Source of the DNA: Pseudopyrenochaeta lycopersici | Taxonomy: Eukaryota; Ascomycota; Dothideomycetes; Pleosporales; Pseudopyrenochaetaceae | Reading direction: 5' to 3' | Length of the DNA: 64,000 nucleotides | Assembly: GCA_003313425.1 (NCBI GenBank) | Contig: NHZP01000020.1 | Coordinates: forward strand, 1,010,533-1,074,532 | In this document: positions 1 to 64,000 of the stretch, piece by piece | Layout: every line of letters begins with the position of its first letter | Numbering within the stretch: position 1 is the stretch's first letter | Made by a program: the position numbers and the translations under genes | The notes under the pieces: model-generated | Seen by the model: the letters and a program-made list of their open reading frames with translations, nothing else | Databases searched by the model: none | Told to the model about the DNA's origin: nothing

Positions 1-1700
1 GCTATATAAATAAGGTAAGGTAAGGATTTTAGATCTACGCCTGCCTTATAGCTTAACTAGACTATCTACTATTAAATAATAAACTATACTACCTTAGTAT
101 ATAAAAGTTAATAATAGTATAGAAACTATAGAGGTTTCTAAGATAGATAGCTACTAATTAATTATAACTACTTATTAGTATCTTACTAAGGCCTTATATA
201 CGCCCTCTAGTTACTTAAATAAATATAAAGGTATTAAATAGCCTTTCTTAGGAGCTATATAACTTATTTATAGTTATTTTATCTTATAAGTAGTAAGTAG
301 CCTTATTAAGTAAGATAACTTTATTATTAAGATACTATATATAATATCTTTAATCTAGATATAAGTACCTATAAAGATATTATAGCAGAAATCTAAGCTA
401 GCTAAAAAGAGACTATAAAGATAGTAAAACGTTACTAAAAGATTATTAAGATATATAAAAAGGCTACGTATTAATTAGATAGTAAAATTCTTTTTTAATC
501 TTACTTCTTTAATAAAGGAAAGTACCTAGCTTAGATAAGTAAATAGTATTTTTATAATAGGGAGGTTAATAAAGATATAGCCTTATTATAACTTTTTAAT
601 AAATTAAGCTAAAAGGAATAAGCTTAGCCTAATACGCTTAACTAATAAATAGAGTCTTAAAGTATTTATTACCTTTATAGTAGGTTTACTATTAAGCCTA
701 TTAAGTTTACTAGTAAGTATATTACTACTAACTTCTTATCTTACTAGGCTTCTTATTACTTATAATAAGCTTTATTAAAACTTACTACTAATAACTAGGC
801 TTACTAGGAAGTTAACTTAGTAGCTAAGAAGAAGTAAGGGAAGTAAGGGGACTTAACGCAGCTAGTAGATTTAGAGCTAAAAGGTTAAGTAAATCTAAGA
901 GATAGAAAATAAGAAGTAAAAGATATAAAGAGATAAGGTATAAGTTAGGAGATAGTTTAAGATATCTTTCTTTTATAGTTATTTATATTCTATCTTAAGT
1001 TAAGTTAACTTTTTTCTTTTATTATTTTCTTTTATTTTACTTCTTATAATAGGGTACTAAGCTTTATAAGGTAAAGCTTTTAAGTAGGAGAAGTATATAC
1101 TAATATACTTAGTAACGTAGTTACTAAAGGTATCTTAGCTAGGATTAGATAGGCTTAGCTAAGAAATCTAGGTATAAAGGTACATAGATAGGACCTCTTT
1201 ATAAGGTATTAAATTAACTAAGTATTACCTACGCTGTACTGTTAAGTCCTGCTTTACTAGAGTCTTAATTATTTAATTTATTATTGCCTATCTACCTTTG
1301 TCTACCTCGTTACCCCTCCCTGCACCTTACCATCTTAACCAACACGAGATGCTCTGTTGCTTCCACTGCGCGCAAGGCTACTATCAAGAGGGAGAAGTTG
1401 GCTGAGGCCTCTGTTCCTGCACAATAGTTTAAAGTAGTATCTTGCTGCGCGTTATAAGAATAATATCTGCGATGTCTTACACAACAGAGATTTAGGAAGG
1501 AAACCCTTAAGCGTTAAGGTTAAGTATACGTTAAAGAAGGACTTCTTCTTTAGTAGAAGTAAGTTTATATATTACTTACTAAGAATTACGTTATAAAGGG
1601 TTACTATAAAGGCAGTTATAGAGGATTATGTAAGGAATATTATACAAGCGAGATACTACGCGTAAAGAATTAATTTAACCTAAATTATATACTTATATTA
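1..1700. repeat. RIP-degraded AT-rich repeat DNA
   Basis: Very AT-rich sequence in which CA and TG dinucleotides are nearly absent and TA, TAG and TAA abound in every frame. This is the footprint of repeat-induced point mutation, so the stretch is probably an old transposon. No coding motif could be read. The composition becomes more normal after about 1300. Confidence 0.7.
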
Positions 1701-1785
1701 CTAAATAAAGTCCGCCTTTAATTACAGAAGAAGAGGACTTAGGTATAGCTTGTTATGCTTGTTGAAAGCTAGAGACGCGTTGTAC

Positions 1786-1836
1786 GTGCTAGAGCTGATC
1801 GGCTCGCTTGTTTGATCGGCTCGCTTGTGGAACACG
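1786..1836. repeat. Isolated transposon terminus with a doubled motif
   Basis: A 16-bp motif, TGATCGGCTCGCTTGT, occurs twice in a row and is followed by GTGGAACACGTT. The same design (doubled subterminal motif, then ACGT end) is seen in the TIRs of the complete elements at 41.4, 50.3 and 51.0 kb. No partner terminus was found, so this is probably one end of a lost or truncated element. Confidence 0.4.
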
Positions 1837-2046
1837 TTCAAGCCAGAATAATTCGACAGTCCGTGCTCACGTGCAGCGGTTCCCGCCACCCACAGCCTCC
1901 ACCCCGCCTCACCTTGTTTCAAGTCTGCCATCTGATTATTGCACCTAATTAAATAATGAGGGGAATCAAGTCCGTGTTCGCTTCAAAATCCTCAACTTTT
2001 GCACAATCGCTTAACAGCTTGTCACCCGCTCGAATCATATTCTATA

Positions 2047-3564
2047 ATGGATAGTCAGTATCCGGAATACCCACAATACGACTACCAAAGACCGAAGACG
2101 TATCACTCTGCTACGCCATCGACTCCCGTATCTTCAGCATATAGCTCTGCAGCGACAGTCACCAGGCCTGTGCCCGCTGCCCTCAAAGGTCTACACAAAA
2201 CCCGGGATAAAAGACCCCGCGGTCAACGCACTGGTTCTCGATCTACTAAACATTCGATCCCTCACAATGGTGCCACATGTGGCAACAGCTTGTGTGATTG
2301 CCCGCATATCGCCGTGGACGAAAGATTGTGTCCAGGACCGGAAGGCCTCGAATTATGCAGCCGATGCTACAAACGCTTCAAGGTCGAGCGCAGGCGAGCT
2401 AGGGAAGCACAGCGCGCTGTTACGGATGATTGGAGAAGACCGAAGCAACGTCGTTCGAGGATTGCTGTCGACGAAGATCGCGCAAGCCATGAAGTCAAAA
2501 GCTATGACGAGAAATTTGTCAAGAACTATAGCGAACAACCACCAAGTTCAGAGTACTCACGCGGAAGAGAGCCCGCCAAGGAACCTTCGCCTCTCATCAC
2601 ACCACTATCGGACTTGGAGAGGAGTGAGAAAAGCTCAGAGGGACTTGAGCGCAACAACCATGTGCGAGATATGTCGACATACGACGAGGCAGAATTCTAC
2701 AAGTATGGCAGGATTGAAGAAGATGACGATTACTACCACGACGGGCCATGTTGTTACAGCTTCTGGAGCCGTCGAAGTAAATGCATAGTGATCGTCTCTG
2801 TCGTCCTTTCCATCGTCATACTGATCATCATCATTGCGCTCGCTGCCACGCTCTCGCGCAGGAAAGGTTTCACGTACACGCCCTCCTTTAGCCAAGTCAA
2901 CAGCACGGCTGCGTTCGACTCCGGTGGCGCGACTCGCAAGAGCGTCAACGACACAGGTGACGGCATTGGCGCTGGCACGGACAGCTATACTTACTACCAA
3001 GGCAACGCGTCTAATTTTCCCGCCACGTCGAAATGGGTCTCGTTCAAGGATATGTGGACCGCAAACCTAGATACCTTCAAAAACTCCTGCGGCTGGCTCA
3101 ACCTCGGCCCCAACAACACCCCCGAAACCATCCAAGACATTTACAACGCCATCCAAGACCGAGCCAACGCTTCCCTCGTAGACCATCGCATCATCCTCGC
3201 CACAATTATTCAGGAGACAAATGGCTGTCCGCTGAATCCGCCCACCACGTCCTCGGGCGGCACAAGGAATCCTGGCTTGATGCAATCTCACAATGGGCAT
3301 GACTATGATGCCAAACACTCGCGCCTTTCCATTTTACAGATGGTTCAGGATGGGACGCAGGGGACGGAGCATGGATGGGGTCTGGTGGATAATTTGAATA
3401 CGTATGGGAATCCGTATAAAGCTATGCGAGGATATAACAGTGGGTATATACCGGAGAGTGGCAATCTTTCTGACAAAGCCGGTGCTACAGCTTGCTATGT
3501 GAGTGATATTGCGAATCGATTGACTGGGTGGGTCCGCGCTGAGTCGAAGTGTTTAGAGGGCTGA
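2047..3564 (+). CDS. Type II membrane protein with lysozyme-like (SLT/GH23) domain
   Basis: Predicted 505-residue protein without introns. The ATG at 2047 was chosen because an upstream in-frame extension from 1999 adds 16 unremarkable residues. Residues about 1-240 are polar and low complexity with a Cys-rich patch (CDCPHIAVDE... CSRCYKRF). One membrane segment lies at about 246-270 (CIVIVSVVLSIVILIIII). The outer part, about 330-505, resembles the transglycosylase/lysozyme fold: IIQETNG with a candidate catalytic Glu390, then NPGLMQSHNG, the usual GLxQ element. By family, such domains cut peptidoglycan or related glycans; here I infer an enzyme held at the cell surface, perhaps acting on bacterial walls. 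An alternative is a non-catalytic glycan-binding protein. The codons and composition are normal, with no sign of RIP. Confidence 0.7.
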   Translation: MDSQYPEYPQYDYQRPKTYHSATPSTPVSSAYSSAATVTRPVPAALKGLHKTRDKRPRGQRTGSRSTKHSIPHNGATCGNSLCDCPHIAVDERLCPGPEGLELCSRCYKRFKVERRRAREAQRAVTDDWRRPKQRRSRIAVDEDRASHEVKSYDEKFVKNYSEQPPSSEYSRGREPAKEPSPLITPLSDLERSEKSSEGLERNNHVRDMSTYDEAEFYKYGRIEEDDDYYHDGPCCYSFWSRRSKCIVIVSVVLSIVILIIIIALAATLSRRKGFTYTPSFSQVNSTAAFDSGGATRKSVNDTGDGIGAGTDSYTYYQGNASNFPATSKWVSFKDMWTANLDTFKNSCGWLNLGPNNTPETIQDIYNAIQDRANASLVDHRIILATIIQETNGCPLNPPTTSSGGTRNPGLMQSHNGHDYDAKHSRLSILQMVQDGTQGTEHGWGLVDNLNTYGNPYKAMRGYNSGYIPESGNLSDKAGATACYVSDIANRLTGWVRAESKCLEG

Positions 3565-3762
3565 GGGGGATGGATTTGTACGATATAATGCGTCTGCGGA
3601 CCGCAAATTGAATAGGCTCTGTTGGTTCTCTGTTAGTTAAGGAAAGAGAGGGGAACCCTTGCTCGATCGGCATGTGAAAGAATCAAGAGTACGAGAAAAG
3701 CGGAAGCCGATTTCGCAAGTGGGAGAAGGATGCAGTAACAAGATCTTTTTGAGAAGAAGGGA

Positions 3763-4404
3763 TCAAGAGGCGTTAAATAAACAGCTGTGGCATACAAAAA
3801 GATGGCCATAACCCTTCGTGAATATGTGTTTGCCGTTTAGAGCTTCTGTAAGGGCTAGGATAGGAACGTTCGTAATTTTATAGATTTGTTGCTTTAGCTC
3901 GTGTCGGTCGCCCAAATGCTTGTCTTCTTGGGAGAAGAAGTTCACGGTACGTGGCGTAAGTAGCTCTTAGAAAGTTCAGCCTTAAGTGAACCAGCGACTC
4001 TCCTGAAAGGCCGGTTCCCAAGAACATAGACAAGATCCGCTGCTCGCTTTGCGCTTGGCTGACGATACGTCTGATAGAAAGACATAACACTTAGCCGCGT
4101 CTCGATACCAGCGAAACATCGAATTGATCGGGTCCTGGAGCTTAATTGGATCTGCCTTGTTAATGCAGCAAGTGTCTACCCAAAAATAACGCAAGTCATC
4201 ACGCTCGGCTTGTTGTCCACAGAACCGAATTTTGTCGTACCCAACCTTGCTGTTTCTGGTGTCGTTCAGCATCTCGTCAAATGTCACCTCTTAACTAGCC
4301 TGCCAGGTATGCAAAAGTATAGCGTAAGTAGAAACTTCATCGTCGTCAATTAAGTCCTTTGCTAAGCTGAACTTGTCGTTCTCGCTGATTTCTAAGAGCC
4401 GCAT
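3763..4404 (-). pseudogene. HET-domain (heterokaryon incompatibility) pseudogene
   Basis: Reading down from an ATG at 4404, the N terminus MRLLEISENDKFSLAKDL and YAILLHTW is the classic start of HET proteins. It continues in one frame through FWVDTCCINK, INSMFRWYRDAAKCYVFLSD, SRWFT and VNFFSQEDKHLGDR. Four stop codons interrupt this single frame (4291-4293, 3982-3984, 3976-3978, 3967-3969) and there is no frameshift. At least the TAA at 4291 and at 3967 fit CAA to TAA, the RIP change. Similarity fades after about 3830, so the C-terminal part of the usual HET region is missing. HET proteins trigger cell death when incompatible hyphae fuse; this copy cannot. Confidence 0.85.
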
Positions 4405-4652
4405 TGCCCGGTGGATGGGTTCTGGCCCTTTGTTGCATCAGGCTGGATAACATGAAAGTGCGTGGCAGTTCGTTCGCTCGTTTAAGTCAGTAGCATCAGC
4501 TATTAAGAAGTGTGCAGCTTAGACTGTAGCGGAGCAAGGCTGGGCATACTTTGTGGACCGAGTGTGGCTGTGGTGGTGACGACTGTTAAGACAGTTTCTG
4601 GTATGTTGAGGTTACAAGGGCTAACGTAAACACGTAGCGAGTCGGCTAACTA
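4405..4652. other. Intergenic sequence upstream of the HET relic
   Basis: Normal base composition. No ORF or motif was recognised; it may hold the former promoter of the HET gene. Confidence 0.4.
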
Positions 4653-4696
4653 ACGTGTTCCACCACCTGATGCACGTCCCCACCTAATGCACGCGG
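4653..4696. repeat. Single TIR-like end of a TA-targeting DNA transposon
   Basis: After a TA at 4651-4652 comes ACGTGTTCCACCACC, identical to the start of the TIRs of the intact element at 48126-50244, then two near copies of ACCTGATGCACG. It borders AT-rich RIP-mutated DNA (4700-4990). No matching inverted end was found in the window, so the element is truncated or its other end has been replaced. Confidence 0.5.
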
Positions 4697-4999
4697 TTTT
4701 TAAGAACACTTAAATCCTTCTATCTTCCTATCTAAATAAGTTATACTTCTAAAAATTTAGTATATAAATTTCTAAAGTATTAGTAATAATTTAAAAAAAT
4801 AATTATTAAATATAAGCTAGTATTAGAAGAGTTATATAAGTTTAAAGTTATAGCTTAAAAAAGCTAAAATACTTAATTATATAATACTTATATGTATTAT
4901 TTGGTACGGGCGAGCAATCTGTTTATTAGGTATACGTTGTATTTACTAAAGAGAAGGAGCTAGCTCTACTATTAACTATAAGTACGGCTAGTCCTTTAC

Positions 5000-5191
5000 T
5001 GTTACGAACAGAAGTAGGAAGGGCGGCGGTTATGAGGATAAGGGAGGAGGCACAGACGACTAATAAAGAGACTAAGCCTCTAAACTAACTAATAACGCTA
5101 GGATTATATAATCCTAGGAAACCTACGCTAAGATAGACTTAGTCCTATAAGATGAAGATAAACTTAGAGAATCTAGAGGGGGCCTTATAGG
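5000..5191. repeat. Direct repeat copy 1 (possible LTR of a second element)
   Basis: Starts TGTTACGAACAG and ends GGGGGCCTTATAG. It matches 12742-12935 in the same orientation once C-to-T and G-to-A changes are allowed for. The two copies bracket the gypsy element at 5192-11912. They may be LTRs of an older retrotransposon into which the gypsy element inserted, although the expected remainder of the LTR is not seen just after the gypsy element. Confidence 0.5.
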
Positions 5192-5439
5192 TGTTATGGG
5201 CGAAGAGGCCTAGCTAACGAGTGTGCATTTGTCCTATACTATAGAAGGAGAAAGATAGAGAAGAGGTTACAGGTATCCTTAGAGGATATATATATATTTA
5301 TATAAGTAAAGAAGGATATGCCTCTTTAGCTACTAACTTATACAAGCTTATAAGAAAAGGGGGTAGAGGAGATTAAGGAGTTCGCTCCCCGTGCGATAGT
5401 AGCGAAGCCTCTCTTACTTAAAGGGCGCAGCCTATTATA
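5192..5439 (-). repeat. Gypsy LTR, left copy (3' LTR by transcription)
   Basis: Begins TGTTATGGGCGAAGAGGCC and ends near GCGCAGCCTATTATA. It aligns with 11667-11912 along its whole length with mainly transition differences. Confidence 0.8.
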
Positions 5440-5750
5440 ATACCCTCCTCTTCCTTAAATAACTATATTACTTCTTTATACGTAGTTTAACCTTAACCTT
5501 ATACTTATATAAGTAGCGTTATATTATTATACTATAAAAGTAGAGATATTACTTGTACTTTTTCTTATTTATTTATAGGCAATTTTCCTCCTTTACTTAT
5601 TATTATTACCTAATAACGTAAAGTAGAGGAGAGGTTAGTTATTTGCTTACTTATGCGTATATAAAGAGCTTTTCTTCTAACTCTTTCTTTCTTTTTTACT
5701 ACTTAACTTTAACTTACTTATATATAACTTGTCTTCCTATTATTACTAAT

Positions 5751-6800
5751 ATACCTCCTAAAGTAGCTCTCTTAGCTAGTTAGCCTAATTGTAGTATGTA
5801 GGGTCCTAGTAGTTATAGTAGTAGTATAAACTATCTTACTTGTACCACTACTAGTAATATTATGTCTACGCACGCAGCTGCTAGGGCTGATATTACTTAG
5901 GTTACTTACGCTTAGCTTACTTAAACAGCTCCTAACTAAACTTAACCTACTAGTATTATTATTCCTACTACTTAGGGTAATACGTCTCTTCTCCCTACTA
6001 ACTACGTAATCTAGTATATCCTAGATACTCTAGTTATAGACAAGTTTTACTATCTCTTTATAACTACTTCTGTACGTCTTATTCCTCTTTTCTTTTCTAT
6101 ATCTAATATTGTTTAGCTTAAGCTAGTTTATATTACTAAATTCTTCCTTTATCTTATTAATTAATCTCTATATAATGCTTAGTAGGGCTATAGTCTTAAT
6201 AATTTCTCTCTTATTATTGCTTATTATATAATTAATACTTAGTAACTCCTTTCTAGTTATTAATCCTACCTTAAAGCCTACTTTATCTATAGCTGTAGTT
6301 CCTTTAATACTAACTTCTATTCTAATAACTATGATAAGGCTATATAAGAGCGTTATACGTTTACAGCCTTTACTAGGTATGTCTCTATTACTAGTAAGTA
6401 GAGTAGAGCTTACTCTAATTATATATAGCAGGATTACAGTGCGTCTTATATAGCTAAGTATACTCTACCTCTCCTACCTTCTAATAGAGTCTCTATTCCT
6501 TAGCGTAGTTAAGGTTAAAGTTAAGTTCTTACTAAGCCTAAGGAGGATAAACGTTTCTTAGACGTCTTAGGTTAGAGGGCCTTATATAGGGTTAGTTAGC
6601 TTATGCTAGCTTATTTCTCTAACCTTTTAGTAGTTTTCTAGATAGTAGCTATATAGGCTGTGTATAAGTCCTCTATTTCTTATAAGCTTCTATAGTAATA
6701 AGATTCTCTTCTAGCTCCTAAGTTAGGTTATAGTACTCCTCCTATTTTATATAGAACTTATTATATTAATTTTGTAAGCACTTATCTTAGATGTTTTTAA
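5751..6800 (+). pseudogene. Relic of a plus-strand ORF inside the gypsy element
   Basis: From 5751 the plus strand can be read for several hundred codons in one frame, apart from TAG and TAA at positions where CAG or CAA is plausible. The start would be an ATG changed to ATA. The conceptual product is Ser/Thr/Ala-rich at its N terminus (STHAAARADIT), then more hydrophobic with many Tyr and Leu. It runs opposite to the pol gene and lies between the end of integrase and the 3' LTR. I do not recognise the family. It may be an accessory antisense gene of the retrotransposon, or part of another element nested within it. Confidence 0.35.
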
Positions 6801-9800
6801 TTACCTATTTAAGGTAGTCTTCTTGTAAGTTATTATTTTATACAATAATAGTAGTAAGGTTTAAGTTATTAGTTTATTATAATAGGAAGGGGTCTTTAGC
6901 AGCTAGTCTTAGCTTCTCTATATAGTATAATTTAGTTCTCTATAGTATATTAAGCTTAACCTAATAGGGGTCTTGTACGTAAGCGACTTAGTACTTCTTA
7001 CTTTTCTAGTTAAGTTTCTTACTTCTGCGTGTAGTTTATACGTGCCTAAGGTCTAACTATACTTAGTCTCTAACCTTATACTTAGGGGCTAGGCGACGTG
7101 TCTTATTCGCCTGTGTTTCCTATTATTATTAAGCGTGTGTTATAGCTAAGATAGCCTAGTTAGTAGCTTATTTTAGCGTTTATATAATGCTTTCTGCTTA
7201 TTTACTAGGGGGTGTTACTCTATTAAGTAAGTTGCTACTAGCTAATTTCCTAAGTAGCTCTAAGAATTGCGAGTTTAGATAGCTATATAGAAGGAAGAAA
7301 GGAGAGACGCCTATAGAAGAGTTTATATAAGTGTTTAGTATTAGCTTAAAGATTAGGTATAGCGTTGCCTAGTTATTCTAGTCGTAGTTACAAAAGATTT
7401 ATCTAACTACTTTAATATTACTATTCGCGTATTCTGTAGTACTATCTATTTATAAGTAGTAGGCTATTAATAGGTTCCTTTATACTCCTAAGAGTTTACA
7501 GATTTTTCCCTATAGTTTACTTATAAATTACGTGCCCTTATCTAATATAATAGACTTAGGGAGCCTATAGTAGTAGAAGACTTCTTATATAAATGCCTAG
7601 GCTATATTATCTACTTTAATTATCTTAAGTAGGATTAGTATTACGCCTTTACTTAGGTAGTCTTTAACTACTATTAAGTTAGTGTAGCTAGATAATAGTA
7701 GTAGACTAGTAATAAAGTTAACTGTTAAGTCTTACTACGTACAACTAGGTACTAGTAATAGGCGTAGGTATCCGTGCTTACTATCTCTCTATAGGGTGCT
7801 TTATCTATATAAGCTGTAATTCTATATAAATTAGTAGACGTTTTTACTTATACCTAGCTAGTACTAGGTACTAGCTAGCGTTTAGTACGTTTCTTCTCTT
7901 CTTAGGTAACCTATTTACACAGCTAGATATACTTACTTAATAATTCCTGTACGAAGGGGTTTATTTTTAGGCACCTAGATCCTAGATCTCTATTAGAGCT
8001 TTCTCTCTAAGTTAATTATGTAATCTCCTAGGGATATAGTAAGTTTCTTTATTATGCTAGGTAGCGACCTAGCACTTAGCTTTATAGCGTTATAGACTTC
8101 CTAATAGGTTACGTTATCTTATATAGCTTAGTCCTAGTATTTAGCGATTAAGTTCTTAAGGATTAGAGCTTTTAGTAAGGACTTAGCTATAATTAAGCTA
8201 TTAAGGGTTAACGGAGGGGTTTATATTACCTCTATAACTATTATATCTTACTATTAGGCTAGTACTAATATAATAAACTCTCTACTTACTAGGCGGCTGT
8301 TATCTATTCCTTATAGTAGGTCCTAGTCTCTTCTAGATAGTGCGTCTGCTTAGGTATTCTCTTTACCTAGATAGTACTATAGCTTTATATTATTAAACTA
8401 TAATAGGTAGACTAACTATTATACGTATTATTCTATTATCTTTTACTTCTTTATAGAGTACTCTAGGTTCTTATAGTTAGTAATTACTTTAAATTCTTAT
8501 ATACTATAGCGTTCTGCGTCCTATTTATTTAGGCATGTAATAACTACTAGTAACTCTTTATTATAAATTAGGTAGTTACTCTTATACGCTAGGAATTTCT
8601 TTAAGAGGTAAGCTACTATATAAAGAGTTCTTTACTTATCTTCTTATAATAGTACGCTGCCTATAGTTAAGTTTAAAGAGTTATATTCTACTATTATCTA
8701 TTATTTAGGTAAGAAAGTAGTAAGAACTTTATCTACTAAGAATATATCCTTAAGAGCTTAGAAACTCTACTCTTATTCTATATCTTATAGTACTTTCTCT
8801 TTTTTTCTTATTAGCTATATAAGAGGCTCTACTAGTTAAGAGAAGTTTAGGATAAAGTATCCATAGAAGTTAGTAAACCCTAAGAATCTTTATACGTCTT
8901 TAACTATTATTAGGGCCTCTTATTCTTAAATAGCTTAGACTTTCTTAGAGTTTATAGATATACTCTTCTATACTTCTAGAATAAAGCTAAAGTACTTTAT
9001 ATATTAAATATTAAACTTATATTTACTTAGTTTTAAGTATAGTTCTACTTCTTATAGGTAATCTAATACTTTTTATACATAAGCGTAGTACTAAGAGAAG
9101 GATCCTTTAGTAAAGATAAGGATATTATCTAAGTATATAGAGGTAAAGTTATCTAAGAAGTCTTATAGGGCCTAGTTAATATACCTCTAGAAGGTACTTA
9201 GTATATTTACTAAGCTAAAGGGCGTTACTAGCTACTTATATAATCTAAATTATATTTAAAATATAGTTATCTATTCTAATCCTTTGCTTATCCTTATCTT
9301 ATAGAATACTATAGTAACGTCTAGCTTAGTATACTATATAGCTTATTTACTTTAGTTTAATATCTTATATATAAGAGGAAGTAGGTAACAGTTCTTCTTA
9401 GTTAGAGCGTTAAGAGCTCTATAGTCTATATAGAATTATAGTCCTCCTCTTAGCTTACGTATAAATAGTATAGGTAAGGCTACTAGTAAGCTGCTCGCAC
9501 AGATAAACCTTTTATCTAGGAGGTCTAATAACGTCTTCCTTAGTACTAAGAGTTTATCTCTTAATATTACGTAGAGAGGTCTGTATAGTTTCTCTAGCTT
9601 CTCTTTATTCTTTTCTTCTAACTCTATTACGTAGTCTTATTATAGGCCTTACTATAAAGGTAGCTTATTTTCTTCCTTAAGTAGGAATATCGTTAGATAA
9701 GGTTATACGTAAGCTAGTAAGGCGTTATATATTTCCTATAGTATTTTCTAAACTTTTAGGTATAGTACTTTCTTAATATCCTTTAGGCTTATAGTAAAGA

Positions 9801-11666
9801 TTTAAGTGTTACTATAGCTTTATCTATAGTATTATACGTAGTATTAGAAAGCTATAGCTAATACTAAGGTATAGCTAAAGTCTAAGGTAGCGTATTCTAT
9901 ACTGCGTATAGTAGCCTTATATACTTTTAAGTATAGAAGTTTCTTCTGTATATTAATAACGCCTTTAATAATCTCTAACTAAGTCTTCTTAAAGATTATA
10001 TTATATTAGTAAGTAGTTAAGGTAACGTACGTAGCTGCGTGCTACTATATTCCTCCTACGTCTAATAAAAATTTAGTAACGTATAATACTATACTTTTAT
10101 ATTTATTTACTCCTTTAATCTTAATAGGGAGAATCTTAATATATAGTAAGTTTAAGTCCCTTATAAGTTTCTTACTTAATAAATAGTAGGTACAGTAACT
10201 ATTATTAATTATAGTAGTAGCTAGTTATATAGAATTAATAATAATATTTATAGATATAAGTTTTGTAGTTACTAGCTATAGTAAAAGTAACCTTATTATT
10301 TATATAGAGTTTTAGACTTATATAGGCTCTAGCACATAACTTTATACTAGAGCTACTCTTTTCCCTTGTCTAAGGAGGATAAGGATTCTATTACTTATTT
10401 AGTAGTTACAGATATAATCTTTATAAGTTTTATAGGTTTATTAACCTATCTTATATAATAGGCTTTTTAGCTATTTAATAACTTTACTATATACTAGGCT
10501 ACTTAGTAGTTATATAGACTATACCTTAAATAGGCGCTGTTCTTTTTTCTTTCTTAGACCTATTTACGTGTTCCTTAGAATTCTTTTCTAAGTTTTATAC
10601 AAAGCTAGTAAGCGCTTATAAAAGTTATCTAGTCTATCTTATTATTATCTTTTTAAGTTATTAGTTAGCTCTACGTGTTATACGCTTTACCTATATAGCT
10701 CTTACTTATAGTAATTCTCTCTATAGCTCTTAAATTTTCCTAGGTTACCCTAGTCTATTATATAAACTCTTTATATATTTCTCTAAATAGTAGTTAATAA
10801 CTTACTTAGGTCTTTAGTAGCTTACTATTTAAGCTACTCTTAAGATAGTTAATCTTCTAAATATAGCTTACGTTATCTAACCTAGCTTTAAGGAGCTTAA
10901 GGTTAAATACTTAGATATAAGAGTTAAATTCTATTCTTCCTTACTTAGTTATATAGAGGTATTTAAGGGCCTTCTCTCTTACTATAGAGTCGTTAAAGAG
11001 GTTATTAAAGTAGGACTATAGCTTAAGGAGGGATAGCGTTGCTAGCCTATTTATAAGGTTTGTTATATATAGACTAAGGGCGTTAAACGCTTAGCCTATC
11101 GTACGAGTAATAACGTAATTTACTCTACTATTATTATCTAGGTAGGCTGCACAGTCTCTATATAGCTTTGCTTAGACCTTTATTTTCTATTAAAGATATT
11201 ACTTATGCGAGCCTTTCTTAAAGACTTCTATATTTAGCAGTCTTAGTTTCCTAATCTCTTATATAAGAGAGTCTTGCTATTCTATTAAAAAGGGGGTAGA
11301 GACTATACGTGCTATCCATATACTGCTTAATTTAGCAACTAAGTTCTTTAGCTCTTAAACTTAGTTCTATAATAACTCGTACAGCTAGCTCTGCTATTAA
11401 CTAGCTAACTTATTAAGGGTATCTTATAAGGAGTTAACTATTACTAATAGATCTTCTACTAAGGGTTTTTATTGCGTAGTTGTTAGGGGTCGTGCTAATA
11501 CAACTAGTGTTGCTAAGGTACGTGCTAGTGTAGCTAGTGTTGCTGCTATCTTAAGGCTCCTGTTATCTATATCTAGTGCTCTTATTATTATAGCTTATAC
11601 GCTTATTAGTTTAAGGGCCCTTAGTGTCTGTCCATTATTTTTTTAGGTTATTAATCTTTCTCCTTA

Positions 11667-11912
11667 TATTATAGGCAAAGAGGCCTAGCTAATAAGTATA
11701 CATTTATTCTATACTATAAAAGGAGAAAGATAGAGAAGAAGTTAGGTATCCTTAGAGGATATATATATATTTGTATAAGTAAAGAGGGACGTGCCCCTCT
11801 AACTACTAACTTGTACGAGCTTATAAGAAAAGGGGGCAGAGGAGATTAAGGAGTTCGCTCCCCTGCGATAGTAGCGAAAGCCTCTCTTGCTTAAAGGGCG
11901 CAGCCTATTACA
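11667..11912 (-). repeat. Gypsy LTR, right copy (5' LTR by transcription)
   Basis: Begins TATTATAGGCAAAGAGGCC, a RIP-changed version of the left copy's TGTTATGGGCGAAGAGG, and ends GCGCAGCCTATTACA. The ends are of the TG...CA type once the mutated left end is allowed for. Confidence 0.8.
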
Positions 11913-12741
11913 CCTAGTAACGCTACTATAGAAAACCTTTAGGTATAAGACTAAAAAAGAAAAAAAGTATAAGGTTAAGAAGATTCTTAATATATAATAT
12001 TCTAAAATTATAAAGAAGAAGTATAAAGAGACTAAGTACTTAATTAAATAGAAAGAGTACCCTAACTCTAAGAATACTTAAGAACTAAAATTAAACTTAA
12101 GAAACTATAAAAATAATAAAGAATAAGAGGACTTTAAAAATAAGAGATATAACTAACTTAATCTAATACCATAATTTTTAAAAGAAAAAGATTACCTTTA
12201 AGCTAAGATAAAGTAAAGATACTCTAGTCTAAGGTAGAAGTACTAAGTATTAGCTCTTACTTAAGAATATTAACCTCTTAGTTAACCTTCTTAATTACCT
12301 CTAGTACTTTAATCTCTTCTATAATATAACTAGAATTATCTACCTATTATTACTTATAATACTATAATAACTTTTACTATTTATAAAGTTAATTCTTTTT
12401 TATATAAGTAGTAAGAAGAGTATTGAATACTTTCTTTTTTATATTATTAGCTTTAGCTTCTTATACATCTAACTAAGCTAATTCTTTATTTAAATAAGAA
12501 AAGTTTAGAACTAGTATATCTACTAGCTTATATAATAATACTTTATTATAATAATAATTTCTATACTTATCTTTTAATAATAATATCTTATACTCTAACT
12601 TTTTCTTTAAATAATATTTATAGGAGACGATAGTAACTTAACTAATAGTATTTATATAATTTCTAATAAAATAATACTATATAGTACTATAAGAAGCTAT
12701 AAGTTAGTTATAAAGATATAAAGACTAAAAAGAGAGAATAG
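11913..12741. repeat. RIP-degraded AT-rich DNA
   Basis: Extremely AT-rich, with almost no CA or TG. No coding motif could be read. It lies between the gypsy element and the second direct repeat, so it may be internal sequence of an older retrotransposon. Confidence 0.6.
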
Positions 12742-12935
12742 TATTATAAATAGAAGTAGGAAGAGTAGTAGTTATAAACATAAAAAAGGAGGTATAGATA
12801 ACTAATAAAGAGACTAAGCTTTTAAACTAACTAATAATACTAAAGTTATATAATCTTAAGAAACTTATACTAAGATAGACTTAGTTCTATAAAATAGAAT
12901 CAAAGTTAGAGAACTTAAAGGGGGCCTTATAAGAA
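12742..12935. repeat. Direct repeat copy 2 (possible LTR)
   Basis: Counterpart of 5000-5191, sharing GACTAATAAAGAGACTAAGC-like and GGGGGCCTTATA blocks. It is more heavily mutated to A and T than the left copy. Confidence 0.5.
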
Positions 12936-14071
12936 ACTTATAAGATAATTATATATATAAACTTATATAATATAGCCTTTATAGTATATTATAATTAACT
13001 TTAGATAATCTATAAGTATACTACTATTTATACTTTCTATATGTATTCCTCCTCTAGTACTACCTATTTATAGAATACTCTAAAGAATTACTAGTTAATA
13101 CTAGTTACTTTATATTATAACTACTTAATTAGATTTTTAACAGCGGCCTAACTAAGGGTGTAAGGCGTTACTATAGGTAGTCTCCTATTATAAGATAGTT
13201 TTCTACATATATTACTAGCTGCAGTTAAGAGTCTCTGCAATTATTTTTATGTGCACACCTACTTCTACTTAGGCTAAAATAAAACTACGTTAATATTCTA
13301 AAAGTCTACTACTAGAGCTATAATTTCTACTAATTTCTGTACTAAAAGCTGGAATTCTAGGGAAGTACTGTAGTGTTGAAGATAGGTTAATCTTTAGTGT
13401 TCGCGTTGTTGTGATAGGCCTGATGCGGGACGCGAATAGACTAAACTCTTAGTACTGTATATTAGGTAATATAATATTGTTAGGGTGTTATATTGCTAAT
13501 ATACGTATTGTTTATATTATTAGAAACACTGGTGACGATAGATGCTTAGCTGAGGTTGAATAGGGCACTCTGGCGTAGCCTGCTCTAAGCTTTTTCAGTA
13601 ATCAGTTGCGCTAAAGTAGGCTGTAGGATGATTACTTTAGGAAAAGAGGTGTAGATTAGTCTTTGTTTCCGCATTAATAAGCTTTAGTTGCTAGATAATA
13701 AACTTAGTAAAAGGCCATATATAGGCAAGGTATAGAAATAAAGCTCGCTCTACTGTTAGATATGTCACCTAAATAATATAGAACTTGTAATTTGCTGTTA
13801 TAGATACTTTGTTATAAGAGAATAGTAGTATGATGCGCCCTTTATGTACTAGTATATTGCGTTGTACAGCAATAGTATTCGCCTAGCAGATAATGCGGAG
13901 CTCCTCACCCCTAGCGGGCATGCCACTAGTCATGTAAATTCCTGCGAAGAGGAGTCGAATGAAATCATTACGTCTCTGTAGATACGCCAGCGCTCGTCTG
14001 CGTCCAGCGCCCTGCAGGGCTAGCCTCCCTCCTTAGAGAGAGAAGGCTCAACAGTGCAAGTTTTATTTCAG
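12936..14071. other. Transition from RIP-mutated to normal DNA
   Basis: AT-rich to about 13140, then gradually of normal composition. I see no ORF of substance. The last 100 bases may hold further upstream exons of the LysM gene, but none could be placed. Confidence 0.4.
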
Positions 14072-14679
14072 TGGCACCTAGTAGCACCTCCAAACTTGGT
14101 CCCGCAGCGCCCACACACAGCGGATAGCCCGATAGTAAGTCACTGTATAACGCATTGATCTAGAGCACGTACTGACTTATACCCCCTTTTTACAGACTGT
14201 GTTATGTGGCATACGGTTGCTGAAGGCGATAATTGTCGGAGTGTTGCAGACAAATACTTCATCACAATGGATCAGTTCTTTTCTTGGAATCCTGCGGTGT
14301 CAAAGGATTGTTTGACGAATTTCTGGAAAGATCAAGCATATTGTGTGCCGACGTCCGATTCGATTAGCATCAGTCGATCTGCCCTGCCGACGGCAACACC
14401 GACCAGTGCATTCGTGATTCCAACCCCGAACCAACCGAACAATGCGATCAGCAATTGTAATAAAGTATCGCAAGCTTTGAATGGAGATTATTGCTCGGTA
14501 AGTCAATCCCTAGAGACTGTCAAAGGGTGATCAACTAACAAGATGGATAGCTGTTCGCCGAACGCAACCAAATTACGATGGCACAATTGTATTCATGGAA
14601 TACAATTCTAGACAATGGCAATGCTTGTGGCACTTCGTTTTGGAAGGACTATTGGTATTTCTTTGGCGTGTCCACGTGA
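14072..14679 (+). pseudogene. Multi-LysM secreted protein, broken remnant
   Basis: Three exons can be joined: about 14072-14134, 14196-14497 and 14551-14679, with introns GTAAGT...ACAG (61 nt) and GTAAGT...ATAG (53 nt). The first exon gives a Pro/Ser/Thr linker ending in HSG, a stop (TAG 14125-14127, probably former CAG), then PDNC. The second gives a full LysM motif: CVMWHTVAEGDNC, ITMDQFFSWNP and AYCVPT. The third continues a second LysM (GDYCS, ITMAQLYSWN, GTSFWKDYWYFFGVST), in which the usual final Cys of YCVG is Phe. LysM modules bind chitin oligomers; secreted fungal versions hide chitin from hosts or rivals. The signal peptide and upstream part are not visible and the stop interrupts the linker, so I call it a pseudogene. 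Confidence 0.7.
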
Positions 14680-15073
14680 GACCACTCTTGATATAATATA
14701 AGAGCGCTGATTTCCAATAACCTCGTTGCAAGCTACCCTGAAGGCCGTTGAAACCATAACTAAAATGCTCCAAAATGTTTACTTTGCTTGATCGAAACGC
14801 AAGAGTAACATCATTTACTCCAGGTTTATTCGGGGGTACTTGCCTAATTATAAGAGCAAAGCTAAAAAGCAGTGAGCTAAAGCTAAATGAGGCGTAGCAT
14901 GGTATTGCTTAGCATCATAAGGGAACTGCACAAATGTAACCCCTGGCTAATGCCTTGGCATGTTTTCGTACTTTAAACTTGCGCCAGTCCTGATTCTTTC
15001 CACATCCCAGCCTTTCAATCTGCACTCGTCTTTTCGCAAGTACAGACGCCGCCCAAATACATTCAATATCGCA

Positions 15074-16555
15074 ATGGGGACCCTACCGCAAGAGCTAATC
15101 AACAAGATAGCATTGCATCTGGAACGATGCCCGGATGAACCACAGGTTCCGATACTTCAGCAAGAGGTTACTCGCCCCTCAAAGCTTCCTCCATTTGCAA
15201 CAATCTCTAGTCACTGGAGAGAGGCTGTGGAATTTGTCACATTCCATAGTTTGCGCATCAAGAGTGATGAGTTGAGCCATTTTCGGGCCATTGTAACAAG
15301 CAACCGTCGTAAACACTTGACAAAGCTGAGCTTTGAAGTCCTGCTACCAGAGTACTCGGAGGAAGCATGCGGTCGCGTTGAGTCAGAAGAAGAACAGCGA
15401 CTCAACAATAAGACATTCACACGGGGAATTAAGGACCTCTTCTCAATTTTAAAGATGTGGGAGGATGAAGGTTTACAAAGCGTACTACGACTGGAACTGC
15501 CTTATGGAAATGCATTTTCTCCGACTGATCTTCGCTTGCGCAACATGGAACTGATCAGGCTCGAAATTGCGCAGCGGAAACGTGGGAAAGACATCTTTGA
15601 GCGAAGATTTGAACAATCCCTGCTGAAGTTCTCCGAGCCTAATGAAATACCGACCCTTTTGAATGTGCAATATCTCAACATTCGAGGCAACACCACGCGA
15701 AAACTGGCACCCAGTGTTGGGCCTGGTCTTGCAGCGTCTCTGCCGAATTTGAGGGGGATATCTTGGGAATTTGGAGAGTGCGATGATCAAGCGATCAAGA
15801 TCGATAACCGAATCGCATTTACCAAGGCACTTGGCCAAACTAAGCTTCAATATTGCTCTGCAGCAGATATTGTCTTTTACCACGAAAACCCATTTGATCA
15901 GCGGCCTGCAGAGCAATCGCGTGTGTCATCAAGTGCGCTCTATGACCCCTTCAGTACAAGCCTGCGTGTCTTCTCCGAAAAGCTTACCTCTTTCACCTTG
16001 AGCGGCTACCTTGATTCAACTCTTTTCTGGCCATATAGTGACGAGGTAGACTCTACACCCACTTGGCCATACCTGCGGAAACTGAAAATCGTCTTCAACA
16101 TGGTAACGCCATCTGGCGACTGGTACTTTATCGGAACGGCGCCAGAGCCTCATGAAAATGACAACCCAGCTCAGGGAATCATTGGTGGTGATGGCGAAGG
16201 CGATAGCGATTACACCAACTTCCGTGAGCATGGAAATCAGGCAACGTTAGATCCGTTTCTTACTCCTTTCGTTAAAGCTATTCAGAGGATGCCTGTTCTT
16301 GAACTTTTTATGTTAGAGTCTGAGCTTGGGAGCGAAAAAGGATTTTTTGAGATATCCTTTTACGCGCCTGGCCAAGTAGCTGAGTGGGGAGACAATAGCA
16401 ACGAGGATGCTCGGGTTCGGCGACTGTATTATACAGTAGGCGAAGTCTGGAGACCGAATGATGTGGTTGTAGAGGGTTTGAGAAGCGCCGGGCGGGAAAA
16501 ATATGGTGAAGAAATCATTGAGAGGTTTCTGGAACCCAGATGTTGGAGGTATTGA
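15074..16555 (+). CDS. F-box-like protein, function unknown
   Basis: Intronless ORF of 493 residues from the ATG at 15074. An upstream in-frame extension from 14960 lacks an ATG of its own and adds a leader-like stretch, so the internal Met is preferred. The N terminus MGTLPQELINKIALHL is typical of the F-box-like domain of many ascomycete proteins. It is followed by SHWREAVEFVTFHSLRI, the usual end of that domain. The rest has scattered LRR-like segments (LPNLRGISWEFGECDD, LTSFTLSGYLD) and an acidic loop near the C terminus (GGDGEGDSDYT). F-box proteins recruit substrates to SCF ubiquitin ligases, but many fungal members of this type have no known partner. Composition is normal with no stops, so it is probably functional. 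Confidence 0.75.
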   Translation: MGTLPQELINKIALHLERCPDEPQVPILQQEVTRPSKLPPFATISSHWREAVEFVTFHSLRIKSDELSHFRAIVTSNRRKHLTKLSFEVLLPEYSEEACGRVESEEEQRLNNKTFTRGIKDLFSILKMWEDEGLQSVLRLELPYGNAFSPTDLRLRNMELIRLEIAQRKRGKDIFERRFEQSLLKFSEPNEIPTLLNVQYLNIRGNTTRKLAPSVGPGLAASLPNLRGISWEFGECDDQAIKIDNRIAFTKALGQTKLQYCSAADIVFYHENPFDQRPAEQSRVSSSALYDPFSTSLRVFSEKLTSFTLSGYLDSTLFWPYSDEVDSTPTWPYLRKLKIVFNMVTPSGDWYFIGTAPEPHENDNPAQGIIGGDGEGDSDYTNFREHGNQATLDPFLTPFVKAIQRMPVLELFMLESELGSEKGFFEISFYAPGQVAEWGDNSNEDARVRRLYYTVGEVWRPNDVVVEGLRSAGREKYGEEIIERFLEPRCWRY

Positions 16556-17077
16556 TAAGATCCCAACCAGGTGGAAAATTAGCGTCCCTTGACTTTGAAA
16601 AGGAACAGAATGTGAGTCGAAACTCCGATTATAGATCGCAAAAAGTGGTGACGACCGAATACGATTTTGAGCCAACAAAATTTGTGAAGCTCAGCGATTA
16701 AGTCTTAATCACTGCTTTTGGATTCTGGTAAGGGCTTCTTTCCGTTAGGTGAACGAATTGTCGAGCATGAGTGCTCCTACTTAAAATTTGACTCAAGATG
16801 TCTTATACATTTTCGGCTTTGTATAATATGCTATGTCTTTTAACACTCTTAGATTCCCGTAACTAGGTAGACAACCTTTTGCATCTTCCCATTCAATTGC
16901 TGTTGTGGTAGAGTTTGCATACTCTTTTGACTGTTTTTCTTCTGGTCAATAAAAGATCGCATCAATCCAACGCCAATCTGACTCTATGATGACTGTGGAG
17001 GCTCTGGAAAGCAATGTAGTTAGTAGCTGTTTGATATCTCAAGTGGCGTCCGGAGATTATCAGATTCTCTATTACAG
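16556..17077. other. Intergenic DNA
   Basis: Normal composition. A possible intron end (ATTACAG at 17071-17077) leads into the gene relic that follows. Nothing else was recognised. Confidence 0.35.
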
Positions 17078-17343
17078 AGGTTGTCAACGCAACATACTCA
17101 TCTCTGGTCAGAAACAAGGAGTCCTAGACGCAGGATCGTAAGTCGGGTGGCTTCAGGTCACCAAGCGAATTTAACGAACGTCGCATCCAAAGCCAAACGG
17201 TGGGCAGGAGAGATATTACGGTTGAAATTGCGTGGACGCATATCGGGAACTTGGATGAGCCTGAATGCAAAGAAGAGTAACAATATGAGATTGACTTCTG
17301 GGCAGACTGTTGTGAAAATGCAATGCGCCGCAGATCATTGTGA
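17078..17343 (+). pseudogene. Unidentified gene relic with in-frame stops
   Basis: After an intron-like acceptor, one frame reads VVNATYSSLVRNKES, stop, then SEFNERRIQSQTVGRRDI, TVEIAWTHIGNLDEPECKEE, stop, and QYEIDFWADCCENAMRRRSL before a final TGA. The internal TAG and TAA fit CAG and CAA before mutation. The WADCCENA block looks like a conserved, structured part of a protein, but I cannot name the family. It may be the C-terminal region of a secreted chitinase-like protein related to the LysM relic 2.4 kb upstream; that link is a guess. Confidence 0.35.
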
Positions 17344-18964
17344 CCAATATCCCTGACAGTCATTTAGGGGTGGAAGACCCATATTTTACAGAGGATCAAG
17401 GATCTGAAGGCAGTGCCCTAACATGAAATTATGCTGCCCTGGCAAGATCTCGATATTATAAACAATTCGTCAGCTTTTATCTATTAGCAGCTGTCCATTT
17501 AATTTAACATATTTAATGGTCGTAGACTCTAGAAACAAAACAATTCTTAGACATTTTAGAAGTAACTACGACGAAGTTTGTTTGGTTGTCTAGCATCTAC
17601 CACATTAATTTATTAAAATTAGTAACTTAAGCTAATTATTTTGTTTAAAAAGAGTAACCACTTTATTCCTATGGATAAGCAGTAAAGATGGTCTAGTATT
17701 ACATACATATTAGCTGTTGCGCGATAGGTACCTTGAGTTAAGTTATTAAATTTGCTAATATAAACACTTACCGTGCTAGAAGAATTAAAAGAATCTAATG
17801 ATATATTATACTATTACTGTACTATTACTGCACATTCCCTCTCCTAATCTTCCTTATTTAGATAATAGTAGTATCGTATTTCTAAGGAATTCTTATAATT
17901 AGTTAAGCAGGGCGAGTATAAGGCCTATAGCTTTAACATACCTTAGATGTAATAGGCAACTAAACTAATTCCCTAAGCAAAAAAATTATACCCTCTTTAC
18001 CTATTACTAGTTTGAGTAAAGATATTTCTACTCTCACTGCATTATAACAATATTTATAGCTCTTAAGGTTTTCTGTGGCTTAGCGATTATATAGGAATCT
18101 AGCTGTAAGATCTATAGGCCGTATCTTCGCTACTAGCTTTAAATATTTATATCTAAAACAGCTCCGCAGGTTATATACAGGGATATAACTATAGTAAAAT
18201 TCTTAGATACATATTAATTAGTTATAAGACTGCTTTACACGTGAAGCGGGGCAAAAAGCTTACTTCTTCGGCCGCACTCTCTTAGGGCCTAAGCCGCCTA
18301 ACCTATATAGAGGCCAATACTAAGGCCTCTAAGATACTAGGCCTAATTCTAGTATCATATTTATTAAGTTCTCTAGTAGTAAGTAAGACCTTAAGTATCT
18401 ATCCCCCTTATTCTTAGGTTATAAAACTCTCTCTCTCCTTCCTAATGTATATTCTTATAACCTAACTTAAAGGATATATTGTAGCTTAATATACAGGAAC
18501 GATAAATATAAGTATAGATTTTTAATATACTAGACTTTTCATAATTTATAAGTTACCTCCAAAATATAAAGGTAGAAACTTGAATACTAATTAAAATTAA
18601 GTAATGTTCTATTATGTATCAGGCATTACTTATCTCTGTATATAAGCTAGGCTAATTATAACATACTATAGGAGATATTATAATGAGCCTACATACATAG
18701 AGCGCTCGCTATGCTTGTTATAAGTAGGGTAAGCGCTCGTCCTTAGCATATGGAGTAGTCATATAACGTGTACCTCAGCCAGAGTGTGCTAAGTGACTGG
18801 CGCTTTCTGGCTGGCTAATAGTCTCTCAAGGCGCTTCCTCTGACACCTGGATCTCAGAATCTAACACTTTTATATAGTTTCTTCCTATTTCACCTAGTAC
18901 AATAGTAGTGCGTTCCTAAACTTGTTACGTTACAGGCCTCTGCCGTAGCATGATTTCGGTAAGG
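17344..18964. other. AT-rich intergenic DNA, partly RIP-like
   Basis: AT-rich, CA-poor stretches between about 17500 and 18700 alternate with more normal sequence. No ORF longer than 60 codons and no transposon motif was recognised. Confidence 0.4.
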
Positions 18965-20564
18965 CTACATAGTGAAAGCCAGCCAAGCTGCTGTCGCGGC
19001 AGGAAGTGAGCTGCACCTGAAAACCCATTCGATAGGATTCTCCAGGTCTAGTTGATGTGCGACCCAGAAGATTGTGCTACTTGCAAGAGCTGCTATAATT
19101 TGGGGTGCCGATATAGCAGCATTGTGCATACCGACGATCGAGCCGGCCTGGCTGACACTCTCGTTTTTGTCATCTTCCTCGAATGTAATGTCTGACTCAA
19201 TTTGGTGCCCCGCTACCTCCTCTCCTATCATCGCAAAAGGCACCCATTGCGTAATGCCCCACGATAAGCCTGAGATCGAGACCATGTACGTTCCAGCCGT
19301 TCTTGAAGAGATCAAGAATGTTGAGAGAAGACTGATAACATAGATCAATTGACCAATTCCCCAGACAATATGAATCTCAGAAAACGTGAGATGCCATGGC
19401 TTGCTGTATCCCCCAAACCCTAAAGAGTTCGATGCTGAGACTGTTAAAAGCTTTGGTAACGCTATACTCGTTCCGAAGGCTACTATTGCGAATAGTAAAC
19501 TTGCTGTAGATCCAATTCTTGTTCCTTCGCTCCGGAGTGTTGATTCCATTTCGGTGTCGATTGTTGGCTGATTATTGATGTAGAGTTGACTGATAAAGCT
19601 TGTGGTGTAAAAGAGGAATCCGAACCAACCCATCCAAGAGAAGAACTGTATATTACAAACACGACGTGTTCGTGGCGACATGGCTGAGAAACCTTCCCTG
19701 ATATGTTCCAGCACCCCCAAGGAGGGGCGATATATTTCTTTCTCTTGGCTTGGTGTTTGTGGGGCCTCTTCCTCGACAAAATAGCAAGTTATCAACGAAG
19801 TGACAAACAGTGTGATGGTAGTGAAATAGATCATGTATCGAAAATTCCAGGCTTCATAGCTACTGGAAAATGGGGCGAGTTGCAAAGATCCAAGGACGTA
19901 TCCAATGACGTTTCCCACGCCAGCAGAACGGCTTGCCCATGCGCTTGCGATAGGCTGTTGCTCTGGTGGACAAATATCCATGGTCAAAGAGCGAAGACCC
20001 AACTGAAGTGGTTGAATTGCAATGTTTAAGAGCACGACTGTTATGATGGTTGCGCATTGCGTAATTGTCGCTCTCGCTTCGTTCCTACTATTTATGCCGA
20101 AAAGTTTACCCAGTGACGACGAGATGGGAGTTATCCAGGCTAATATGGTGGCAGTAAGGATAGTCGCTAACATTCCTCCCAGAATGAATGGCCTTCGTCG
20201 GCCATAAGAGATGCGAGATCGATCACTCATGATGCCCACGATGGGCTGCACTATCGAGCCACAGATTGGCGCGGAGGCCCAGATAAGGGACGATTGAGTT
20301 GTAGTTATGCCAAGAGAAAACAAGTACGACGAGCCATGTGAGAATATTGTTGACCACAGAATTTGTAGTCTGCACAAGTATTAGCTGCTGTGTAACCGCT
20401 CTTTGCTAAACCACGTACCCTCCGACTCCACATGTCATGGCGACTATATACCTAGTAGGAAGTCTTCGATGCCATCGCTTTGGCCGCTCTATAAATGTCA
20501 CTGTATTTGTATTATTGACATTGGGAAAAGCTAAGCGATCTCCAGAAAGAGTTATTGTGGCCAT
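18965..20564 (-). CDS. Sucrose/alpha-glucoside transporter-like membrane protein (GPH/SUT type)
   Basis: Two exons, 20564-20419 and 20369-18965, joined over a 49-nt GTACGT...CAG intron, give 516 residues. The ATG at 20564 begins MATITLSGDRLAFPN; the reading frame continues upstream but without ATG. The join yields CGVGGLQILWSTIFSHGSSY, a typical first membrane helix. Further signs are IVQPIVGIMSDRSRISYGRR, the loop 2-3 signature of proton-coupled sucrose carriers, WASRSAGVGNVIGY, and about 12 hydrophobic helices. Fungal relatives such as S. pombe Sut1 import sucrose or maltose with protons. It lies next to the RiPP-like block, head to tail with a UstYa gene; whether it exports the peptide or just imports sugar is unknown. 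It is full length and shows no lesions. Confidence 0.8.
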
Positions 20565-21550
20565 TAAGCTCCCTATGATCTCTCGATCTTCAAACTGGTG
20601 AAGCAGTCCACAAAACTTCTCCAAATTTTGTATTCCGGGAAAACCTCTAGAATAGAACTAGTTGGCTCGGTGAATAGGACTTTCGGTGACGAGAATTTGA
20701 ATTTCTGAATAACGGATACTTGTTGTGGGCGTTGTAAGACTAATTTCGATGGACTAAATCATGAGCTGCAGGCCTCCAATGTGGTTGAGTTCACTCAACT
20801 CAAAACACCAGTTTACTGCGAATCGAGCTGCATCGATCTGATTGGATGAAGTAGCGATGTGAAAGGAATGACCTCTGCATTACTGGTCATGAAATTACTC
20901 GCATACTAGAGATTACTATAGGGCTTAGTAATGGCTCCCGTCAGCTCCTACTACATGCAAATTGACTATGCTTCGGATAATCTCCGGTATTGAATTAGTC
21001 ATTGTGAAACCAAGGCCATACGGAACTCTAGGTTATCATCGCTCGTCGAGAGCGCTCTCCTTGGCCTATTCTATCTTGACATTTGCGTCAATTTCTATTA
21101 ATCATTGGCTAAGTACCTTCCTAGGCCATCCTTTATCTATATTGCAAAGAGCCTATTTTCAGGAAGTGTGTTCTCCGCCGTATTCGCCTACCAGAAATCG
21201 TCTCTAGATGGTTTAAAATAGCGTGAATTATAGATGACAGTTGTAATCTTTCTTCCCTTTCTGACATGGAATTAATGGGTGGAGTGTATTCAGGCTGCCG
21301 AATTATAGGATGCGGATTGGGTTTTCCGTGTTTCATCACTTCTAGGGTTCATCTAGCCATGGAAGGATATGGTTCCTAAACTCAGAAATGTGGCTCGCTC
21401 GATACTGTCAGCATGCATTGATTGAAACAATCTGTCACCCTTATGTTTGACAAAATTGTTAATTCAATCCAGGCCAGTGGTACTACTAAGTGTGCTGATA
21501 GAACAAGAACTAAGTACAATGTAAGGTGCAAAACTGCCCCGTCTTGCGAC
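20565..21550. other. Intergenic DNA between transporter and first UstYa gene
   Basis: About 1 kb holding the transporter's promoter (minus strand) and the 3' side of the UstYa gene. Normal composition. No further gene could be supported. Confidence 0.4.
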
Positions 21551-22240
21551 TCATACAGGGACAACACACGTAGAATATCCGACCTCCGTCCGTGTACGAA
21601 TATCACCTAGAAACGAGGTAGGCATATCCAGGTGTTCCATCAATGTCTGGCTACAATGTTTTGTATGATGATAGTTGAGCACATGCTTATCCAATAACTT
21701 TCCATCCCGCTCGTAACCTTTGTGTAATCTTCTCCACATCAGAGCGCAATGGATCATGTGCTCTCGGACTGGAGTCCAGTATGCATCTGGTATTTGGTAT
21801 TCTGACATTTCTTCTTCAGTGAGTTGTCGTGTTGCGTTGGCAGAATCATAAGCCTGCCATGGAGCCATGCGTTTGAAATCTGCCAGATTCTCCGTGTCAA
21901 GACACGGAGAGGGGACCCAAATATTTCCCAGCACGTCATATGAACACCCGTTTGCGCGTGCTTCAGTATGCGTCGTGCCACAGCTAAGTGTCCTTGTCTT
22001 AGGGCTGTGTGGTGGAAACGGGCGGAAGATGAAGCCAACAAGTATGGTGAATGAAATTGCTACCACGGCATTAATGATGTATGGTAGTATTGTTTTCAGC
22101 CAGTGGGTCCTTCGGTCTACATCTGGGCCATACTGGGCGTTGTCATCGTGAAACAATGTGGTTTCAGTCGTGTCAGAAGCGTGGGACGATGACGATCTCG
22201 AATCTCTCATTGACTGCGCGTCCTCAGAAAAGAAGACCAT
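21551..22240 (-). CDS. UstYa-family (DUF3328) oxidase 1
   Basis: Intronless, 229 residues from the ATG at 22240. Order: Ser/Thr/Asp-rich cytosolic tail, one membrane helix (about 50-72, IINAVVAISFTILVGFIF), then a lumenal domain. This contains CGTTHTEARANGCSYDVLGN, NIWVPSPCLD and both family motifs, HMIHC (161-165) and HTKHC (192-196). UstYa proteins are oxidases that cyclise, cross-link or desaturate RiPP peptides such as ustiloxin and phomopsin, acting in the secretory pathway on Kex2-released cores. It is closely similar to the gene at 28178-28846 (shared HCALMWRRLHKG and DATRQLTE-type blocks). It starts divergently from the DOMON-b561 gene across 583 bp. All key residues are present, so it should be active. 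Confidence 0.9.
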   Translation of the reverse strand: MVFFSEDAQSMRDSRSSSSHASDTTETTLFHDDNAQYGPDVDRRTHWLKTILPYIINAVVAISFTILVGFIFRPFPPHSPKTRTLSCGTTHTEARANGCSYDVLGNIWVPSPCLDTENLADFKRMAPWQAYDSANATRQLTEEEMSEYQIPDAYWTPVREHMIHCALMWRRLHKGYERDGKLLDKHVLNYHHTKHCSQTLMEHLDMPTSFLGDIRTRTEVGYSTCVVPV

Positions 22241-22823
22241 ATCGATAACTACTATATTGTCAGCCTTCGGGTTGAAAATCAAATATTTGACAGTAAGGCA
22301 TTACTTTCGTTGCTCGATTTAACAACAGTTAAGAAGTAACAGGGATGAGTGGCAGAGCAAAAATTCGCCAAGAAATTTGAAGAGCTGGTTGTGGAGAAAA
22401 CGCCTTGTGGTTTGTGACAGAAGTTCTGGCAAAATGGCAATTACATTGTCTGGATACCTAGATACTAGAGCCGGTGTATTAGTCGTCACAATATGCAACT
22501 TTTGAGACTCTATTTGCTTGCTTACTGCTTTCTTCTAATCTTCTGGGGTTGTGCAGAATCAAGTAGAGGCGTAAATCCAGTCCCAGTTTGCAGTTTTGAT
22601 CATGCTTATAGTCTACAAATACCTTGTCGTTTCACAGTCAGCATGAGTTAGCATGTGCGACGCTTACTATAAGAGAACGCTAGACTAATGTAAGTTAGTA
22701 ACGTCTCCCGCTTGTTGCTCCAAATGAAACCCTTGAATAGTACTTTTTTAGAGCACAATCATATTCTCTTATTATTTCGTGATTTTTTGGTTCTATTATC
22801 TTTACGAGGCGATCAAAAAAGCT
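22241..22823. promoter_or_regulatory. Divergent promoter region, UstYa 1 / DOMON-b561
   Basis: 583 bp between two gene starts that face away from each other, so it must hold both promoters. No specific factor site can be named with confidence. Confidence 0.5.
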
Positions 22824-24285
22824 ATGAAACATCTCAAACTCCTCACTACGCTCTTTGGGGTGCTTAATGTTTGTCAAGGATTGGAGCTATCACAACTATG
22901 CCACATTGAACCGGTAAAGCATACCAACATGTGTATGGCTGTCACGAGCATTAAGTCTCCAAATGAAAGAGGCCATGACTTGCTGATGACATTTTCGGTC
23001 ATGTTCCACCAAAGAAATGGCTGGGCCGCATTTGCAGCTGGAAACATTATGGATCGGGCCTTGATGTTTGTGGTGTGGCCAGGACAACGAGAAGGAGGTA
23101 TTTACTCTATTTCTCATATTAAATCATCAACACATATCGTGAACTGATTCTGTTAAGATATCACTTTTTCTGTGCGTTCGACCACTGGACATCTCCCACC
23201 ACAGCCGCTTAAGAATCAAAGACAAGTTCAAGTTCAGACTGCAGGAATAGACAAGAGCGGGTTTCATGTCCTACAGGTCACTTGTTACGCATGTGAGACA
23301 ATTGGACTTGGCGAACTTAATGTCACAAGCCAGAATCAACCGTGGTTATTTGCGACCAGCTACACACAGCAGACACAATCTAGCGATCCGAATTTACGAA
23401 TGACGCTACATACGGAATACGGTGAGTTGATATTAAAATATTCTTACTCTGTATTCGAATTTGACAAGATATTAGGTCTGAGAATGATTGATATGACTCA
23501 GGCACTGTCCAAAGCCTCGAACGCCGATCATCCATCAGTCACCGTGGATCGGTCTTTGATCCATGCAGTAGATCCTCTTGGACCCTATCAATCGAATACC
23601 TCTACTTCTCTATATCCTCCCATTAATGTGTGGAAAGTCCACGGGCTTATGTTATCTGCCTCAGTTGTCCTTAATTGTCTAGGCATAATCTTGATCAGAA
23701 GTGGAGCGAAATGGGCGTTTCGCAGCCACTGGATCGTACAAACTTTATCTGCGTCCGGATTGCTTATAGGATGCATGATCGGAGTTCTGAAAAGCCGAAA
23801 GGTATTTCAGGTAAGGAATGGAGAGAACCTTACAGGTATACATTTAACTCATCTTTTCTAGATTGAAACCTTGGCCTCGACACATAAATTGATCGGCCTT
23901 GCGATTATGGTCGGGGTGCCAGCCCAAATTACAGCTGGCTATAAGCATCATATCAACTACGTAAAATATGGTCGCCGGACCAGAAGCTCTTTCTTCCATA
24001 TCAATCTTGGCCGAATCCTCTTCTTGGCACTCAATGTGAATGTCTTCATGTGCGTAAAATAAACTCTCTCATAAATAAAGTAAATTATTAACTGGATACA
24101 GGGGCTTGTGGCACGCTAGAGAGCACATTGCCTATGTATGGGGCTGGGGAGCAGTGTTTTTCTTAGAGTCTTCGGCAATAATATGGGTGTTTTTAGCAAA
24201 TTACCGTGCCATAACAAAAGACTATAAGAATGTGGCAGACGACGAAACCGATCCATTCGTGGTTGGAGGCGATGAGGAGAAGTAG
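22824..24285 (+). CDS. DOMON-cytochrome b561 transmembrane redox protein
   Basis: Four exons: 22824-23097, 23158-23810, 23862-24049 and 24102-24285. The introns are GTATTT...AAG, GTAAGG...TAG and GTGCGT...CAG; all joins keep frame and give 432 residues. A signal peptide (MKHLKLLTTLFGVLNVCQG) is followed by a DOMON domain (GWAAFAAGNIMDRALMFVVW, ITFSVRSTTGH, probable haem Met in GNIM). Then comes a cytochrome b561 core with four candidate haem His: VWKVHGLML, FRSHWIVQ, STHKLIGL and FFHINLGR, with GLWHAREHIAYVWGW after the last intron. The tail is acidic. The family moves electrons across membranes, usually to reduce metals or extracellular enzymes. Here it sits between two UstYa genes, so it may feed electrons to their metal centre; that is inference. 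The start is the first ATG before the signal peptide. Confidence 0.85.
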
Positions 24286-24543
24286 ATTTTTGGTTCAGAC
24301 ACGAATGTATCATCTCAATGATAGAGCCTATCCTTTCGTCGCTTCTCCAAGCTAACCACTAACTCATTTTTAGTATGATGTATGTTGGCCATAACCTTTC
24401 CTTTGGCGGGTAACAGAGCAAACCAAGCCAATTATCTACATTCACACCAGGCGTCTGACGCTCACAGCTATCACACACCCCTGGAATGTCATTTCCACAA
24501 CATGATTTCAATTCTCAGTTGCATTATCTATCTTTACATAAGC

Positions 24544-25689
24544 CTAGAAACAAACCTTGCTCTCCCAGAGCAACCTGATGTCTCCTGGTTCTAGGTCATG
24601 CTGAGTTGGACCTCGTTCGCCTCCAGGAAAAGCCATTTCATCCAGGCTGTCTAAGCAATGTTTCATATGCCTATAATCAATATCCCTAGGACACACGTGT
24701 GTGCCGCTCTCCCTAGCCCACCAATATCTCCTTAATGCCAACACGCAATGTGCCATATGGAAGGCCTCGTCACTTAAGACTTGGATTGCATACGGATCAC
24801 TGAGAAATGTTTGGTCCAGATAGAGTTTCTGTTGCCTAATGAGGTCTGCTTCTGGATAGCGACTGCGAAACCATCTCTGGTAGCGTTCTTCTTCAGCGGT
24901 AAATAGATGAGCAGGAACCATAGCCTGATCATCAATTCGAAGTTCCCAGTCAGTGTTGGGTGTGAATTTTTGCCGCTTTTCTGGTGTATCCCAGTCGGTA
25001 ACATTGTGATGATCGAATTGAAGCTGATATCGAGGTCCTTTGCTTTTCTGTGTGTTGTAGCGGATCCAGATACCAGAAGTTGAATTGGCGAGGTAGTATC
25101 CGAGTACAATGAAGAGAAATATGCAGAACAGTAGAGATCCTGCTGTAGCATACACTAGTCCTGAATTGCAGAATTTGCTCGTCCGCCGAGAGCCTTTGGT
25201 TTCTGTTAATGGGAGATAAAGCTGCTTCCCTCTTTGTCCGAACAAAATTGAAGCGATTCTTGAGTGGATTTTGCGAGGCATTGATGATGAAGCCAGAACA
25301 TCGTGGTCTAAAATCATACGCTCCTCTTCCAATGAAAATCTCAGGTCGCTCAAGCTCTGATGGTTGATCTCGAGAAGAGTAACAAAGCTACCCACTCGCG
25401 TTTTATTGCTCGTGTTTTCCGTAAACGTTAAGATAAGGGAGGCATTTCCCGCTTTTCTCTCTTGAAGATATTCAAATACTCTGGCAACAGCGCTCTTTGT
25501 CGTGAATCGAGCGGGCTCGCGTGTTGGTCCGATGAAGAGGACATAAATGCCATGTCTGCCGTGTACGATGTGCCGCTGCACGAATTGTGCATTAGCAGCC
25601 TCCTCAAAGATCAACTCGATGTTTGTCGCATCGGCCTTCGCATCTATTCCAAAGCTATATGGGTTCGAGGAGTCTCCGTGAACTTCCAT
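24544..25689 (-). CDS. UstYa-family (DUF3328) oxidase 2 with long N-terminal extension
   Basis: Intronless, 381 residues from the ATG at 25689; the open frame extends upstream but has no ATG. Most UstYa proteins have about 220-280 residues. Here a 176-residue N-terminal region precedes the membrane helix (177-200, GLVYATAGSLLFCIFLFIVL). It has regular alpha/beta-like patterns (IELIFEEAANAQFVQRHI, HGIYVLFIGPTREPARFT) that I cannot assign. The lumenal part has both motifs, HMAHC (311-315) and HMKHC (341-345), and ends in WESKVCF. By topology the extension faces the cytosol. It converges with the DOMON-b561 gene, 258 bp apart, and starts divergently from the precursor gene. The catalytic part is intact. 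The extension may be a regulatory or docking domain, or a fused gene. Confidence 0.85.
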   Translation of the reverse strand: MEVHGDSSNPYSFGIDAKADATNIELIFEEAANAQFVQRHIVHGRHGIYVLFIGPTREPARFTTKSAVARVFEYLQERKAGNASLILTFTENTSNKTRVGSFVTLLEINHQSLSDLRFSLEEERMILDHDVLASSSMPRKIHSRIASILFGQRGKQLYLPLTETKGSRRTSKFCNSGLVYATAGSLLFCIFLFIVLGYYLANSTSGIWIRYNTQKSKGPRYQLQFDHHNVTDWDTPEKRQKFTPNTDWELRIDDQAMVPAHLFTAEEERYQRWFRSRYPEADLIRQQKLYLDQTFLSDPYAIQVLSDEAFHMAHCVLALRRYWWARESGTHVCPRDIDYRHMKHCLDSLDEMAFPGGERGPTQHDLEPGDIRLLWESKVCF

Positions 25690-26190
25690 TGTAGGTGATT
25701 TACAGAATTCGGAGTGTGAGCACAAAGTGTGCTTCAAGAGTCATTCATAAATTGACTATATAGGATCACAAGAATCATAGAGTACAGAGCACTGCACTTG
25801 AATCATTTCACTCAATTAGAACCCAAAGTTTCGCTAACGCTGAATAGCAAGTAAGGCTTCGTCAGCGCTTAGTAGGTACCTTGTAGTAGTCTCTTTACCA
25901 GTATTAACTATTTTACAGAGCCCGAGCTTCAATCTAGGTAATCAGGTTAGTCGAGAAAGGATTAGTATAATCATACTGTGCAACAGCTTTCATGTGTAAC
26001 CTCTCAAGTTTGATCGTAGCTTCTAGTGGTAGGTTTTGTAGTTTGCTAGACGTGTCACACAGGATATAAAAAGCAAAGTTAATCGGGACCTCACAACTAT
26101 CAACACTCGAAAACATTTCAGCACCCAAACAAATTCAATAAAGAAACATTTTCAAATTTCTGTGGTTCTGAGCGTTCATTCCTGTTCATC
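25690..26190. promoter_or_regulatory. Divergent promoter region, UstYa 2 / precursor
   Basis: 501 bp between the start of UstYa 2 (minus) and the repeat precursor (plus). The right half holds a TATA-like box, described separately. The left half shows no clear motif. Confidence 0.5.
26065..26072 (+). promoter_or_regulatory. TATA-like box of the precursor gene
   Basis: TATAAAAA about 120 bp before the precursor ATG, followed by a C/A-rich leader (CACCCAAACAAATTCAATAA) as is common for strongly expressed fungal genes. Confidence 0.45.
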
Positions 26191-26949
26191 ATGAAGCCTA
26201 CTGCCATTCTTTCAACCCTCATGGGCATGTCCGTCCTTGTCGCTGCGCTGCCTCTGGAAGCCGGCCTCGACAGCCTGAGTAAGCATAAGCCCTTGAGTCC
26301 AGAAAGAATCGAGAGTGTCCTGACGGAGCTTAACGCCCCAGAACCATGGGAGAAACGATCGCCTCAGAAGAAGATTGATGCCGTCGACGTCGAAAAGCGT
26401 CAGAAGAAGATTGACGCTATTGACGTTGAAAAGCGATCCCCTCAGAAAAAGATTGATGCAGTGGATGTTGAGAAACGCCAGAAGAAAATTGATGCCGTTG
26501 ACGTCGAGAAACGCCAGAAGAAAATCGATGCGGTTGATGTTGAGAAACGCTCACCTCAGAAAAAGATCGATGCAGTGGATGTTGAGAAGCGTCAGAAGAA
26601 AATCGATGCTGTAGATGTCGAGAAACGCCAAAAGAAGATTGACGCCGTTGACGTTGAAAAGCGCCAGAAGAAAATCGATGCGGTTGACGTTGAGAAGCGT
26701 CAGAAGAAAATCGATGCTGTAGATGTCGAGAAACGCCAGAAGAAAATCGATGCTGTAGATGTCGAGAAACGTCAGAAGAAAATCGATGCTGTAGATGTCG
26801 AGAAACGCCAAAAGAAGATTGACGCCGTTGACGTTGAAAAGCGCCAGAAGAAAATCGATGCGGTTGACGTTGAGAAGCGTCAGAAGAAAATCGATGCTAT
26901 AGATGTCGAGAAACGCCAGAAGAAGATTGATGCCGTTGACGTCGAGTAA
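26191..26949 (+). CDS. Kex2-processed repeat precursor, probable RiPP (dikaritin-like) precursor peptide
   Basis: Intronless, 252 residues. A signal peptide (MKPTAILSTLMGMSVLVAAL) and a leader to residue 56 end in WEKR. Then come 16 repeats, each closed by KR except the last, which ends at the stop. Thirteen are QKKIDAVDVE or the Ile variant QKKIDAIDVE (units 2 and 15), and three (units 1, 3, 6) carry an extra SP in front. Kex2-type proteases cut after KR in the Golgi, so the gene should release 16 near-identical peptides. UstA, PhomA, AprA and the victorin precursor are built the same way and are modified by UstYa proteins, four of which surround this gene. Unlike the ustiloxin, phomopsin and asperipin cores, this one has no aromatic residue. 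Codon choice differs from unit to unit while the protein stays constant, which indicates selection on the peptide. An unmodified signalling or wall peptide is the alternative. Confidence 0.9.
   Translation: MKPTAILSTLMGMSVLVAALPLEAGLDSLSKHKPLSPERIESVLTELNAPEPWEKRSPQKKIDAVDVEKRQKKIDAIDVEKRSPQKKIDAVDVEKRQKKIDAVDVEKRQKKIDAVDVEKRSPQKKIDAVDVEKRQKKIDAVDVEKRQKKIDAVDVEKRQKKIDAVDVEKRQKKIDAVDVEKRQKKIDAVDVEKRQKKIDAVDVEKRQKKIDAVDVEKRQKKIDAVDVEKRQKKIDAIDVEKRQKKIDAVDVE
26359..26946 (+). repeat. Coding tandem repeat, 16 units of about 36 bp
   Basis: Units are 36 bp (42 bp for the three SP-bearing ones). A larger pattern is laid over them: 26590-26718 is repeated without change at 26770-26898, an offset of 180 bp, or five units. 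This points to recent unequal exchange within the array. Confidence 0.9.
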
Positions 26950-28177
26950 GGTGACAGCATCAAGCGGAACGAGGGCAACAAATGGGAATTTGTTTCGCAC
27001 CGCAATGTTGCCCAGAGCTGAATTGCTGATCATCAATTAACGATGTTATTTGCCCTCACTATCAAGAAACATTATACTAAAGTTGGAGTTGAGAGACTTT
27101 CAATTCTGGAGATGAGAAGTGTACCCACCAACGGTGGTTGAGGCTGAGAAATTTGGGTTATTGTCATTCATTTATAGATGAAGCTAGAGAGTATAGTCTG
27201 GAAGGTTTTGTGTTGTTAGCCTCTATCGAATTGTTACATGTACTTAGGGATAAGAGAAGAGACCCGAATTGAACCGATGTGCTCATTTCCACCCACCATG
27301 GAGTTAGTTACTTTGCATGGAGGAAACATTCGCTCTCCAAATTTCCTGTGACACTTTCTAATAGGCTAACGCCGCAGATCAAGTAATAGATACTTCTACT
27401 CCCTCAACGTGAAACTGTAGCATTTGAAAGTATTATATGCTTTGTGCATTCAGAATTGGATCGCATTGATCCTAATAATATGACAACATTTAGAGCCATC
27501 ATATTCGAATGCTTCGTAAAATGCTGTGATCGTGTCTATTACATCAGGCACAACTTTAAACACAATACAACGAGGTAAAATTGGTTGCGTATCTTAATAA
27601 CCACAAACTGTGTTGCATTTTACGATCTTAATTCTAGATAGGACTAAAGATCAGACTAAGAAAGCGATGCACACTAAGTTTTGGGAAAGATAGCTATGAC
27701 TGTCTTTGCTCAAAAATCCGGCTTAAGGTTAGATGGATGATGTCATCAGGCAGACTTTGTGCTTTGTGCGATATGGAGTGCAACCGAAATTTATTGAGGT
27801 TAAACTATTATGGGACAGTAAGTTACGCATGTAATCAGGCGAGTTAGGCCTACAGCTTCATAGGGGGCCCAGCCGGAGATCAGATAGGCAGGGAGGCACC
27901 GAAACCAACTCGTCATGCAGCTCTTGACTCAATGTATTCTACTGATCTCACTAATTGCGTATCAGCACCTGCTCCCTACTCAAACGTGAATGCTGGTAAG
28001 TTATGCCACAGTATGAAATTTCCCATGCCATCGTACTTATTGTCCTATCTGATATTCTTAATATTCTCAAACTGGATCTTATCAGACTCATATAATCATT
28101 CTCCTAGTTCTGATGTCCTGGCTACAATTTGGTAATTGAAAAACAAGGCGATCCTCACAAGACGCTTTTTGAGTATT
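26950..28177. other. Intergenic DNA between precursor and UstYa 3
   Basis: 1.2 kb between two gene ends that point at each other. It contains the 3' regions. A short ORF near 27915 with a leader-like start (MQLLTQCILLISLIAYQHLL) ends after 24 codons and cannot be supported as a gene. Confidence 0.4.
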
Positions 28178-28846
28178 TCAACTGGGAACGACGCAAGTAG
28201 AAAACCCCGGAATTGTTTGAGAAACGATCATGTCCATCACTGACCTATCCTTTTCCAGAAAGTCTATCATAAGCTGCGAACAGTGTGCCGTATGCGCATA
28301 TGCCCTGACATGAGAGTCTAGATATCGCTCATCTTCTTTAAAGCCTTTGTGCAGCCGCCTCCACATTAGAGCACAGTGAACCATATGCTCACGAATGGGT
28401 GTGAAATAGGTCTTTGGGCTAACGACGTCGCCCATTTCGTCTTCAGTCAGTTGGCGTGTAGCGTCGCGAGTCTCGTATGCTTGCCACTGAGCAAGCCGCT
28501 TAAAGTTATCAAGGTTTTCCTTATCGAGACATGGTGTTGGAACCCATATATTGGAGAGAACGTCGTAGGTGCAGCCCAATGCTCGAGCCTCAGTTGACGT
28601 GGAACCGCAGTGAAGTATGATTTTCTGGGGAACCCGGGCCGGAAAGGGCCTAGAAAGGAAACCAGCCAGTGTTGTTACTGCTGTTGCAAACAGAAATGTG
28701 AGTATGTGAAACAAAACTTTACTCTTCAGGCCTTGTCGTTTGAAAGATAAAGATTTGTAGTTGCTGGGCTCCAATAGTAATATTTTCTCGAACGACTCTT
28801 CTGCCGATTCGACTTTATGGTAGGACGTATTGCCTGGAACGTCCAT
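28178..28846 (-). CDS. UstYa-family (DUF3328) oxidase 3
   Basis: Intronless, 222 residues from the ATG at 28846. Cytosolic tail of about 50 residues, one membrane helix (FHILTFLFATAVTTLAGFL), then the lumenal domain with GSTSTEARALGCTYDVLSN and WVPTPCLDKENLDNFKRL. The two motifs are HMVHC (154-158) and HTAHC (185-189), both intact, and the protein ends in STCVVPS. It is a clear paralogue of oxidase 1, with which it shares HCALMWRRLHKG and the WQAYE/DATRQLTE stretch. Two similar but separate copies suggest successive steps on the same peptide, or one copy per site. It converges with the precursor gene and starts divergently from oxidase 4. Confidence 0.9.
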   Translation of the reverse strand: MDVPGNTSYHKVESAEESFEKILLLEPSNYKSLSFKRQGLKSKVLFHILTFLFATAVTTLAGFLSRPFPARVPQKIILHCGSTSTEARALGCTYDVLSNIWVPTPCLDKENLDNFKRLAQWQAYETRDATRQLTEDEMGDVVSPKTYFTPIREHMVHCALMWRRLHKGFKEDERYLDSHVRAYAHTAHCSQLMIDFLEKDRSVMDMIVSQTIPGFSTCVVPS

Positions 28847-29410
28847 CCTGAGTTCTGTCTTATAATTAGTGTATATTTTCTAGTAGTCGAGAAGAGATGA
28901 TGGTACTTTTAGATTTCCGAGAAACAACAGAAATACAATAATTGCCTTTCCTAATCACTGCATCTAACTATCATAGCCTTCAATTAGGGACCTCGAGAAT
29001 CAAGAAAGACACGGACATGGAGTAATTGGTGCGAACGATCCGAATACCAATGGACATAGAAAATTCTGTACAGTCAGCCATTTGCTAAGAAGTCTAACGA
29101 TAAATGAATCTGGAGTACATATTACACAATGATGATGACTAATTTCTAATAATTATGGGTTACTTCTAAATTCTAGTGGAATATAGTAAGCATGAGTAAG
29201 CTAGCTTAGTGCTTGTACGTTTTGGTGTTCTGGTCAAGTGAGATTTTCCGAAGTTTCCGAAGATAGCCGACACAGGTTACATTTAACAGGAAGGTACTTC
29301 GAAGCAGGTTATTCTATAAGATTGGAGACTTTAGAACCAAACTGTGACTATCTACTCTACGACTGCAAATCACATTTAATATCTTATACAAATGTTTAAC
29401 AAATTCAAAT
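28847..29410. promoter_or_regulatory. Divergent promoter region, UstYa 3 / UstYa 4
   Basis: 564 bp between two opposing starts, so it must contain both promoters. No specific motif is claimed. Confidence 0.45.
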
Positions 29411-30094
29411 ATGTCTCGTTTCTTTAAGACGTTGAGGTCTTCTCAGAGCCAATTGACCCAAGAGGATAAGGAGGAAAACCGTACACTGCTTTCGGATCTA
29501 CCTACAACAAGAAGAAAATGGTTATCGAATGGCACTGTTAGGATAACTATTGCTATACTTATAATTATCCTCCTTGGGTTTATTATATTGCTCAGCCTGT
29601 CCACGACTATGAACACCAGTAGATCCCGGAATACACTACCGTACACAGACTGTGGAAAGAATTACTCTATGGCTGTCGCAGCTGGGTGTATATTTGACGT
29701 TTTAGCTACTACATGGGTACCGCCAGAATGTCACAACGCTACTCTGTTCAACGAATATACATCGCGGCTGCCAAAACCGATGTTCTACCGATGGCCAAAT
29801 TTAACAGAGCCTCTTTCAGAAGACCCACAGGAACTTGTTGCGTATGAAACGATATGGTCATATGGAGAGTTCCATACAGCGCACTGTCTATATCTCCTTC
29901 AGTGTGGTGCTTTAGCAGCCGCAAAAGTGTCGGCTGGGCATCAAAATGTTCTCACGAACAATCACGCAACATCGCTCTGGCACATAGGACACTGCACTAA
30001 AAATGTCTTTAACAGCCTTTCTTATCCTGAAAATAACACAGAAATCAAAAATGCTGCTAGATCTTCTCTCTTTTGCAAGGTATTACCAGTATAG
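29411..30094 (+). CDS. UstYa-family (DUF3328) oxidase 4
   Basis: Intronless, 227 residues from the ATG at 29411. Short basic tail, one membrane helix at about 42-66 (ITIAILIIILLGFIILLSL), then a lumenal domain. This has CGKNYSMAVAAGCIFDVLA, TTWVPPECHNATLFNEY and motifs HTAHC (155-159) and HIGHC (191-195). It is more distant from oxidases 1 and 3 than they are from each other, and lacks the CALMWRRLH block (CLYLLQCGALAA instead). This suggests a different position of action on the peptide. Several N-x-S/T sites fit lumenal glycosylation. It is the last gene of the alternating six-gene block. Confidence 0.9.
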   Translation: MSRFFKTLRSSQSQLTQEDKEENRTLLSDLPTTRRKWLSNGTVRITIAILIIILLGFIILLSLSTTMNTSRSRNTLPYTDCGKNYSMAVAAGCIFDVLATTWVPPECHNATLFNEYTSRLPKPMFYRWPNLTEPLSEDPQELVAYETIWSYGEFHTAHCLYLLQCGALAAAKVSAGHQNVLTNNHATSLWHIGHCTKNVFNSLSYPENNTEIKNAARSSLFCKVLPV

Positions 30095-32184
30095 TATTCA
30101 TGTAAAGTAGATCTCGAGCAAGCGGCTCCTTAGGGTATATTTAAGTAGCTGGTAATAAAGTTATTGTACGTTAAGATCAAATGGATGCGCAAATCTCGTA
30201 GGGTGGGTCAATCATTCAGGAACTAAGTAGTACGTTTGTTCTTAGTTGTCAAGTAATCTTTGTTGATTTGTCACGCGTTTGGGTGAGTGGCCGGGGAGAT
30301 AGTGGAACACGTTATACTTACCCTGCTTTTACATACACAGATCTGATGCATGCCACCGTGATATCAGGTGCGACGCTGAATATGGTAAGCAAGTCAAGCG
30401 ATCTAGGCTGAATACGACCTGATCTGAAGTTGAAAAACTGTAATGAGGTCTAGATGTTGCAAATTACCTCATAAAACAGCCCGACACAAGTTTTGTGACC
30501 AGTTTCATTAATTGGTAATAATCCATGGTTGTTTTGATCCATTGTATCCTAACTGCTCAGTTTCAGCCGCGTTTAGCAGCCTTGCCATGCATTACGAAAA
30601 TCTTATTACGCGCCGCTCCACATCACTTCGGTAAACAGATCATAGCAAGATGTACGGTTAGATAAACTATTGCAGGTTACTGGTGGTAGTGAAAGGTGCC
30701 TGTGCTAGTCAGTGCGATGTAATCGGACCTTCGTAGCTGCAACTTTTCAGTACAAGCTGTGGAGTATCGTGACGTTAGGGATATGGTATTCAATGCTCCG
30801 ATTGCTAGGTCTGAGTTCAAGTATTACTAGGTTAGGTAGCTTCGTAGTCAAAATGGGTTCTAACACAAGATATCAGAATAAGTTCTCTATTTACAACATA
30901 TTAGATCGACCTGAGAGATGCAAGAAGTCGCGTCACCCTAAGTAGTCTCGCTAGGAAGACTAGTAGTTTCACCTGGCAGAACTGCAATGCAATAGTTAGC
31001 GTGCTGTACCTATCGCAGCGCCTGAGAAGATTGTATGCTATGTGCTAGTGTTAGGAGGCTATTCTGTAAAGAGCTATACATAGCGGAAACCCCAGTCATT
31101 TGACCGGCCTCGCTAATAGCCAGGATTTCTGTAAGGTTAAGATCGTGGATATCGTTTCCTGCCTACCCGTAGCGCGCCCACCTATTCACACATAAACTCT
31201 CTTCCTTAAATTACAATCTTTATTGATACTGCAGCCTAATCTTTGGCTACCTTTGTTACCTGACCTACACAATATGTCTAGCATTCCAGCTCCTTCTCTA
31301 GTATTACTCTATTGCTATAGCTAATGCCTATATCTAGAAACATAGGAGAGGTACTAAAACAATGTTAAGCAGCGCCTAGAGTAAGGTAACAATCTCTTAT
31401 AATCGCTGTAGGATCGCTCTTGTCAGGACTCAGGTCTATGCCACTAGGCCATACAACCAAAAGGTACAAGTGATCAGCGATAGCTGACCCTGTGCATATA
31501 ATAGTACACATAGCTATCCAAGCTTCGGCGGCACGACCTGCATGCTTGCCTGGAGCCTTGCATTACAGGACTAGCTATCGTCAGCCTCCGAGATCCCAAC
31601 ACTCGGCTCTCAGCCTGCCTTGGCTCTCAGCCTTGTAGCCTAACAGCTAGACAAGAGCTTATTAGAATCCTATAATGTAGTACTCTATCTATGCTTTAAA
31701 TAAGTCTTATTGTCTTTCATTAACCTCTACTATACTCCTTTTCACTTAATACTTTCAAATAAAACTATAGTTGTTAAAGCAAAATACTAATCTTCTTCCT
31801 CTTAGGATTGAAGGCTTTATAGCCGCGACAATAGTAATATAGAACTAGTACCTGTATTTAGGTTACTTCGTTAGAATATTAGTACTTAAACTGAAATGAA
31901 ATAACTTAGAGAATAACTTAATTTTATAATCTTACTTTTATAAACCAACTGAACAACTTAATGTATTTAGATACTTAAACACATATAAACCTAGTTGTTA
32001 AGACTTAAACTATTATCAATAAATAACGGGAAAATATAATACAGAGTGTAGAGCTAAATTAGCTTAGTGTACTTTGGCTAAGCTTATTATAGTGTAAAAT
32101 ATTTAATAAGAGTATAATCTTAGTTAACAAAGCCTAATATAGCTTACTAGACTATTAGTTAGACCATAGTTTTTTTGGTATAAC
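30095..32184. other. Intergenic DNA, becoming AT-rich toward the right
   Basis: About 2 kb without a supportable gene. Near 30283-30306 a GTGGAACACGTTA end like those of the TA-targeting transposons is seen without a partner. Around 31418 TGTCAGGACT starts an LTR-like stretch without a matching end. From about 31700 the DNA is AT-rich and RIP-like. Confidence 0.4.
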
Positions 32185-32486
32185 TGTCAGGGTTCAATCC
32201 TTTCAGGTTACTAGACGCAGGTGAAAAGGTTCAATCCTTCCAAGTTACTAGACGCAGGTGAAAGGTAACGATCCTGCCAAGTTACTAGACGCAGGTGAAA
32301 GGTAACTGTTACCTCTTACCTTTTACTAAGCTAGGTAACTGGATCGGGACTAGCCTGCTCTAGCTTATGTATATAGGCAGCACCTCTCCCCCGAAGGTGA
32401 GAGGTATCTGCTATTTTGTCTATTTCCTTTTAAATTAAGTTTCTTCAACTAAGACTGTCCCAACTGTGCGTGTTGACTGCCTTACA
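32185..32486. mobile_element. Solo LTR with perfect 5-bp target duplication
   Basis: 302 bp starting TGTCAGGG and ending GCCTTACA, flanked on both sides by ATAAC (32180-32184 and 32487-32491). The TG...CA ends and the exact target repeat are the standard mark of an LTR retrotransposon that has lost its body by recombination between its LTRs. It contains a TATA-like stretch (TATGTATATA) and is little affected by RIP, unlike most repeats in the window, so it is probably younger. Confidence 0.85.
32191..32300. repeat. Three tandem copies of a 36-37 bp unit inside the solo LTR
   Basis: Units start GGTTCAATCC or GGTAACGATCC and all contain GTTACTAGACGCAGGTGAAA. They lie in the presumed U3 region, where repeated enhancer-like units are common. 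Confidence 0.85.
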
Positions 32487-33097
32487 ATAACTAGGCTAGG
32501 TACGAACTAAGTCTGGCTTCTTAAGGGTGTACTAAAATAATAAGAGCAACCTTTAAAGTTTACAATCTCTTTACTAGACTAGATATAAAAAGTTCTACAT
32601 AGACTATTTTAATGCCTTTGTTTTTCTCTATATTTATATTATTATACTGAATATGTGTTACAGACGCTGCAGGCGCTGTACATACTGCAGGCGATGTGAG
32701 CGTTACAACAGGTGCTAGAATATTGTAGGACTATTGCATGGTCGTACTATGTGTGTGGAAGTAGAAGTTGTGAGTAAGATTAGCAACATTGGCAACATTG
32801 GCAACATTAGGAACGTTGCACGGCTATCGCTGCCCGCGCGCGTGCAATAGCCCAAAATCGCCAGCCAAAAACTTTCCCTGACGTAGGTCGCCTGCACGCG
32901 AGCCTTTTATAGTCTGCAAAATAATTAAAAAAAAAATAAGCAGTGCATGTATCCTATGTCTAAGATCTCACGACCCGAGGCTTTTGTGGGTCAGATTTTT
33001 GGAGGTCGTACCTCGAAAATCAAGCTTACAACTTTCGTTAGCGTAGGCTTAGCAAGGGTCTTACTAGCATACTGAAGCACTATTTCTTATATCTTGG
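32487..33097. other. Intergenic DNA with a short microrepeat
   Basis: Contains three copies of GGCAACATT-like 9-mers around 32781-32815 and a CTGCAGGCG-rich patch near 32660-32700. No gene is visible. It includes the 3' side of the bZIP-ankyrin gene. Confidence 0.4.
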
Positions 33098-34089
33098 CTA
33101 TGACTTTGATTCCATGTCTGCACCCGCACTTAACAATATTTGCACAGTTTCCGCGTTGTCCTGTTCTATCGCTAGATGTAACGGCGTGGTCCCTACTACA
33201 TTAATATTGTTGACGTTTATATGCCTTCCCAACGCGAATGTAACCATGGCTGAGTGACCGGACCGTACAGCTAGATGCAAGATGTTGTTCCCAAAATCAT
33301 CTACAGTGAATACGTCTGCCCCATTCTCGACGAGGAGTTTTGCAATGTTGTGTCTGCCGCCTATAACTGCTCGCTGTAAGGCATTGAGACTATGAAGTGA
33401 GTCAGGTGGGGATAAGGGTATTGTAGATCGATCCTAGATGATGTGGTGTTAGTAACTTGTAATCGGTACTATAGCAGTCTAGGAGCAGATGTAGTACTTA
33501 CAAATAAGTTGAAATCATTCTCTAAATCTGTAATGAACGATATGGAATGAAAATTGGTCGCACCAGAACCTTTCTGTTGGGAAGTGATATCGCTACCCAC
33601 TTGGCTTGTCATCGAAGAAAGGATTTCTGTTTCCTCTGAACTGCATAACGAAACTGTTTGGAATGAGGATTCATCTGTGGGCCCAATTATAGGAACGTGT
33701 GTTGAGACAAATTCCCCTATAGGAGAAACTATGTCCATGCTCGTAGGGCCAATTGAATGTGAGGTTATTTTCCCGACCTGGACTGACTGTTTGGATTGGG
33801 GTTGGAAAGAATGCTGCTGCTGAGGATTTTGTTGCTTAGATGGCACAAAGTTCCCGGATAGACCCCGATTAAACATCTCGAGCTGCAGCAGCCGTAGTTT
33901 GATATTGCGACCTGCAAAATTAGCTAATTATCACCTTCCTCTCATTCCTTGGAGCTCTCATAAGTAAAATGAGAATTACCTACGATAGTCACGCTGCGCG
34001 ATCCTATTTTGAACCCTCCTTCGCTCCTGAGTATCGGTAAGCTTCCTCCAATCCTCATCTATCTGTTGGAGACCCAAGTCTTTCCACAT
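33098..34089 (-). CDS. bZIP-ankyrin transcription-factor-like protein
   Basis: Three exons, 34089-33984, 33911-33502 and 33433-33098. The introns are GTAGGT...GCAG (72 nt) and GTAAGT...CTAG (68 nt, with a CTAAC branch site). They join in frame to 283 residues. Exon 1 and the start of exon 2 give a fungal bZIP basic region, ERRRVQNRIAQRDYRR, then NIKLRLLQLE; this junction decides the first splice site. A Gln/Ser-rich middle follows (SKQQNPQQQHSFQPQSK). Exon 3 gives about three ankyrin repeats (NALQRAVIGGRHNIAKLLVE, NILHLAVRSGHSAMV, TPLHLAIEQDNAETVQILLS). Such proteins are probable nuclear regulators. It lies about 3 kb from the RiPP-like block and could regulate it, though this is only inferred. 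The ATG at 34089 is the first in frame with the basic region. Confidence 0.75.
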
Positions 34090-34992
34090 TTCTTACCGAC
34101 ATTGATCTGAGTTCTTCCGGTGTATACTTTTTCTATTTGTATGTCATCAATAATATAGCAACGTAGTCTTCAATGTCTACGACAAAATTCAGCTATAATT
34201 CTTAATATCTACCTTGGCACCGATTTTCGGCCGCCACGGCTCCGGGACTATAACGATTGTCGATCGTTATTGACTAAACGAGTTAGTGGAATAACACCGA
34301 GTTGAACACTACATATCCTAGTGGATGCATGTGCGTGCATATTTTTGAACGCTAGACTCACGACTTATCCAAGCCAATCGGCTACAAGCTTCTGTTTGGG
34401 AAAACAGTAATTACCGACATTGCAGTCAGGCAGGATCTTCGGCATTATTATTCCGTTTCAATCGGCCCCGGGCTTGATTCTTGCATAGTATAAACGAGCC
34501 CACCTCATACGTACTATTAGAACCTCGTAGTTGCGAAATAGTGCCTCCTTAGTGTACATCCAATACAGGCATGGGAGAAAAGGAACCGTTCAGCCCGCGC
34601 GTGAAACAGACAACTTTCAGCCAATCAACATACCAAACTAGGCAGGTGAGGGAAGTTCGTTTATATCAGCACTGCAATCATTGCTAGGATAACAGGTGGC
34701 ATGATTTTTGATACGAAAATTCGTACTACATTATAAGTCAATCACATTTACAGTACATGACGTGATCTGACCATATTGACTATAACTGCGCTTGGCGCAT
34801 GCAAAGCAAGGAGCACCAGCCGTAGGCGGCAGGTCAGTTCGCAGCCTGTTAGGGAACTGCAATTCTTCTTACTTTCGTGCTGACCGGCCGGTAATGCCTA
34901 TGATGTGGATGTTACGCCGAGACGCGTTAAATTCTCCTTTCGACTAGTATATTCGGCATTGTAGTCACATTCCTTGTAGGGATCGTATTCAT
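34090..34992. other. Upstream region of the bZIP-ankyrin gene
   Basis: About 900 bp of normal composition, presumably including the promoter. No ORF or repeat was recognised. Confidence 0.4.
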
Positions 34993-37755
34993 GGCTTCTA
35001 ACAGTACGTAGTATGGTGGCCTACAGTACAGTCCTACAGCTTATATAAGCAGTACGTAGCGTAGCTTAGGCTAGATTATAGCGTAGCTATAATTAGATTA
35101 ATTTTAAAGCTATAGTTATAGCTTAAAGCTATTTTTTTTAGTATTAAGCTTTAGGGCTAAGCCTTAGTATAGTATATTAAAAGCTAAGATTTAGCTAGGG
35201 CGCTTATAAGTCTATAGCCTTTATAGAAAGAGCTCTAATATTACTATATCTTATACTTATCTTAATAGTAATTATAGTATCTTTAATAAGTATTTTAAAG
35301 TTAATTTTAAGTATATATATTATAATAGAGAGTACTTAGTCTTATCTTAAGTAGGCTATTAAATAAAGTATAAGAGTAAGCTAAAAGGTAAGTAGAAGCT
35401 AGTATATATATAGTAATTTAAAGTAGAGCTTACTTATAAAAAGAGTAATAGTTTATATATAAAGCTCTAGCTTTATAGGTAGTACTACTTTACTAAGAAT
35501 AGAGAGAATACTAAAAATATTAATAGTATAGCTTATATTACTTAGTATATAAGGATAGTATACTATATAGATCTTTTAACTAGCTAGCTTATAAAAATAC
35601 TTATATAGCTTACTTTTAAGTCTCTATTTAAAGCTGCTGCTAGCTTAAGATTAGAAGTATCTTATATACTTTAGTAAGAGGCTAAGTTATAGAGTATAGT
35701 AGTAGATTAGGTAATCTTATAAGATATTAGCTTTAGTACTATAACTATAATAATAACTTAAGGTCTACTTATATAGAATAATTTAGCTTTACTTACTATG
35801 CTACTTAACCTAGCTACTACTATATTAAAATATATTATTTTAGCTTAGGAGGCACGTTATACTAAGGTTATAGTACTACTGTAAGTAGTAAAGAGTAAGA
35901 TTACGCTATTACTAGATATATAGATATTACTAAACTATTACAGCTTTATTAGTATTATTACTTACTTTACTAGTACGTGCGTATACTAGTCTTATTAATA
36001 AACTTACTACCTACTATTATAGGTAAGTAGTAAGCTTATTAATAGGTAGTATCTAACGTTATAAGATAATAACTTATAATTATAGATACTAATTTTAAGT
36101 AATAAGATATCTTAATAGCTTTTAAAAACTTATATAGTAACTATACTAGAGCTATATAAGGTACTATTATACTTAAAACTATTAAGCTTTATTAAATAGC
36201 ACCTAAATTCTACTACTTTATTAGTAATAATACTTTAAATAATAGCGCCAAACTTATCTAAGCTCTTAATAAATATCTTAATATTAATATTAATAAGTAC
36301 TAACGTTTATACTGCGCTAGCTATAATATAAACTTTATTATTAAAGCTATACTATTTAGAGAGGAAGTAAATAAATAAAAAGCTTAGGTTATAGCTATAA
36401 GCGTTATAAAGTAACTAAACTTTTTCTAGAATTAAGAAGTAGTTAGAATGCTTTATAACTTTATAAATACTATATATATATAGTATATAAGCGCTGTAAG
36501 CTATTTAACTTGGTATAGTAAAAAGTAAACTATAAAGAGAGCTTATATAAGTTTAATACTCTTAACTTTATATAAGATAGTAGTATCTACTACTCTAACG
36601 CTGCTTTAAGCTTAAGGATACTATCTACTACTTTAACTAATACCTCTAAGATAATAATACTCTTAGTAATAAGAGCTATAACTCTATACTTAATAAATTA
36701 ACTAATAAGAAGTAAAATAAGGCTACTAAGCTTATAGAGTTTCTATTAATACTATATAAGATAACTAAGCGCCTAGAAAGTAATAATAGTAGTAATAGCT
36801 TTAGATCTCTATAGTAGACTCTTATAAATTTATATGCTTTATAGCTTCTATATAGTACTAAGTAAGAGTCCTATATAAGCTAATATATTAAAACTACTAC
36901 TAGGTTTAGTATTAAGAAACTTATAAGCTATAGTAACTACTTTATCTTTAAGCTAGATATTAGCTACTATACTATAGCTACTACTTTTTATCTAAAGCTA
37001 CGCTTAAACTAGTTTAGATTATAATAAGTATACTTTCTAAGGTACTATAAGCGCGCTAAAGCTTTTATCTCTACTACTTTTAAAGCTTATATTAATACTA
37101 AGATTAGAGATAAAGACTTATAAGTATTTTAGCTACTATAGTAGAAGTTACTATATATTTCTAATAATATTAATACTACTTATAATAGCTATTATAAATA
37201 ATTAATAGAAGTAAATCTTAATCTCCTCTAATACGCTAAAAATAAACACTATAAATAAGTATCTTAGCTTTAAGAGTACTATAATAACTAGCGTAAGAAG
37301 TATATAAACTTACTAGAGGTAGATTATAAGTTATTAGATAACTTATAGTACTAGTAGGTTATAGTAAGCTATAATAAGTATCTAATTTTATTTAAGATAG
37401 CTACTAATTTTTTATCTATACTAAGTACTAGCTATAACTATAAGAGAGCCTTTAGTAGTAGTAAATAAATACTTATATATAATTAAAATTTACTCTATAG
37501 TAATATAGTTAAGGCGCTATAAGTATAGAAAAACTAGCTAAAGAAGAGCGTAGTAAGATAATTTAATAGTAAACCTAAGGTTAACACTACAACTATACTA
37601 TAGTTTCTTATTTAGGAAGGAGGCTACTACTATACTACTACTTACAGGCTGTAGAGGGCTTAATTTAGACTATACTGTAGGCTGCGTTGTTAATTTTAAA
37701 GTGTAGCGTAGCTAGAGGAGGGCTAACTGTACTGTACTACTTATGGTTGGAAGCC
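34993..37755 (+). mobile_element. RIP-destroyed DNA transposon, probably hAT type
   Basis: About 2.76 kb of CA/TG-depleted DNA between related inverted ends: GGCTTCTAACAGTA at the left, and at the right the inverse of GGCTTCCAACCATAAGTAG. The plus strand, stops ignored, reads KLDISYYTIAATFLSPKLRL around 36950-37010, which fits the conserved YxAAxxLxP block of hAT transposases. A short, unmutated copy of the right end lies inverted at 47699-47935. Class and exact ends are tentative, and no 8-bp target duplication was identified. Confidence 0.55.
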
Positions 37756-37907
37756 TTAATCGTATTAGACAATGTAGGAGAGATATGTTTATAACAAACT
37801 ATGGATATAGCCGTAGTATTAGAGTTAGAAAATAGATAATATACTAAAGTTATAAATACTGTTACTATTGACTCTATACGAGCTTTCTAGAAGTATCCAA
37901 TAGTTTA

Positions 37908-38307
37908 ATGTACATAGCAAGCAAGCGGGCCACTCAATTTTACACTAAAACCTTAGAATCCCTGCACCTTTATATCTAAATAACTATATAATAGAATTAT
38001 CTAAAACTCTAATAAAGTAGTTATATATATATACTTACTATATATTCATACTTAGTAAGCTCTTACTTCTTTAGTACTTAAAATATAAAGTTTATAAGGA
38101 GTATTTTAATGTATTTTAAGCTTTGGCTTAAAATTTTCTTTATTACTTAAAATAATACTCAAAAATATTAGAATAAAAGGAATAGGTAGGTGTAATTTTA
38201 TAGTAAAGTCTAGAGAGAAATGTACTAATTAATTATTAAGATATTAGGTGCAGAACTATGCTTTTTTTAGTGTAAAATTAAGTGGCCCGCGCGCTTACCA
38301 TGTACGT
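37908..38307. mobile_element. 400-bp MITE-like element
   Basis: Flanked by TA (37906-37907 and 38308-38309). The ends are inverted: ATGTACATAGCAAGCAAGCG at the left and the inverse of ACGTACATGGTAAGCGCGCG at the right, both followed by GGCCACTYAATTTTACACTA. The termini resemble those of the Fot1-like element at 50976-52973, which probably mobilised it. The AT-rich inside has no coding capacity. Confidence 0.8.
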
Positions 38308-38512
38308 TAGGTCCTAAGTACTACATTACTCTAGTGTATTAGGGTTGGAGGATATATATTTATTTACTCTTTTCTTTCTTTTCGGATTACTTCCTACATC
38401 AACTATATGGCTAGACTAGTGTATACTGCAACAATCTAATACTGTAAACTCTATTTAAAAAATAAAGAGAAACTCTGTCTACTTCATTAAAGTTAAAGTA
38501 ACCAGTGTTTTA

Positions 38513-39600
38513 CTAATGTGGGAACTTAACAACAAGTTTAGACCCTGAAATTTTCCCAGCTCGACGCGTGTCTAATCCTTCAAGAACACTATTAAATCCA
38601 CTGTCTAGTACAGTAACAGGGGGCGCCTGAAGCTCTTTTGCGTAACTGGACAGAGTTGCATAGAAGCGAGCAATCGCTACCCAGGCTGAGGGAGAAACAG
38701 GGTATTTAAGGCCAGGAGGTAGTAGCTAGGTGAACGCGTTGCCTAGCATTTAGATTAACATAATTAATTCAACTTTAACACCTAGCATTTTAGACTTATT
38801 ATTAAGCAATGTTATAACCTTTCCGCCTTTATTTTTCAGAACCTAGGCACTGAATTAAGTTAACTCGCCCCTAGAGTAGCTGTCTAACACCTTCGTAATG
38901 TTTGGGAAAGCTTTTGTAATGTTATTAATTGCGCCTAGGGATTAATAGTTGAAGATGCTATCTGCGCCGTAGCTCTTGACAAGGTCGAAGGAATGCGGGG
39001 ATGCAGTGGTGATTATGGTCCTATCCGGCTATTTTAGCAATTTGGATCGCAATGAGCCCCACGCTGCTCGATCCTGCATATATAAAGACTGTAGCTCCTT
39101 GACTAGTTTCCCTATCTCAACTTCGTCCGGCCAGGAGACGCCGAGGTGGAGATTGAGGGCTTGCATGGCTGGTACTCCCGAGACACCGTGTATAGACGCA
39201 TCCTCATCACTAACTTCTTCTGGAATTCTTGAAACAAGATCTTCTTCAGCTTTACATACTCTGCAAACTATCTGTGTTCTTTACTAATGCCACCTTGCAC
39301 AAAGCCAGCGACTCTATCTCTGGCCTTCCATGTATTCTATGCGCGGTTTTTCCGGCCTCAGCTACGACACTAGCGAAATCAGAGCTAGCAATGCTGCCTG
39401 AAGGTCCAATAAATTTAATAAATTTAAAGTTGATTTGGATTTAGGGCTGCTGCGTGGACTTTAACAAGAATCTCGTTGTCTAAGATTGCTGGCTTGGGTA
39501 TTTCCTGGATCGTGACACCCTTTCCAAGCGACTTGCTTGAGAGAAAATTCGCAGATCAGTTGAGAAGCCCGCGATTGATAACCAAGGGGTTCATTATATT
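38513..39600 (-). pseudogene. MDR oxidoreductase (enoyl reductase / zinc-type ADH-like), broken
   Basis: Segments of a medium-chain dehydrogenase follow in order on the minus strand. They are GVTIQEIPKPAILDNEILVK, HAAALNPNQ, then after a frameshift DFASVVAEAGKT, RVAGFVQGG, FAEYVKAEEDLVSRIPEEVS, a further shift near the nucleotide-binding region, YGADSIF, and at the end VLEGLDTRRAGKISGSKLVV. Several stops and at least two frameshifts prevent a full product. Proteins of this shape reduce enoyl or quinone substrates with NADPH and often accompany polyketide synthases; no such synthase is visible. A second, shorter relic of the same family lies at 47096-47698. Confidence 0.75.
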
Positions 39601-40656
39601 AGTAAGATTGCGCTCTTTGTTGTATGTTGCGATGAATACTTTACGTCGTGCACCCTAGAAAACACTTACCATATCCTAACAACGACCGGAAGAATAGGTG
39701 CACCGGCGGACCAATTGCTTTGTAGCCTCTTACCTCAAAGTGGATGGATCCAAACCTTAACTACGAACTTCGGCAATTTTTAAGCGAGTAAGAAAGCAGG
39801 TAGGCGCCATATGTCAGTATTGGCGTACACCAAAGTAAAACCCGCTCTATCTGATTAGTGAACAACCCAGTTTAGTTGAATCTTTTAAATGTGTCATCCA
39901 TTGCCATTGATCGATATTTTGTAAGCCACAAACGGTCCGATTTATAAACCCAGTCTCGAAGCTTGTGTTCGTCGGTCCAAATCATCATTAAATGAATATC
40001 GACCAACGCTTCCCAATGATAACCAAAACTTTTAGCATGTGATCACCATCAAACGCTATGACAGCTGCCGTAGAGAGGTTGCAAGCCATATATTCGTTTT
40101 AGTCATCATACAGAATTCTTTGTTCAACACGAATATCGAAACAGTCGCTATGGTCATGATTTAAAGCGGCTGGGTTATTTCTCCTTTGTAGACTGATCAA
40201 AGAATCCCCTCATCCAAAGCTATGATGATATGATTAACAAGCGCAAACTACTGACAATTTTCCTAGTTTTGTTTTCTATAAATTGACCGCTTGAAAAGCT
40301 GCGATCGTTTCTGCTTCTGCCGAACTTATGTTCAACACCCCCTTCACCTTTAGGTCGCCATTGGTGCAGTGGGGAATAGAACACGTGGAGTAGGAAACAA
40401 AATACTGGTTCCATAATCTCTAGTATTGATAGTGCATTTAGGGCTGCTTCGGTATTATACTCCTAGCCCTATCGAAGAAGAAAGCAGTGCCCATTGACAG
40501 AAAAGATACTCTTAATTACTATTTCTGGCGTTCTCAATTGATATCTACCATTGCTCATTGATGTGCATGCGAAGGGTGTGAAATTGAACATAGTAATATT
40601 GGGGTGTTCTACAAGGATATCTTTCGAGATTCTTGCAATGTTCGAAGCAATTGCTA
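39601..40656. other. Degraded non-repeat DNA
   Basis: Short minus-strand open segments occur (40220-40414; 40469-40696 with NIARISKDILVEHPNITMFN). They read like parts of a former gene, but no family is recognised. The segment next to 40656 continues beyond the inserted element in the reading frame at 44112, so the insertion split whatever was here. Confidence 0.3.
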
Positions 40657-41393
40657 ACGTGCCCCACCACCTGAGGAACGCTACCACCTGAGGCACGCGC
40701 TAAAAGAAAACTACACCCCCTCTAACTTTCTAAATACTATAGCTATTAATATAAAACTTTAATATATAACTTTACTATATATAAGCTAAAAATAACATTA
40801 AAAATTACAAGATTTAAGTATATAATTATAAAGTTATTTAACTTTTAAATTTTAGCTTAAGAAAACTATTTACTGTAATATCTTTATAAGTATTAATAAT
40901 ATAAGTATAAAATTAAAATAATATATTTATTATATACTATATAGAATATTATAAAATTTAAAGTTTTAATAATATAAGCTTATAAAGTTATAGTACTTTA
41001 AAATAGCTAATTATAATTATATTTTATACTTAATAAAATAAAAGTATATAATTTAAAAATTAAAGTTAAAAGCATTATGTGGAGGAAAAAGGGAGAGCTT
41101 GGCAACAGTTACCCAGGTGATCTATGAGATGGACCACTGTTTTGTCTAGGAGGCTTTGAGAGCCAGCTATATAAAGGAGAGCTGAGCACGGCCTATTACA
41201 GGGGCCATTGTACGGTAGGAGCGTGAGCAGCGTGTACGCGTGCGCGAGCGCGCACGTGATCGCGCACGTGAGCGCGCACGTGAGCCTACCGTACCCCAGG
41301 TCACAGCGCGTTGTTTGCAACACATTAAAAAGTAATTATATATATTAAAGTTATAAATATATATAAGTATAAAATAATAATACAAGTTCTAAC
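40657..41393 (+). repeat. Left arm of the foldback element, interrupted by a solo LTR
   Basis: Inverse copy of 43623-44109; the only gap is the LTR and its target duplication at 41078-41327. The arm is AT-rich beyond its first 50 bp. Confidence 0.85.
41078..41322. mobile_element. Solo LTR inside the left arm, target duplication CATTA
   Basis: 245 bp from TGTGGAGG to TTTGCAACA, with CATTA on both sides (41073-41077 and 41323-41327). The opposite arm near 43684-43693 has the undivided sequence with one CATTA, which proves the insertion. It is GC-rich and unmutated. Near 41230-41286 it carries repeats of GCGCACGTGAGC/GCGCACGTGATC between inverted GTACGGTAGG and CCTACCGTAC. Confidence 0.9.
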
Positions 41394-41448
41394 TCTATTT
41401 ATATATACTTTATATAATTATTTTAAAAAGTTCTTTATATTTATAATA

Positions 41449-43294
41449 ACGTGAGCGGCAAGCGAAACGCCTAGGTAAGCGAAACGCCCACCCCACTAAG
41501 CTTTACAACTTTGCACGTTAACAACTTAATGCTATAAAAAGCTACTACAGCTTATAGTAGCTTAAATTAATCCTCTACTTCTACTATATCTTTCTTATAC
41601 GTGCGCTTATTATATCCTGCTTCTCTACAAGTTTTATAGCGTTAGATACCCCTTATATAAGCACCTGTTTAAGCCCTCTCTATACGCCTCTCTACCTTAA
41701 GTTAGGTATTAACGTCCCTCTAAGTAATTAAGTCCTCTCCCTCCTCCTTTAATAGGGTCCCTCCCTGCTAGATCCGCTTTTTCTTATACTTTTTCTGCTT
41801 AGAAGCAGCTCTATTTACCTACTTAAGACTAGCTACTCTAGCTTCTAGCAACGTGTATAAGTATACCTTTAATATTAATCTCTTTTTAACTTATAATACT
41901 ATCTTAATAATAGAATTAGGAGAGAAACTCTTATAGTTACGAATCCTCTTTATAATTAGTGTTATTTAAGCCTTTATCTCCTAGGCGTTGCTAGGTGTTT
42001 TAGGGTGCTAGGGGGTAGGCCCTAGTAAAGGTAGTATTAGCGTACAAGGCTTTACCTTAAGCTTTAATAGCACTACCTCTAGGCTGTGTAAGACTAGGCT
42101 AGTTACTTAGAAGCTAGATAGAATATCCTGCTATAAGAATAAAGTCTTAAATACCTCCTTAAAGGAAGCTAGGAATACTTTTTTATTAATATAAGTAATA
42201 TAACTGTCTGCTAAGACCCTAATCTCTTACTAGTATGCCTGCTTTAATAGCGCAAAGCAGCCTATATTAAGCAGCTGCAGGATATAAGATAAATAGGAAG
42301 GCATATAGAGAGTAATTATCTTATTCTCCTTACATAGATCCTAGAAGGTAAGTAAATTATAGCTATTATAGCTATTAATTACTAGTAGCTAGTAACTGCC
42401 TACTGTCTAGGCTACTATATACTAGATAAAGTGCTGTAGCTAGGCTAGACTAAGTTTATTATTAGTCTAGCTGTTCTTACTAAGGCCTATACGCTAGCCC
42501 TTAGATAGATTAGGTAACTAGGACTTATTATAGTTCTTAGCTTTAAAGATAATAAAGGGTAGAATTGTCTAGCCTATAGCGTTAATACTAGTAATTAACG
42601 TTACCTACTCGTAGTTACTAGGTTATATCCCTAGTAGTTAAGTACGTCTCTTAGATACAGTTACTACCTTAACGGACCCTCCTACGCCTATAGTAAAGCT
42701 AGTCTCGTTAAAGTTATAGGTATCTTTATCTAGGACGCTGTACTTAGCTTTAATATTACGTACAAAGTTAAACTAAGGGCTAATAATAGCTAGATTGCTG
42801 TATAGGACTCTCTAGTAGTCGCGTAGCCTACTTAGTTAGGATTTAATCTTAGGCTTATAAGAGATAAAGTTTCTAGCCTATTTTTCTCCTACCTAGCTAC
42901 TACTACAAGCAGCTAGCAACTAATTTACTATCTTATAGAGATAAGACAGTGTAGGGGCAAATTCTCGCGCGTCTAGCTTCCTTATATATTAGATAATCGC
43001 GTCTTCCTTATGCATGTTAAGCTTTAATAAGTTAGGTTAGCTGTCGCGTTATAAAAGCTTTCTAGCGCGTTAGTTGCAGAGAGTCCTTCTAGGAACGTTG
43101 TAGACTACTACAGCTTATTAATTACTTAATATCGCGTCTTTTTTTATTGCTTAGATAGCTAAGATAATTCTATTCTTATAAGGGAGTAATTTAATATTAA
43201 GTTATTAAGATATTGCAGTTAAAGGTAGAAGGAGGTGTGGTCTTGGCAAGAGTGGGCGTTTTGCTTACCTGGGCGTTTCGCTTGCCGCTCACGT
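41449..43294 (-). mobile_element. Fot1/pogo-like DNA transposon, copy A (degraded)
   Basis: 1846 bp between TA dinucleotides. The TIRs begin ACGTGAGCGGCAAGCGAAAC and carry AAGCGAAACGCC twice. Transposase relics run on the minus strand, judged by comparison with copy C (63 kb). RIP-type stops abound, but this copy keeps more C and G than B and C. Confidence 0.85.
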
Positions 43295-43622
43295 TATCTT
43301 ATTTAAATTATATAATATTATACTATAATTAACTTTTAAATATTATAGCTATATAAGGTGTATATATATATTAACTTTTTTAAGTATATATAGATAATTA
43401 CTATTACTTATAAGGTAATAGAAAAAAAACTATAAAAAAGAGAGCTTTTTAAAATTTAAAGCTAAATATTATACTAAACATTCCTTAATTTAATATATAT
43501 ATTCTATAAAGATATATTTATAATATATATACTTAAAATTTAAGTTTAATATGTAATTTTATTATAATATTATAAAATTTTCTACTTTTTACAATTTTCT
43601 TTTATAAAGATATATAATTATA

Positions 43623-44109
43623 GTTAGAACTTGTATTATTATTTTATACTTATATATATTTATAACTTTAATATATATAATTACTTTTTAATGCTTTTAA
43701 CTTTAATTTTTAAATTATATACTTTTATTTTATTAAGTATAAAATATAATTATAATTAGCTATTTTAAAGTACTATAACTTTATAAGCTTATATTATTAA
43801 AACTTTAAATTTTATAATATTCTATATAGTATATAATAAATATATTATTTTAATTTTATACTTATATTATTAATACTTATAAAGATATTACAGTAAATAG
43901 TTTTCTTAAGCTAAAATTTAAAAGTTAAATAACTTTATAATTATATACTTAAATCTTGTAATTTTTAATGTTATTTTTAGCTTATATATAGTAAAGTTAT
44001 ATATTAAAGTTTTATATTAATAGCTATAGTATTTAGAAAGTTAGAGGGGGTGTAGTTTTCTTTTAGCGCGTGCCTCAGGTGGTAGCGTTCCTCAGGTGGT
44101 GGGGCACGT
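43623..44109 (-). repeat. Right arm of the foldback element (keeps the empty LTR site)
   Basis: Uninterrupted inverse counterpart of 40657-41393. Confidence 0.85.
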
Positions 44110-44111
44110 TA

Positions 44112-44432
44112 CCGAAGGGGAGGATGAAAGTCTATATCATTTCTTATATCAAGAGGAGGAGATGTTGGGCTGATAAGTAAAATCGAGTGCTCTCTTGTCA
44201 TAGGTTCAGAACGAATGTAGAAAATTCGAACTCTGTAGGGCGCACACAGGAAAAGAGCTTGAAGTTTCCAGGAAGAAACCTTAAAGGAAAGTCGCACTAG
44301 CGTCAAACACAGCATATTTTATATCATTACCAAGTATTAAGTCTATTATATATGACATTTCAAAATAATGCTTTATGAAGCCGGTGAAAATGATCCCTCG
44401 TCCGCAGCCCCTTTAAATCAATGGGTTGACCA
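44112..44432. other. Intergenic DNA right of the foldback element
   Basis: A minus-strand open segment (44109-44315) may belong to the gene split by the element; no family is recognised. The remainder is the 3' side of the SDR gene. Confidence 0.3.
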
Positions 44433-45386
44433 TCAAAGATGTGCTATCGTATTCCCTTCTTTTGCACCATCGAGAGTTGTACGAGTGAGCTCCTTCTCCG
44501 TCCAGACCCAGAGCTTTTCAGCTAGCTCGTGATTATCAGCTACCTTATTTGCTCCGAGTTTCTTCTTCAGAGGCTTATAGTAAGCACCGCTCTCTATCTC
44601 TTTAGCGTTACCAGCTGACGCCCATATTTGACCGAGTGCGCCAGTCTGCACATCAGCGAAGAACAGTCTTATTCCAATGTTGATTAACCATGACAAGTGA
44701 GCGTAATTTCTCTCAGTGTTGGCCGAAATTCCGGTTTTGACAATTCCAGGATGGATGGCTACGCATTTGATGGATGGATAACAGGTTGCCAAAGATTTGA
44801 TGAAGTAAAGATTTGCTAATTTCGACTGTCCATAGCGAGCTCTTCCTGACAGGTCGGCTAATGGCGTTTTCAGCTGGGAAAAGAGGATTCCTTCCTTGGG
44901 GGCAAATTGAAAGGCATCGGAGCTAAGCTGGACTATCCGAACATCGCTTTTAGGGAGCTTAGATGTCTTTTCAAGTAGAGGCAGAAGGAGTTTGGTAAGT
45001 AGAGCGGGGCCAACGTGATTTGAACCAAACTGCATCTCGTAGCCATCCTCGGTGAGCCCAGGATCCACCCCCATAAGTCCGGCATTGTTGAGAAGTATGT
45101 CAAGACGACTGCATTGTTGAATCACCAAAGCTGCGGCCTTCTTGATAGAGGCAAATGATGAAAGGTCAATTTCGAGAAAAGTAATATTCGTTCCAGGCAC
45201 TGCCGCCTGGATTTCCTGAATTGCAGCTTCAGCTCTGGATCGACTACGAGCCCCCATAAGGATTTGGTGTGGTTTATGCTTCGCAAACTGGAGGATCGAC
45301 TCCTTCCCAAGGCCGCTATTGCCGCCCGTGACGAGAATGACCTTCTCGGATAAGTCGGGGATATCTCGGTCCGGTGAGAAGGCCAT
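44433..45386 (-). CDS. Short-chain dehydrogenase/reductase (retinol-dehydrogenase-like)
   Basis: Intronless, 317 residues from the ATG at 45386; the open frame upstream has no ATG. The classical SDR features appear in order: VILVTGGNSGLGKE (cofactor-binding TGxxxGxG), DLSSFASI, LDILLNNAGLMG (NNAG), VQLSSDA (catalytic Ser region), RYGQSKLANLYF (catalytic YxxxK) and AIHPGIVKTG. Family members reduce or oxidise carbonyl/alcohol groups with NAD(P)H, and the substrate cannot be told. It is the only intact gene between two MDR pseudogenes and may be a remnant of a larger metabolic cluster. Length and motifs are complete. Confidence 0.9.
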   Translation of the reverse strand: MAFSPDRDIPDLSEKVILVTGGNSGLGKESILQFAKHKPHQILMGARSRSRAEAAIQEIQAAVPGTNITFLEIDLSSFASIKKAAALVIQQCSRLDILLNNAGLMGVDPGLTEDGYEMQFGSNHVGPALLTKLLLPLLEKTSKLPKSDVRIVQLSSDAFQFAPKEGILFSQLKTPLADLSGRARYGQSKLANLYFIKSLATCYPSIKCVAIHPGIVKTGISANTERNYAHLSWLINIGIRLFFADVQTGALGQIWASAGNAKEIESGAYYKPLKKKLGANKVADNHELAEKLWVWTEKELTRTTLDGAKEGNTIAHL

Positions 45387-45642
45387 AATGTGGATGGAGG
45401 CAAAATCTTGGGTATGAAAAATACCCTGACTTTTGTGGTAAATGTAGTTGTCAATAATCTGTTTTTGGCGAACAGACGTCTCGTCCAATTTATTAGAAAT
45501 AGGATACTGGAGATTGCCAGGCCGGATTAGGAAAGGCGCACTTGTTAAACGGATTACTCAACACTTAGGTGAGGCTAGAGGTTCGGTGCAACCATCGCGC
45601 CGTCTATCTGGCTGTGTGTCTCTTTGCAGACAGCGGTAATTC

Positions 45643-46408
45643 TCAGACGCATTTGTGCCTGTAATCGGCCTGAAAATTCGACACCCACTGCCCAATTCCG
45701 CCGGTCACTTCGTCCGTAGTTACGTCCATGAAAAAGCCAGCAGTCACTTGATCACGCGACTTGTAGCTTTGCCCCGCTTCTGTTTTAGACGAGATTTCGG
45801 CTAACAGACGTACCGTACACTTCCATGCACACTCGATCTGCTTCTTGCCGCTTGGCTTTCCCAACCCCTTGCAGGTTCAAATCCATTCGAGTGGGCTGCG
45901 GAAATCGTCCGATCTTGCATAATCTCCGCCAATTAGAGCAAACGGCCTAACATGCATGATAAGCTGCCCAAGTCGGTATCCTTTACCAAGAATTAAACAA
46001 ACTCCCTGTGTAGACTTTCCGTCTACCATTTTTTCAACGCCGTCTACTTCCTTTTCAAATATCACAAGCTAGTGTCGATTCACACGCTGCGAAATGGCGC
46101 CTGAGGTGATGACCATATTGCCAAACATGAGGTAAGCGAAAGTGTGGTGTCACCTACTATACTGTACCGACCAGCGGGAAGGCAACGCTTAGGTTTCACG
46201 TACGTGTGTATGCCAGCACTCTCATTGACTCATCACCACAAGTCAATTCAATCGATAAGCTTACCCTGACCTCCAGGACTTCCTCTGCAAGCAATTTTCG
46301 GCAAAGAATCACAGGTCTTGAGACGCCATGGGACATTGCCAGAGCTGCGGCGCACATAATCATGATCCCAACAGTTCGCGCAACTCGTTCACTGCCGGGC
46401 AGCGTCAT
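45643..46408 (-). pseudogene. Unrecognised gene relic
   Basis: From an ATG at 46408 the minus strand reads MTLPGSERVARTVGIMIMCA to LLAEEVLEVR before a GTAAGC donor. Further on come HTFAYLMFGNMVITSGAISQ, a stop (probably former CAG) and LVIFEKEVDGVEKMVDGK, then, after a frameshift, KKQIECAWKCTVRLLAEISS. No family could be named. Coding-like composition with a stop and a shift suggests a decayed gene. Confidence 0.3.
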
Positions 46409-46411
46409 TTT

Positions 46412-47095
46412 GTGCGAGTCTGTGAAAGAGTACTTCAAGAATAATACGGATATCCTAAAACACTGCGATGAAACCCAACCCATTCTAAGATTGTTCTAAG
46501 ATATTTATGTCAGGTAATGTGTGGCGTATTCCTAAACTCGAAGGAACCTTTCCACCACTCTATTTTCTGATCAAAACCCTGTGAGGCCTCTGCAGACCCG
46601 TGGTACAGGCAATTTCATCTCCGGAAGTCCGTTGATAGATCGGGAACGGGATCTTGGGCTGGTAATACATTGAGTGCACGAACTTTCCTACTTATAAAGC
46701 CTAAGCCACGTCCAGATGATCTTGGCTTCAATGCACGATGCATGATCCACGGCTTCATTTCTGCTCGAGAGCAACACCTACGGTGCACTGACTCCAATTT
46801 CGGCATATCGGCTCAGCGGTTCCAAGTAGTGTCCTATGGCATCTTCTTCCTCGAGCGTGAGGCCTACTTATTATTTATCATATTGATGATCACGAAGACT
46901 TGATGCACGTCTAGAAGAGTCCGAATCTCCTGACTAGGGCGGCATTACCCACCGAAAGAGAGTAACTCCTATGTTCTAACTTAAGCGTCACATGGCACAC
47001 GATTGACAGCAACTACAAATCTTCAACTTCTGTGCCAATCTCGACTGATTATACAAAGTAATGATCTTGACACTCTTTTGTCCTATTGAGGTGTC
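46412..47095. other. Intergenic DNA
   Basis: Normal composition. Short ORFs overlap on both strands near 46615-46903, but none has a recognisable domain. Confidence 0.35.
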
Positions 47096-47698
47096 CTACA
47101 ATTCTACAACAAGTTTTGTTCCACTCACACCAGCCTTAGACTTCAGTAGGCCTTCTGGAGCACACTGCAGACCCTTTACCAACAACAGTAGGGGGGAGGC
47201 AGACACTTGAGTTTTCCGGACTCCAAAGCGGGGGTTGACATAATCTTGCCAGACGGGCGTAGCAATATCGTTAATGGCAAAGATCATGCCGCCTTGGCGT
47301 TGTCGGGAACTGCGCTGACAGGGGCTGAAAGAGAGCGAGGTGGCCTCCTCCGAGCTGAGCGAGGATAGCGAGGTCAATATCGCAAGTCTCCTGAATAGCA
47401 ATGGAATCAAAGATGCCGACAAATTTGTTCCCAGATTTTCAAACTGCTTCGACAACTTTGTCAATGACACCAGCACCCTTGGGGTCGAATACTTCAGCCG
47501 CTCCACTACCCTTGACTAGGTCAAAGTTATGTGCACCTGCAATGGCGACAACATGAATGCCAGCGGCTGCAGCCACCTGAGTAGTCATTGATCCTGCAGA
47601 AGATAAAGCACCAAACACAACGAGTGTCTTGCGAGTAGGCTTTGAAGCTTCGAGGGTAGGGTATGGCAGGCTCAGGACCGAGGTGAAGACACCGGCAA
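47096..47698 (-). pseudogene. Second MDR oxidoreductase relic, truncated by a transposon end
   Basis: From 47698 down, the minus strand reads LPYPTLEASKPTRKTLVVFG, SAGSMTTQVAAAAGIHVVAI and FDPKGAGVIDKVVEAV, then, after frame changes, PEGLLKSKAGVSGTKLVVEL at the end. This is the cofactor-binding half and C terminus of a medium-chain dehydrogenase. The N-terminal half is missing: the gene stops exactly where the hAT-like end begins at 47699. Confidence 0.75.
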
Positions 47699-47935
47699 GG
47701 CTTCCAACCGTAAGTAGTACGGCACGGTTGGCCCTCCTCTGGCTACGCTACGGTTCAAAATTGACGACGCAGCCTACGGTACGGTCCAAATTGAGCCCTC
47801 TACGGCCCGTAAGCAGTAGTACGGTAGGAGCCTCCTTCCTAAATAGGAAACTATAGTATAATTGTAGTGTTGACCTCAGATTTGCTGTCAAATCGTCTCA
47901 CTGCCGCCTCTAACCTCGTGAGATGGCTGTTGTCA
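47699..47935 (-). mobile_element. Unmutated terminal fragment of the hAT-like element
   Basis: Inverse match to the right end of the RIP-mutated element at 37570-37755, for example GGCTTCCAACCGTAAGTAG here against GGCTTCCAACCATAAGTAG there. The differences are G-to-A and C-to-T in the other copy. Its minus strand gives the C terminus of the putative transposase (VRRFDSKSEVNTTII). Confidence 0.65.
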
Positions 47936-48125
47936 TCGCAGCTGGAGTGCTGAAGCTAATATCTCGTAAGATTACCCAATCCATCACCGCACTCCATAAC
48001 TTAGCCTCTTACTAAGGCGTGTGAGATACTTCTAATCTTAAGCTAGCAGCAGCTTTAAACAGAGACTTAAAGGTAGGCTATACAGGCGTTTCTATAAGCT
48101 AGCTAGTTAAAAGATCTATATAGTA

Positions 48126-50244
48126 ACGTGTTCCACCACCACGCGCACGTCCCTACGGCTCGCACGCGAACGCGATTTTCCATCCAATCTTCAACACGCG
48201 ATAACTCCATCAAAATGGCGAATATTCAGGCTGCAGTTGATGCCCTGAATTCCTTGAAGATAGGCGAATCTTTCCGTTATTCAGATTATGCAAAAGAATT
48301 TGGTTGCGATCGGTCAACGCTGTCGAAGAGGCACAGAGGTGTACAGCAACCGCGTGAGCAGTATATCAAGAATGGCAGATTACTGAACACCACGCAAGAA
48401 AGAGAGCTTGTACAGTATATCCATAAGCTTTGCGCACGAGGGCTACCTCCTTCTAAGCCTATGATACAAAATTTCGCAGCCCAGATAGCTCAGAGACCTG
48501 TTGGCAAAAATTGGGCTGATCGCTTTGTCGAGCGTCACAACATTGAGCTCCTCTCACATTGGGCATCCGGCCTCGATCGCAACCGCTTCAAAGCTGACTC
48601 GGCCTTTAAGTACGCACTCTACTTTGAGCTCCTCAAGCGAAAAATTGAAGAATATAAGATTGATGCGCGTCAAATGTACAATATGAATGAGAAAGGCTTC
48701 CTTATTGGCGTGCTATCTAAGGTCAAGCGCGTCTTCTCAAGGACAACATACGAGGCAGGAAAATTGAAGCACATACTCCAGGATGGTAATCGTGAGTGGG
48801 TAACTACTATAGCTTGCATCTGTGCTGATGGTACTGCCCTCACGCCTGCTCTCATCTACCAAGCTCAATCAGGTCAGATCCAAGATACGTGGTTACAAGA
48901 CTTTGAGCCTCAGCATCATAAAGCCTTCTTTACCTCCTCACCAAATGGATGGACGAGCAACCAGCTAGGCCTAGCATGGCTCAAACAGGTGTTTGATCGC
49001 GAGACAAGAGTGAAGGCTAGGCAATCTTGGAGGCTGCTCATCCTTGACGGCCATGGATCTCATGTATCCATGGATTTTATAGACTACTGCGACAAGAACA
49101 AGATCCTCCTTGCTATCTATCCTCCTCACTCAACCCACACGCTTCAGCCGCTTGACGTCTGCATGTTTGCGCCTCTCGCAGCTGCTTACTGTCATGAGCT
49201 ATCTAGCTTCATGGACCAGGCTCAGGGCATCAGCTCAATCACTAAGCGAGATTTCTTTCGACTCTTCTATCGAGCCTGGAGCTTATCTTTCACTGAGCAA
49301 GCTATCCTTAAAGCTTTTAAAGCTACAGGGCTCTCGCCTTTCAACCCTGACGCTATCCTCGCACGATTCAAAGTAGCACCAAGCAGCGATCCTAGGCCCT
49401 CATCAAGTGAGAGCTCCTCCTCTATACTTAGTGCAAGCGACTGGAGAAAGATAGAGAGGCTGCTAAGGCAAGCTGTGGATAATATCTATAATAACAAGTC
49501 AAAGAAGCTTAGCCGATCTCTCCACGCCATCTCAGTCCAAAATACTCTACTTCAACACGAGAATTTGCAGCTTAAAGAAGCTCTTAGCAATGAGCAGAAG
49601 CGTAGGAAGCGTGGCAAGGCCTTGCCCCTCGAGTTTCCCCAGGATTATAATGGTGGTGCAATGTTCTGGTCACCCTCAAAAGTTGAGGCTGCTCGCGAGC
49701 GCCAGAGGCAAAAGGACGCCGCAGTGCAGCAGCTGCAACACCAAAAAAGTGAGGCTATGAGGCTTCGCGAGCAACAGAAGCTTGCTAAGGCTGAACTGCT
49801 TGAACAGAGGCAAAGGATGAAGATTGCAGCCAAAGAGAAGCGAGATAGCGAGAAGGCCTTAAAGGCAGCTCAGCGAGAGGAGGCAAAAGTTGCTAGGGAG
49901 ATTCAGAAACAACTCCAGCAAGATATAAAGATATCTAAAAAAGGCAAGAAGCAAATCTTTAAGCTAGGTAGAGCTAAAGAGGCAGTGGTGGTTGAGGAGG
50001 AGCCTGTTGTTGTGCAAGACGCTGTGGTGGCTACTTCTCGTCGAGGGCGACCAATTAAGCCACCACAGAGGCTGCTTATATAATCTAGCACTGCGAAACT
50101 ATTGTATATAGTACTATAAGCTCACCACCAAAAAATCTCGCTGTAATATACTTTATACGTGGCTGTAGAGCCTCATTTAGTTTGGTGGTTGCATTGGTTT
50201 TTGCGTGCGAGCCGTAGGGACGTGCGCGTGGTGGTGGAACACGT
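48126..50244 (+). mobile_element. Fot1/pogo-type DNA transposon, structurally complete
   Basis: 2119 bp flanked by TA on both sides, with perfect 42-bp TIRs (48126-48167 and 50203-50244, starting ACGTGTTCCACCACCACGCG). It has a single long transposase ORF and no RIP signature. The perfect TIRs and open ORF imply recent arrival. Confidence 0.95.
48215..50083 (+). CDS. Pogo/Fot1-type transposase, first catalytic Asp replaced by Asn
   Basis: 622 residues from the ATG at 48215 (MANIQAAVDAL); the 29 upstream in-frame codons overlap the TIR. Order: HTH_Psq-like DNA-binding domain (about 1-60, YAKEFGCDRSTLSKRHRG), CENP-B-like HTH (about 60-125), DDE_1 domain (about 150-360), then a Lys/Glu/Gln-rich coiled coil (about 440-590). 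The DDE triad would be residues 158, 278 and 314. The second and third are seen as LILDGHGSH and LQPLDVCMF, with the usual 35-residue spacing. At 158 the motif is YNMNEKGF where family members have NxDExGF. The change GAT to AAT removes a metal ligand, so the enzyme is probably inactive in cutting while still able to bind TIRs. Confidence 0.92.
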   Translation: MANIQAAVDALNSLKIGESFRYSDYAKEFGCDRSTLSKRHRGVQQPREQYIKNGRLLNTTQERELVQYIHKLCARGLPPSKPMIQNFAAQIAQRPVGKNWADRFVERHNIELLSHWASGLDRNRFKADSAFKYALYFELLKRKIEEYKIDARQMYNMNEKGFLIGVLSKVKRVFSRTTYEAGKLKHILQDGNREWVTTIACICADGTALTPALIYQAQSGQIQDTWLQDFEPQHHKAFFTSSPNGWTSNQLGLAWLKQVFDRETRVKARQSWRLLILDGHGSHVSMDFIDYCDKNKILLAIYPPHSTHTLQPLDVCMFAPLAAAYCHELSSFMDQAQGISSITKRDFFRLFYRAWSLSFTEQAILKAFKATGLSPFNPDAILARFKVAPSSDPRPSSSESSSSILSASDWRKIERLLRQAVDNIYNNKSKKLSRSLHAISVQNTLLQHENLQLKEALSNEQKRRKRGKALPLEFPQDYNGGAMFWSPSKVEAARERQRQKDAAVQQLQHQKSEAMRLREQQKLAKAELLEQRQRMKIAAKEKRDSEKALKAAQREEAKVAREIQKQLQQDIKISKKGKKQIFKLGRAKEAVVVEEEPVVVQDAVVATSRRGRPIKPPQRLLI

Positions 50245-50257
50245 TATACTATCCTTA

Positions 50258-50966
50258 CCGAGGTGGACGGCGTAACGAGCCAGACGGCGTAACGAGCCAC
50301 TTTTCCCTAGTAAATCTGCCAAAATCCTATCTCTATTTCTATTTTTCTAGCTTCTTTTAATACATAAAAAGAAAAAGTGTTAATATTAAAAATATATTTT
50401 AAAAGTAGCTTTATAAATCTAGTTGATTATAATATTAAAAATAAATTATTTAAAAAATACACTAATTTTTAATAAAAATAAATAATATATTTTATAAATT
50501 TTTTCAATATAGCTTTAAAGCTTATATTATAGATTCTAAGTTTTAAATAACTAAATAAATATATAATTTATTTATAATCTTACACTATATTTCCTAAAGT
50601 TACATAGAAACTTTTATTAAGAGAAAAGTTTATATAAGTATATTATTAGAGATAATCTATATATTTACCTAGCTATTTAAAACTAAGAATCTATAATATA
50701 AGCTTTAATGCTATATTAAAAAAAATTTATAAAATATATTATTTATTTTTATTAAAAATTAGTATATTTTTCAAATAATTTATTTTTAATATTATAATTA
50801 ACTAGATTTATAAAGCTACTTTTAAAATATATTTTTAATATTAACACTTTTTCTTTTTATGTATTAAAAGAAGCTAGAAAAATAGAAATAGAGATAGGAT
50901 TTTGGCAGATTTACTAGGGAAAAGTGGCTCGTTACGCCGTCTGGCTCGTTACGCCGTCCACCTCGG
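50258..50966. mobile_element. Palindromic foldback/MITE element
   Basis: 709 bp flanked by TA. Almost the whole length folds back: arms of about 300 bp start CCGAGGTGGACGGCGTAACG and differ at only a few bases, around a spacer of about 100 bp. The motif ACGGCGTAACGAGCC occurs twice at each end. It is non-coding and sits 11 bp after the previous transposon's TA and about 8 bp before the next one's TA. Confidence 0.9.
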
Positions 50967-51056
50967 TATATACTAACGTACATGGCAAGCGAGCGGGCCA
51001 TGTAAGCGAGCGGGCCACCCCACCAACTTTGCGCAACGCATCAACTTCAATCAATT

Positions 51057-52399
51057 ATGTCTCCACCAATTCAACCTCAACTAGCTCCTCGCGAGGCTAA
51101 CGTTAATCTCGCAATCTTAGCTCTTAATCTAGATCAAATTCAGACTGAGCGAGTCGCTGCACAGACGTTTGAGGTCCCTCGAACCACGCTTCAGCGCCGC
51201 CGCGCTGGCGTGCTTGCCCGACGCGATTGCCAGCCCAACTCAAAGAAGCTTACCCAGCTAGAAGAGGAGGTAATAGTTAATTATATCCTTGATCTAGATC
51301 AGCGTGGATTTCCGCCTACGTACGCAGCTATAGGTGATATGGCTAATAAGCTGCTAGCAGCGCGCAGTTAAGGTAGGGTTGGGCAGAAGTGGCCATATAA
51401 CTTTGTCAAGCGTACAGACAGTCTTACGACACGTTTTACCCGAGCGTACGATAGGCAGAGAGCTCTATGTGAAGACTCTCAGCTAATAAGCTGCTGGTTC
51501 AAGCTAGTAGAGGAGACAAAGGCAAAATACGGCATTGCAGATGAAGATACATATAATTTTGACGAAGCTGGCTTTAGGATGGGTAAGATCACGACTCAGC
51601 TAGTCGTGACTGGGTCAGAGAGGAGGGGTCGGCCAAAGGCTATCCAGCCAGGCAACCGCGAGTGGGTAACGTTGATTCAAGGCATTAATGCAGCTAGCTG
51701 GACGGTCCCACCCTTCCTAATCTTTGCTGGCCAGTATCACCTGTCTGCCTGGTACCAGGAGGATGCTATTCCACGCGACTGGGCTATTTCAGTTAGTAAT
51801 AATGGCTAGACAACTAATTAGCTTGGAGTAGCGAGGCTAAAGCACTTTGATGCTCACACAATACAAGGGTAGTAGGCGCGCGTCGGCTGCTTATCCTTGA
51901 TGGCCATGAGAGCTATCACTCTCTTGAATTTCAAGAGATCTGCAGAGAGAGCAACATCTATACCCTCTGCATGCCACCACACTCATCTCATCTGCTGCAG
52001 CCTCTTGACGTTGGCTGCTTCTCTCCTCTCAAGAAGGCGTACAGCCGCCAGATAGAGAGCTTAATCAAGGCCCACATCAACCACATTACTAAGCTTGAAT
52101 TTCTGCCTGCCTTTAAAGCAGCCTTTGATCAAGCTTTCACTTCAGCAAATATACGCTCAGCATTTCGAGGGGCAGGCCTTGTCCCCCTCCAGCCAGACGT
52201 TGTCTTGTCAAAGCTAGATGTTCAACTGCGTACGCCATCACCAGCAGCTCAACTGCGTACGCCATCACCAGCAGCTCAACTCGCAGCTCAGCAAGGAGCT
52301 CAGCAAGGAGCTCAGCTAGGAGCTCAGCTAGGAGCTCAGCTAGGAGCTCAGTTAGGAGCTCAGTTAGGAGCTCAGTTAGGAGCTCAGTTAGGAGCTTAG
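51057..52399 (+). pseudogene. Fot1/pogo-like transposase, broken by stops and frameshift
   Basis: The start reads MSPPIQPQLAPREANVNLAI, then an HTH_Psq-like segment (FEVPRTTLQRRRAGV) and a CENP-B-like part to 51368, where TAA interrupts it. The DDE region follows: YNFDEAGFRMG keeps the first Asp, then PGNREWV, stops near 51807-51823, a frameshift, LILDGHES and [20 protein letters not shown]. The C terminus runs into an Ala-Gln-Leu-Gly repeat and a stop. No product is expected. Confidence 0.85.
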
Positions 52400-52405
52400 C
52401 TAGGA
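52286..52405 (+). repeat. 12-bp minisatellite in the transposase C terminus
   Basis: Ten copies of GCTCAGCTAGGA or variants (GCTCAGCAAGGA twice, GCTCAGTTAGGA four times, and one with GCTTAG giving the stop). It encodes (AQLG)n. Before it a 27-bp segment with CGTACGCCATCACCAGCAGC is duplicated. Confidence 0.9.
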
Positions 52406-54720
52406 GCTCTCTGGGAGCCTTAAATACCAAGGAACGTACGTGAGCTTGAGGCTCAATCTACTCTAATTAGCGATCGCCTTCGACGGCATAACAGCTCATC
52501 ACCAGCCTCAATTATTGAGGCGTTTAGTCGGTTTAAGAAGGGGGCTATAGTAGGGATACACAAAGCTGAGCTAATAGAGGATAGGATTGCTAGCCTTAAG
52601 CAAGCTAATAAGGCAGCAACTTAGTAGAAGAAGCGTAAGAGAAGGCGGATTTAGAAAGGAGGAGTCTTAATAAAGGGAGCTGGAGAAGATTTACTTGCTC
52701 AGCAAGAGGTTGAGTAGCAAATAGAGCGTGAACTGCGCTAAAGTAGAGGGTAACTAGGGCCTAGCCGCAAGACTCCAGCACGCTATAAAAGATGCAGAGA
52801 GACTAGACATAACTCACGCACATGTAAAAAAGATACTATAGGTGCTGCTAAAGCTAGCATCTAGATATCTAAATAGCAATTAATTTTATAGTTAAGTAGG
52901 ACGCTTATAGAGGTGCGCAAAGTTAGTAGGGTAGCCCGCTCGCTTACATAGCCCGCTCGCTTGCTATGTACGTTACTGTTTTTCTTTTCTTATTAATATA
53001 TAAAATTTATTATCTTTATTTTTTCTTAAGTCTTTCTTATAACTATTTTAAGGTTACCTGTAGCTCTTCTACTATCTTAACTATAGCTTCTACTTTAATA
53101 CTTAGAAAGTTTCTTTTAAATATGTTTAAGTGTTTCCTATAATAGGCGTAGAATAGTATTTTACCTATTACTTTAGATTTACTATTATTAAACGCGATTT
53201 ATGCTATTAGTAATAGTAATACCTAGTTATTCTATTACTTATTATAATACGCCTATAAGTATTATTTTGGGGTTCTGTTTATTTATTCTATTTATCTATT
53301 AGTTTCTAGGTAATACGCTGTAGATAGTTTCCTTTAGGTGCCTATCTTAGCTATAAAAGTTAACTAAAAATTAAATATAAATAGTTTATCTCTATTACAT
53401 ATAATAGTCTTTAGTATACTGTAATATTAGAATACTTAGTCTTTTATTATTTCTGCGAGTTATAGTGTTATAAAGTTTTTTCTAAATAGTATAAACTCTG
53501 CGTATTTAATATATTTACATACTACGTTATATATCGCGTTATACTTATATCTAGTTACTTTATCTATAGACTTAGGTAAGTCTATAATAAAGTCTATTAC
53601 TATATCTTCCTATAGCTTTATAAGTATCTTAATCGCCTATAACTTACTATAAAGTACGTGCGTAGTATATTTATTCTATTAGTAAGGTACACATTTCTTA
53701 ATATATATTTCTACTTTCTATCTTAAGTTTATAATGTAATAGTTTTATTAGATAAGTTCTATAGTTTTAATAATTCCTAGGTATCTATATATTAGATTAT
53801 TATAATATTATTAGATAATAGTTTTATATAAATCTTTAGGAACTTCTACTTATATTTTTAAGATTACGTAGTATTCTTATAAAAGTCCTAGAGTTCTATC
53901 TTTATTTATTTTTAGGATTACTATATAAACTTTAGTCTTTTTTCTTACTATATTATATCTTCTACTTAGTACGTCTACTCTTCTATTTTCTTTTCCTAGT
54001 ATATATATAATCTTAAACTTATATTTTCTTAAAAGTTCTAACTATCTTACTTATCTTTAGTTAAGTTATTTTATTATTATAAAGTATATTAGGTTTTAGT
54101 AGTCTATATAAATAGTAAGTTTTAAGTAACTTTCTATATATACTCTCTAATATTATAGTGCGTTAATAATAGCTATAAGTTCCTTATTATAGATATTATA
54201 TTATTCTTCTACTTATAAGAACTTTCGTAAGTAATACGCTATTAGATACTATTTTCTGTCTTTTTTCTATAAAGCTACTACTCTAATTACGAGGTCTAAT
54301 ACATCTGTTTTAATCTTTAGTAGTTACCTACTAGTAAATAATATAAGTACTGGTTTAGCTATATATACTTCTTTTAATATTTTAAAGGCTTATTATTATT
54401 TCTTATTCTAGTCTTATTTTTCTTCTTTCTTTATTAGTTTTATTAAGGGTACTATAACCTTAGAGAAGTCTTTAATAAACTATTATTTAAAGTTAATAAA
54501 TTCTAAGAATAACTAAATATCTTTTACTATCTATAGTGTTTTCTATTCTTAGATTATCCTAATCTTAGATTTACTAATCTATACTCTTTATCTTCTAACT
54601 ATATACTTTAGGAATTCTACCTCTTCTTTATAAAACTTATATTTTTTAAGTTTTAACTCTAAGTAGTAGTCTCTTAGTTATTATAGTACTTCCTTAATAT
54701 AGTTCTAATATTTATCTATA

Positions 54721-56567
54721 ACGTGAGCGGTAAGCGAAACGCCTAGGTAAGCGGAACGCCCACCCCACTAAAGCTTTACAACTTTGCACGTTAATAACTT
54801 AATCCTATAAAAAGCTACTATAGCTTATAATAGCTTAAATTAATCCTCTACTTCTACTATATCTTTTTTTTACGTACGCTTATTATATTCTACCTCTCTA
54901 TAAGTTTTACAGCGTTAGATACCTCTTATACTAGCACCTATTTAAGCCTTCTCTACACGCCTCTCTACCTTAGGTTAAGTATTAACGTCCCTCTAAGTAA
55001 TTAAGTCCTCTTCCTCCTCCTTTAATAGGGTCCCTCTCTACTAGATCTACTTTTTCTTACGCTTTTTCTACTTAGAAGTAGCTCTATTTACCTACTTAAG
55101 ACTAGCTACTCTAGCTTCTAGTAATATATATAAGTATACCTTTAATATTAATTCTTTTTTAACTTATAATACTATCTTAATAATAGAATTAGGAGAGGAA
55201 CTCTTATAATTATAAATCCTCTTTATAATTAGTATTATTTAAGCCTCTATCTCTTAGGCGTTACTAAGTATTTTAGGGTGCTAAGGAGTAGGCCCTAGTA
55301 GAGGTAGTATTAGCGTGTAAGGCTTTACCTTAAGCTTTAATAGCACTACCTCTAGGCTATGTAAGACTAGGCTAGTTACTTAGAACCTAGATAGAATATT
55401 CTACTATAAGAATAAGGTTTTAAATACCTCCTTAAAGGAAGCTAAGAATACTTTTTTATTAATATAAGTAATATAACTATCTACTAAGACCCTAATCTCT
55501 TACTAGTATACCTACTTTAATAGCGTAAAGTAGCCTATATTAAGTAGCTGCAAGATATAAGATAAATAAGAAGGTATATAGAGGGTAATTATCTTATTTT
55601 CCTTACATAGATCTTAGAAGGTAAGTAAATTATAGCTCTTATAGCTATTAATTACTAGTAGCTAGTAACTACTTACTATCTAGGCTACTATATACTAGAT
55701 AAAGTACTATAGCTAGGCTAGACTAAGTTTATTATTAGTCTAGCTATTCTTACTAAGGCCTATACGCTAGCCCTTAGATAGATTAGGTAACTAAGACTTA
55801 TTATAGTTCTTAGCTTTAAAGATAATAAAGGGTAGAATTATCTAGCTTATAGCGTTAATACTAGTAATTAACGTTACTTACTTATAGTTACTAGGTTATA
55901 TCCTTAGTAGTTAAGTACGTCTCTTAGACGCAGTTACTGCTTTAACAGACCCTCCTACGCCTATAGTAAAGCTAGTCTTATTAAAGTTATAGGTATCTTT
56001 ATTTAGGACGCTATACTTAGCTTTAATATTGCGTATAAGGTTAAACTAGGGGCTAATAATAGCTAGATCACTGTATAGGACTCTCTAGTAGTCGCGTAGC
56101 CTACTTAGCTAGGATTTAATCTTAGGCTTATAAAAGACAAAGTTTCTAGCCTATTTTTCTCCTACCTAGCTACTACTATAAGTAGCTAGTAACTAATTTA
56201 CTATCTTATAGAGATAAGATAGTATAGAGGCAAATCCTTGCGCGTCTAGCTTCCTTATATATTAGATAATCGCGTCTTCCTTATGCCTATTAAGCTTTAA
56301 TAAGTTAGGTTAGCTATCGCGTTATAAAAGCTTTCTAGCGCGTTAGTTATAGAGAGTCCTTCTAGGAACGTTGTAGACTACTACAGCTTATTAATTACTT
56401 AATATTACGTCTTTTTTTATTACTTAGATAGCTAAGATAATTCTATCCTTATAAGGGAGTAATTTAATATTAAGTTATTAAGATATTGTAGTTAAAGGTA
56501 GAAAGAGGTGTAGTCTTGGCAAGAGTAGGCGTTTCGCTTACCTAGGCGTTTCGCTTGCCGCTCACGT
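54721..56567 (-). mobile_element. Fot1/pogo-like DNA transposon, copy B (degraded)
   Basis: 1847 bp flanked by TA, collinear with copy A (41449-43294) and with the same TIR, ACGTGAGCGGTAAGCGAAAC, with its doubled AAGCGRAACGCC. It is more strongly RIP-mutated than A. It is inserted in the reverse transcriptase gene of the gypsy element. Confidence 0.9.
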
Positions 56568-56709
56568 TACTATAAGTATATAGTAATACTATTTAGCCTA
56601 ATAATTATACTAGTAACGTATTAAGACTTAATAAATAACGTCTTAGTAGAATATCTTAATATATATACTATAGCCTACCTAGATAATATTTTAGTTTACT
56701 TAAGGAATA
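56568..56709 (+). other. Inverted 142-bp segment of the gypsy RT gene
   Basis: The plus strand reads INNVLVEYLNIYTIAYLDN and ILVYLRN, the RT active-site block, whereas RT on both outer sides of the flanking transposons reads on the minus strand. Turning this piece round restores the frame at both joints, so it has been inverted. Confidence 0.85.
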
Positions 56710-57034
56710 ACGTGAGCGGCAAGCGAAACGCCTACTCTTACCAAGACTACACCTCTTTCTACCTTTAACTACAATGTCTTAACAACTTAATATTAAATTA
56801 CTCCCTTATAAGGATAGAATTATCTTAGCTATCTAAGTAATAAAAAAAGACGCGATATTAAGTAATTAACGAGCTATAGCAGTCTACAACGTTTCTAGAA
56901 GGACTCTCTGTAACTAACGCGCTAGAAAGCTTTTATAACGTAATAGCTAACCTAACTTATTAAAGCTTAATAGGCATAAGGAAGACGCGATTATCTAATA
57001 TATAAGGAAGCTAGACGCGCGAGGATTTGCTCCT

Positions 57035-57256
57035 TGTCAGATACAAGATAGGTGCCTAGAAAGAGTATGCTGTTAGATCTATAGCACAGCAGCGAGCGTA
57101 CGCGATACTGTATTGTAGCACATAGCTCAGGTGTAACTACTTAGCACACACACTATATAAAAAGGATAAAAAATAGAAAAGAACTAGGACAGGATTAATA
57201 CAATAAAATAAAAACCTATTAATATACCTTATTGCATTTAAGTATTCTATCTAACA
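57035..57256 (+). repeat. Copia 5' LTR
   Basis: 222 bp, TGTCAGATAC to TATCTAACA. Compared with the 3' LTR it carries extra C-to-T changes at CA sites in its last 60 bp. Confidence 0.9.
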
Positions 57257-60200
57257 ATTAAGAGTCTTACTATCTTAATTACACTCTAAAATAATATTAC
57301 TATTAATAATGCAAGAACTAACTATAATCTTAATAGACTACACGACGTACACGCTATAGCTGTAACAGCTAGAAACGCAATGCGTCTCCCTTAACGTGTA
57401 GGAACAGATAGATCTTACTTAGAATATTCCTCTAAAAACAAAACTAAGAATCCTAACTAAGCTAAATATTACAAAGTACAAGAGAAAGATAATGCTTAGT
57501 AATAATAATAACAGGGCACCTCTACGACTAGAGGCCCCGTCCAAGCTCTTAACAAACAGCCTTAAGGCGTAGAAGGAGGACACTAACTTCTATAAACTCT
57601 GCCTTAAGTTATATAAGATAGCAGATAGAGACTATCGCGAAGAACAGGCGAATATAGACAAAGTAGTAGTATATATCTAATAATCTGTATTACTCTACCT
57701 TATAAAGAACTACTGTAAGCTAGGTAAACTAATTTAAACGTGGCTTATTAGCCTAAAATAAACAGTTAGAATAGACGCTAAAGAAGAATAGTTGCGAGCA
57801 CGTTACTAATACCTAGCCGCACTTAAACTAATAAGACAGCCTAGGAGTTAGGACACCTAGCTTTTGGAATACGACTACACTGTAACAAACGCAGAGACTA
57901 AAGAGGTTACTAAAATACAGAATATATAAGATATTATATAAGACTTCTTTAACTTAGTTATAAAGATAGCGCTAACCTAGGCAACGATATTCTAGGACTA
58001 TAGTTAGCAAGAATAAAATATAACTTGTAAAGAAATAATAAAACGCTTCTAAGAATATATAAGTAAGTACTACCCTTTAAAGGGGAAGCAGTAGAGGGGC
58101 GCCTCTACTGTAGGGAACACCTTATTTCTTGCTACTAGTAGTGAATCTACCTTAGGCACTAATAAGGACGCCTCTCACGTTACTAATAGCGCACTATCTA
58201 CTCTAACTATACAGGGGAGTTAGGGAAGACCTTATTAAAAACAAACTTTTAGTTAAAATACTATATCTAAGTAGTCCCTAATAGGGGATATAGCAGTAGC
58301 TAAAGGAGTAAAATACCCTGCTTGTAAATAACGCTATAGACTAGAGAATTGTTACTATGTCTACACAAATAAAGTACTAGAGTAGTTTACACCTCGCTCA
58401 GGAATTGCAGCGATAGTAAGGCACTAACTAGAATATAACGCTGACCTGCAAGAATAGCTTAGGAGTAGGAAAAGAGCTCGCACAAAAACACTAACTATTA
58501 AAACGTTAACGTCTTAGACACCTAAAATGTCTACAGAGTAACTAGAGGGATAGAAGATTTTAACAATTAATACTGCCTTAACTGCTGTATTATTTTAAGC
58601 AGAAGCTTTAGACTATCTACTAAGGCACTTATTTATTTTAGACTTAGGATCTATAATATATATTACGAACGATTATAACTAAGTTTAAGACCTCTGTCTG
58701 CCTACAGCTGCAGACTATATTTAGGCTAGAAATATATAGATCTGGATATAAGGATATAGATTAGTTCTGCTTAACCTTACTAGACTGAACGGGCTAACTA
58801 AACTTAAACTGCGCAACGTAGCTTGGTGTCTAGACATCCTATGTAATTTGGTCTCTTTTAGACTACTTAGATAGTAAGGGATGTGGTAGGATAACTAGAG
58901 TAACCTTACTGCTCTGAAGAGACAGGATAATACTATAATTACACACTTAAAGGAGGCACATAGCTAATAGATACTTAAGTATTAGGATAAGGGCGAAGCC
59001 GCCTTCTTTATAAAAGCAATTAACTCCCGCACTAAGCAATTAGTATAAAAGGCTGACGCTATGCGGTGGCATAGGCGAATAGGACACCTAGGACTAGCAG
59101 TAATTGAGCACTTAGTCTAATAATCTGAGGGGGTGCGCATTAAAGGAATTACTACTGTATAATGTAATGTATGTAGAAGAGCTAAGACTAGACGCTAGAT
59201 AAGACGCATACTCTAAGTAAACGACTAAGGCTCTAGGGAAAGACTCGCTATTAACTTCTACACGTACGAGGAAGGAAGTTTAATAAAAGAGAAGAGTTAG
59301 ATGCTAGTTACTGATTGGTACTCTAGTTTTATGTGGGATTTCTACTTTAAGGATAATTAACTTAGAAAGTCTATTATTAGGTTTCTAGATATTATTATTT
59401 ACTTCCTAAAGAAGTAGTATAATATTATAGTTAAGGTTATTAAATGCGACGGAGAGATCGCGACTACTAAACCTAAAGTTTTAAGATAGTGTACTGCGCG
59501 CTTAATTTAATTAGAGCCCTCTGCCTTATACACTTAATCCTAGAATAGTAGAGCTGAACGCTTAGGAGGTGTAGTAAAAGATAAATTGCGCACGATACGA
59601 TTAGACGTAAACTTACTATAGGAACTGTGGCTAGAGATCGTACGAGCAGCAGTATACCTATATAATTAAACGCTAAACTGCTTAAACGCCTAGAAGTTAC
59701 CCTACAAAGTTTTCTTTACTACGGCAGCCTTATATAATAGTATAATTACCTCCCTGTAGAAACTAAATTAAGCCTATCTTAAGGCATACAGTTGTAAGGC
59801 ATTCGCCCTTACTAACGATACACTTTAAGGCAAATTACGACTCTAACGTCTTGACCCTAGAGCATGGATAGGATACCTTATTAGATACTAATCCTCTAAT
59901 ATCTACAGAATCTAGATTCTATCTATAGCTAAAGTAATTAGCACTTAAGATGTAGTGTTTAATAAAGAATTACTATTTAACAGGAAGATAGAAGACCTTA
60001 TAGACAACCTTATGCACAGCACGTTAAACGAGATAGCTGCATAGATAAGGACAGTTAAACTGCCAGAACTAACCTATAAGGAACTAGAGACCTAAACGTT
60101 CTATAAAGATAACACTATTTAAGACTCTAAAACGACCTAGTAAGATAACTAACTAGGTTACTATTAAGGGAGGAAGATTAACTACACCTACTCCTCTCTA

Positions 60201-62149
60201 CTAACTACTCCGCTGCTAGTAGCTCTGCTTACGCAACTGTTATCTAGTAAGCATTAAGGAGATAGCTAAACAATATCTAGCTTATTAAAAACGATTCCTT
60301 GGGAAGCAGCCTTTATAGCGGGCACCTAAGCAGGGCACGTTAGAACCCACAATAGGAAGATAATTAACAAGGCCTAGATAAAGCGAATGTTAGCCTAAGG
60401 ATTAAAGCTATATTAAAGCGAGTTACCGCCGCTGCTAACTTCTCACACAGGAATTAAGAAACATCCTCTCTGCAAATAGTTTAAGGAAGCTAAGAAAGAG
60501 CACCTTAAAAGCTATTATAAGATAAAATTATAGTCTAAAGTGCTAATAAAGAAGATTAAACTAACAGGATAATAGATCCTTAATTGTATGTAGGTGTATA
60601 CCTATAAACTAGATAAGAACTATTACTTGCTAAAGTGTAAGGCGCGACTCGTTGTCTAAGGTAACTAATAAAGGAATATTACCTTACAAGACACTTACGC
60701 AGCTACTCTCGCCAGCCGTTTATTCTGAATACTAATGGCAGTAGCAGCTCACTACAATCTAGAGCTTAAGTAATATAATGTTACAAACGCCTTTGTCTAC
60801 GCAACTATAGATTAAGGAGTATATATAAGAATGCCCTACAGTTACTAAAAGCCTGGAACAATACTCTAGGTAAACAAGGCTTTGTACAGTCTCTAGATCT
60901 CCTCTCTCCTCTAGCAAAAGGAATTTATATTAACCCTTAAGAAACTTAGCTTTTAGAACGTCCCTCACAAGCTATACTGCCTAATTAAGGACGGAATTAT
61001 TATATTCTTCTATATTAACGATATTATTCTTGCATATAGTAAGCAGAAAGAGACTAAAGCCTAACAAGCAATTTAATATCTTAGAGATAAGTACTCTATT
61101 ACAGGTAGAGATAATCTTTAATAGTTTCTTAGAGTTAAAGTTATTAGGAACTAAGAGCAGCGCAAGATCTAGCTATTATAAGCGGCATACGCGGACAAGA
61201 TTAGCTGCTTAGTCGACAGAAAAGACATCTAATATAATACTCTAATGGCAGCTATTAAACTAAAGCCCCAAGACGGCCTAGCAACTCTATTAGAAATTAA
61301 CAAGTACTAACGCAAGATTAGATCTCTGCTATATGTAGCTGTTATAACCTAACTGGACATCGCCTTTGCAATATTAAGACTAGCCCGATTCCTTATGAAC
61401 CCTAGTACTAAGCACTATACAGTAGCTAACTAAGTTCTCCTTTACCTCTAAAGCACTAAATTAAGATCCCTTAAGCTTAGTAGAGATGACTGTCTTAAAG
61501 TAGTAAGCAATGCCTCGTTTATAGACAACATAATTAATAGAAAAAGCTCGCAGGGATACACAATTAAGTTATTTGGCGGTTTGATTACTTAGAAAGTAAG
61601 TAAGCAAGATACAGTCACAACATCGACTACAGAAGCTGAGCTTCTTGTGCTATTACAAGTAGTAAAAGAAGCTATATTTATATTACGACTACGTAAGGAA
61701 CTGTAAATTAATCTGCCTAAGGACATAATCACAATATAATGCGATAACACTTAAACTATCTAGCTAATTAATAATAAAGTCTTACGGCTGCAAACCAAGC
61801 TCTAGCATGTAGATATTCATAATTATTAGCTAAGACAGGAGGTATTAAGAAGAAGTATTTAGGTCATCTATGTCTAATTAGCTAACATGCTAGCTAATAG
61901 CTTTACAAAGGCGTTGCTAGCTAACAAATAGACACAGTTTCTAAGCTAAATAGGCCTTATAGAGCTCGCAGGAAGTAGAGAAATAACAGCAGCACGCCTT
62001 AAAGAGATCTAAAGCTAAATTAAGAAGCTAGAGATTAAACAGGCGTAGCTAGACAGTAATTAATGCTCTTTGTACACGACCTCTAGATTTACTAGAAGAC
62101 AACAGAAGTAGTTCTTGTCCAGCTTAAAATGGTTTCTAAGCTGAGGGGG

Positions 62150-62373
62150 TGTATTAGATACAAGATAGGTGCTTAGAAAGAGTATGCTGTTAGATCTATA
62201 GCATAGCAGCGAGCGTACGCGATACTGCATTGTAGCACATAGCTCGGGTGTAACTACTTAGCACACACACTACATAAAAAGGACAAAAAATAGAAAAGAA
62301 CTAGGACAGGATCAATACAATAAAATAAAAACCCATCAACATACCTCATCGCATTTAAGCATTCTATCTGACA
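62150..62373 (+). repeat. Copia 3' LTR
   Basis: 224 bp, TGTATTAGATAC to TATCTGACA, preceded by the purine tract CTGAGGGGG expected of a polypurine primer site. Confidence 0.9.
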
Positions 62374-64000
62374 CCCCTATACTATCTTATCTCCGTGTAA
62401 TAGCGAATTAGTTGCTAGCTGCTCGTAGTAGTAGCTAGGTAGGAGAAAAATAAGCTAGAAACTTTGTCTCTTATAAGCCTAAGATTAAATCCTAGCTAAG
62501 TAGGCTACGTAACTACTAGAGAGTCCTATATAGCGATCTAGCTATTATTAGCCCCTAGTTTAACCTTATACGCAATATTAAAGCTAAGTATAGTGTTCTA
62601 GATAAAGATACCTATAACTTTAATAAGACTAGCTTTACTATAAGCGTAGGAGGGTTTGTTAAAGTAGTAACTGCGTCTAAGAGACGTACTTAACTACTAA
62701 GGATATAACTTAGTAACTGTAAGTAAGTAACATTAATTACTAATATTAACGCTATAGGCTAGACAATTCTACTCTTTATTATCTTTAAAGCTAAGGACTA
62801 TAGTAAGTCTTAGTTACCTAATCTATCTAAGGGCTAGCGTATAGGCCTTAGTAAGAATAGCTAGACTAATAATAAACTTAGTCTAGCCTAGCTATAGTAC
62901 TTTATCTAGTAAATAGTAGCCTAGATAGTAAGTAGTTACTAGCTACTAGTAATTAATAGCTATAAGAGCTATAATTTACTTACCTTCTAAGATCTATATA
63001 AGGAAAATAAGATAATTACCCTCTATATACCTTCTTATTTATCTTATATCTTGCAGCCGCTTAATATAGGCTACTTTACGCTATTAAAGTAGGTATACTA
63101 GCAAGAGATTAGGGTCTTAGTAGATAGTTATATTACTTATATTAATAAAAAAGTATTCCTAGCTTCCTTTAAGGAGGTATTTAAGACCTTATTCTTATAG
63201 CAGAATATTCTATCTAGGTTCTAAGTAACTAGCCTAGTCCTACACAGCCTAGAGGTAGTGCTATTAAAGCTTAAGGTAAAGCCTTACACGCTAATACTAC
63301 CTCTACTAGGGCCTACCTCCTAGCACCCTAAAATACTTAGTAACGCCTAAAAGATAGAGGCTTAAATAATACTAATTATAAAGAGGATTTATAATTATAA
63401 GAGTTCCTCTCCTAATTCTATTATTAAGATAGTATTATAAGTTAAAAAAGAATTAATATTAAAGGTATACTTATATACGTTACTAGAAGCTAGAGTAGCT
63501 AGTCTTAAGTAGGTAAATAGAGCTACTTCTAAGCAGAAAAAGCGTAAGAAAAAGTAGATCTAGTAAGGAGGGACCCTATTAAAGGAGGAGGGAGAAGACT
63601 TAATTACTTAGATAGACGTTAATACTTAACTTAAAGTAAAGAGGTATGTAGAGAGGGCTTAAATAAGTACTAGTATAAAGGGTATCTAACGCTATAAAAC
63701 TTATAGAGAGGTAGAATATAATAAGCGCACGTGTAAAAAAGATATAGTAGAAGTAGAGGATTAATTTAAGCTACTATAAGCTGTAGTAGCTTTTTATAGG
63801 ATTAAGTTATTAACGTGTAAAGTTGTAAAGCTTTAGTGGGGTAGGCGTTCTGCTTACCTAGGCGTTTCGCTTGCCGCTCACGTTATCTATATTATATCCT
63901 AAAGGTAGTTTTCTATTCCTCTCTTTCCTTTATTCTAATAAGGTTGTACGCTCCTCTTAGATCTAATATAGTAAAGTATTAAGCTCTTATTAATCTATTA

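Follow-up and report, generated by a model that had tools for sequence, protein, structure and literature searches.

A putative ribosomal-peptide maturation cluster of Pseudopyrenochaeta lycopersici with four UstYa-like enzymes and a DOMON-b561 candidate electron donor

Dikaritin clusters, in the list of Ding 2015 as relayed by PMC12048977, combine a leader with repeated cores, a tyrosinase, a methyltransferase, multiple DUF3328 genes and a transporter or peptidase. Their products ustiloxin and phomopsin contain a Tyr-Ile ether (PMC7329392). Inert C-H bonds are functionalised by DUF3328 enzymes, which have to be supplied with electrons in the secretory lumen. One of them, CctR, carries two coppers at HxxHC(x)nHxxHC and depends on O2 and Cu(I); an accessory protein for electron transfer or Cu(I) delivery was hypothesised by its authors in 2025 (PMC12435403). 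Candidate electron carriers are known from other systems, i.e., the cytochrome CYT reduces the copper of LPMOs (PMC4507011), DOMON-b561 proteins with Met/His heme ligation have been proposed as a redox bridge (PMC10691727), and b561 supports the copper monooxygenases of neuroendocrine vesicles (PMC12563681).

We analyzed a window of 64,000 nucleotides of P. lycopersici contig NHZP01000020.1, in which a repeat precursor, four UstYa-like enzymes A-D and a DOMON-b561 protein are encoded by six genes arranged as three head-to-head pairs (Table 1). The stop codons of enzymes A and D bound the span 21551-30094. Inside these 8.5 kb the four HxxHC enzymes are interleaved with the precursor, and the DOMON-b561 gene is placed between A and B, with its start head-to-head with that of A. 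A promoter word common to the three intergenic regions was looked for and not found. AT-rich tracts flank the cluster on both sides. An MFS open frame beside enzyme A is, by its position, a possible but unproven member of the cluster. Pfam scans covered the products of all six cluster genes together with 14 further ORFs, i.e., part of the ORFs of the window, and short-exon genes could escape them; neither a tyrosinase nor a methyltransferase gene was found among these proteins, in agreement with the initial annotation.

Table 1. Positions of the cluster features in the window.
Feature	Position	Strand	Size	Remarks
MFS transporter gene, main open frame	18965..20380	-		MFS_1 52.8 bits; upstream exon possibly beyond 20380
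Enzyme A, UstYa-like	21551..22240	-	229 aa	one TM; HxxHC at 161 and 192
A/DOMON-b561 intergenic	22241..22823		583 bp	divergent starts; presumed shared promoter, from gene starts
DOMON (AA8-type cytochrome)-cytochrome b561	22824..24286	+	414 aa	five exons by splicing prediction
DOMON-b561 exons	22824-23097, 23158-23421, 23476-23810, 23862-24049, 24102-24286	+		
Enzyme B, UstYa-like	24544..25689	-	381 aa	HxxHC at 311 and 341
B/precursor intergenic	25690..26190		501 bp	divergent starts; presumed shared promoter, from gene starts
Repeat precursor (KEP)	26191..26949	+	252 aa	single open frame; short leader and 16 cores behind a hydrophobic N-terminus
Tandem array of 16 core units	26365..26946	+		TRF; unit list
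Enzyme C, UstYa-like	28178..28846	-	222 aa	paralog of A, 48% identity
C/D intergenic	28847..29410		about 565 bp	divergent starts; presumed shared promoter, from gene starts
Enzyme D, UstYa-like	29411..30094	+	227 aa	distant from A/C; HxxHC at 155 and 191

The precursor had been read as a secreted-type protein with 16 KR-separated repeats, and the repeats were confirmed. Its hydropathy peaks at residues 3-24, which marks a candidate signal peptide by hydropathy alone. All 16 copies of the core, QKKIDA[V/I]DVE, are separated by KR, and such near-identical repeats between Kex2 sites (KR/RR) are, besides a signal peptide, a feature by which KEP genes are recognized. The array has a period of 36 bp, lengthened to 42 bp in the units with SP ahead of the core (3/16), the final copy runs up to the stop codon, and the TRF score of 636 is far beyond chance. 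The variant QKKIDAVDVE accounts for 14 of the 16 cores and QKKIDAIDVE for two. Among 15 distinct substitution events in the cores we counted one amino-acid change compared with 12.2 expected at random (pN/pS = 0.012 across the 16 cores), and as few amino-acid changes were obtained in 0 of 20,000 random draws. This substitution pattern shows strong purifying selection on the cores. Tyr, Phe, Trp and His do not occur in the core; for the unmodified decapeptide we computed an MH+ of 1144.62, for its pyroglutamyl form 1127.59 and for the Ile variant 1158.636. A KEP motif conserved in Pezizomycotina, QKLKVD (PMC6339444), likewise starts with QK and has no aromatics in the six residues given, but its sequence differs from our core and no relation between them is shown.

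Searches with the precursor and the UstYa proteins had been proposed by the initial annotation, and we ran public protein searches with three queries: the precursor, an alignment of the four enzymes and the DOMON protein. They returned the related precursor P0001, with the exact core in 9/9 copies in spite of a diverged leader, which is further evidence of selection on the core, and 48 relatives of the enzymes (16 A-like, 26 B-like and 6 C-like). The precursor has one match in its own genome. Scoring was confined to the 8,000 candidates with the most words in common, and among these no Periconia or Alternaria precursor with the QKKIDA[V/I]DVE core was found.

A single hydrophobic segment is present in each of enzymes A-D, together with a pair of HxxHC motifs spaced 30-36 residues apart. 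The earlier description as four DUF3328 genes with two intact motifs thus held for the motifs in 4/4 enzymes, but not at the level of Pfam: none of the four attains the 25 bits that are the curated cut-off of PF11807 (DUF3328/UstYa), with scores of 10.0 for A, 14.2 for B and 15.8 bits for D, and for C no match was listed at E<=0.1. Within the families, 13/24 members of A/C (best E 0.0055) and 20/27 members of B (best E 1.2e-05) match PF11807 at E<=1, and for the B-like relative P0034 a PF11807 domain is on record as precomputed. Both motifs are kept in 46/48 relatives, P0017 and P0044 having one. Close relatives of A (95%) and C (94%) are intact in public assemblies. Enzyme D was related to the A/C family by hhalign (probability 96.6, E 6.3e-10); orthologs or close relatives of D were not found in the public search via the four-enzyme alignment. 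Enzyme B has about 100 further residues ahead of the TM, folded into an N-terminal domain of their own. In AF2 models of A and B both motifs lie on helices after the TM, with a mean pLDDT of only 65.1 and 65.7. This resembles the description of CctR-like DUF3328 enzymes, with one N-terminal TM and two HxxHC about 30 residues apart on two helices (PMC12435403); in contrast to these, the cluster enzymes belong to divergent subfamilies, as seen from the best PF11807 match of A/C, and B has its additional domain. Compared with canonical UstYa pieces, the tail past the second motif is shorter in the cluster enzymes. A comparison of the A/C family profile with four canonical UstYa pieces of the same genome failed (8 columns, E 0.064). 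By motif and topology, enzymes A-D are UstYa-like, though below the Pfam cut-off. The unusual richness in such enzymes noted before is borne out, with four here compared with a mean of 1.7 DUF3328 genes for KEP genes that have any, while phomopsin has five (PMC7329392).

The initial annotation also listed a DOMON-cytochrome b561 gene, to which it gave no role. Its product passes the profiles CDH-cyt PF16010 with 62.4 bits (cut-off 27) and b561 PF03188 with 24.7 bits (cut-off 23), and scores 13.7 bits with DOMON PF03351 itself, under the cut-off of 32.7. In the predicted gene model other in-frame splice choices exist for intron 2; the protein aligns full-length with a 411-aa Periconia protein. 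Its DOMON profile could be aligned with the CDH cytochrome 1d7b (E 0.0039), and M76 and H176 stand opposite 1d7b residues 65 (Met) and 163 (His), counted along the alignment. Both are kept in 5/6 family members; in the sixth, P0054, the sequence starts past the Met and the His position is gapped. H235, H264, H299 and H337 are conserved in 6/6 members and, from conservation and spacing, are the likely ligands of the b561 heme. At E<=0.001 only 5 relatives of this subtype were found among 6,167 scored candidates, and the four named ones are from Periconia or Alternaria. The architecture, AA8/DOMON with Met/His followed by b561 with four conserved His, is that of CYBDOM and the CDH cytochrome (PMC10691727, PMC4507011). 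Here, in contrast, the gene lies within a peptide cluster, and the presumed partners would be UstYa-like enzymes and not an LPMO or iron.

The locus compares with the dikaritins (ustiloxin, phomopsin, asperipin-2a) only in part. Alike are the leader and KR-separated repeat precursor, the several HxxHC/HxxHC membrane enzymes and the adjoining transporter, i.e., the MFS frame of unproven membership. It differs in that the core has no Tyr, that no tyrosinase or methyltransferase was found in the scanned ORFs, that the enzymes stay under the Pfam UstYa cut-off, and that a DOMON-b561 gene lies inside the cluster. A literature search gave no relevant paper on a DOMON-b561 gene within a dikaritin-like cluster. 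The assignment as dikaritin-type is hence kept in so far as the locus would work like one, and dropped where core, tailoring genes and PF11807 scores depart from that type.

On the same contig, about 0.3 Mb away, we found a broken relic of the cluster that carries stops. It consists of an enzyme A', a DOMON-b561' and a weak precursor remnant (tblastn E 0.001, blastn E 6e-04), collinear with the cluster, with order and orientation unchanged. Neighbours stay together in a segmental duplication even when they serve no function. Differences between relic and cluster run both ways and not solely from C to T. Decay by RIP was considered and rejected, with indices of 0.76 and 1.25 for the cluster and 0.76 and 1.24 for the relic, which by the usual thresholds do not point to RIP.

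Periconia macrospinosa, with a genome of 54.99 Mb (PMC5910433), has orthologs of B (91% over 174 aa), C (80%) and DOMON (82%). Each is listed on a contig of 193,056 bp, and their linkage rests on these equal contig sizes, not on the contig sequence. An A-like protein was not found in Periconia in the public search with the four-enzyme alignment. Alternaria has A-like enzymes besides DOMON-b561 relatives, known as separate protein matches. The relic and the Periconia orthologs support one working unit, in line with the original proposal of one linked set for one peptide family.

We found at least 21 UstYa-type and at least 19 DOMON loci in the genome, which are lower bounds from intron-blind searches in which matches up to 20 kb apart were merged; the UstYa list includes A-D and the relic on the strength of protein searches and not of Pfam. 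A DOMON/b561 match within 50 kb was seen at 2 of the 21 UstYa-type loci found, namely the cluster and its relic, and the association is therefore specific. The other 19 had no such match within 50 kb, hence UstYa-type loci do not in general require a neighbour of this kind.

We consider it probable that this cluster serves the maturation of a ribosomal peptide and brings its own redox supply. The precursor would enter the secretory pathway, where, judging from known enzymes, Kex2 would cut after each KR and a Kex1-type carboxypeptidase would trim the KR; an STE13-type dipeptidyl peptidase, for which an XP rule is described (PMC6339444), would strip the leading SP where present. With this trimming, 14 of the 16 units would thus yield QKKIDAVDVE and two the Ile variant. 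As to processing genes, the genome gave matches to one Kex2-type P domain and to three genes of the DPPIV type. The four membrane-anchored UstYa-like enzymes, with their HxxHC pairs facing the lumen, would each bind two coppers and oxidise the core with O2. Since aromatic residues and His are lacking, aliphatic C-H bonds (Ile, Val, Ala, Lys, Asp) are the likely target and not a Tyr ether, and the result may be hydroxylation, desaturation or a cross-link. DOMON-b561 would likewise span this membrane, its heme domain on the lumenal side, and electrons might pass from a cytosolic donor over the b561 hemes and the DOMON heme to the enzymes' copper, modelled on the homologous CDH cytochrome that reduces copper LPMOs. 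The product may be exported, conceivably via the adjoining MFS transporter.

More tentatively, we propose that this could be the first dedicated electron donor for UstYa/DUF3328 enzymes, i.e., a transmembrane DOMON-b561 relay that drives lumenal oxidation of a Tyr-free peptide, in a UstYa-like branch unseen by Pfam mining. In its logic it would be a counterpart to the b561-fed monooxygenases of animals. In animal neuropeptide processing a convertase performs dibasic cleavage, parallel to the cleavage at KR. Both systems would moreover share lumenal copper oxidation, there by PAM/DBH, and cytochrome b561 electrons that cross the membrane (PMC12563681), although this is an analogy only, as the copper enzymes are unrelated as far as tested.

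That the RiPP cluster is real while DOMON-b561 performs extracellular iron or copper reduction or another redox job, and is linked by history, is in our view a rather unlikely alternative. Proteins of the DOMON-b561 type count as candidates for ferric reductases (PMC10691727), the small reductants ascorbic acid, NADH and NADPH raise CctR activity in vitro (PMC12435403), and the 19 UstYa-type loci without a nearby match point the same way. Against this, the gene is enclosed by A and B and the A-DOMON pair is repeated in the relic, its Periconia ortholog lies on a contig equal in size to those of B and C, and few relatives of the subtype were found, the named ones coming from two genera of which Alternaria also has A-like enzymes.

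It is improbable that the peptide is secreted unmodified as a signalling or pheromone-like molecule with the UstYa-like genes as unrelated neighbours: four HxxHC enzymes interleaved with the precursor, and an enzyme A and precursor remnant that stay together in the relic, argue otherwise, even though 6,120 of 7,878 KEP genes have no DUF3328 gene nearby and Tyr, missing here, occurs in 65.6% of repeats with DUF3328 neighbours (PMC7329392), and SP ahead of some cores is similar to pheromone STE13 sites (PMC6339444). A pheromone precursor as such was rejected because the neighbour pattern does not fit. Very improbable, finally, is a cluster that is decaying and makes no product, like its relic. 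The stops of the relic on the same contig and the AT-rich tracts on either side would agree with decay; however, none of the six genes is interrupted and their motifs are intact, selection on the cores is strong, RIP is not indicated for the cluster, and the close relatives of A and C are intact.

Returning to a cluster with its own redox supply, we think that DOMON-b561 is its most informative part. The enzymes point to UstYa-like subfamilies that the Pfam cut-off misses, and an aromatic-free core would need chemistry other than the Tyr ethers of ustiloxin and phomopsin. The right kind of gene for a donor sits in the cluster, recurs in the relic and appears alongside in a second species, and the question of where these enzymes may obtain their electrons thereby becomes experimentally accessible.

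The cluster comprises six genes on strictly alternating strands, i.e., A(-), DOMON-b561(+), B(-), precursor(+), C(-) and D(+), where A to D are UstYa-like enzymes and DOMON-b561 is an AA8/DOMON-cytochrome b561 protein. Gene starts form three head-to-head pairs with gaps of 583, 501 and about 565 bp. According to Pfam an MFS gene adjoins A, and 14 further window ORFs gave HET, LysM, ankyrin, SDR, a weak zinc-dehydrogenase match and DDE transposase. No tyrosinase, methyltransferase or peptidase was found among these 14 ORFs; the initial annotation had seen none nearby either.

Features of the locus and of related loci in the same genome (62.7 Mb); positions without prefix are window coordinates, the window being C20:1010533-1074532
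Feature	Position	Strand	Remark
Six-gene cluster	21551-30094		A to D, DOMON-b561, precursor
B	24544-25689	-	UstYa-like enzyme
Precursor	26191-26949	+	presumably secreted repeat protein
MFS gene	18965-20657		first exon seemingly in a different frame, upstream of 20380
LysM domain fragment	14159-14527		cluster flank
HET domain fragment	3985-4290		cluster flank
Tandem repeats	40666-40698, 44068-44100		17 bp; near reverse complements, ~3.4 kb apart; possible ends of another element
Tc5/DDE transposase gene	48107-50080
Short tandem repeats	50266-50299, 50925-50965		17-bp unit; mutual reverse complements downstream of the Tc5/DDE gene; resemble element ends
ORF	51851-52399		DDE transposase-like by eye
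Tandem repeats	52222-52409		27 bp and 12 bp, within the preceding ORF; encode repeated QLGA-type tail
Relic	C20:728228-730572 (L060:3228-5572)		A-like (-), DOMON-like (+), precursor remnant
HxxHC/HxxHC locus	C14:510-514 kb (L063:2528-3418 and 702-1637)		divergent protein beside Pfam-recognised UstYa gene

The precursor (252 aa) has a hydrophobic start and a short leader, followed by the 16 KR-separated repeats annotated initially, 14 QKKIDAVDVE and two QKKIDAIDVE. In three of the 16 units SP stands between KR and the core; XP is a STE13-type signature (PMC6339444), so nearly one product would result from the joint action of Kex2, Kex1 and a dipeptidyl peptidase. The genome contains one match to the Kex2-type P-domain and three to DPPIV_N. 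Variation among the cores lies in third codon positions and almost never alters amino acids (pN/pS 0.012; two of 61 differences from the consensus are amino-acid changing). Moreover, the only precursor relative found, P0001 on a public contig of 2,374 bp, has exact cores (9/9) behind a clearly diverged leader. From these sequence comparisons we conclude that the core is the part of the precursor under selection.

Named relatives of the window proteins are fungal, the close ones being found in Periconia, a member of the Pleosporales, and in Alternaria, Corynespora, Plenodomus and Neocucurbitaria, likewise of that order. The contig of the cluster also holds, about 0.3 Mb from it, a broken second copy with the gene order and orientation of the window: an A-like gene, the 5' half of DOMON-b561 and a remnant of the precursor in which one stretch resembles the core (weak match, E 0.001). 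No match to B, C, D or the b561 half was found in this copy, and the three retained genes all carry stop codons. G+C of this relic is normal and RIP indices do not point to RIP, hence we reject RIP as the cause and consider the decay old. B, C and DOMON have orthologs in Periconia macrospinosa, each listed with a contig of 193,056 bp; in a genome of 54.99 Mb (PMC5910433) unlinked genes are unlikely to share this figure by chance (estimate about 1e-5). Linkage among cluster genes is seen in the relic and is probable in this second species, although the matches found from it included no A-like protein and no precursor. Of the 21 UstYa-type loci found in the genome, only two lie within 50 kb of a DOMON/b561 match, namely this cluster and the relic. 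Together these observations argue that the genes form one set, in line with the one gene set for one peptide family proposed initially.

A single TM and two HxxHC motifs characterise each of A to D. Of the 48 matched relatives, 16 resemble A, 6 resemble C and 26 resemble B; both motifs are kept in 46 of the 48. The intact motifs of the initial annotation thus stand, its DUF3328 assignment less so: none of the four reaches the PF11807 cut-off, weak matches (E<=1) occur in 13/24 members of the A/C family and 20/27 of the B family, and profile comparison of the A/C family with four canonical UstYa pieces of this genome gave no alignment. UstYa membership is nevertheless supported by motif, topology and the weak Pfam matches. 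A and C are paralogs (48% identity), D is their remote relative (hhalign 96.6%, E 6.3e-10), and B stands apart. B has an extra N-terminal domain before its TM (residues ~15-115), predicted to be folded (block-mean pLDDT 79-90 over residues 21-90) and expected on the cytosolic side; fold comparison gave no clear match. The extension is poorly conserved in sequence, but by their length (359-482 aa) 21 of 26 B-like relatives have a similar one. The divergent protein at the C14 locus is remote kin of A and D; no repeat precursor was seen within the 20 kb read.

DOMON-b561 matches PF16010, the CDH cytochrome family (62.4 bits), and b561 (24.7 bits), which bears out its initial annotation. Aligned with the CDH cytochrome structure 1d7b, M76 and H176 lie opposite residues 65 and 163 (counted along the alignment), presumably its Met/His heme ligands. 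Both are kept in five of six family members, all that cover the two positions, and H235, H264, H299 and H337 in all six. Met/His ligation is unusual and described for CDH (PMC10691727). By CYBDOM topology, with DOMON non-cytoplasmic (PMC10691727), this domain would face the same side as the enzymes' catalytic C-termini, that of the DUF3328 copper enzyme CctR being non-cytoplasmic too (PMC12435403).

Beyond the gene set, intact motifs, conserved core and relic linkage established here, we infer that A to D would oxidise aliphatic positions of the decapeptide, with DOMON-b561 as accessory electron donor. In CctR, HxxHC(x)nHxxHC holds two coppers and depends on electrons as well as O2; for electron transfer or Cu(I) delivery, its authors hypothesised an accessory protein (PMC12435403). 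LPMO copper is reduced by a CDH-type cytochrome alone (PMC4507011), and b561 supplies copper monooxygenases via ascorbate in neuroendocrine vesicles (PMC12563681). Against this reading, 19 of the 21 UstYa-type loci have no such neighbour and must draw on other donors, on small reductants or on proteins encoded elsewhere, and DOMON-b561 could have another job.

Repeat precursors beside DUF3328 genes are known (1,758 of 7,878 KEPs, i.e., Kex2-processed repeat proteins), with Tyr in 65.6% of repeats and Tyr-free cores occurring (PMC7329392). That survey used Pfam at 1E-5 and would probably miss this cluster. Among the open-access papers searched, those that mention UstYa/DUF3328 along with DOMON, cytochrome b561, CBD9, CDH-cyt or AA8 deal, judged by title, with unrelated subjects: a Candida drug screen, colon cancer (two papers) and moth taxonomy. 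The initial label dikaritin-type fits only in part: with neither tyrosinase nor methyltransferase in the ORFs scanned, the cluster strictly falls outside the five-gene definition, but it would work like a dikaritin cluster, distinguished by two features, its divergent enzymes and a putative built-in heme relay.
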